Both the position numbers and the translations under genes were made by a program. From Pseudomonadota bacterium (GTDB lineage: Bacteria > Myxococcota_A > UBA796 > GCA-2862545), in assembly GCA_023954855.1 (NCBI GenBank), contig JAGSGY010000057.1:1-34839 (forward strand): a stretch of 34,839 nucleotides of DNA. Reading direction: 5' to 3'. The notes under the pieces are model-generated. The model did no database searches. It saw only the letters and a list, made by a program, of their open reading frames with translations, and had not been told where the DNA came from. Of this stretch, positions 1 to 34,839 are shown piece after piece (positions within the stretch are counted from its first letter, which is position 1; every line of letters starts with the position of its first letter).

Positions 1-44
1 CAGGCGGTGAGAGCGAGCAGCGAGAGAGCGAGAACGGTACGCAA
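1..44 (-). CDS. Partial secreted protein, N-terminal signal peptide only
   Basis: Reading the minus strand from a TTG at 44-42 gives M-R-T-V-L-A-L-S-L-L-A-L-T-A, a typical start of a signal peptide or lipoprotein signal, which then runs off the window edge. A GGAGG ribosome site lies at 53-49, four bases before the TTG; the same GGAGG-CTCC spacing is used before the TTG start at 27091. The gene would diverge from the thioesterase at 198. Its function cannot be told from 14 residues. The reading frame and ribosome site are seen; that it is a real gene is inference. Confidence 0.5.
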   Translation of the reverse strand, partial: MRTVLALSLLALTA

Positions 45-197
45 GGAGCCTCCAAATGACCCCGCCCCCTATCTATGGAGGAGACGGCGGGCAACCCAAT
101 GCCCGTGGGACGGCTTGTAGCCACCATCGAAGGATGCGGGTTCGTGGCACACACAGGGGGCGATGGCGGGATAGACAGCTGTCTTGCCGGAGGCACG

Positions 198-617
198 ATG
201 AATCGATTTCATGAACAGGTGATGGGCGTCTACTTCGACGATCTCGACTCCTTTCACATCCTCCACAACGCCCGCTACCTGCTGCTCTTCGAGCGGACCC
301 TCGGCGCGTTCTGGATGGAGGTGTTTCAGGGTGGATTCAACGACGAGGAAGACCGCTTCCACTTCGTGCGCGCCAATCACATCGAGTACATCGAGCCTGT
401 GGGCGGCGTCGGTCGAGTGCGCGTGCGCGTCTGGGTCGAGAAGCTCGGCCGCACCTCGCTGACCTTCGGCTTTCGAGTCATGCCGATGGACCAGGACACC
501 GATCACGCCACCGGTTCCCGAACCGTCGTGCGTGTGAATCCTGAGAGCAAGAGGCCGGTTCCCTGGAGTGACTCGTTCCGTACCCAGCTCGCCCCTTGGC
601 TGGGCACCGAGGCATAG
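198..617 (+). CDS. Acyl-CoA thioesterase, 4HBT hotdog-fold family
   Basis: This 139-residue protein matches the YbgC/FadM-type single hotdog thioesterases in length and in its N-terminal signature. Near residues 11-25 it reads VYFDDLDSFHILHNARYL, which fits the family pattern of an Asp followed by His and Tyr on the central helix. Such enzymes hydrolyse acyl-CoA thioesters in the cytoplasm; the substrate here is unknown. The ATG at 198 is chosen because GGAGG sits at 189-193, four bases upstream. An in-frame ATG at 75 would add 41 residues without family similarity. The next gene begins two bases after the stop, so the two are probably co-transcribed. Confidence 0.8.
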   Translation: MNRFHEQVMGVYFDDLDSFHILHNARYLLLFERTLGAFWMEVFQGGFNDEEDRFHFVRANHIEYIEPVGGVGRVRVRVWVEKLGRTSLTFGFRVMPMDQDTDHATGSRTVVRVNPESKRPVPWSDSFRTQLAPWLGTEA

Positions 618-619
618 AC

Positions 620-1507
620 ATGCTTTCCCTTCTTCTCGTAGCTGCGTTGGCCCAAGAGCCGGTTTCCGTCGAGGCTGTCGAGCCGTCGACCGAGTCATCT
701 ACCGAGACGGCTGAGCCCGAGGTTCCCGAAGGCTGGACCCGACTTGAGGTCGAGACGGTTCCTGCGGTCGAAGTGGTTGAGCCCGAGGTCGAGACGCCCG
801 CTGGAGAGCCTGCACCCGAAGAGGCTTCCTCCGATCGGGAAATCATTGTCTGGGGTGAGGGAGCCATCCGCCACGCTCGCGAGGCCATCGTCCGCTCCGT
901 CGAGGACATGGGCTACAAGACGCTCCGCCGGAAGAAGGACGGAACGGTGGTGCTCAAGGCGCCCGCAACCTGGCAGGGCCGGCTGCGTATCAAGGACGGC
1001 ATGATGGACTTCGGTCGTCCGGCTGTGGCGCTGTGGCTGCACAAGCCCGAAGAAGAGAGCTCCTACGACTCAACGCGGGTGCTCGAGGGCAAGGACATGC
1101 AGGACAGCACGGGCCTTCGCTTCGTCGTTCTGCCGTCCGGGCGTCGACTCGCGGCCGTCCACGAGCGGGTTCTCGAGGGATCTCGCGACGAGGTGCTCTA
1201 CTACCGCGACGTGGTGCAGCGGACGGCGTCGGAGGAGGTGCTATTTGCGATTCCCCAGCGCCTCGATGCGCTCTGGGCAGACGGCACACCGCTCGACCAG
1301 GCTCCCGATGCGCTCCAGAGCTTCGAGGACCGGCGCGCGCACGTGCTCGCATTCTGGGCGTCGCGCGCCGAGACCTCGGAGGGTGAGCGCGTGTGCGAGG
1401 CCATCGAGGCCTGGCTCGAGGCCACCGTTCAAGAGAGCGACCATCCGCTGACGGCCGATGAGATTTCCACGGCTGAAGAGGCTGCAGGTCGGTCTCTCGG
1501 ACTCTAG
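620..1507 (+). CDS. Secreted protein of unknown function with Glu/Pro-rich linker
   Basis: I do not recognise this 295-residue protein. It opens with a short hydrophobic signal peptide (MLSLLLVAALAQ), followed by roughly 65 residues rich in Glu, Pro, Val and Ser that look like a flexible linker. The remainder, beginning near IIVWGEGAIRHAREAIV, is mixed alpha/beta and probably a folded periplasmic domain. The ATG at 620 follows the thioesterase stop by two bases and has a GAGG at 609-612; an in-frame TTG at 596 would put charged residues before the signal peptide. The stop codon TAG lies inside a CTAG shared with the stop of the convergent gene at 1504. Confidence 0.65.
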   Translation: MLSLLLVAALAQEPVSVEAVEPSTESSTETAEPEVPEGWTRLEVETVPAVEVVEPEVETPAGEPAPEEASSDREIIVWGEGAIRHAREAIVRSVEDMGYKTLRRKKDGTVVLKAPATWQGRLRIKDGMMDFGRPAVALWLHKPEEESSYDSTRVLEGKDMQDSTGLRFVVLPSGRRLAAVHERVLEGSRDEVLYYRDVVQRTASEEVLFAIPQRLDALWADGTPLDQAPDALQSFEDRRAHVLAFWASRAETSEGERVCEAIEAWLEATVQESDHPLTADEISTAEEAAGRSLGL

Positions 1508-1920
1508 CTAGCCTGACGCATCAGGGCGCTTCCGCGGCGGACCAGCTCCCGCGCGATGTGGATGGACAGCATCTCGCACTGGCTTCCGGCCAGACGGGGG
1601 CGCACCGCCTCGAGTTCGGTGAGGAGTTCGCTGGCTGCGGTGACCGAGCGCACGCGCGGCAGCTCTTCGCGAGCGTGTGCGAGAAGTGCGAGCGCTTCGA
1701 GGTGCTCGGGAATGGCCCGCATGCGGCGCAGGTGGTCGTCCGAGAAGAGCCACGGCTCGTATTGGTAGTCGTCCTGCAGCTCTTGGTAGGCCTGAACGGC
1801 CTTGATGCCGGCCATGCGCGGGTCCGGGATGCGTCGAAGCAGAACCTCAAGCTCACCGAGGGCGACCTCGATGGGGTTCCTGGGATCGACTCCCGCCTTG
1901 TGAAAGGTGAACTCTGTCAA
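1504..1920 (-). CDS. Hypothetical protein, about 138 residues, mostly helical
   Basis: I do not recognise a family. The chain is soluble, rich in Leu, Glu, Arg and Ala, and looks helical throughout, with no signal peptide or membrane segment. The TTG at 1920 is preferred because GAGG lies six bases upstream and the product then starts MTEFTFHKAGVDP. The frame is open up to a further TTG at 1974, which would add 18 residues, so the start is uncertain. No ATG is available near the N-terminus. It converges on the gene at 620 and the two stop codons overlap in one CTAG. Confidence 0.55.
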   Translation of the reverse strand: MTEFTFHKAGVDPRNPIEVALGELEVLLRRIPDPRMAGIKAVQAYQELQDDYQYEPWLFSDDHLRRMRAIPEHLEALALLAHAREELPRVRSVTAASELLTELEAVRPRLAGSQCEMLSIHIARELVRRGSALMRQAS

Positions 1921-2447
1921 CCGGCACCTCAAGACCCCGAAGGGCCTCCTGATTGTAGAGGCGAAATCTGCCAATTTGTCATCTCATGGCGGAGATCCGC
2001 ACGGATACACGCTGATCGCAGCGTGGCGCCTCGCGTCTGATTTGCCACTTTCGGGGCGGGTCCTGGGCTAGGCGCGGTTCGCGCGCCTGTGGGGTTGGCG
2101 TCTCATCCGTCTGGGCGCGTCGACGAACCGAAGACCTGGTGCATGTCCAAAACCGACAATTTTGTGGCCAGCGTCACGAGCGATGGCCTGGAGGAGTCCC
2201 CGTTAGGCGTGGATGAGGGCCTCAGACCGATTCCTACATTTGAGTGGGCCTGCGCTCTTCTACCTACATTTCGGTTGGGGTTCGTCGAGGGGAGTTGGGC
2301 TGGACCTGCGGGATGCGGGGCTTGAGTGTCTGGGCAGTGTTCGGCACGGTGTGTGCAATGGGCTCGAGCACCCCCCCCCCAGTGATGCCCGACTGCGACG
2401 AACGCCGCCGGGACTGCCGTTGTGCACCACGCTCATCCCGAGGGATC
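1921..2447. other. Gene-poor stretch, probably regulatory
   Basis: I see no convincing gene here. Short plus-strand frames exist (for example 2089-2325), but they lack a ribosome site, a recognisable domain or credible composition. Visible structure is limited to a 9-bp direct repeat, CCTACATTT, at 2233-2241 and 2263-2271, exactly 30 bp apart, and a run of ten C at 2371-2380. The region separates the divergent genes at 1920 and 2448 and so must hold both promoters, but I could not assign -35 and -10 boxes with confidence. Confidence 0.5.
2371..2380 (+). repeat. C10 homopolymer tract
   Basis: Ten consecutive C residues lie 67 bp upstream of the ATG of a probable outer-membrane protein. The tract is unusual in a region otherwise free of simple repeats. 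The frame through it stays open into the downstream gene, from as far up as 2244. Confidence 0.85.
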
Positions 2448-3125
2448 ATGTCCAGCTTCGCTCTTCGTTCCGTCACCTTGCTGCTCCTCTCTGCTCCGGC
2501 CTGGGCGGTGGATGTGCCCTGCGCCCCGGAGTGCGGCGAGGCTGCCGATGAGGCGGTCGAGAAGGCACCGGCGTCGGCCTGGCTTCGCTTCGACACCGAC
2601 GGTCTGGGTACCCAGCTCTGGGTCGGTGCCACCCACGCGCTTGGCCCTGTGGCGGTGGCGAGCGACATCTACCTGGCGGGCACATACGCCGAGCTCGATG
2701 TCGGCGTTGCCCTGTCGGCGGGCTCGGTGTCGGTCACGCCGATGCTGGGCTTCGGCTTCGACTTCGACCCCAAGGTCCAGTCGGCGGCTGCACTGGTTCC
2801 GCAGCTCTACACCATTGCCTCGGCAGGGCCGGTCTACTTTGAGTCGTGGATTCAGGTCTTCGTCTCGAGTCCATTCGCGGGAACTGACTCGCTCTACACC
2901 CGCGACTTCATGCTGTTCGGTGTCGGTGAGCATGTGCAGCTGGGGCCGCAGGCAGAGTTCACCCTCGGACTCGGCGACGGGGCCATCAGCTCCTTGCCCG
3001 TCGGCGGTCGCGTCAACCTCGCGTACGGCGAGCGCAACACCCTCGGGCTGTTCCTCGCGCACGATGTCGTCGCCGAGGGAACGGGGGGAGTCACGGGTCG
3101 GGCGACCTTCGTTCGGACGTTCTGA
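2448..3125 (+). CDS. Probable outer-membrane beta-barrel protein
   Basis: The product has 225 residues. It starts with a clear signal peptide (MSSFALRSVTLLLLSAPAWA, cleavage after AWA), then a short Cys-containing, acidic segment. After that comes a long series of alternating polar and hydrophobic strands rich in Gly, Ser and Val, ending in Phe. A C-terminal Phe after beta strands is the usual outer-membrane barrel signal. The ATG at 2448 directly precedes the signal peptide and has GAGGG just upstream; the longer open frame from 2244 would bury the signal peptide internally. No specific family is recognised. The porin-like role is inference. Confidence 0.65.
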   Translation: MSSFALRSVTLLLLSAPAWAVDVPCAPECGEAADEAVEKAPASAWLRFDTDGLGTQLWVGATHALGPVAVASDIYLAGTYAELDVGVALSAGSVSVTPMLGFGFDFDPKVQSAAALVPQLYTIASAGPVYFESWIQVFVSSPFAGTDSLYTRDFMLFGVGEHVQLGPQAEFTLGLGDGAISSLPVGGRVNLAYGERNTLGLFLAHDVVAEGTGGVTGRATFVRTF

Positions 3126-3172
3126 CCTAGGCGATTGGCCGGCTGTGGCTACCTTCTTTGGAAGGAGGAAGG

Positions 3173-3766
3173 GTGGCCCGGCAGAAGAATCCCCGCGGTG
3201 ACGTTGAGGAGTCGGTGGAGCTCGATGGGCACCGGTTCAAGCTCGAGACGTGGGGTGGCCGAAACCGTGCGGCCATCGCGGTCGTCGCGGTGATGCTGCC
3301 TCTGTTCCTACTGATCCAGCTCACCACCGACGCCGACATGCCGTTCTGGATGTTCGCCCTGATCGGCGTCTGGGTCGGACTTCCTTCGGCCTACGAGCTG
3401 GTCGTTCAAGAGCGCGGCCTCCGCATTGGGACGACCGAGAACGCGCTTGGCCGCTTGACCCGGCTCTTTGCCGCGGACCCCTTGGCTGACCTACGCGGGC
3501 GCTACCAAAGCGGTGACGGCGTGATGATTCCCTGGGAGGCCATCGATGCGGTCGAGGCCAGCGGACCGAGCCCCAACCAGCGCAGGCTTGACTTGGTGGT
3601 GAGAGGGGTACCCGTGAGTCTCGCGTTCGCCATCCGCAACTCGCACATGCAGAGCTTCGGCCGCATGTTCGAGCAAGTGAAGCAACGCAGCGCTCGGTCG
3701 CTTCCGGCAGAGGTCCCAGATGAGGTTCTTCGCTTGCGGGGCCAGGCTCAGGTCGTTGAGCGCTAG
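3173..3766 (+). CDS. Membrane protein with two helices and a possible PH-like domain
   Basis: The product has 197 residues. After about 35 charged residues there are two hydrophobic segments, around AAIAVVAVMLPLFLLIQL and MPFWMFALIGVWVGLPSAY, forming a hairpin. These are followed by a soluble domain with the feel of a bacterial PH-like domain (VVQERGLRIG ... MIPWEAIDAVEA ... LDLVVRGVPV). The PH assignment is tentative. The GTG at 3173 is chosen because it follows AAGGAGG by four bases; an in-frame TTG at 3158 lies upstream of that ribosome site. It converges on the lipoprotein at 3773 with only six bases between stops. Confidence 0.6.
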   Translation: MARQKNPRGDVEESVELDGHRFKLETWGGRNRAAIAVVAVMLPLFLLIQLTTDADMPFWMFALIGVWVGLPSAYELVVQERGLRIGTTENALGRLTRLFAADPLADLRGRYQSGDGVMIPWEAIDAVEASGPSPNQRRLDLVVRGVPVSLAFAIRNSHMQSFGRMFEQVKQRSARSLPAEVPDEVLRLRGQAQVVER

Positions 3767-3772
3767 GCTTCG

Positions 3773-4603
3773 CTACTCGACCGTTGCCTCGCCGGTCCAG
3801 ACGGCCGTTCCGCCCACTCCGTCGGTCGCGACGGCGTAGAGCCGGACCAGCGACGGCTCGTCGGGGGCGTACCACCGCATTTCCGCTTGTCCGTTCAAGA
3901 AGGCGAAGGCCGTCAGTCCAAAGCCGCCGCCCGTGGTGAGCCCCATGACCTCGACCACAGACTCGTCTTCGTCGTCCTCGACCGACACCTCGAAGGTGAG
4001 CTCTTCGCCTGCGCTCGAAGTGAAGTCGCCGTCGACGGTGAGGGTGGGGTTGGCATTGCGGTTCTCGGCGTCGCGCGTCGACACCATCAGGCTCTTCGCG
4101 CCCAGGGTCACGCCGGTGAGAGGAAGCTCAGCCACCCAGTCTGTCGGTGTGGCCATGAGCTCTTCGATCGCGTCGGTCGGCGCTTCGGCAGCGAGTGCAT
4201 CGCCGAGTGCATCGAGCTGGGGACACGCGCCGGGCTCGCAGGCAAGAACCCAGAGGGGTGAGGGGATGGGCTCATCGCTTGCGAAGGCCGCCCACGCGGG
4301 GTTCACGGTCAGATCGGCGACGAAGTGGCCGTCGACCAGTTCGCCGACGGCGAGGCGGCCGGCGAGGGGAGAACCGGCCTCCACACATGAGGTCTCGTCT
4401 GCGGGAGTGCAGGCCCAGACCGCCACGGTGGCGCCGGCGCCCAGAGGGTCGGCGAGCAGGACGTCGACGCTCGTCGTCTCGCCGGGAAGTACCTCTGGCG
4501 GCTCAGCGACGGCTGCGATGATGCGGAGCTCGTCGACGAGCGTGTCTTCACTGGGTCCCGGGCTGCAGGCCGCGAGTAGGGCGATGATGGGAAGCAGGCG
4601 CAT
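3773..4603 (-). CDS. Lipoprotein partner of the TonB-dependent receptor
   Basis: The 276-residue product starts MRLLPIIALLAAC, a lipoprotein signal with lipobox LAAC and the modified Cys at residue 13. The rest is acidic and beta-rich, with two Cys-containing stretches (WACTPADETSCVEAG and LACEPGACPQ) that may form disulfides, and a C-terminal region resembling Ig-like or surface-binding folds. The start is the ATG at 4603, which shares one base with the receptor's TAA (TAATG). The GAGGAG ribosome site is seven bases from this ATG but only one base from an alternative ATG at 4609. The tight coupling suggests it works with the receptor at the outer membrane. The ligand is unknown. Confidence 0.75.
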   Translation of the reverse strand: MRLLPIIALLAACSPGPSEDTLVDELRIIAAVAEPPEVLPGETTSVDVLLADPLGAGATVAVWACTPADETSCVEAGSPLAGRLAVGELVDGHFVADLTVNPAWAAFASDEPIPSPLWVLACEPGACPQLDALGDALAAEAPTDAIEELMATPTDWVAELPLTGVTLGAKSLMVSTRDAENRNANPTLTVDGDFTSSAGEELTFEVSVEDDEDESVVEVMGLTTGGGFGLTAFAFLNGQAEMRWYAPDEPSLVRLYAVATDGVGGTAVWTGEATVE

Positions 4604-7107
4604 TACCATTCTCCTCGCAGGCCAAAGGCCGGTAGCGGAGGCAGACCACTGATTGGCGCTTCCTCAGAGTAGTCGGAGTTCCAGGACATGACCTCGACGT
4701 TCTGCGCTCCGGTGATGTTCTGGAAGTCGAGGTAGGCGGTGAGGGTCCAGCGATCGAAGACCCAGTCCTTATCGACGCGGGCATCGACTTGGTAGAAGGC
4801 TGGCAGGCGCGCGCTGTCGGTGGCGCCGTAGACCGGTACGAAGCGTCCCTCGTCGAGGAGCTGGAAGCGGTTGACCACCGGGGTGTAGGGGTTGCCGGAC
4901 CCGTAGCGAACGCGGGCACCGAGCCGCCACTTCTTGGGCAGCTGGTACGAGCCGAGCGCGTTGAGCACGATCGGCTGGTCGAAGGCGAAGAGCTTGGACT
5001 CTTGCCCAGGACGCTTCGTGCGCACGGAGCGTGACGTCGTGGCGCTGATCCATCCGACTGCGCGCTCGGTCTCGAGCTTGAGCTGGGCCTCGACGCCGAC
5101 GATGGTTCCGACGCCGTCGTTGGCGTAGGGGTCGGTGTCGAAGGGGCCGATCGGAGGTGGCCCGGTGAAGAACTCAAAGCGGTCTTCACGGCCGACGACC
5201 AGGTTGGTCAGCCGGTTTGCATAGGCCACGGTCTCGAGGGAGAGCGCGGGGCCCAGGTCCTGCTCTGCGCCGACCGAGAACTGCAGGCTCGACTCGGGGG
5301 ACAGCCGCGTTCCTTCGTCTGCGGCCGTCAAGATCTGGCGGAGCTCCGGGAACTGCGAGTAGCGCCCGGCGCTCGCCTTGATCAGCGTGCTCGGCGTGAT
5401 CTCGGCGGTTGCGGCGAGGCGGGGGTCTACGGCGACGGCGTTGTAGCCGGCACCGCTGAAGAAGGGGTCGATGCGCAGGCCGGGGGTCACCGTGACGGGG
5501 CCGCGCTTGATCGAGGCTTCGGCGTAAGGGGAGGGCGAGAGCCACAGGGTGTCGCCGCGCTCGGGCTCGTAGGGGAAGGCCGGGACGTCGAAGACGAAGC
5601 GCTCGTAGCGGGCCAGCCAGTCGATGCCGAAGCGCCAGCCGATGCGCTCTTCGCTCGGCAGGCGGTAGAACTCGTGGCGCCAAGCGATGTCGAGGTTCTT
5701 CTCGAAGGCCTCTCCAGCAGGGGCGACCTTGAAGATGTTCGCGTCGGGGCCCATCAAGAAGGCCGCTTCGCTGCGCCACCCATCGCCGAGCTCTTCAGTC
5801 CAGCGCACGCGCGCCTTAAGGAAGCTGGTGATGAGGGCAATCTGGACTTCGTCGGGGTCGGCTTCCATGCCGCCGACGACTTTGAAGCGGTCGTCGCTCG
5901 CGAAGACCATGGCATCGAGCATGCCGCGCTCGGTCTTGTGCTGAACGCGGATCTGTCCGTCGTAGTAGCGAGGTGCCTGAACGGCCGCGGCGCCGTTGTT
6001 CAGCAGGGGATTGAGCACCGCATCGATGTACGAGCGCCGGCCCGCGAAGGTGAGTGCGGTCTTGTCGCTGACGCGCTGCTCGACGAAGGCGGTGGCCTGG
6101 TACACATCGACCGACGCGTAGCCGTTTGAGCGCTCGGGCAGCTCACGGGTGGCCCGCAGATCGACCACGCCGCCGAGGGTGCGGCCGTAGCGCACGCCGT
6201 AGTTGCCCGGCAGGAACGAGACCTCGTCGAGGAGGTCGCCGGCGAGCACCGTGGAGAGGCCCGAGAAGTGAAAGACGATCGGTACGCTGACGCCGTCGAC
6301 CGCGTAGCCCGAGTCCTCGGGTGCGGTGCCACGAATCAAGAGCTGCCCGATGTTCAGGGGCGGGCGGGCGACGCCGGGGAGGTTCTGCACAACGCGCACG
6401 ACGTCGCCGTTGGTGCCCGGCAGGTAGCGAATCTCGTCGGCCGAGAGCACGCGCTCGGTGACCTCGGGTGCCGTGCGCTCGCCGAAGACCTCGATGACCT
6501 CGGCGGAGTCGGACTGCCACGGCCTGGAGTTGTTGCCGAAGATCGCAATCTCCGCGACCTTGCCGCCGCTGACGTCGAAGGGCACGAGCTCGGGGTCGAA
6601 GCCAGCGGCCTCGAAGACTGCCGTCCACTCGCCATCGGCGAGGTCGACGAGGGAAAACCGCCCGTCCGCATCGGTCGTGGCGGCTCGACGCTCACCGTTG
6701 GGGCCAGTGAAGCGGAGCGCGATGTCGCCGAGCGGCTCGCGGGTACCGGCGCGCCGCAGTCGGCCTTCTGCCGAGAGGACGGGGGCCGCCTGGGCCTCGA
6801 AGACGTAGCGGTAGAGGATGGTCGCCCGCACCGCCTTGCCGCGCTCGTTCGTCGCGGGGTCAAAGACGAAGGCGAGCACCGCGTCGATCGCCGCCCGGTC
6901 AAAGGCCTCACCGGCGGACTCGACGACCTCGGCCTCGAGCACCATGCCGGTCTCATCCACCACCAGCTGCACCAACACCGCGGCTTCCTCGCCGCTGTCG
7001 AGGGCGTCGGCCGGGTACACCGCCGGTGCCGTCTGCACGAGCACGGGGAGCGTCGGCTCCGCGAGCGCGGTGGCCATGCTGAGGATGAGGGTTGCTAGGA
7101 AGGTCAT
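4603..7107 (-). CDS. TonB-dependent receptor with an N-terminal TonB C-terminal-type domain
   Basis: The product has 834 residues in four parts. Residues 1-16 are a signal peptide. Residues about 20-105 resemble the periplasmic C-terminal domain of TonB (YPADALDSGEEAAVLVQL ... FDPATNERGKAV). Residues about 112-190 are a carboxypeptidase-regulatory-like beta sandwich (GRLRRAGTREPLGDI ... DADGRFSL). The remainder is a plug (LPGTNGDVVRVVQNLPGV, VDGVSVPI, LPGNYGVRYGR) and a 22-strand-type barrel ending in Trp. Such receptors import large or scarce ligands using the Ton motor; the substrate is not evident. The ATG at 7107 has GAGAGG four bases upstream and a well-spaced promoter carrying a CarH-operator-like dyad. 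The next gene overlaps by one base. Confidence 0.9.
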   Translation of the reverse strand: MTFLATLILSMATALAEPTLPVLVQTAPAVYPADALDSGEEAAVLVQLVVDETGMVLEAEVVESAGEAFDRAAIDAVLAFVFDPATNERGKAVRATILYRYVFEAQAAPVLSAEGRLRRAGTREPLGDIALRFTGPNGERRAATTDADGRFSLVDLADGEWTAVFEAAGFDPELVPFDVSGGKVAEIAIFGNNSRPWQSDSAEVIEVFGERTAPEVTERVLSADEIRYLPGTNGDVVRVVQNLPGVARPPLNIGQLLIRGTAPEDSGYAVDGVSVPIVFHFSGLSTVLAGDLLDEVSFLPGNYGVRYGRTLGGVVDLRATRELPERSNGYASVDVYQATAFVEQRVSDKTALTFAGRRSYIDAVLNPLLNNGAAAVQAPRYYDGQIRVQHKTERGMLDAMVFASDDRFKVVGGMEADPDEVQIALITSFLKARVRWTEELGDGWRSEAAFLMGPDANIFKVAPAGEAFEKNLDIAWRHEFYRLPSEERIGWRFGIDWLARYERFVFDVPAFPYEPERGDTLWLSPSPYAEASIKRGPVTVTPGLRIDPFFSGAGYNAVAVDPRLAATAEITPSTLIKASAGRYSQFPELRQILTAADEGTRLSPESSLQFSVGAEQDLGPALSLETVAYANRLTNLVVGREDRFEFFTGPPPIGPFDTDPYANDGVGTIVGVEAQLKLETERAVGWISATTSRSVRTKRPGQESKLFAFDQPIVLNALGSYQLPKKWRLGARVRYGSGNPYTPVVNRFQLLDEGRFVPVYGATDSARLPAFYQVDARVDKDWVFDRWTLTAYLDFQNITGAQNVEVMSWNSDYSEEAPISGLPPLPAFGLRGEW

Positions 7108-7125
7108 TCGGCCTCTCTTGCATGT

Positions 7126-7177
7126 AGTCTAAGAGGCCTTTGCGTACCGTGCAAGGGTTTTGTATATGGTTTGCACG
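7126..7177 (-). promoter_or_regulatory. Promoter of the TonB receptor with an operator resembling that of the crt locus
   Basis: In the receptor's direction, TTGCAC (7154-7149) and TAGACT (7131-7126) are separated by 17 bp and look like -35 and -10 boxes. A dyad with 7-bp arms, CGTGCAA and TTGCACG, spans 7148-7177 and covers the -35 box. Inside it, in gene orientation, is CCATATACAA followed by TTGCAC, the same order found in the crt divergent promoter at 19143-19161. A MerR/B12-type regulator gene ends 55 bp upstream at 7232. Binding by that protein is inference. Confidence 0.6.
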
Positions 7178-7231
7178 ATGTTTGTTAGAGGTTGTGGCGC
7201 AGGATGGCTCTGGCCCCGCTCGGAGCCGGGA

Positions 7232-8095
7232 CTACAGGTGGGGGTAGAGCTGATCCAGTGAATCGCAAAACATCGCGCCATCCGGTGCTTTGGCGCGCAT
7301 CGGGATGCCGGGTCCGCCCATCGCCAGCAGCGTCCCCGATGGGAGCATCGCCACGAGATCGCGTGCGTGAGCCGCGAGATCCTTGCCCGCAGTCGGCATG
7401 ACCACAGACTGACAGACGGTCTGGGCCTGGGTAGTCTTCGCGATCTGGGCCACGTCCTCGCTCGGGAGGTTGGCGCCCACGTAGGTGACCGAGCAGCCGT
7501 GAAGCGCCAGCTTCACCGCGACGGCGAGCAGCCCGTTCTCGTGGTGGTCCCCTGGAAATCCAGCCGCGACCACGTGATGACCGCCCGGTCGATCGAGGGC
7601 GGTGAGCATCGCGAGCATCTGGCCGCGGCAGTACGCCGAGACATTGTGCTCTTCCGCGACGCTCGCTTCTCCGGACTCCCACAGGTCGCCGATCCAGATC
7701 AGCAGCGGCATGTACACCCGGTCCACCCGTTCTGCGAAGCTCACCGAGACCAAGCGGGCCTGAAGGGTGTGCACACGCTGCGCATCAAACTGGCGAAGGG
7801 CCGCCCCGAGTTCGTCTCGGACCCAGTCGAGGCCGTGCGCATCGGGCTTCGCGGGTCCACCCTCGTTACGCAAGATCTCGGCGACTTCGCCGATGCGGTG
7901 GCCGGAGGCCAGCAACTCCTGCACGCGCTGAAGCAGCTGCACGTCGGAGGGCGAGTAGTAGCGGTAACCGTTGGCAGCGCGAACCGGCGCGATTATGCCG
8001 TGGCGACGTTCCCAGGAGATTAGCGTCTGCCGGGAGATACCGGTGAGCTCGGCGACCCGCTTGACCCGAAGATGAGTGGACTGTGCGATCTTCAT
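7232..8095 (-). CDS. MerR-family regulator with cobalamin-binding domain, CarH/LitR type
   Basis: The 287-residue product has a MerR winged-helix DNA-binding domain (about 10-75: VKRVAELTGISRQTLISWER), a helical cap domain (about 90-165) and a Rossmann B12-binding domain (about 172-287). The cap has the Wx9EH signature (W139, E149, H150), and the B12 domain has DxHxxG (D183, H185, G188), with H185 the expected lower axial ligand. CarH proteins bind adenosylcobalamin, repress as tetramers in the dark and release DNA in light. Glu140 replaces the His that follows the Trp in Thermus CarH. The ATG has AAGG seven bases upstream. The gene lies just before the TonB receptor and is its likely regulator. 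Confidence 0.88.
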   Translation of the reverse strand: MKIAQSTHLRVKRVAELTGISRQTLISWERRHGIIAPVRAANGYRYYSPSDVQLLQRVQELLASGHRIGEVAEILRNEGGPAKPDAHGLDWVRDELGAALRQFDAQRVHTLQARLVSVSFAERVDRVYMPLLIWIGDLWESGEASVAEEHNVSAYCRGQMLAMLTALDRPGGHHVVAAGFPGDHHENGLLAVAVKLALHGCSVTYVGANLPSEDVAQIAKTTQAQTVCQSVVMPTAGKDLAAHARDLVAMLPSGTLLAMGGPGIPMRAKAPDGAMFCDSLDQLYPHL

Positions 8096-8139
8096 GCATC
8101 GCCTTTGTACCCTCTTTGCCGCCGTTGTTCATCTCCGGG

Positions 8140-9351
8140 CTAGTCCTTCGCGATGGGCTCGAGGACCTGGATGCGGTTCTGCAAGTACACGGCGACCCAG
8201 ATCGTGCCGGGGAAGGGCTCGTCATCGGCCTGGGCAGTGACGTCCAGCGGCCAGGCTCCGATGGCGCGGGTCAGTACGCGCGAAGTGCCGTCTGGGTGCA
8301 CGTCCCAGAGCTCGCCTGAGAACGAGACGGTGAGCAGGTGTCCCTTCAGCGCGCCCCCCATCGACTCGCTGGTGTACTCGGTCAGGCCGTTGGTCGACGA
8401 GCCGAACTGGGCGATGCTCGACGGCTTGGCAGCTTGGTATATGCACTGCCGCGGGTCCGTCTGTCCGCGGACAGGGTTGGCGTGCCCTCCGTAGGTGCCG
8501 GGCTCGATGCGGTGCAGCGTGTCCGGGGCGGTCTCTCCGCCTTCGTCGGGTCGATGCGAGCAGTCTGTCGGCGAGCCTCCCCAGGTTCGGTTCGGGCCGT
8601 TGTCGGTCGCGTAGACCTGGCCGGCTTCGCTCACCACCAGGTCGTAGGGGTTGCGAAAGCCCGGCGCATACACCGAGGCCCCGGCGTCGAGAGCGGTGAG
8701 GTCCACTGAGAGGATGGCGGCTGAGAGTGCGGTCTCGCGCTGCATCGAGAAGCTCTTCGAGGGGGCTCCTTGGTTCGTGCTGCCGCCCTGGGCGATCAAC
8801 AGGCGGTCGCCGAGTCGGGCGATTCCGTGCGGCCCGTGGTCCTCCGCGGAGCGGGGCAGGCCGGTGACCAAGTCCTCGCGAGTCCAGCCCTGGTCGGACT
8901 TGGTGAGCCGCGAGAGCACGCCGGATTCGGGGTCAATGCCGAGTGGGGTGCCGCCCTTGTCGCCGAGGCGCGGATCGCTGGAGGTGGCGTAGATCACGGG
9001 CTGATCGGCCGTGCCTTCCACCAAGATGCCGGTCACGAGGCGGGTCTTTAGGTCGGGCCGAGCCGTGCCATCGTCGTCGCGATTGGGGATGGCCTGAAGG
9101 GTCGGGATCGTCTCGACCGCGGACACCGTGTAGCGGCCGGGACCCAGTCGCTCGATGCTCAGAGCCTGCACAGCGCCGTCGAGCTGCGCGACGTACAGCC
9201 GGCCGTCTGGACCAAAGTCGAGCGAGGTGGGCTTGTCGATCTCGGTGAGCCGGCTGTGCACGAACCGTATCGGAGTGCCTTCGATCTCGGCATGCTGGAT
9301 CCCGGCAGGTACGGGGGCCGCGAGAGCGAGCTGGGCCAGGAACAAGAACAC
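8140..9351 (-). CDS. Secreted PQQ-type glucose/sorbosone dehydrogenase-like beta-propeller
   Basis: The product has 403 residues, with a signal peptide MFLFLAQLALAAP followed by repeated beta-propeller blades. Characteristic stretches are PTSLDFGPDGRLYVAQ, HGPHGIARLGDRLLIAQ, APGFRNPYDLV, YATDNGPN and GTYGGHANP, which fit the glucose/sorbosone dehydrogenase (GSDH) family. Members oxidise sugars in the periplasm with PQQ, though many relatives have no proven activity. The GTG start at 9351 is chosen because AGGAGG lies four bases upstream and the signal peptide begins there; the frame is open much further upstream without sense. The MerR gene follows 44 bases after its stop on the same strand, so they may share a transcript. 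Confidence 0.8.
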   Translation of the reverse strand: MFLFLAQLALAAPVPAGIQHAEIEGTPIRFVHSRLTEIDKPTSLDFGPDGRLYVAQLDGAVQALSIERLGPGRYTVSAVETIPTLQAIPNRDDDGTARPDLKTRLVTGILVEGTADQPVIYATSSDPRLGDKGGTPLGIDPESGVLSRLTKSDQGWTREDLVTGLPRSAEDHGPHGIARLGDRLLIAQGGSTNQGAPSKSFSMQRETALSAAILSVDLTALDAGASVYAPGFRNPYDLVVSEAGQVYATDNGPNRTWGGSPTDCSHRPDEGGETAPDTLHRIEPGTYGGHANPVRGQTDPRQCIYQAAKPSSIAQFGSSTNGLTEYTSESMGGALKGHLLTVSFSGELWDVHPDGTSRVLTRAIGAWPLDVTAQADDEPFPGTIWVAVYLQNRIQVLEPIAKD

Positions 9352-9406
9352 CGTGCCTCCTGCTGTCGAAGCATAGGGCAAACCCACCACCCAAGTGCGA
9401 CCGTCC

Positions 9407-9994
9407 CTAGCGGCTGCGCAGGGCCTGGTCTTGCTCGCGGGCAGCGCCGAGCACTCGTGGAAAGGGGAGGTCGCCCGCCACTGCGAGCAGCGCAGCGTGC
9501 ATCTGGTAGGCGCAGCGCGCGGCGGGCATGCGGCCAACGGCCGTCGCGAGCCCGGGGCAGAGGACGGTCTCGATGGCGTCGGCCCCGCTACCGTTGTGGG
9601 CCTCGGCTGCGAGGAGGGCTGCGCGAAAGGCGAGGTAGGCGTTGGCGCTGCCGGACACGTCGAGGGGAACCCGCATGGTGGGCGCGGAGATCAGCCAGGG
9701 AATCGCGGTGTTCTCGGTCGGCACCACCGTAGCGAGCCCAACCAGCAGCTCACCGTGAAAGTCGGCTTGAATCTTCTGCTGCAAGCGCTCCGAGAGGTCC
9801 CAGCCGAAGTGTCGGGAGTAGACGAGGTCGATGCCTCCATCCATGAAGCCGAACGAGTTCGCTGGACTCACGATCGCGTCGCAGGCCACATCGAAGATGT
9901 CGCCCTGGCTGATCGTGACGTCGGCGCGAGACCCGAGCTGTGCCTGCCAGGCGTCGACCACTTCGGCGCTGCGGTCGCGGAGATGAATGTGCAT
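9407..9994 (-). CDS. Macro-domain protein (ADP-ribose binding)
   Basis: This 195-residue protein is a single macro domain. Residues about 30-65 contain GDIFDVACDAIVSPANS and the Gly/Asp-rich loop MDGGIDLVYS, the usual ADP-ribose-binding elements, and a later segment (CPGLATAVGRMP) fits the second phosphate loop. Macro domains bind or remove ADP-ribose or related nucleotides. This one has PAN rather than the common NAAN, and a variant glycine loop, so enzymatic activity is uncertain. The ATG at 9994 follows AGAGGAG. It is upstream of the GSDH gene on the same strand, 55 bp apart, with no evident functional link. Confidence 0.85.
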   Translation of the reverse strand: MHIHLRDRSAEVVDAWQAQLGSRADVTISQGDIFDVACDAIVSPANSFGFMDGGIDLVYSRHFGWDLSERLQQKIQADFHGELLVGLATVVPTENTAIPWLISAPTMRVPLDVSGSANAYLAFRAALLAAEAHNGSGADAIETVLCPGLATAVGRMPAARCAYQMHAALLAVAGDLPFPRVLGAAREQDQALRSR

Positions 9995-10249
9995 GGTGGC
10001 TCCTCTTTGATGTCTATCGCATCTAAGGTGGTGGTGGAGCCTTCCAACAGAAGAACGCTCGACTCGGATGAGTACGTCAAGGAGAGTTGACGTGTCGGAT
10101 TGCCGGGTTGGCAATCGCTCATTTCGCCGGCCTCTCCATAAGGATGCGGTGGAAGCTGGCGGGCTGGGGGCCGTCACCCGCTGCCCGAGACGCATGCAGC
10201 CCTGGATCTGGGGACCGGGTTGCGGCCATGCTTGTCCCAGGAGAGTCCA
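9995..10249. promoter_or_regulatory. Divergent intergenic region with an inverted repeat
   Basis: This 255-bp gap separates the macro-domain gene from the lipoprotein at 10250. It contains a perfect 7-bp inverted repeat, GATTGCC (10098-10104) and GGCAATC (10110-10116), with a 5-bp loop. No T run follows, so it is more likely an operator or mRNA hairpin than a terminator. No clear -35/-10 pair was found. Confidence 0.4.
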
Positions 10250-12463
10250 ATGCGCACCCGTTCCATCTGGTTGGCCCTGTTGCTTCTTCCCGCCTGCACC
10301 TACTCGGCTGCGGTCAAGCGAGGCGACGCCGCACTTGCGGCGCAGGACTTCGACAAGGCTCGGCTCGCGTACGAGTTTGCCTACGACACCAAGGCCAAAG
10401 ACGCCGCACAGCAGGGACTCGAACGCGCCACGGCTGGATGGGTGACGGCGAAGCTCAGCGACGCCGGTGCAGCGGCCTCTGCCGGTGATCACGAAGGCGC
10501 GGACCGCCTGCTCCGGGAGGTCGCCTTGCTCGAGCCCGAGGCCCAAAGCCTGTCGGACGCACGCGTCGAGGCCCAGGGCAAGCTCGTCGCGGCACTCAAC
10601 GGAAAGATGAAGGCGCTCGATGACGATGTTGCGGGCACGTACGCTTTCGCGGTGTCGGCCAAGCGCATCTACCCCGGAATTCCCGAGACCAACGATGCCG
10701 TTGACCTGGTTCGCGATCGCGTCGAAGCGGATGCGCGTGGTCAGCTCGAGGAGAAGTCCTTCGCCGAGGCGCGCGAAACCGCCACGCTGATCATCGATGT
10801 GGAGCCGGGCTACGCGAGCCGTGGACAGGCGCTGGTCGATGAGATCACCGAGGCCTGGGCCGACGATCTGGTCGCGCAGGCGAACAAAGCGGAGCGCAAC
10901 GAGCCCGGTTTGTCGGCCGTGCTCTACGCGCGTGCCTACGAGCTCCTCGAGCGTCCCGAGGACCTGGAGAGCAGTCGGTCTGCGTGGGACGGTGCGGCTG
11001 AAGAGGGCACCCTCGCTGTGTTCGTCGAACACGGCGGAAGTGGTGGACGCCCGATTCGCATGCGCAAGGCCATCGCGGCTGCAGCCCAGGAGTCAGAGGG
11101 TGTGGTCCGCGGCTTCTCGAGCCGGTGGGCCCTCAAGGCCAAGGTGTTCGCACCCGAGACCCGCTGTCGCGAGAGCAAAGAGAAGGAAGGTCTGACCAAG
11201 GACTACATCTCCGGGCAGGTCGAGGTCTCCAACCCCGAGCACGAGGCTCAGTCCGAGGTGGCCAAGACGGCGAGCGACGTACTGGATGCGGCGCAGACCA
11301 AGCTCGACGAGGTGCAGCCGAAGGCCGAGGCGGCGAACGAGGAGCTCGCGCGTATCGAGAAGGATCTGGCCGGTCAGAACGCCGAAGTGACGGCCACGAC
11401 CTCACTGCTTGCCCAGACCAAGGGTCAGCACGAATCGTCGATCTCCGAGGTCTCCAAGGTCGAGGCCGAACTGGCGGCGCTACCGGCTGAAGCCGAGCGG
11501 TCAAAGGCCACGATTACCGAGAAGCTCGAGACGGTGAAGGGCTACGTCGTGGAGTGGGAAGAGCGCGTCGAGCGCGACACCTCCGCGTTGGCCGAGTTCA
11601 AGGCCGCGGTCGAGTCGCTCAACGCTGAGCTCGCAACTGCGAAGCCGAAGGCCGAGACGCTGACCGCGGAGCTCGATGCCGCGACCAAGGCCCTGACCGA
11701 GGCCGAGAAGACGCACTCCGAGGCCCAGGCGAAGCTCGGAAACCTCTCTCCGACGTTGATGGAGGATGTGCCCGCGACGCTCGAGTATGACAAGACCACG
11801 TGGACGCAGACGTGCACGGCGCGCTCGACGCTGTACTTCGTCGCGCGCTGGGACAATGAACTCGAGAGTCCCACCAAGCTCGAGCTCGTGAAGACGGCGA
11901 CCGACACGTCCGTGAAGGGACACGAGAAGGCCGAAGTCGCCGAAGATCCCAAGGAGTACCCGAAGTCCGAGCGCGAGCTGACCGAGGAGCTCGATGCCGA
12001 GACCATCGAGAAGCTGAACACGCTCGTCGAGACCTACGTGGCCGACTACTTCGCCTCATCGGTTGCCGGTGCGTTTGCCGAGGCCGATACCCATGCGCTG
12101 ATCAGTATTCTCGCGGGCACCCGCGAGCGGATGGACGCCGAGAGTCGGGCCAAGGTCGCGGCTTACCTCAAGGAGCAGCACGGCCTCGAGAAGCTCGAGA
12201 TCCTCGACCCGCGCGAGCCCTTGGTCGAAGCAACGCCTGAGGCCGCTCCTGCCGAAGGCGAAGCCGCCGATGGGGAGGCTGCGCCTGCTGAAGGAGATGC
12301 AGCCGAGGCCGGGGCGACCGAAGAAGCGGGGGCCGATGACGCAGCTGAAGGCGAGGCGGCAGCCGAGGAGGCACCCGCGGTGAGCAAGCCGGATGCAGAG
12401 GCCGAGGAGGCGGCGCCCGCCGAGGCGGAAGCCGGGGGCGATGGTGCGCCGGTCTGGAAGTAG
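10250..12463 (+). CDS. Large lipoprotein with helical repeats, coiled coil and acidic Ala/Glu/Pro tail
   Basis: The product has 737 residues. A lipoprotein signal ends in the lipobox LPAC with Cys at residue 16. Residues about 20-250 are Ala/Glu-rich helices resembling tetratricopeptide-type repeats (DAALAAQDFDKARLAYEFAY). Residues about 330-490 form a long coiled coil (ELARIEKDLAGQNAEV and similar heptads). The last 75 residues or so are a low-complexity Ala/Glu/Pro/Gly tail. The ATG at 10250 has AGGAG seven bases upstream and starts the signal; an in-frame ATG at 10220 would precede it. No enzyme family is recognised. An envelope scaffold or spacer is a reasonable guess only. Confidence 0.7.
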   Translation: MRTRSIWLALLLLPACTYSAAVKRGDAALAAQDFDKARLAYEFAYDTKAKDAAQQGLERATAGWVTAKLSDAGAAASAGDHEGADRLLREVALLEPEAQSLSDARVEAQGKLVAALNGKMKALDDDVAGTYAFAVSAKRIYPGIPETNDAVDLVRDRVEADARGQLEEKSFAEARETATLIIDVEPGYASRGQALVDEITEAWADDLVAQANKAERNEPGLSAVLYARAYELLERPEDLESSRSAWDGAAEEGTLAVFVEHGGSGGRPIRMRKAIAAAAQESEGVVRGFSSRWALKAKVFAPETRCRESKEKEGLTKDYISGQVEVSNPEHEAQSEVAKTASDVLDAAQTKLDEVQPKAEAANEELARIEKDLAGQNAEVTATTSLLAQTKGQHESSISEVSKVEAELAALPAEAERSKATITEKLETVKGYVVEWEERVERDTSALAEFKAAVESLNAELATAKPKAETLTAELDAATKALTEAEKTHSEAQAKLGNLSPTLMEDVPATLEYDKTTWTQTCTARSTLYFVARWDNELESPTKLELVKTATDTSVKGHEKAEVAEDPKEYPKSERELTEELDAETIEKLNTLVETYVADYFASSVAGAFAEADTHALISILAGTRERMDAESRAKVAAYLKEQHGLEKLEILDPREPLVEATPEAAPAEGEAADGEAAPAEGDAAEAGATEEAGADDAAEGEAAAEEAPAVSKPDAEAEEAAPAEAEAGGDGAPVWK

Positions 12464-12482
12464 GCTTCGGGGCGAGCTGCGC

Positions 12483-13997
<1,515 letters not shown>

Positions 13998-14132
13998 TCG
14001 GACTCCCGTGGTTCGAGCAGTGTACTCGGAACGATTGTTCGTCGGGGTCTTCCTCCTGATCCTGGCGCCCAGGTGTTCCTCGCCACGTCTTCCTTCCGGT
14101 AGATTCTCGCGGAGTGGCGCCGTGCGAATGCG

Positions 14133-14786
14133 TCAATCCTCCGCGATGTTGGGACGCAGCGTGCCGCAGTCGGTCGCGGCGGTGGGCGATAGACGAAAGC
14201 TTGAGCGGTCATCGCGCGGACGCAGAAGCGGCGTGTTTCGAAGCATCCGGTGGTCTGCGTCGAGGACGAATTGTTCCAGGTGAAGGGTCTCAATGGTTCC
14301 CTCGTAGCGACCCGCGTTGTAGGTCCCAGTCAGCACGGCGTGTGAGGACTGCACGACGTCAACGCCGAAGGTGCCAAAGCCTGTGATGTGGAGCATGACT
14401 GTCGCCCCGGGTCGGCCATCGTCTTCGTGGTCGAACACACGCGGGTCGTCCGCTGAGAGCGGGAGGCTGCCCTCACCGAACCCAATGCGCGCCACACCGA
14501 GGTCGACGCGGAGAGCCTCGTCCTTCACCTCTGCCGTCGCTGTGGTGAGAGGGAGGGCCTCGATAAACGCATCTGGAAGTCGAGTCTCGGCGAGCGGAGC
14601 GCGGTCGTGGATCGCCACCGTGCACACCTCGTGGGTCCACGAACCTCCGTCGCTGAGCCAGACGAGAGCGTGGGTCTCGGTCACCGACTTCTGCCAGCCG
14701 AGGACGGGTACCTTTGCCTCCGAGGCTGCCTCGAGCTGAAGATGCCAAGTGCCCGCGAACGCAGTGGCCAGCCAGAGCGCGATCAT
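14133..14786 (-). CDS. Exported protein of unknown function at the end of the carotenoid tailoring operon
   Basis: I do not recognise this 217-residue protein. It begins with a signal peptide (MIALWLATAFAG) and continues as a beta-rich, acidic domain with many His and Asp residues (for example DDPRVFDHEDDGRPG). The ATG at 14786 overlaps the crtD stop as ATGA, the same coupling used by every junction in this operon, so it is translated with the carotenoid genes. Upstream in-frame starts reach to 15167, but that part is only a shadow of crtD. A periplasmic or envelope role in placing or modifying the carotenoid is inference from context. Confidence 0.72.
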   Translation of the reverse strand: MIALWLATAFAGTWHLQLEAASEAKVPVLGWQKSVTETHALVWLSDGGSWTHEVCTVAIHDRAPLAETRLPDAFIEALPLTTATAEVKDEALRVDLGVARIGFGEGSLPLSADDPRVFDHEDDGRPGATVMLHITGFGTFGVDVVQSSHAVLTGTYNAGRYEGTIETLHLEQFVLDADHRMLRNTPLLRPRDDRSSFRLSPTAATDCGTLRPNIAED

Positions 14787-16252
14787 TTCGCCGCTCGCGT
14801 GACTGCGGTGGAGGCCAGGAGCTCCTGTGCCGCTTGCCGACCGGACTGCAGGCACAGAGGCACTCCGCCGCCTGGGTGAGCGCTCCCACCGGCCAAGAAC
14901 AGGCCCTCGATACCCGAGACGCGGTTGGCCGGACGCCGAAACGCCGACATCGCCGAGCTCGAAGCAGCTCCGTAGATCGCCCCCCCGGTGTGTGGATACT
15001 GCTGCTCGAGTTCCCGGGGATTGCGCGACCACGCCAGGGTGTCGTCGCGGTCGATTCGGCCCGCCGCCACCAGGCGCTGCCGAGCCGCGCGCGCCCAGTC
15101 GCCCGGATCCTCGGCGGGAAGCGCCGGGGCGTTGATCATGGTGAACACGGGTTCGGTGTCCCCCCAAGAGGGTCTCCCGTGCGCACGGCCGAGCGCGCAG
15201 GTGTAGACGGCGGGTTCGACCGGTGTACGCCGGCGGTCGAAGAGCTCGGCGAATTCGTTCAGGTAGTTGGGGGGAAATACGACTTCATGGGCCACCCGGT
15301 CGTCTCTCTTCTTGGCCTTGAGAATGCCCACCCAGCCCGACGTGCTCTTTGGGGCATCGGTTCGAACGGCCTGTCGCGCCTTCGTGGGAAGTAAGGCCTC
15401 GGCGAGATGGGCGACGTCTGCATTACAGACGACTGCACCGGTTGCGTGGGTCTTCCCGGCCACCTGAACCCCAGTGACCGAGCCGTGGCGAATCTCGATG
15501 CCCTCGACGGGGTGGTTGAGATGGATCTGCACCCCGAGTTGTTTCGCCGTCCGGGCCAAGGCTTGCGCGAGGGTGTGCATACCGCCGTGGATCCCCCATG
15601 CGCCCAGTCCAAGCTCGACCCAGGCGATACAGGCAAGCGTTCCCGGCGCGGTACGCACGTCACTGCCGTTGTAGGTCGCGTAGCGGGCAAGCAGCCAGCG
15701 AAGGCGCTCATCTTCTACGTCCTCGCAGATGACGTCCCATAGGGTCCGGTGTGCGTCGATGCGAGACAGCGACCACCACGCGCGGGGGCCGAGGCCCAAG
15801 ACTCGCCCTGGGGTTGGTGCTGGACCGAGAACGAAGGCATCCGCGGTCGCTTCCCAGATCCGTCGGGCTCGCTCGAGGTGCTTCGCGAACTGTGCAGCGG
15901 CTCGCTCTCCGAGGCCGGCGCGGATCGACTCGAGCGTGTCTTCCAGCGCATGGTGCACGTCGATCACGGCGCCATCCGGAAAGTGGTAGCGGAAGGCGGG
16001 CTCCGGCCGGACCAGCTGCACTTCCGCGGCCAGTGTGGTTCCGGCGCTCTGGAAGACGCGGTTCGCGATTTCCGGCAGCGTGAGAAGGGTCGGGCCGGTG
16101 TCGCAGGCCACGCCGTCGATCACGACTTCGTCGGCCTTGCCGCCCACGCGAGGGCCGGCTTCGAAGACGGTCACGGAGCGCCCGGAAGCGGCGAGCTCGA
16201 TCGCAGCCGCAAGACCGCCGAAACCGGCGCCGATGATGATGACGTCGCTCAT
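14783..16252 (-). CDS. crtD: Carotenoid 3,4-desaturase, CrtD type
   Basis: This 489-residue FAD-dependent enzyme belongs to the CrtI/CrtD desaturase family. The N-terminus carries the dinucleotide motif VIIIGAGFGGLAAAIELA and the following GGKADEV. The C-terminus carries LFLAGGSAHPGGGVPLCLQSG, the family's second FAD signature. Because a closely standard CrtI lies in the other arm, and crtC is in the same operon, this copy is most likely the 1-hydroxycarotenoid 3,4-desaturase. A second phytoene desaturase, as in the Myxococcus pair, is the alternative. The ATG at 16252 has AGGAG seven bases upstream and overlaps the acyltransferase stop as ATGA; its own stop overlaps the next gene in the same way. 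Confidence 0.82.
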   Translation of the reverse strand: MSDVIIIGAGFGGLAAAIELAASGRSVTVFEAGPRVGGKADEVVIDGVACDTGPTLLTLPEIANRVFQSAGTTLAAEVQLVRPEPAFRYHFPDGAVIDVHHALEDTLESIRAGLGERAAAQFAKHLERARRIWEATADAFVLGPAPTPGRVLGLGPRAWWSLSRIDAHRTLWDVICEDVEDERLRWLLARYATYNGSDVRTAPGTLACIAWVELGLGAWGIHGGMHTLAQALARTAKQLGVQIHLNHPVEGIEIRHGSVTGVQVAGKTHATGAVVCNADVAHLAEALLPTKARQAVRTDAPKSTSGWVGILKAKKRDDRVAHEVVFPPNYLNEFAELFDRRRTPVEPAVYTCALGRAHGRPSWGDTEPVFTMINAPALPAEDPGDWARAARQRLVAAGRIDRDDTLAWSRNPRELEQQYPHTGGAIYGAASSSAMSAFRRPANRVSGIEGLFLAGGSAHPGGGVPLCLQSGRQAAQELLASTAVTRAAK

Positions 16253-16938
16253 GCTTGGGCTCCTGGTGCGGTGGCAGCGAGCAGACGCGCACCCAAACCA
16301 CCTGCTGGGCTTGCGTTGGGGCCGACAATGAGGCGAGGCATGCTCTTGGTGCCGTCAAAGAAGGCGTCGAGCTCGACCCGTTGCTCGGCCAGTGCGGTCT
16401 CGAGGTTCGCGGGATTCGGTGCGCCGAAGGAGAGGGCGGCGCGCGGCTGGGCCGTCTCCCCCCAGCCGTACTGGACCGCCACGGGGATGACGGTGGCTTG
16501 GGTCTTGCGAGCGAGCCAGCCGGCCCCCGGCTTGAGCTCCATGGGGCGTAGGTGGGCTGGACGCTGACGGCCTTGCGGGTAGATCCACACGGCTCGTGTG
16601 GGGCCATCGAGCCAGCTCACCGCTCGCTTCAGGCCATGGCGTGCCGCGAGAGGCGAGCTTCGGTCGAGATCGATGGCGCCGAACCACCGCAGAAACGGAA
16701 CCTTCGCCAGGTTCTCGGCATCGACGAGGAACTGGCTCGTCGCACCCGTCTCGGCGTCGGCGAGCACGGCCAGCGGGCCATCCCACCACGACACGTGGTT
16801 GGCGGCGAAGATCACCGGGCCCTCAGCGAGAAGCGCACGCGTCCGCTCGATGCCCGACGCAAACACCCCGTCCAGCTGTCGGCGTGCGGCCCATCTTAGG
16901 TATGGACGGCCCAGGGTCAGCGCGAGTGTGGACCTCAT
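16249..16938 (-). CDS. PlsC-like acyltransferase, probable carotenoid glycoside acylation
   Basis: The 229-residue protein has the glycerolipid acyltransferase block I, NHVSWWDGP (His48 and Asp53, HX4D), then FLRWFGAIDLDR (block II-like) and IYPQGRQRP (block III-like). These enzymes transfer fatty acyl groups to hydroxyls at the inner membrane. Placed between a glycosyltransferase and crtD in a tightly coupled operon, it probably acylates the sugar of a carotenoid glycoside rather than making phospholipid. That substrate is inference. The ATG at 16938 overlaps the glycosyltransferase stop as ATGA; the longer frame to 17091 is out of register with that coupling. Confidence 0.82.
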   Translation of the reverse strand: MRSTLALTLGRPYLRWAARRQLDGVFASGIERTRALLAEGPVIFAANHVSWWDGPLAVLADAETGATSQFLVDAENLAKVPFLRWFGAIDLDRSSPLAARHGLKRAVSWLDGPTRAVWIYPQGRQRPAHLRPMELKPGAGWLARKTQATVIPVAVQYGWGETAQPRAALSFGAPNPANLETALAEQRVELDAFFDGTKSMPRLIVGPNASPAGGLGARLLAATAPGAQA

Positions 16939-18065
16939 GCGGCCTCCCGGTCGGCACGTCGTGGATAGGTGCGGCCTGCCCAGCTCACGCCGATGGAGCG
17001 GGTCCGTCGAGCGCTGTCGACGGCGAGGGCCATCAAGCCGAGCACCGCGAAGGGGTGCGAGAGAATCGTGGATGGGTGGTGCCCTCCCCACATCGCGAGA
17101 AGCGTGCGCGTGAGCAGGTTGGCGCCTACGCCCACCGCTCCGGCGACGAGGAGGGGCCCTCCTCCGGTCAGCAGGCCCACCGCCAGGAGGACGTACGGCA
17201 GAACGAAGGCGATGGCGTAGAGCGCGATGGCCATGAAGAGACGCTCGGGTCGCTCCCCGAGTCCTTCGTACAGGTTCTTCGTGAAGCCCTGCCAGAGTTC
17301 GGCCCCCGAGCCGTACATCCGGCAGTGCGCCAAGTCCTGACCATCTGCGAAGACGACGCGCTCGCCGAGCTCCTTGGCCCGTCGGCAGAACGCCATGTCA
17401 TCGACCACTTCCGCCTTCACGGACTCAAAGCCGCCGATGCGATGGTAGGTCTCGGACCGCATACTGAGCACCTGGCCATTCGCCGCGAGAAAGCGAGGAT
17501 CTCCACTCGCCCAGACCAGGGGCAACGGAAGCCACGCGGTGTAGGTGAGTGCGAGCAGTGGCATGAGGTGGGCTTCGGTGCGGGTGCCGGTGACTTGCTT
17601 CGGAAACACGGTGCTCACCCCTGCTTCGTAGCGCTGAGCCAGGTCGAACAGTCGGGAGATCGCGTCGGGCTGGAGCGTGACATCGGCGTCCACAAACACG
17701 AGGCGGTCGCCGCGAGCCGCTCGGGCGAGGTGGTGGCAGTTGTGCGGCTTACCGACCCAGCCGGCGGGAAGGGGAGGGGGACAGATCACCCGCAGGCGTC
17801 GGTCCTCCGCAGCGATTCGGGACAAGATCTCGCCGGTGTCATCGGTCGACGCGTCGTCGCCCACGATCACCTCGCCCTCAGCTGGCAATGCTGCGAGTGC
17901 TGCCCGAACACAGGCTTCGATGCTCTCCTGTTCGTTTCTTGCGGGGATCAGGATGCTGACCGTCTCCTCAGCCGCGACGCCGGGCCGTCCGCGTGGCCAG
18001 AACGCCAAGTTGAAGGCGGTCATGCCCAGCGCGCCCAGAGCGGGAAGGGTGAGTGCGAAGATCAT
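16935..18065 (-). CDS. Membrane family-2 glycosyltransferase, probable carotenoid glycosylation
   Basis: The 376-residue protein has an N-terminal membrane helix (about 1-22), a GT-A catalytic domain and C-terminal hydrophobic helices (about 285-350). The catalytic domain shows SILIPARNEQESIEA, VGDDASTDDT and the DAD metal-binding motif at 126-128, followed by GFESVKAEVVDDMAF. This layout resembles the carotenoid glycosyltransferases CrtQ and CruC. Its likely job is to attach a sugar to the tertiary hydroxyl made by CrtC, before acylation by the next enzyme. The ATG at 18065 overlaps the crtC stop as ATGA; upstream in-frame starts lie inside crtC. Confidence 0.82.
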   Translation of the reverse strand: MIFALTLPALGALGMTAFNLAFWPRGRPGVAAEETVSILIPARNEQESIEACVRAALAALPAEGEVIVGDDASTDDTGEILSRIAAEDRRLRVICPPPLPAGWVGKPHNCHHLARAARGDRLVFVDADVTLQPDAISRLFDLAQRYEAGVSTVFPKQVTGTRTEAHLMPLLALTYTAWLPLPLVWASGDPRFLAANGQVLSMRSETYHRIGGFESVKAEVVDDMAFCRRAKELGERVVFADGQDLAHCRMYGSGAELWQGFTKNLYEGLGERPERLFMAIALYAIAFVLPYVLLAVGLLTGGGPLLVAGAVGVGANLLTRTLLAMWGGHHPSTILSHPFAVLGLMALAVDSARRTRSIGVSWAGRTYPRRADREAA

Positions 18066-19114
18066 GCGACCCCCAGCAGGCGCGCGATGCGGCCCTGGCG
18101 GGGTCCCGCGAACAGCGGCAACCACATCGAGTTTGGGCCCTCGGGCCTGTGCACACACATCGCGATCAGCGGCCGCTGCCAGTCGCGATCAATGCGGTGG
18201 GTGTCGCAGACTTCCCCCACACCGGGTGCAGTGCCCAACTCTGTCCCTACTTTGCATAGGGTTCGCTGATAGAACGGGCCGTCGTCCGGGCGGTGCTCGA
18301 CGTGGACCTGCATCCACCGGTCCTCGGCGACCAGCGAGAGCGTGGGGCGCCAGCGAAGCCCCCAGAGATTGGACCGCTCGGGGGTGGTGACGACCTGGGC
18401 CGGACGCGCTTCGCACCGGCCATCCGCATGAATGTCGACGAGCGTGGCCTTGCACTCGCCCTGTGCGTTCCACAGGGCGTAGGCGATTCGAGTGCGATCG
18501 CCGACCACAGCACGCGCCCAAGTCCACCGTGCGACCCCGAGGTCCTCCAGGCTTGCGAGCCCCGCGTTCCGGTCGATGTAGGCCGAGCCCTCCCCACTAA
18601 AGCTGCGATCGGACATCTCGAGGTTCCAGCGACCGTGCGCGGGTCCACTGAGCGGGCACCACTCGTGCTGGTCGTGATCGAGAGGTGCGGCATCGACGGG
18701 TTGTCGAGGCGTGCCCCGTACCTGAAGGGTCCCCTGCAGGCGTCCCCCGGGCCCGTCGAGATCCAGCCTCGCGTCCAGAGAACCATTGGTGAACGCGAGA
18801 GTGCTGCGGCCAAACGTCAGCGAGTGTCCGTCGGCGGCAGCTTGATCGGGAGGGAGCTCCTGCAGCAGGTAGTACACGCACACGCCAGCCTCGTAGATCG
18901 AGAGCGCGATGGACGGGCGCTCCCCCGCCTCACGAGCCTTTCCCCGGCGAGCCGCGCTCGCGTAGCCGGGCAGAAAGGGCAGCCCCCACGAGGCGATGGC
19001 GACCACACCGTTGCCGCGATCGTCAAGGAGATCGACGTACCACCAGCTGAAACCTCCAGGGCTCTGAAGGGCGCCTGGGAGGGGGGTGTCGGATGGATTG
19101 GTGATACGAAGCAT
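18062..19114 (-). CDS. crtC: Carotenoid 1,2-hydratase, CrtC family
   Basis: The 350-residue protein starts like the CrtC family, with SPGGFSWWYVDLLDDRGNGVV, and has the later stretches CPLSGPAHGRWNLEM, WTWARAVVGDRTRIAY and NLWGLRWRP. CrtC adds water across the terminal double bond of acyclic carotenoid ends to give a tertiary 1-hydroxyl, the site later glycosylated. The ATG at 19114 is chosen because AAGGG lies seven bases upstream and the family similarity starts there; it lies at the edge of the symmetric divergent promoter, so the leader must be very short. It is the first gene of the minus-strand operon. Confidence 0.85.
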   Translation of the reverse strand: MLRITNPSDTPLPGALQSPGGFSWWYVDLLDDRGNGVVAIASWGLPFLPGYASAARRGKAREAGERPSIALSIYEAGVCVYYLLQELPPDQAAADGHSLTFGRSTLAFTNGSLDARLDLDGPGGRLQGTLQVRGTPRQPVDAAPLDHDQHEWCPLSGPAHGRWNLEMSDRSFSGEGSAYIDRNAGLASLEDLGVARWTWARAVVGDRTRIAYALWNAQGECKATLVDIHADGRCEARPAQVVTTPERSNLWGLRWRPTLSLVAEDRWMQVHVEHRPDDGPFYQRTLCKVGTELGTAPGVGEVCDTHRIDRDWQRPLIAMCVHRPEGPNSMWLPLFAGPRQGRIARLLGVA

Positions 19115-19175
19115 GTGCAAACCCTTGACGAGCGTTGTACATCCATATACAACGGTTGCACAGGGTTTGCAAATG
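19112..19175. promoter_or_regulatory. Symmetric divergent promoter and operator of the carotenoid locus
   Basis: The 58 bp between the two start codons form concentric dyads centred at 19143/19144. The start codons themselves (CAT 19112-19114 and ATG 19173-19175), an outer pair TGCAAACCCT (19116-19125) and AGGGTTTGCA (19162-19171), and an inner pair CGTTGTA (19133-19139) and TACAACG (19148-19154) all share that centre. Candidate plus promoter: TTGACG 19125-19130, 17 bp, TACAAC 19148-19153. Candidate minus promoter: TTGCAA 19172-19167, 17 bp, TATATG 19149-19144. The promoters overlap, so one bound CarH-like repressor could silence both arms. Promoter boxes are predicted, not proven. Confidence 0.75.
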
Positions 19176-20375
19176 TCCACTCCGACCACTCACATCGCCA
19201 TCGACACCGAGGTCCTCATCGCGGGATCCGGTCCCGCTGCGCTCTGCCTCGCGGCGGCTTGTGCGGTGCGTGGGCTTCGCGTGATGGTCGTTTCAGATGC
19301 GCCTGAGCAGCCGTTCGAGGCGACCTACGGTGTGTTCGCAGACCAGCTGCCCGCTTCGCTCTCCGCTGCTGTTCAGGCGTCTTGGCCGACGGTGATCTTT
19401 CGCAGTGCGCTGGGAGACCGTCGGATCTCGCGTCCCTACGTGCGACTGAACAGCACCACCTTGCACAGCCTTTTGCATGGCGCACTTGCACAGGGTTGCA
19501 CGGTACGGGCCGGCCGGGTCAGTGTCGTTCGCGAAGAGGCGGACGTGTTCGCGGTCGAGCTGGCTTCCGGCGAGGTCCTACGGGCCCGTCGTGTGATCGA
19601 CTGCACTGGTCATGCGCGTGCGTTGCACTCGAAGCCGAGTGGCGGACTGGCCCAGCTCGCTCTTGGAGCCACACTCAGCGGCGCGCACGGTCTGACCGAG
19701 CCGCTCCTCATGGACTTTGGTGGACCGGAACGCGGCACCTTCCTCTACGCACTTCCCCTGACGAGCACCGAGCTCTTCGTCGAGGAGACCGCGCTCATCA
19801 CCGAACGCTCGCCCAACTGGACGCGAATGGAATCGGACCTGCGCGCGCGGCTCGACGCCATGGGACTTGTGGGCGAGCTTCACGTGCACGAGCGCTGCGT
19901 CATTCCGATGGATGCGTCGCTTCCGGACCTCACCTCGTCAGTGCTCGCGTTTGGAGCCGCGGCGGGCTTGGTTCATCCGGCGACCGGGTACCAGCTTGCG
20001 GCGTGTCTTGCCCTGGCAGAGCCCATGGCCGACCGTTTGGCCAACACCCTCGATGACGATGCCGCCTCTGCTGCGGCGTCCGTCTGGGAAGTGCTCTGGC
20101 CGTCCGACCGCCTCCGCGTGCGCGGGCTTCGCGTGTTCGGCGCTCGATTCGTCGCCTCGCTTGATCATGCCGATCAGGCCGCCTTCTTCGACGCCTTCTT
20201 TCGGATTCCACCCCACCTTGTTCGGGCCTACCTCGGCCACGACACCGGGATGGCCGAGACCTGTGACGCGATGCTTCGCGTCTTCCTAGCGCTGCCTTGG
20301 AGGCTTCGGTGGAAGCTCGCCCGCGTCGGCGTCGCCCAGCCCATGCCCATCGTTCGACCCCTTTTCGCTCTCTAG
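19173..20375 (+). CDS. crtL: Lycopene cyclase, FAD-dependent CrtL/CrtY type
   Basis: The 400-residue protein has the Rossmann start VLIAGSGPAALCLAAACAVRG. It then has ATYGVFADQL, equivalent to the YGVW/YGVF element of lycopene cyclases, and YVRLNSTTLHSLL, the segment that precedes the cofactor site. A C-terminal stretch, FGAAAGLVHPATGYQLA, is a strong family signature. The enzyme closes a beta-ionone ring on lycopene or a hydroxylated derivative without net redox change. With CrtC acting on the other end, a monocyclic carotenoid is expected. The ATG at 19173 has AGGG upstream within the operator. crtE follows nine bases after the stop. Whether it adds one or two rings cannot be read from the sequence. 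Confidence 0.83.
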   Translation: MSTPTTHIAIDTEVLIAGSGPAALCLAAACAVRGLRVMVVSDAPEQPFEATYGVFADQLPASLSAAVQASWPTVIFRSALGDRRISRPYVRLNSTTLHSLLHGALAQGCTVRAGRVSVVREEADVFAVELASGEVLRARRVIDCTGHARALHSKPSGGLAQLALGATLSGAHGLTEPLLMDFGGPERGTFLYALPLTSTELFVEETALITERSPNWTRMESDLRARLDAMGLVGELHVHERCVIPMDASLPDLTSSVLAFGAAAGLVHPATGYQLAACLALAEPMADRLANTLDDDAASAAASVWEVLWPSDRLRVRGLRVFGARFVASLDHADQAAFFDAFFRIPPHLVRAYLGHDTGMAETCDAMLRVFLALPWRLRWKLARVGVAQPMPIVRPLFAL

Positions 20376-20384
20376 GAGGCCCCT

Positions 20385-21455
20385 GTGTCGCTTGAACCTC
20401 ACGTCCGTCTCGTTCCCCCGCTCCCTAGCGCTGATAGCTCCGCCACGGTGGAGCCGATGGAGGCCGTCCATCACCTGATGATTCGCCTGGCTGCCGGGGA
20501 AAAGCTCGAACGTTGCGGAGCCATGGTGGTCGAGCATCTCACGACTGGCGGAAAGCGCATTCGCGCCCACCTAGCGATGGCAGCGAGCCAGGCGCTTGGC
20601 GGTGAGCCGGGTGCAGCGATCCCCTGGGCAGCGGCCTGCGAGCTCCTGCACAATGCGTCGCTTGTTCACGACGACCTGCAGGACGGTGACCGCATGCGTC
20701 GGGGGGCCCCGACCTTGTGGGTTCGCCATGGCGAGGCACAGGCCATCAACGCGGGTGACTTGCTGCTGATGCTCCCGACCCTCGCGCTCGACGAGCTGAA
20801 GACGGACGATGGCGTGCGCTGGGGACTCTCGAGGGCGCTTGCACGCTTCGCAGCCGACACGGTTCGCGGACAGAGCCTCGAGATGAGCCTGCTCGATAGC
20901 CGGCGCTTTACCTGGGCCGACTACATGCGCGCGGTTCAGGGCAAGACCGCCGGCTTCTTTGCACTCCCCATCTTTGGCGCAGCCCTGCTCGCCGGACGGA
21001 CGCGGGCCCAGGCGACCGCGCTCGCGGACGAGTTTGGTCGAATCGGCTCGATCTTCCAGATTCAAGACGACGTCATCGATCTCTACGGGGAAAAGGGACG
21101 TGGTGCCGTGGGCGCGGACATCCGCGAGGGCAAGGTGTCGGCTCTGGTGGTGGAGCACATGCGGCTGTACCCCGAAGAGTCCGAGTGGCTCTACGAGGTG
21201 CTGGCGACGCCGCGCGAGGAGACCTCGGATGAAATGGTGGCGGAAGTGATTCGCCGCTTCCGTGACGGCGGCGCCCTCGAGGAAGTCCTCGACCGCATCT
21301 ACTCCCTCGCCTCTGAGACCTACCGGTCGAGCCTGTTGCTCGACGAACCCGGCCTGCGGGTCGTGGCCATGAACACCCTCGAGAAGGTTCTCGCTGGCGT
21401 TCGACTCTTGGAACCCTCTCTCCCCATCGACGAGACCGTCGGAAGGAACGCATAA
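20385..21455 (+). CDS. crtE: Geranylgeranyl diphosphate synthase
   Basis: The 356-residue protein is a trans-isoprenyl diphosphate synthase. It has the first Asp-rich motif DDLQD in SLVHDDLQDGDRMRRG, the upstream GGKRIR substrate site and the second Asp-rich motif DDVID in FQIQDDVIDLYGEKG. Small residues before the first motif are consistent with a C20 product, and the operon context makes GGPP the expected one. The GTG at 20385 is used because AGGAGG lies five bases upstream. The final TAA overlaps the crtI start as TAATG, so translation is coupled. The N-terminal 25 residues are a little longer than in many homologues. Confidence 0.9.
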   Translation: MSLEPHVRLVPPLPSADSSATVEPMEAVHHLMIRLAAGEKLERCGAMVVEHLTTGGKRIRAHLAMAASQALGGEPGAAIPWAAACELLHNASLVHDDLQDGDRMRRGAPTLWVRHGEAQAINAGDLLLMLPTLALDELKTDDGVRWGLSRALARFAADTVRGQSLEMSLLDSRRFTWADYMRAVQGKTAGFFALPIFGAALLAGRTRAQATALADEFGRIGSIFQIQDDVIDLYGEKGRGAVGADIREGKVSALVVEHMRLYPEESEWLYEVLATPREETSDEMVAEVIRRFRDGGALEEVLDRIYSLASETYRSSLLLDEPGLRVVAMNTLEKVLAGVRLLEPSLPIDETVGRNA

Positions 21456-22978
21456 TGACCAAGCCCATTGTGATTATTGGTGCCGGATTCGGCGGACTCT
21501 CTGCAGCGATTCGTCTGCGCGCACGCGGCTGGCCGGTCGTGGTGCTCGAGGCGGGCGACCAGGCCGGCGGTCGGGGTCGCGTGTTCGAGCGTGACGGACA
21601 CAGCTTCGATGCCGGTCCTACGGTCATCACTGCGCCGTACCTGATCGAGGAGTTGTTCAACCTCTTGGGCCGCAACCTCGACGACTACGTCGATCTCGTG
21701 CCGGTGGACCCCTTCTACCGCGTCCGATTCCACGACGGAGGGCACTTCGACTACACCCAGGACGAAGAGCGGCTGCTGCCGCAAATCAAGGACATCAACC
21801 CGCGCGATGTCGACGGCTACCTGGCCATGGCCGAGCACAGCAAGCGCATCTTCGAGATTGGCTACGAGCAGCTCGCGCACGTGCCATTCGACAGCGTCAT
21901 GGACATGATTCGCGTGGCGCCGCACATGATGCGCCTCGGAAACTACAAGAGCGTGTACAGCATGGTGGCGTCCTACATCAAGGACGAGCGCCTGCGTCAG
22001 GTCTTCACCTTTCAGCCGCTGCTGATTGGCGGAAACCCGTTCACCGCGAGCTCCATCTACCTGCTGATTCACTGGCTCGAGCGCAAGTGGGGCGTGTGGT
22101 TCCCGAAGGGAGGAACGCACGCGCTGGTGAAGGCGATGGTGCAGGTCCTCGCCGAGGTCGACGTGCCCGTGCACATGAACTCCCCCGTGGAGGAAATTCT
22201 CGTCTCGAATGGCAAGGCCACTGGCGTTCGCCTTGAGAATGGCGAGGTCATCGAGGCCAGCCATGTGGTGAGCAACGCGGATCCGAGCTTCACCTACGGT
22301 CAGCTGATCAAGTCCGAGCACCGCAGCAAGCACAGCGACCGCCGGGTCAAGAACGTGCGGCAGTCCATGGGGCTCTTCGTCGGCTACTTCGGTGCCGAGG
22401 GCGACTACAACGACGATGTCATGCACCACGAAATCTTGCTCGGACCTCGGTACAAGGGGCTTCTGAACGACATCTTCAACCGTCGGGTCCTAACGGACGA
22501 CTTCAGCCTATACCTGCATCAGCCGACCCGTACCGACCCGTCGCTCGCACCGGAGGGCAAGTCCAGCTTCTACGTGTTGTCGCCGGTTCCGAACCAGAAG
22601 TCGGGCATCGACTGGGACCAGGAGGGCGAGGCCTACTTCGACCGAATTCTCGAGCACCTCGAGGGCCGCCTCATGCCAGGCCTTCGCGACCGGATCACGA
22701 CGAAGTTCCATGTGACGCCGCGCTACTTCGAAGAGGAGCTGCGCACGCCCGACGGCGCCGGCTTTGGCCCCGAGCCGACGCTCACGCAGTCGGCGTGGTT
22801 CCGCTACCACAACCGCTCCGAGGATGTGGAGGGCTTGTTCTTCGTCGGCGCAGGAACTCACCCTGGCGCCGGTGTACCCGGTGTGATCAGTAGTGCGAAG
22901 GTGCTCGATCGCGTCGTTCCGGACCCCAAGTTGGCCATTCCACTTCCGAGCCAGGTGCTTGGACGGGTGGCGAAATGA
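21455..22978 (+). CDS. crtI: Phytoene desaturase
   Basis: The 507-residue protein is a full-length CrtI. It carries the FAD motif VIIIGAGFGGLSAAIRLRARG, the GGRGR element, the family stretch FDAGPTVITAPYL and the C-terminal FFVGAGTHPGAGVPGVISS. It introduces double bonds into phytoene to give lycopene or a shorter desaturated product; the number of steps cannot be told from sequence. The ATG shares one base with the crtE stop, and its TGA overlaps the crtB ATG as ATGA, so the three enzymes are translationally coupled. Confidence 0.92.
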   Translation: MTKPIVIIGAGFGGLSAAIRLRARGWPVVVLEAGDQAGGRGRVFERDGHSFDAGPTVITAPYLIEELFNLLGRNLDDYVDLVPVDPFYRVRFHDGGHFDYTQDEERLLPQIKDINPRDVDGYLAMAEHSKRIFEIGYEQLAHVPFDSVMDMIRVAPHMMRLGNYKSVYSMVASYIKDERLRQVFTFQPLLIGGNPFTASSIYLLIHWLERKWGVWFPKGGTHALVKAMVQVLAEVDVPVHMNSPVEEILVSNGKATGVRLENGEVIEASHVVSNADPSFTYGQLIKSEHRSKHSDRRVKNVRQSMGLFVGYFGAEGDYNDDVMHHEILLGPRYKGLLNDIFNRRVLTDDFSLYLHQPTRTDPSLAPEGKSSFYVLSPVPNQKSGIDWDQEGEAYFDRILEHLEGRLMPGLRDRITTKFHVTPRYFEEELRTPDGAGFGPEPTLTQSAWFRYHNRSEDVEGLFFVGAGTHPGAGVPGVISSAKVLDRVVPDPKLAIPLPSQVLGRVAK

Positions 22979-23964
22979 GCTCGTTACCAGCGATAACCGC
23001 CAGAGAGGTGCTCGCCCAAGGATCTCGAAGTTTCGGCTTTGCGGCGCGCTTTCTGACCGCGGATCAGTGGGACGATGCGGCGGCGGTGTACGCCTTCTGT
23101 CGCATGGTCGATGACGTCGCCGACGACGAGACGGTGCCGGTGTCGGTTCGACGCGCGTCGCTGGCGATGATCCGGTCCGAGGTTCGTGGGGCCAGCGTGG
23201 CCCGGCCGGAGGTTGGGGGGCTTCTCGAGGTGGAGCGTCGTTGCGCGCTCGACCGGCAGGCCGCGCTCGCTCTGATCGATGGCTGCGAGTCAGACCTCGG
23301 CGTGGTGCGCGTTCAGAATGACGCCCAGCTTCTCGGGTACTGCTACCGCGTCGCCTCCACGGTGGGGCTGATGATGTGCGGTGTGCTGTCCGTGTATGAC
23401 CGCGATGCCAAAGCCTTTGCCATTGACCTCGGCATTGCCATGCAGCTCACGAACATCTGCCGTGATGTTCTCGAGGATGCGGCGAATGGTCGGGTCTATC
23501 TACCTGAGAGTCGCCTGAGGGCAGTGGGCGTGGCCCCGGACGCGCTCTGTAGCGGCCAGGCCAGTGAAGTCGCCGTTGCAAAGGTTGTTCTCGACCTGCT
23601 TGATCTCGCCGACACCTACTACGCTTCGGCTCTTCATGGGATGCGGTATCTGCCCATTCGGGCGAGATTCGCCATCATCGTGGCGTCGCGGGTGTATCGG
23701 CGCATCGGGCTCGTCCTGAGAAGACGGGGAGGAAATGCCCTGCTGGGACGTGCGGTGGTGCCCTTCTCTGGAAAGGTCATCGAGGCGTGCTGGGCGGTGG
23801 GGTCCTTCCTTCGACCCTCTGTGCTCGGCATCGGGCCAGGGCAGAGGCACGACGCTCGCTTGCACGCCGATCTTCAGGGCCTTCCCGGGGCCCATCGTGC
23901 GACGGGAATCACGGACGGGTCGCGAGGCCAGTTTCGGGCCGTCTTCTCTACGCATCAAACCTGA
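22975..23964 (+). CDS. crtB: Phytoene synthase
   Basis: The 329-residue protein is a squalene/phytoene synthase. It has SRSFGFAARFL near the N-terminus, the first Asp-rich motif DDVAD in AFCRMVDDVADDE, and the second signature QLTNICRDVLEDAANGRVYLP. It condenses two GGPP molecules to phytoene at the membrane. The ATG at 22975 overlaps the crtI stop as ATGA. The last 50 residues or so are Arg/Gly-rich and poorly conserved. The carH-like gene starts eight bases after the stop. Confidence 0.92.
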   Translation: MSSLPAITAREVLAQGSRSFGFAARFLTADQWDDAAAVYAFCRMVDDVADDETVPVSVRRASLAMIRSEVRGASVARPEVGGLLEVERRCALDRQAALALIDGCESDLGVVRVQNDAQLLGYCYRVASTVGLMMCGVLSVYDRDAKAFAIDLGIAMQLTNICRDVLEDAANGRVYLPESRLRAVGVAPDALCSGQASEVAVAKVVLDLLDLADTYYASALHGMRYLPIRARFAIIVASRVYRRIGLVLRRRGGNALLGRAVVPFSGKVIEACWAVGSFLRPSVLGIGPGQRHDARLHADLQGLPGAHRATGITDGSRGQFRAVFSTHQT

Positions 23965-23972
23965 GGCTCCGC

Positions 23973-24854
23973 ATGTACTGGATCAAGACTGTGTCGGAGA
24001 TGACCGGAATTCCGAAGAACACGCTGATTGCGTGGGAGAGGCGGTATGGACTCCTAAAGCCCGAGCGTTCTCCATCTGGGTACAGGGTGTACAGCGCTGA
24101 GGACCTCGAGGTGCTCGAGCGCGTGAAGGAGCTGATGAAGGCGGGCTACCGCATCTCCCAGGCTGCCGAGATGGTGCAGCGGGCTCCGCCCGGCCGGCAG
24201 GGGACGCAGCCGGAGATAGCGCCGGAGGGGCTCGACGGGCTTCGCGGCGCTCTGCTTGTAGCGTTGCTGGACTTCGACCGTCATGCCGCAGACCGGCTGG
24301 TTCGGACGGTGGTGACGCTTCCGTATGAGGCCCAACTCGACGAGCTCTATCTACCGGTGTTGCAAGAGACTGGGCACCGCTGGGAGGCGGGCGAGGTGAC
24401 GACCGTACAGGAGCACTTCGTATCGGCGTGGTGTCGCGAGCAGATCTTGGTCATGGCCCGCAGCCTCGAGTCGGGGGGGCCGCGAGCACCGCTCGCCATT
24501 TGTGCGACCCCCGCCGGCGAACACCACGAGTTTGGCTTGCTCGGCGCCGCCTTTCGTCTCGCGAATCGCGGCTATCGGCTGGTGTACTTGGGAGCGGATG
24601 TACCCACGGACCAACTCCTGGACCTCATTCGGGCGCGGAAACCGGCCCTCGTGGCCATCTCGGTGGTGATCGAGCGTGAAGGCTTTGACCTGCCGCTCTA
24701 CGCCGAGCAGCTCTTGGAGGCGCTCGAGCCGGATGGTCGGCTCCTCGTCGGTGGGAGGGCCTCGCAGAAGTGGAGGGCCAAGTCGTCTGGGCGCGTGTCC
24801 TACGGGGCGGGCCTGGAAGCCGCGGATGCCGTTGGCACCCCATTCGGGCGCTAG
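23973..24854 (+). CDS. carH: B12-binding MerR-family light-responsive repressor, CarH/CarA type
   Basis: The 293-residue protein ends the plus-strand carotenoid operon, like carA and carH in the Myxococcus car operon. It has a MerR domain (about 4-70: TVSEMTGIPKNTLIAWERRYG), a cap domain with Wx9EH (W137, E147, H148) and a B12 domain with ExHxxG (E183, H185, G188). This makes it a likely adenosylcobalamin photoreceptor repressing the crt promoters in the dark. As in the paralogue at 7232, Glu (E138) follows the cap Trp where Thermus CarH has His132. The ATG at 23973 has GAGG six bases upstream; the longer open frame from 23787 overlaps crtB. The choice between a CarA-like and CarH-like role is open. 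Confidence 0.88.
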   Translation: MYWIKTVSEMTGIPKNTLIAWERRYGLLKPERSPSGYRVYSAEDLEVLERVKELMKAGYRISQAAEMVQRAPPGRQGTQPEIAPEGLDGLRGALLVALLDFDRHAADRLVRTVVTLPYEAQLDELYLPVLQETGHRWEAGEVTTVQEHFVSAWCREQILVMARSLESGGPRAPLAICATPAGEHHEFGLLGAAFRLANRGYRLVYLGADVPTDQLLDLIRARKPALVAISVVIEREGFDLPLYAEQLLEALEPDGRLLVGGRASQKWRAKSSGRVSYGAGLEAADAVGTPFGR

Positions 24855-24904
24855 TTCACGATCGGCCTGTGTGATTGCGCCCAGCCTTGTGTTGCCGTGC
24901 TGAC

Positions 24905-24917
24905 AGAACGGCGTTCT
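24905..24917. promoter_or_regulatory. Candidate operator upstream of the sulfide oxidation operon
   Basis: AGAACGGCGTTCT is a perfect 6-bp inverted repeat (AGAACG/CGTTCT) around a single central base. It lies 66 bp before the SQR start and just after a CTGACA that might serve as a -35 box. No regulator gene is adjacent, so the binding protein is unknown. Confidence 0.4.
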
Positions 24918-24982
24918 AACCCGGACTATCGTGTGTGCTGATCTTGGCCCCTTCCTTGCAGATTGGACTGCGAGGAGGTGCG

Positions 24983-26212
24983 ATGAAGGAACTGCTCGTG
25001 CTGGGCGCCGGAACGGGTGGCTCGCTGATGGCGAACAAGATGGCGCGGATGCTGCCCGCCGACTGGCGTGTCACGGTCGTCGACCAAGATGACAAGCACA
25101 TCTACCAGCCGGGTCTACTCTTCGTGCCCTTCGGCGACTTGAGGCCCGACGAGCTTGTTCGTCCGCGCATGAACCTCATCAGCTCGGATGTGCGTCGCAT
25201 CATCCAGCCCATCGATCGCATTGACCCCGAAGCCAAGACGGTGGCTCTCGGCGACGGCACCAAGCTGACCTGGGACATCCTCGTGGTCGCGACGGGCGCT
25301 CAGATCCGCCCGGACCAGACCACCGGGATGACGGGGCAGTTCTGGCGGAAGGACCTGCACGAGTTCTACTCGCTCGAGGGCTCCACCGCCTTGGCGCAGC
25401 GCCTCGAGCGCTTCGAAGGGGGGCGGCTCGTCGTCAACTTGGCGGACATGCCGATTAAGTGCCCAGTCGCACCTCTGGAGTTCACCTTCCTGGCGGATGC
25501 CTGGCTCAAGAAGCAGGGCCTGCGTGACAAGACAGAGCTCGTGTTCGTGACCCCGCTCGATGGCGCGTTCACCAAGCCGACAGCCGCTCGTGCGCTGGGC
25601 GGCATGCTCGAGAATCGCAACATCTCGGCGGTGACGAACTTCGCGTTGTCTGACATCGATGCAGACCGTCGGGTGGCGCGTTCCTACGACGGCCGCGAGG
25701 TCGACTTCGACCTGATGGTGACGGTGCCGCTCCACGGTGGCGCTACCCCAATCCGGGCGAGCGGCCTCGGCGATGATCTCGGCTTCTTGCCGACCCACAA
25801 GCACACGCTCCAGAGTCGCGACTACCCGCACATCTTCGCCCTCGGGGACGCCACCGACCTTCCCATCTCCAAGGCCGGGGCGGTGGCCCACTTCCAGGGC
25901 GATGTCCTGCCCGACAACATCCTTCGGTACATCGATGGGCGGCCTCTCTGGCCTGGGTACGACGGGCACGCGAACTGCTTCATCGAGACGGGCCACAACA
26001 AGGCCATGCTCATTGACTTCAACTACGACACCGAGCCGCTTCCGGGACGCTTCCCGCTGCCTGGAATCGGGCCGTTCTCGCTGCTCGCCGAGAGTGAGAT
26101 CAACCACCTCGGAAAGCTCGCGTTCAAGTGGGCCTATTGGAACGTCCTGGTCAAGGGCGACGAGTTGCCGCTGGACCACCGCATGCTGATGTACGGCAAG
26201 AGGAGCGGCTGA
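24983..26212 (+). CDS. Sulfide:quinone oxidoreductase-like flavoprotein
   Basis: The 409-residue protein is an FAD disulfide-oxidoreductase-type enzyme of the SQR/FCSD group. It has the FAD motif LVLGAGTGGSLMANKMA, the ATGAQIRPDQ segment, the second FAD site FALGDATDLP and a C-terminal amphipathic region suited to membrane contact. Only two cysteines are present, C160 in IKCPVAPLEF and C332 in GHANCFIETG. They match the redox pair of SQR; the third Cys of classical type I enzymes is missing. It likely oxidises sulfide to sulfane sulfur and passes electrons to quinone. The ATG at 24983 has GAGGAGG upstream. Its TGA overlaps the next ATG (TGATG). Confidence 0.85.
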   Translation: MKELLVLGAGTGGSLMANKMARMLPADWRVTVVDQDDKHIYQPGLLFVPFGDLRPDELVRPRMNLISSDVRRIIQPIDRIDPEAKTVALGDGTKLTWDILVVATGAQIRPDQTTGMTGQFWRKDLHEFYSLEGSTALAQRLERFEGGRLVVNLADMPIKCPVAPLEFTFLADAWLKKQGLRDKTELVFVTPLDGAFTKPTAARALGGMLENRNISAVTNFALSDIDADRRVARSYDGREVDFDLMVTVPLHGGATPIRASGLGDDLGFLPTHKHTLQSRDYPHIFALGDATDLPISKAGAVAHFQGDVLPDNILRYIDGRPLWPGYDGHANCFIETGHNKAMLIDFNYDTEPLPGRFPLPGIGPFSLLAESEINHLGKLAFKWAYWNVLVKGDELPLDHRMLMYGKRSG

Positions 26213-27081
26213 TGGACATCGACCAGATCGCAAGGCTCGAAGCCATCGACAAGAAGCTCGACTACATCGTCGAGCGCCAGCAGTACACCGAGGACTTCAT
26301 CCGCGAGATGACGCCGGTGGGCCGTGAGGCCATCACGGCGCTCGCCGCTCGTTTGGCGGTGTGGGAGGAGCGAGGGCTCTTCGCCATCGGTACCGAGCTG
26401 CTTGGCCTCGTCGACAAGCTCGCGGACCACTACGGCCCCGAGGATGTGCGCGAGCTGTCCGGTAGTGTCGTCGCGATTCTCGACACCGTGCGCAACGTGA
26501 CTCAGCCCGATGTGCTCGAGTTCGCGAACGAGGCCACCGACGTGCTCCACGACGCCGACAAGGTCAAGCCGGTCGGTCCGATGGGAGCGGCGGCCGCTGT
26601 GCGCGACGTCGAGGTCCAGCGTGGGCTCGGGGTGGCGCTCGAGATCTTGCGGCATCTCGGCAGGAGCCATGGGAACGGCCAGAAGCCACAGGTGCGAAGG
26701 CCCACTACAAGCGCAGGCGACACTGTAAGCTCATCTTCGAAGACGTCCCCCGAGCCGACGAAGTGCCCTCCGACCGAGGTCGTGGTCTGGGAAGGGCATC
26801 GCTTCACCGCGGATGGCTTCCTGCTCGACACTGCGGTGTGGGACGACGCGCTAGCCATCAAGATGGCGGCCGGCCTGGGCATCGATCTGACCGACGACCA
26901 CTGGGCCGTCGTGCGCTGGGCCCGGCAGGACTACCTGACGACCGGTGCGAGCCCCAACGTACGGCGTATGGCCTCGGGCTCCGGCGTCGGTATTCGCCAG
27001 ATGTACGCCCTTTTCCCGAAGACCCCTGGCAAGGCGGCCGCAATGGTCGCCGGCATTCCAAAGCCCGCGGGCTGTGTGTAG
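26212..27081 (+). CDS. DUF1641-DsrC/TusE fusion protein
   Basis: The 289-residue protein joins two domains normally separate. Residues about 35-150 are helical and match the DUF1641 type found beside SQR genes (GLFAIGTELLGLVDKLADHY). A Ser/Thr/Pro linker (about 152-187) follows. Residues about 188-289 match DsrC/TusE, including FTADGFLLDTAVWDDALA, LTDDHWAVVRWARQDY and the C-terminal GIPKPAGCV. The conserved terminal Cys is C288; the second Cys of dissimilatory DsrC, 11 residues earlier, is Ala277, so it is TusE-like in its cysteines. It probably carries persulfide sulfur from SQR. The ATG at 26212 shares a base with the SQR stop and has GAGGAG upstream. Confidence 0.82.
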   Translation: MDIDQIARLEAIDKKLDYIVERQQYTEDFIREMTPVGREAITALAARLAVWEERGLFAIGTELLGLVDKLADHYGPEDVRELSGSVVAILDTVRNVTQPDVLEFANEATDVLHDADKVKPVGPMGAAAAVRDVEVQRGLGVALEILRHLGRSHGNGQKPQVRRPTTSAGDTVSSSSKTSPEPTKCPPTEVVVWEGHRFTADGFLLDTAVWDDALAIKMAAGLGIDLTDDHWAVVRWARQDYLTTGASPNVRRMASGSGVGIRQMYALFPKTPGKAAAMVAGIPKPAGCV

Positions 27082-27090
27082 GAGGCTCCT

Positions 27091-27609
27091 TTGTCATTCC
27101 CTTTCTCGAACCCGCGCATGCCCTCGGACAACGCCGAGGACCAGGCCCCAGGAACCCGCAAGATCGCCCTGATCTGTGCCAAGGGAGGGCTCGATGAGTG
27201 CCTGCCGGTACTGATCATGGCCAATGCGGCGCGCATGACCGGCATCGAGTGCAGCGTCTTCTTCACCTTCTACGGTCTCGACGTCGTCACTGAGTCACGG
27301 GTGGACCACCTGCACGTGAACTTCCTCGGCAATCCCATGAGTCCCATGCCGAACATGGTCGCGGGACTTCCGGGAATGGAGGCGGTGGGCACCGGCTTTA
27401 TGCAGCGCAAGATGGATGAGCTCGACATTCCGCGGCCGCGCGAGATGGTTCAGATGCTGCACGAGTCCGGCTGTGATCTATACGGCTGTGAGCTGGCGAT
27501 GAAGATGTTCGACCGCACCAAGGAAGACTTGCTTCCCGTGGTCCAGGACGTGATCACCGCGACCGACTTCTTCGAGCGGACCGCCGGAGCGGACATCATC
27601 TTCGTCTAG
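27091..27609 (+). CDS. DsrE-family sulfur-transfer protein
   Basis: The 172-residue protein matches the DsrE/DsrF-like (DsrE2-type) family. It has KIALICAKGGLDECLPVLIMANAA at the N-terminus (residues 24-47), TFYGLDVV, and the C-terminal ESGCDLYGCELAMKMF with C128 and C133 as likely sulfur-binding cysteines. Such proteins hold and hand on persulfides in the cytoplasm or at the membrane. It follows the SQR and DsrC-fusion genes by nine bases, so it should act in the same sulfur relay. The TTG at 27091 is chosen because AGGAGG sits five bases upstream; an ATG at 27118 is possible. Its stop overlaps that of the P450 in a CTAG. Confidence 0.85.
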   Translation: MSFPFSNPRMPSDNAEDQAPGTRKIALICAKGGLDECLPVLIMANAARMTGIECSVFFTFYGLDVVTESRVDHLHVNFLGNPMSPMPNMVAGLPGMEAVGTGFMQRKMDELDIPRPREMVQMLHESGCDLYGCELAMKMFDRTKEDLLPVVQDVITATDFFERTAGADIIFV

Positions 27610-28982
27610 CGCTTGCGCACCATCATGCGCAGGCCGTGCTTGGGTCGCAGTGTGACGCTCGGCTCAATCTCGACCTTGAAGCCGCTCACCGTCTCGACGC
27701 TGACATCCTGAAGCACGCGTGCGAGCACGATCATCGCTTCGAGCCTGGCGAAGCGGTCACCGATGCACTTGCGGCTTCCCGCGCTGAACGGGAGGAAGGC
27801 GTACTTGTGTCGCTGCTTGACGCGCTCGGGCAGGAATCGGTCGGGGTCGAAGGCCTCGGGATTGCGCCAGAAGTCTGGATGTCGATGGGTGCCATACGGT
27901 GTAAGGTAGACGAAGGTATTCGCCGGAACGTGGAATCCGCCGAGCTCGTCAGCTTCTGCGGTCTGCCGACCCACAATCCACACAGGCGGCAGCAGTCGCA
28001 TCGATTCGTCGAGCACTCGACCCGTCAACTCGAGCGCGGCAAGGTCTTCCATGCCCGGGGTGCGACCGCCCAACACGCTGTCGAGTTCTTCGGCGACGCG
28101 CTTCGCCCATACAGGGTGCAGTGCGAGTAGATGCAGGGTCCAGGTGAGCGCGTTGCCCGTGGTCTCATGTCCGGCGGCGAGCATCGTGACCAGCTGGTCG
28201 CGAAGCTCCTGGTCGCTCATGCCACCGCCTTCGTCGTCGCTTGCGTCGAGAAGCATCGAGAGCAGGTCGGGTCGGGGATTGGCGTCTGCCCGGCGGTCGG
28301 CGACGATGCGAAACACGACCTCGTCGAGCTCGCGTAGGGCTCGCCACAGCTCGCGGTTTCGCTTGGTCGGCAGCGTGCGTGCCCCGGGGAGCAGGTTGTT
28401 GAGGAGCTCGGTGAAGCGGTGCATGGCGGTGTCGACCGAGCGGCCGACGATGGCGGTCTCGTGGGCCAGCTCTGACGAGAAGAACGAACGGCAGGCAATC
28501 TCAAGGGTCACCGTCATCATCTCGTGGCCCATGTCGAGCTCTGCGGGGCCCGAGCTCGTCTGCGCCAGCCAGCGCTCGGAGAGAGACTCTGCGCTCTTCT
28601 GCATCTCGACGGTAAACCCCTGCAGACACTTACGGTGAAAGGCGGGGTTGACGATGCGCCGCTGGCGCTTCCAGGTGGCGCCTTGTGCGGTCACCAGGCC
28701 ATTGCCGATCAGGTCGGCGAGCAAGTCGTAGCCACGCGTGTCTTTGGTGAAGTTGCCCGCGTTGCGAAGCAACACGTGCTCCACGTGGTCGGGATGCTGC
28801 GCGAGCCAGATGTCGACGGGCCCTAGTCGGACAATCCCGAGGTCACCGCACTCGCGGCGGGTGCGCAGAAACAGGTGCAGGGGGTCCTTGGCCATCTCGC
28901 CGAGGTGGCCGAGGGGCCGGCGAGTGGGCAGGCGCGTGGGAAGGGCTGTCGACGCTTCGGCGGGTGCGGTGATGGCGGTCAT
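27606..28982 (-). CDS. Cytochrome P450
   Basis: The 458-residue protein has the complete P450 signatures: I-helix AAGHETTGNALTW (269-281), the ExxR pair in DESMRLLPP (E326, R329), and the heme loop FSAGSRKCIGDRFA with the ligand C406. No transmembrane anchor is present, as in most bacterial P450s, so separate redox partners are needed; none is encoded here. The substrate is unknown. A carotenoid or fatty-acid hydroxylase is conceivable given the nearby crt locus, but that is weak. The ATG at 28982 has a GGGA/GGAAG ribosome site; the longer frame to 29039 runs across the operator. It diverges from the TetR gene at 29067. Confidence 0.88.
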   Translation of the reverse strand: MTAITAPAEASTALPTRLPTRRPLGHLGEMAKDPLHLFLRTRRECGDLGIVRLGPVDIWLAQHPDHVEHVLLRNAGNFTKDTRGYDLLADLIGNGLVTAQGATWKRQRRIVNPAFHRKCLQGFTVEMQKSAESLSERWLAQTSSGPAELDMGHEMMTVTLEIACRSFFSSELAHETAIVGRSVDTAMHRFTELLNNLLPGARTLPTKRNRELWRALRELDEVVFRIVADRRADANPRPDLLSMLLDASDDEGGGMSDQELRDQLVTMLAAGHETTGNALTWTLHLLALHPVWAKRVAEELDSVLGGRTPGMEDLAALELTGRVLDESMRLLPPVWIVGRQTAEADELGGFHVPANTFVYLTPYGTHRHPDFWRNPEAFDPDRFLPERVKQRHKYAFLPFSAGSRKCIGDRFARLEAMIVLARVLQDVSVETVSGFKVEIEPSVTLRPKHGLRMMVRKR

Positions 28983-29022
28983 GTCGGAGCTTCCCTTTTG
29001 TGAGCGATGACTCGTAATGTAG

Positions 29023-29040
29023 TGTGAGTTACTACTCACA
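29023..29040. promoter_or_regulatory. TetR-type operator between P450 and its divergent regulator
   Basis: A perfect inverted repeat, TGTGAGT and ACTCACA with a 4-bp centre TACT, lies midway between the start codons at 28982 and 29067. Its size and position are typical for a TetR-family operator controlling both divergent genes. Confidence 0.7.
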
Positions 29041-29066
29041 TTCCACTCGCGTTTTCAGGAGCGCTC

Positions 29067-29684
29067 ATGGCCGGCCACGAACCGCGCAAACAGCCGAAGC
29101 AGGCCCGGGCCCGTGCGACCGTTGACGCCATTGTGCAGGCCACCGCTCGCGTTTTGGTCGAGGATGGGTACGACTCCCTCTCCACCAATCGGGTCGCGAA
29201 GCGGGCCGGCGTGAGCATTGGCTCGCTGTACCAGTACTTCCCGGACAAGGAGTCCTTGGTGCTTGCGGTCGCCGAGAAGCACGGGGAGGCGATTCTCGCG
29301 GACCTCAGAGCTCGCCTAGAGAGCGTCGCAGGGCTTCCCCTCGACCAGGCCCTGGAGTCGACCATTCGCGCGTTTATCGATGTGCATCTGGTCGACCCGG
29401 AGCTGCATCGCGTCATCCACTTCGACGCCCACACCCTCACTCGAGCCCGCGTGCGGCAAGGGGCACTCACCGCGCAGCGCATGGTTCATGCGGCGCTGGT
29501 CGAGCGGCAAGACACGCTGTTGATTCGCGATGCGGACGCCGCGGCCCATGTGGTGGTGTGCACGGTCGAGGCGGTGGCGAACTCGCTCTTGGTGGGCCCA
29601 GTTGGCGCCGATAGCGAGGCCGTGGTTCGTGAGACCTGCGACCTCGTGCTTCGCTACCTCGGGCTGAGTGCGGCGGAGGACTAG
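29067..29684 (+). CDS. TetR-family transcriptional regulator
   Basis: The 205-residue protein has the TetR N-terminal helix-turn-helix (about 20-65: DAIVQATARVLVEDGYDSLSTNRVAKRAGVSIGSLYQYFPDKESL, shown here only to mark its extent in part), followed by an all-helical ligand and dimer domain. It is divergent from the P450 and an 18-bp palindrome lies between them, so it most likely represses the P450 and itself until a ligand binds. The ATG at 29067 has AGGAG five bases upstream. The stop overlaps the histidine kinase stop in a CTAG. Confidence 0.88.
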   Translation: MAGHEPRKQPKQARARATVDAIVQATARVLVEDGYDSLSTNRVAKRAGVSIGSLYQYFPDKESLVLAVAEKHGEAILADLRARLESVAGLPLDQALESTIRAFIDVHLVDPELHRVIHFDAHTLTRARVRQGALTAQRMVHAALVERQDTLLIRDADAAAHVVVCTVEAVANSLLVGPVGADSEAVVRETCDLVLRYLGLSAAED

Positions 29685-31339
29685 GCGTGTGGGGGAATGG
29701 CGAGCTGCACTCTTGCGCCGCCGCCCTTGGCATTCTTTGCTTCGATGGTGCCCCCGCAGTCGGCGATGACTCGGCGGACCATGCCGAGGCCCAGCCCGTG
29801 TCCGGCTTCGGCACCTTCGGCCTGAAAGCCCGAGTCGAAGACGCGGCCCAGGGACTGCTCGGGAATGCCCGGGCCCCTGTCGCGGACGGCTAGGGTGACG
29901 CGCTTCGTGGTGGCTTTCACCGTGACGTCGATGTCCTTTCCGGCAGGGCCGTACTTCAAGGCGTTGGTGAGCAGGTTGACCGTGGCGCGGAGCAGATCTT
30001 GCTGCCGTGCGAGCACGATGCAGGAGCCAGTCGTCTTCAGGTTGAAGTGCTTGTCTTCGGCCGCGGCCTCGATGGCGAGCATGCCGACGGCTTGTGCGGC
30101 GAGCTCGGCCAGGTCGACGGGTGCCATCGCGGCGGGTTCGGGGGCCAGCGCCTCGGTCACCTGGGCGACCAGGGCCTTCGTCGCGGTCTCGATGAGGTCG
30201 ACCATCGGCTTCTGCGCTTCGGAGGGGCCGAGTTCGGTGAGCAACTCCGCGGCGCCGAGCACCGCACTCAGCACGCTTCGGACGTCGTGTGCGAGCTCGT
30301 GTCCCTCGCGCACCCGCTGGGCTTGCTCGCCGAGCATGCGGGCATTCCCGACGGCCACGGCAGCGTGCGCGGCCAAACTCCGCAGCACCCAGGCCTGCTC
30401 TCCGAGCGCGTTGTTCGCGACGTTGCGGGCATCGGCGTAGAGCACGCCCACGACCTCGTTGCCGAGGAGCATTGGTACGCAGAGCACGCTGGTGACGCCG
30501 AGTCCGAGGATGCTTGCGGAGGAGGCGCCCTCGGCCAGTGCAATGTCTTCGACCAGGACCTCGTCGCGCTCGGCGATGACCTGGGCGATGATCGGGTCCG
30601 AGATGGGACGCGCGAGCAGGGGATGCTGGGCCACGACGACAGGCTCTCCGTCCTGGACCATGAGCACAACGGCCCGATCGACATCGAGCAGATCTTCGAC
30701 GGCTCGGGCCACCATTCCGAACAACTGCTCGGGGTCGCGCTGCTGGGATAGCGCGAGGGTCATCGCCAGCAAGCGGGGGTGGGCGTCACGTGGACCCGCC
30801 GGCTCGTCGGCTCCGCGCGGTGCTTTTGCTTCTCGTGCGCGTAGGGCTCGGTGCTCGGCGGCCACGGCACTCGCTGCACGCTTCGCTTCTCGGGACACCT
30901 TCTTGAGGGCACGCTGCGCAACGGCGGGCCGCCCTTCGACCAGTGCGGTACGCGCGACTGCGTGCGCGTGGGCGAGCTTGACGTTGGCGCTTCGCACGTT
31001 GTCGAGAAGGCTCTCGGCTTCGGCCAGCAGCGAGGCGCGTCGACGCTTGGCGCTGAACTCCGCGGCGAGCAGCAGACCTCGAACCGCGTCGTCCGTGCGG
31101 CCGGCGCGCTTGCATCGGCGAGCGAGGGACTGGGCTCGGCCGGCGATGCCCGGTGGTGGAGATCTCTCGGCCTCGCAATAGAGCACGAGGATCTGGGCCG
31201 GCCACCGCTTGTCGTCGTCACTCGCGGAGATCGCTTTCTGGAGCAGATCTTTAGACAGCCTCTCGGCTTCACGGCGCTTGCCCTCGGCGTGGAGGGTCCA
31301 CGCATAGTCCAAGGTCAGTGGCGGCTCAAGCTCGTTCAT
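29681..31339 (-). CDS. Soluble GAF-domain sensor histidine kinase
   Basis: The 552-residue protein has no membrane segment. Residues 1-185 or so are Ala/Arg-rich helices. Residues about 200-340 form a GAF domain (QLFGMVARAVEDLLDVDRAVVL ... SVLCVPMLLGNEVVGVLYADA). The kinase core has an H-box reading ELAHDVRSVLSAVLG (H351), the N-box NLLTNALKYGP (N459), G1 DRGPGIP (D487) and G2 GHGLGLGMV (513-521). The AHDVRS H-box resembles HDxR-type kinases rather than the common HELR. The last 40 residues complete the HATPase fold. No response regulator is adjacent, so it is an orphan kinase with unknown partner. The signal sensed by the GAF domain is unknown. Confidence 0.87.
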   Translation of the reverse strand: MNELEPPLTLDYAWTLHAEGKRREAERLSKDLLQKAISASDDDKRWPAQILVLYCEAERSPPPGIAGRAQSLARRCKRAGRTDDAVRGLLLAAEFSAKRRRASLLAEAESLLDNVRSANVKLAHAHAVARTALVEGRPAVAQRALKKVSREAKRAASAVAAEHRALRAREAKAPRGADEPAGPRDAHPRLLAMTLALSQQRDPEQLFGMVARAVEDLLDVDRAVVLMVQDGEPVVVAQHPLLARPISDPIIAQVIAERDEVLVEDIALAEGASSASILGLGVTSVLCVPMLLGNEVVGVLYADARNVANNALGEQAWVLRSLAAHAAVAVGNARMLGEQAQRVREGHELAHDVRSVLSAVLGAAELLTELGPSEAQKPMVDLIETATKALVAQVTEALAPEPAAMAPVDLAELAAQAVGMLAIEAAAEDKHFNLKTTGSCIVLARQQDLLRATVNLLTNALKYGPAGKDIDVTVKATTKRVTLAVRDRGPGIPEQSLGRVFDSGFQAEGAEAGHGLGLGMVRRVIADCGGTIEAKNAKGGGARVQLAIPPHA

Positions 31340-31469
31340 GAAGCGGCATGCTAGTCGAAGTTTCGGCGGTTTGCTGACAGGCGTTTGGGATTTTTGTCGT
31401 CATGCCGATCTGGCATGGATGCGGCCCTAGAAGCGCCTTTCCAGTTAGGGGCTCCCCCCAAAGAGGTGT
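31340..31469. promoter_or_regulatory. Divergent region between histidine kinase and helicase, with inverted repeat
   Basis: This 130-bp gap contains a perfect inverted repeat, CATGCC (31401-31406) and GGCATG (31412-31417), around GATCT. It lies about 50 bp before the helicase start, where it could be an operator or a leader hairpin. No T run follows. Promoter boxes were not clear. Confidence 0.4.
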
Positions 31470-32717
31470 GTGACGTCCTTTCAGTCCCTCGGCTTGCCTG
31501 ACTCTCTTCTTCGCTCGGTGCAGACACAGGGCTGGACGGCCCCGACCGCCATCCAGACCGCCGCCATTCCCTTGGTGGCGAAGGGCTTCGACGTGGCCGC
31601 CGAGGCGCAGACCGGTTCCGGGAAGACCGGGGCCTTTGTCTTGCCCATTCTGAGCACGGTGCCGGAGGACCTGGCCGCACCCCATCGACCGCAGACCCTA
31701 GTATTGGCACCGACTCGCGAGCTCGCGCTTCAGGTGGCGTCGGTTTTCAAGAGTCTGTCCCTTCACCTGCCGGTCGTCCCGCGAGTGCTCGCCGTCATTG
31801 GAGGGGAGTCGATCGACGATCAGCGCGCCGTGCTGAAGGATGGCGTCGAGGTGGTCGTGGCGACACCGGGACGCTTGATCGATCTGGTGGAACGCGGTGC
31901 GATCGAGCTCGACGATGTGCGTGTGCTCGTCCTCGACGAGGCCGACAAGCTGCTCGACCTGGGCTTCGCAGACGAGCTCTCCGACGTCATTGGCGAGCTG
32001 CCCTCCGAGAGGCAGACGCTGTTGTTCTCGGCGACGCTTCCCCCCAAGGTGCTTGGGCTTGCTGAGCGAGTGCTGCACGAGCCTGTTCTGGTGCGCATCG
32101 ACGACCAAATCACCCCCGTCGAAGGCATTGCCCAGCGGGTCTTTCAGGTCGATCGGAACCAACGGCGCGGGCTGCTTCAGCACTTGGTGAGCACTGAGGA
32201 GTGGGGCCAGACGCTGGTGTTTGTGGCCACCCAGCGTGCCACCGAGAATCTTGCGGCCAAGCTTCGGAGAGCCGGTCACTCGGCAGCGGCCCTTCATGGA
32301 GGGCTGGAGCAGCCCGAGCGCGTCTGGGTGCTCAAGCAGTTTCGCAGCGGCTCGACGTCGATGTTGATCGCGACGGACATCGCCGCCCGGGGCATTGATG
32401 TGCCCAGACTCGCGGCGGTCGTGAACTTCGACCTTCCGCGCTCCCCCCGAGACTATGTGCATCGCATCGGCCGCACCGGGCGGGCAGGGGAGTCTGGCCT
32501 GGCCGTCTCGTTTGTCGACCACGACAGCGAGGCGCACTTTCGCTTGATCGAGAAGCGCGCCGGTATTCGGCTCGAGCGTCAGAGCGTGAGCGGCTTCGAG
32601 TTGACGGGTGAGGCCCCGGCCAAAGAGAAGGGTGTGGGCGGCGTGAAAGGCAAGCGCAAGTCCAAGAAGGACAAGCTCCGCGAGAAGGCCGCGCGGGAAG
32701 CGGCGGGTGAGAGCTAG
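31470..32717 (+). CDS. DEAD-box ATP-dependent RNA helicase, RhlE-like
   Basis: The 415-residue protein has all core motifs in order: Q motif PTAIQ, motif I AQTGSGKT (47-53), Ia PTRELA, Ib TPGR, II DEAD (156-159), III SAT (187-189), V ARGID and VI HRIGRTGR (331-338). A Lys/Glu-rich basic tail of about 35 residues follows the second RecA domain and likely binds RNA. It unwinds short RNA duplexes using ATP, for ribosome assembly or RNA decay. The GTG at 31470 follows AAAGAGG by only three bases, a short spacing, but similarity starts directly after it. The stop overlaps the HxlR gene's stop in a CTAG. Confidence 0.93.
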   Translation: MTSFQSLGLPDSLLRSVQTQGWTAPTAIQTAAIPLVAKGFDVAAEAQTGSGKTGAFVLPILSTVPEDLAAPHRPQTLVLAPTRELALQVASVFKSLSLHLPVVPRVLAVIGGESIDDQRAVLKDGVEVVVATPGRLIDLVERGAIELDDVRVLVLDEADKLLDLGFADELSDVIGELPSERQTLLFSATLPPKVLGLAERVLHEPVLVRIDDQITPVEGIAQRVFQVDRNQRRGLLQHLVSTEEWGQTLVFVATQRATENLAAKLRRAGHSAAALHGGLEQPERVWVLKQFRSGSTSMLIATDIAARGIDVPRLAAVVNFDLPRSPRDYVHRIGRTGRAGESGLAVSFVDHDSEAHFRLIEKRAGIRLERQSVSGFELTGEAPAKEKGVGGVKGKRKSKKDKLREKAAREAAGES

Positions 32718-33211
32718 CGAGACCCCGTTCGACTCTTCGAGGCCTCGAATCTGGCCAGCGTCTCTGCGGTCGCGCCCGGCCCTGGCCTGAGCTCAAGGTG
32801 GCGTCCCGAGATGGGCGTGCCCTCGGCGTCGTGCATGCGCAGTGGGGCAATCGGCTCACCCGTTCGACGGTCCACCACGAGCAGCGGCTCTGCGTCGGGA
32901 TGAATCCACCGGTCACCCCACTGCCGTAGGGCCGTCAAGACGACCGATAGGTCTTTGCCCTGCGGGGTCAGCGCGTACTCATGCCGGGTTCCATGCACGC
33001 CGACGTCGATGCGCTGCAAGATGCCATGGTCTTCGAGGTGGGTCAGACGGTCGCTGAGGATGTTTCGAGCCGCGCCCGTCGCCCGTTGGAAGTCCGAGAA
33101 GCGCCGCGTACCCAGAAAGGCTTCGCGCAGGATCATCAGCGACCAACCGTCCCCGATCACGTCGAGGGCGGCAGCTACCGAGCAGTTCTGGTTGGAGAAT
33201 CGTGTGCGCAT
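32714..33211 (-). CDS. HxlR-family transcriptional regulator
   Basis: The 165-residue protein has the HxlR winged-helix signature: CSVAAALDVIGDGWSLMILREAF, then RRFSDFQ and NILSDRLTHLEDHGILQR. The only cysteine is C10, at the position used for thiol sensing in some family members such as YodB and HypR, so redox or electrophile sensing is possible but unproven. The C-terminal 50 residues or so extend beyond the minimal family domain. The ATG at 33211 has only a weak AGAAAG ribosome site. It diverges from the molybdopterin oxidoreductase with 47 bp between starts and may control it. Confidence 0.85.
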   Translation of the reverse strand: MRTRFSNQNCSVAAALDVIGDGWSLMILREAFLGTRRFSDFQRATGAARNILSDRLTHLEDHGILQRIDVGVHGTRHEYALTPQGKDLSVVLTALRQWGDRWIHPDAEPLLVVDRRTGEPIAPLRMHDAEGTPISGRHLELRPGPGATAETLARFEASKSRTGSR

Positions 33212-33258
33212 GACTTTCTGGTTTCATTATGCTACCACATTGGTCCTTGGAGGGCGAG

Positions 33259-34839
33259 ATGGGGACAGATTGGCGACCGACGGCGTGCATTCTCTGCGAG
33301 TGCAACTGTGGAATCGAGGTCGAGCTCGGCGGCGAGGACGGCCGGCAGATGCTGCGCTTTCGGGGTGACAAGGCGCACCCGATGTCCAAGGGCTACGCCT
33401 GCGAGAAGCCCCATCGGCTGAACTTCTACCAGAACGACCCGCATCGCCTCACGACGCCGCTTCGCCGGCGGGCGGACGGTACGCATGAGCCCATTTCCTG
33501 GGATGTGGCGATTCGCGAGGTCGCCGAGCGCTTGGCCTCCGTGCGCGACACCCATGGTGGAACGTCGATTTTCTACTATGGCGGCGGAGGTCAGGGGAAT
33601 CACCTTCCTGGGGCCTACGCCTCGGCCACGCGCCGTGCCTTGGGCTCGCGCTATCGCTCCAGTGCGCTCGCCCAGGAGAAGACGGGCGAGTTCCTCGTGG
33701 CCGGCGAGATGCTCGGCACCATGACCCGGAGCGACTTCGAGCACTGCGAAGTGGCCGTGTTCCTTGGCAAGAATCCGTGGCAGTCCCACTCCATTCCGCA
33801 CGCCCGCGTCACGCTCAAGGCCATCGCGAAGGACCCGGCGCGCACGATGATCGTGATCGACCCGAGGCGCACCAAGACGGCGGCCATGGCCGACATCCAC
33901 CTGCAGCTCAAGCCCGGTACCGATGCCTGGCTTCTGCTCGCGCTGCTCGGCATCCTCCTCGAAGAAGACCTCGTCGATCACGCCTTCATCGAGGCGAAGG
34001 CCGATGGCTTTGAGCGGGCGCGCGAGGCGCTTGCTGGCCACTCGGTTGCGGACTGTGCTGCGATCTGCGAGGTGCCCGAGGACCAGCTGCGTGAGGCGGC
34101 TCGCCGCATCGGAACGGCATCCACCGTGGCGAGCATGGAGGACCTCGGCGTTCAGATGAACCGCCACTCGACGTTGGTCAGCTACCTGCACCGGCTGGTG
34201 TGGTTGCTCACCGGCAACTTCGGCAAGAAGGGCACACAGCACACGCCCACACCGCTCATTCCCTGGATCTTCGGGGACCTCGGCAAGCGAAGCCCGGTGG
34301 TTGGAGCCCGCATCGTCAGCGGTCTGGTGCCGTGCAACAGCATCGCGGATGAGATCCTGACCGACCATGACCAGCGTTATCGAGCGATGATTGTCGAGGC
34401 CTCGAATCCGGCGCACTCGCTCGCCGACAGCCCACGCGTTCGCGAGGCCCTCGAGTCACTCGACACCCTGGTGGTCATCGATGTGGCCATGACCGAGACC
34501 GCACGGCTTGCAGACTACGTGCTGCCCGCGTCCACGCAGTTCGAGAAGGCCGAGGCCACCTTCTTCAACTTCGAGTTCCCCGACAACGCCTTTCACCTGC
34601 GTCCAGCCTTGTTTGCGGCGCCTGAGGGCCCGCTGCCCGAGGCCGAGATTCACGCGCGGATCTGCGAACAACTCGGGGCCTTCTCCGAGGACGATGTCGC
34701 GCCGCTACGCGAGGCCGCAAAGGCGGGATTCGCACCCTTCGGTGCCGCTTTCATGCAGAAGGTGATGAGCGACCGACGCCTCTCCGGACAGGCGTCGGTG
34801 TTGTTGTACCGAACCCTCGGTCCCGCGCTGCCCGAGGAC
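33259..34839 (+). CDS. Molybdopterin oxidoreductase (DMSO reductase superfamily), 3' end cut by the window
   Basis: The frame is open from the ATG at 33259 to the last base (527 codons, no stop). The N-terminus has a [4Fe-4S] motif with C10, C13, C17 and C48 (ACILCECNCG ... GYACEKP). It is followed by the molybdopterin-binding core: FLGKNPWQSH, IVIDPRRTKTA, LQLKPGTDAWLLLALL, EASNPAHS and VVIDVAMTETARLADYVLPA. This matches the formate dehydrogenase / assimilatory nitrate reductase branch. In the region where those enzymes have the Cys or selenocysteine ligand, this protein reads RSSALAQEKTGEF with no Cys, so the reaction cannot be named. GGAGGG lies four bases before the ATG. Confidence 0.87.
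   Translation, partial: MGTDWRPTACILCECNCGIEVELGGEDGRQMLRFRGDKAHPMSKGYACEKPHRLNFYQNDPHRLTTPLRRRADGTHEPISWDVAIREVAERLASVRDTHGGTSIFYYGGGGQGNHLPGAYASATRRALGSRYRSSALAQEKTGEFLVAGEMLGTMTRSDFEHCEVAVFLGKNPWQSHSIPHARVTLKAIAKDPARTMIVIDPRRTKTAAMADIHLQLKPGTDAWLLLALLGILLEEDLVDHAFIEAKADGFERAREALAGHSVADCAAICEVPEDQLREAARRIGTASTVASMEDLGVQMNRHSTLVSYLHRLVWLLTGNFGKKGTQHTPTPLIPWIFGDLGKRSPVVGARIVSGLVPCNSIADEILTDHDQRYRAMIVEASNPAHSLADSPRVREALESLDTLVVIDVAMTETARLADYVLPASTQFEKAEATFFNFEFPDNAFHLRPALFAAPEGPLPEAEIHARICEQLGAFSEDDVAPLREAAKAGFAPFGAAFMQKVMSDRRLSGQASVLLYRTLGPALPED

Follow-up and report, generated by a model that had tools for sequence, protein, structure and literature searches.

Genes of the receptor and carotenoid loci

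The window (the whole stretch of DNA that was analysed, 34,839 nucleotides of a 6.1-Mb genome) carries a TonB-dependent receptor gene with a lipoprotein gene behind it, a set of carotenoid (crt) genes, and two genes for regulators of the CarH kind, one at each locus:

3773..4609, minus strand: 278-aa lipoprotein, overlapping the end of the receptor gene; two Ig-like domains predicted (tblastn, alignment, model with pLDDT 91.6, fold search)
4603..7107, minus strand: TonB-dependent receptor with an N-terminal TonB_C domain, a carboxypeptidase-regulatory-like domain, plug and barrel (Pfam and structure match)
7232..8095, minus strand: CarH-like MerR regulator beside the receptor, with Pfam MerR_1 and two B12-binding domains and the motifs Wx9EH, DxHxxG, GxxW and GxxxP
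18062..19114, minus strand: crtC-like carotenoid 1,2-hydratase (NF045922, below the equivalog cut-off)
19173..20375, plus strand: lycopene cyclase (PF05834, E 3.8e-66)
20385..23964, plus strand: genes for a crtE-like prenyl synthase, a crtI-type desaturase and a crtB-like phytoene synthase (Pfam and NCBIfam)
23973..24854, plus strand: second CarH-like MerR regulator, at the end of the crt operon (Pfam, motifs), 68% identical to the crt-linked regulator of the sister species

The plug and barrel of the receptor both score above their Pfam cut-offs, which places the protein among the TonB-dependent receptors. Structure comparison gave Z scores of up to 30.7 (to FecA, over 547 residues, rmsd 3.5); as a guide to the cargo it was uninformative, FecA, Fiu, BauA and BtuB scoring about alike. 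A TonB C-terminal-like domain sits at the N terminus, ahead of the plug, and such a domain is also part of the resemblance between residues 21-346 and the myxochelin receptor MxcH (NF038079). The resemblance is confined to this N-terminal part, however, and the receptor reaches 71.9 bits against an equivalog cut-off of 925.

Nearly every receptor orthologue is followed immediately by the lipoprotein gene (tblastn, 79 loci), with weaker matches at the equivalent place in a few Bdellovibrionota, and the potential target of regulation is thus a two-gene outer-membrane module. A Pfam search with the lipoprotein gave nothing convincing, and its fold search returned generic Ig-like matches only, with poor TM-scores. 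The gene order is like that of BtuB-BtuG of Bacteroides, in which a conserved lipoprotein gene also follows that of a TonB receptor, but the lipoprotein of the window differs in its two predicted Ig-like domains.

Two other genes of the window may be mentioned. That at 12483-13997 (minus strand) encodes a lipoprotein-like protein in which a NosD-like segment comes after a long Thr-Asp repeat. That at 24935-26212 (plus strand), after the crt-side regulator, scores above the NCBIfam cut-off for "type III sulfide quinone reductase, selenoprotein subtype", its frame being open without the need for TGA read-through.

The two CarH-like regulators

CarH is known mainly as a light switch of carotenoid genes. 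Both regulators of the window score above the Pfam cut-offs for the MerR DNA-binding and B12-binding domains. In an alignment, Wx9EH and the B12 motif D/ExHxxG...SxT/V...GG, as defined in PMC9304148, are intact in both, and the light-responsive signature GxxW, EH, GxxH, GxxxP (PMC11796333) reads GDLW/EH/GDHH/GANLP and GHRW/EH/GEHH/GADVP. They are called CarH-like here because they fall below the cut-off of the NCBIfam CarH equivalog NF052513, with 120 and 142.3 bits against 400. Among the genomes searched, nothing close to the receptor-side regulator was found, the best identity being about 42%.

A shared operator of tandem 11-bp repeats

A preliminary description of this DNA had noted a word, CCATATACAA, followed by TTGCAC, in the promoters of both the receptor and the crt genes, with GTGCAAACC elements beside each. 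Both observations are borne out. CCATATACAA lies at 7169-7160 (minus strand) upstream of the receptor and at 19143-19152 (plus strand) between crtC and the lycopene cyclase gene; TTGCAC follows after 5 bases at the receptor (7154-7149) and after 3 bases at crt (19156-19161), and exact copies of GTGCAAACC are found at 7176-7168 (minus strand) and 19115-19123 (plus strand). With one mismatch allowed, 0.11 copies of CCATATACAA are expected in the window; two exact copies were observed, a number reached in no shuffle. A word search of the whole 6.1-Mb genome found exact copies at the receptor and crt sites only and no copy of the backwards pattern. The looser pattern TATACA-N4-8-TGCA has four matches in the genome, two of which are the receptor and crt sites; of the others, one on contig C153 was accepted by a crt-trained weight matrix (20.0) and the remaining one was rejected.

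What kind of element is shared? It is better read as a run of tandem 11-bp direct repeats, nnnnTnnACAn, than as a dyad. Purified CarH binds such tandem repeats, often with degenerate neighbours (PMC9304148). Read in this way, the window contains the following sites:

7147..7190, minus strand: CarH-type operator of the receptor, four tandem 11-bp repeats (CTCTAACAAAC, ATCGTGCAAAC, CATATACAAAA, CCCTTGCACGG) ending 39 bp before the receptor ATG
7126..7154, minus strand: possible promoter of the receptor, TTGCAC (7154-7149, within the last repeat), a 17-bp spacer and TAGACT (7131-7126)
8101..8135, minus strand: weak repeat-like site just upstream of the receptor-side regulator (matrix score 12.9, the third distinct site of the window and at about the 99th percentile of control windows)
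19110..19174, plus strand: crt operator, six near-11-bp repeats with T at 19114, 19125, 19136, 19146, 19157 and 19168

The 58-bp gap between the divergent crtC (start 19114) and cyclase (start 19173) genes is made up almost entirely of repeat units. By strict count it leads all triple-repeat sites of the window, and it qualifies as a CarH-type array, and the sister species carries the same crt operator. At the receptor, the strict TnnACA count of the best three repeats is 9/12, level with background (p 0.06), so that the window alone would not prove an operator there; the site counts as a CarH-type array (at least three tandem 11-bp units, degenerate ones allowed) only by way of the crt-trained matrix.

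This matrix was built from 14 crt operators of other genomes (42 repeat units), the crt site of the window and all receptor sites being excluded. In the window the held-out crt site came out on top, at 27.5, and the receptor site was next (23.1 with three repeats, 26.6 with four), the best score elsewhere being 12.9. Shuffles that keep the dinucleotide content reached neither the crt nor the receptor score (p 0.002, the floor of 500 shuffles), and the receptor operator of the sister species, whose receptor is 79% identical, likewise gave a shuffle p of 0.002. (A MAFFT alignment of the short operator sites was gapped.)

A promoter scan found no clear promoter for the receptor. The candidate TTGCAC-17-TAGACT is weak, falling below the cut-off of the scan; at the equivalent position, the sequence of the sister species reads TTGCAC-17-CAGAAT.

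The operators closely resemble those of the CarH-controlled crt promoters of Myxococcales, Thermus thermophilus and Bacillus megaterium (PMC9304148): tandem 11-bp nnnnTnnACAn repeats with degenerate neighbours at crt genes, a MerR regulator with Wx9EH and the B12 motif, and a -35-like element within a repeat. Unlike in those systems, such an operator here also precedes a TonB receptor-lipoprotein pair. PMC9304148 makes no mention of TonB, and a literature search, with most subscription journals outside its coverage, turned up no paper in which a TonB receptor is under CarH or LitR control.

Similar sites were also sought in the rest of the genome. The strict triple repeat, allowing two mismatches, gave 58 hits against 20 for the backwards pattern, too much background for use. 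A hit with one mismatch on contig C32 was rejected as an operator, resembling DnaA boxes (TTATCCACA), and one with two mismatches on contig C41 was rejected as resembling the palindrome of an adjacent TetR-type gene. (The C32 region, L180, G000:C32, around 13379, holds a cluster of TTATCCACA-like DnaA boxes and is possibly a replication origin.)

A second light-response-like island lies on contig C103 (L177, G000:C103:1-16000, about 4062-12339), with two CarH-like paralogues that are 69% identical to each other alongside fasciclin, CIA30, DUF1990, NAD-binding, TspO and photolyase-like genes. The only perfect strict triple 11-bp repeat of the genome lies upstream of the fasciclin gene of this island. 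The repeats there are TGAACA-like, and those of crt and the receptor TGCACA/TATACA-like; two residues before WERR of the recognition helix, the C103 pair has Arg where the crt and receptor regulators have Ile. These differences suggest two CarH-like sub-regulons, with the receptor belonging with crt.

Conservation upstream of the receptor

The motif proved to be conserved upstream of orthologous receptors, a check proposed in the preliminary description. Under a strict rule (three TnnACA at an 11-bp lag, at least 10/12, no more than 350 bp upstream of the receptor), 10/38 receptor upstream regions passed, compared with 7/2084 control windows taken from these loci, and enrichment peaked at the 11-bp lag only. 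Of the true crt operators, 8/22 satisfied the rule. With the matrix, 16/35 receptor upstream regions scored above the 99th percentile of controls, as against 10/950 control windows (Fisher p 5e-19); one of the 16 was not blind, the test region in L095 having been shifted upstream to the CarH-receptor gap after the gap was seen, and the counts are not independent, many of the genomes being incomplete and related. In L074, three perfect repeats lie upstream of the receptor. About half of the receptor orthologues have no operator by the matrix. Additional receptor orthologues yielded no new operator sites, and there was no operator signal among the Bdellovibrionota and other distant receptor relatives, of which 1/32 passed. 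The presence of the shared operator and its conservation before the receptors are well supported.

These results bear on two other ways of accounting for the receptor site. The first is that two promoters happen to share similar AT-rich words. The strict count at the receptor, which is no better than background, is what this reading would predict, but the restriction of CCATATACAA to these two sites in the genome, the matrix rank in the window, the enrichment before orthologues under both composition-preserving and neighbourhood controls, and the perfect triple repeat in L074 make chance the least probable of the explanations. The second is that another regulator is at work, for example a dimeric protein reading a GTGCAA-N16-TTGCAC dyad; the preliminary description had spoken of a dyad at the receptor site. 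The inverted arms are indeed present there. However, they are 16 bp apart at the receptor and about 35 bp apart at crt, while the 11-bp register is kept, and the enrichment before orthologues is specific to the direct-repeat lag; the dyad was therefore given up for direct repeats, and a reader of the dyad is highly improbable.

The occurrence of the operator also follows that of CarH. In the family to which the window belongs, the operator was found in 9/13 genomes with a CarH hit and in 0/3 without; across the order, at a matrix threshold of 16, the figures are 13/26 and 0/8 (p 0.013, a soft value, since the genomes are related and incomplete).

Gene neighbourhoods in relatives

In some relatives the receptor is found in the company of carotenoid genes. 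In L075 (PKDJ01000249.1), a 12/12 operator lies between crtC and crtL, and crtE, crtB, the receptor and the lipoprotein come next, all on one strand; the receptor therefore looks co-transcribed with the carotenoid genes, apparently in one operon with crtL-crtE-crtB. The L074 receptor has crtC and a gene for a glycosyltransferase upstream of it. A CarH-like gene adjoins the receptor in L095, L097 and L106. The regulators of L095 and L106 fall into the subfamily of the C103 paralogues and that of L097 into the crt-type clade, and the association of CarH with the receptor thus seems to have arisen more than once.

The preliminary description had tied each of the two sites to a nearby gene for a B12-binding MerR protein. 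A CarH-like gene does adjoin the receptor in the window, but it is absent from that place in the sister species, which, like many other relatives, has kept the receptor operator. Proximity does not establish which regulator acts at which site, because the DNA-binding domains are similar and operator-bearing relatives often lack a nearby regulator. The operator would accordingly appear to be older than the neighbouring regulator.

Does the operator serve the receptor at all? The CarH site could serve mainly the neighbouring regulator, or be a relic of gene traffic between the crt and receptor loci, with the receptor not truly regulated. Such a reading could draw on the lineage-specific nature of the receptor-side regulator, which lacks close relatives, and on the weak site before the regulator itself (8101..8135), which may point to possible autoregulation. 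On the other hand, the operator is located between the 3' end of the regulator gene and the start of the receptor gene, and its retention before the receptor in the sister species and many relatives that have no adjoining CarH makes this reading most unlikely.

Cargo of the receptor

Could the receptor import B12 itself, which the preliminary description had named as one possibility? In the whole genome a cobalamin riboswitch was hit just once, immediately before the gene of a different TonB receptor, which is BtuB-like and sits on contig C89. The receptor of the window is absent from the genome's BtuB-model hits, with 20.5 bits against the NF007926 cut-off of 836. Import of B12 is therefore not supported, and B12 is an unlikely cargo. 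(None of eight loci examined for the genome's BtuB-like receptors has an operator at a matrix score of 13.) The receptor is alike to BtuB in its TonB-dependent fold and in structural score, but differs in falling so far short of the BtuB cut-off, the riboswitch-linked receptor being a separate gene.

The same evidence bears on the idea that the operator serves B12 homeostasis, a CarH-like B12 sensor shutting off a cobalamin importer when AdoCbl is plentiful. An operator and a B12-binding regulator adjoining a TonB receptor would suit such a circuit, as would the weak similarity to BtuB, although the structural match is a general one, tied with those of other receptors. Apart from the riboswitch and the missed cut-off, the receptor is linked to crt genes rather than B12 genes in the relatives examined, and B12 homeostasis is quite unlikely to be the purpose of the operator.

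A probable light-responsive outer-membrane module

The interpretation that best accounts for these observations, and one that is quite likely to be correct, is that the CarH-type operator at 7190-7147 controls the receptor and lipoprotein module by AdoCbl-dependent repression in the dark and release in the light, with expression alongside the carotenoid genes. In the known systems, AdoCbl-bound CarH represses in the dark and light destroys the AdoCbl form (PMC9304148). By analogy, one or both of the AdoCbl-loaded CarH-like regulators would bind the repeats in darkness, covering the promoter and keeping the module silent, presumably by blocking RNA polymerase as described in PMC9304148. In the light, the cobalt-carbon bond would be broken, the regulator released and the promoter left free, and the module would then be expressed together with the carotenoid genes. 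Light and B12 control of the module is thus suggested by the operator, the regulator and the synteny taken together. The proposal of the preliminary description, that a single CarH-type regulon joins the crt genes to an outer-membrane receptor, gains support from the operator and its conservation.

Judging from the sequences, a transporter is probably part of the light response of this bacterium and of many related ones. Whether the receptor-lipoprotein pair is a core part of a CarH light regulon across this order of uncultured bacteria is evenly balanced. If it is, light would directly govern how a specific compound that accompanies carotenoid production is taken up or handled at the surface. 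Membership of the receptor pair in a CarH regulon would place traffic across the outer membrane, too, under the control of light and B12. Such a regulon would offer a clue to what a conserved family of transporters does, and a route to further light-controlled genes in uncultured bacteria.

One such gene may lie on contig C153 (L254, G000:C153, around 42248), where a crt-like operator with a matrix score of 20.0 stands about 30 bp before the gene for a 454-aa lipoprotein without a Pfam match, a possible further member of the regulon. This operator and that of the receptor have AACATCGTGCAAAC in common, and the lipoprotein gene lies downstream of a gene for an outer-membrane efflux protein.
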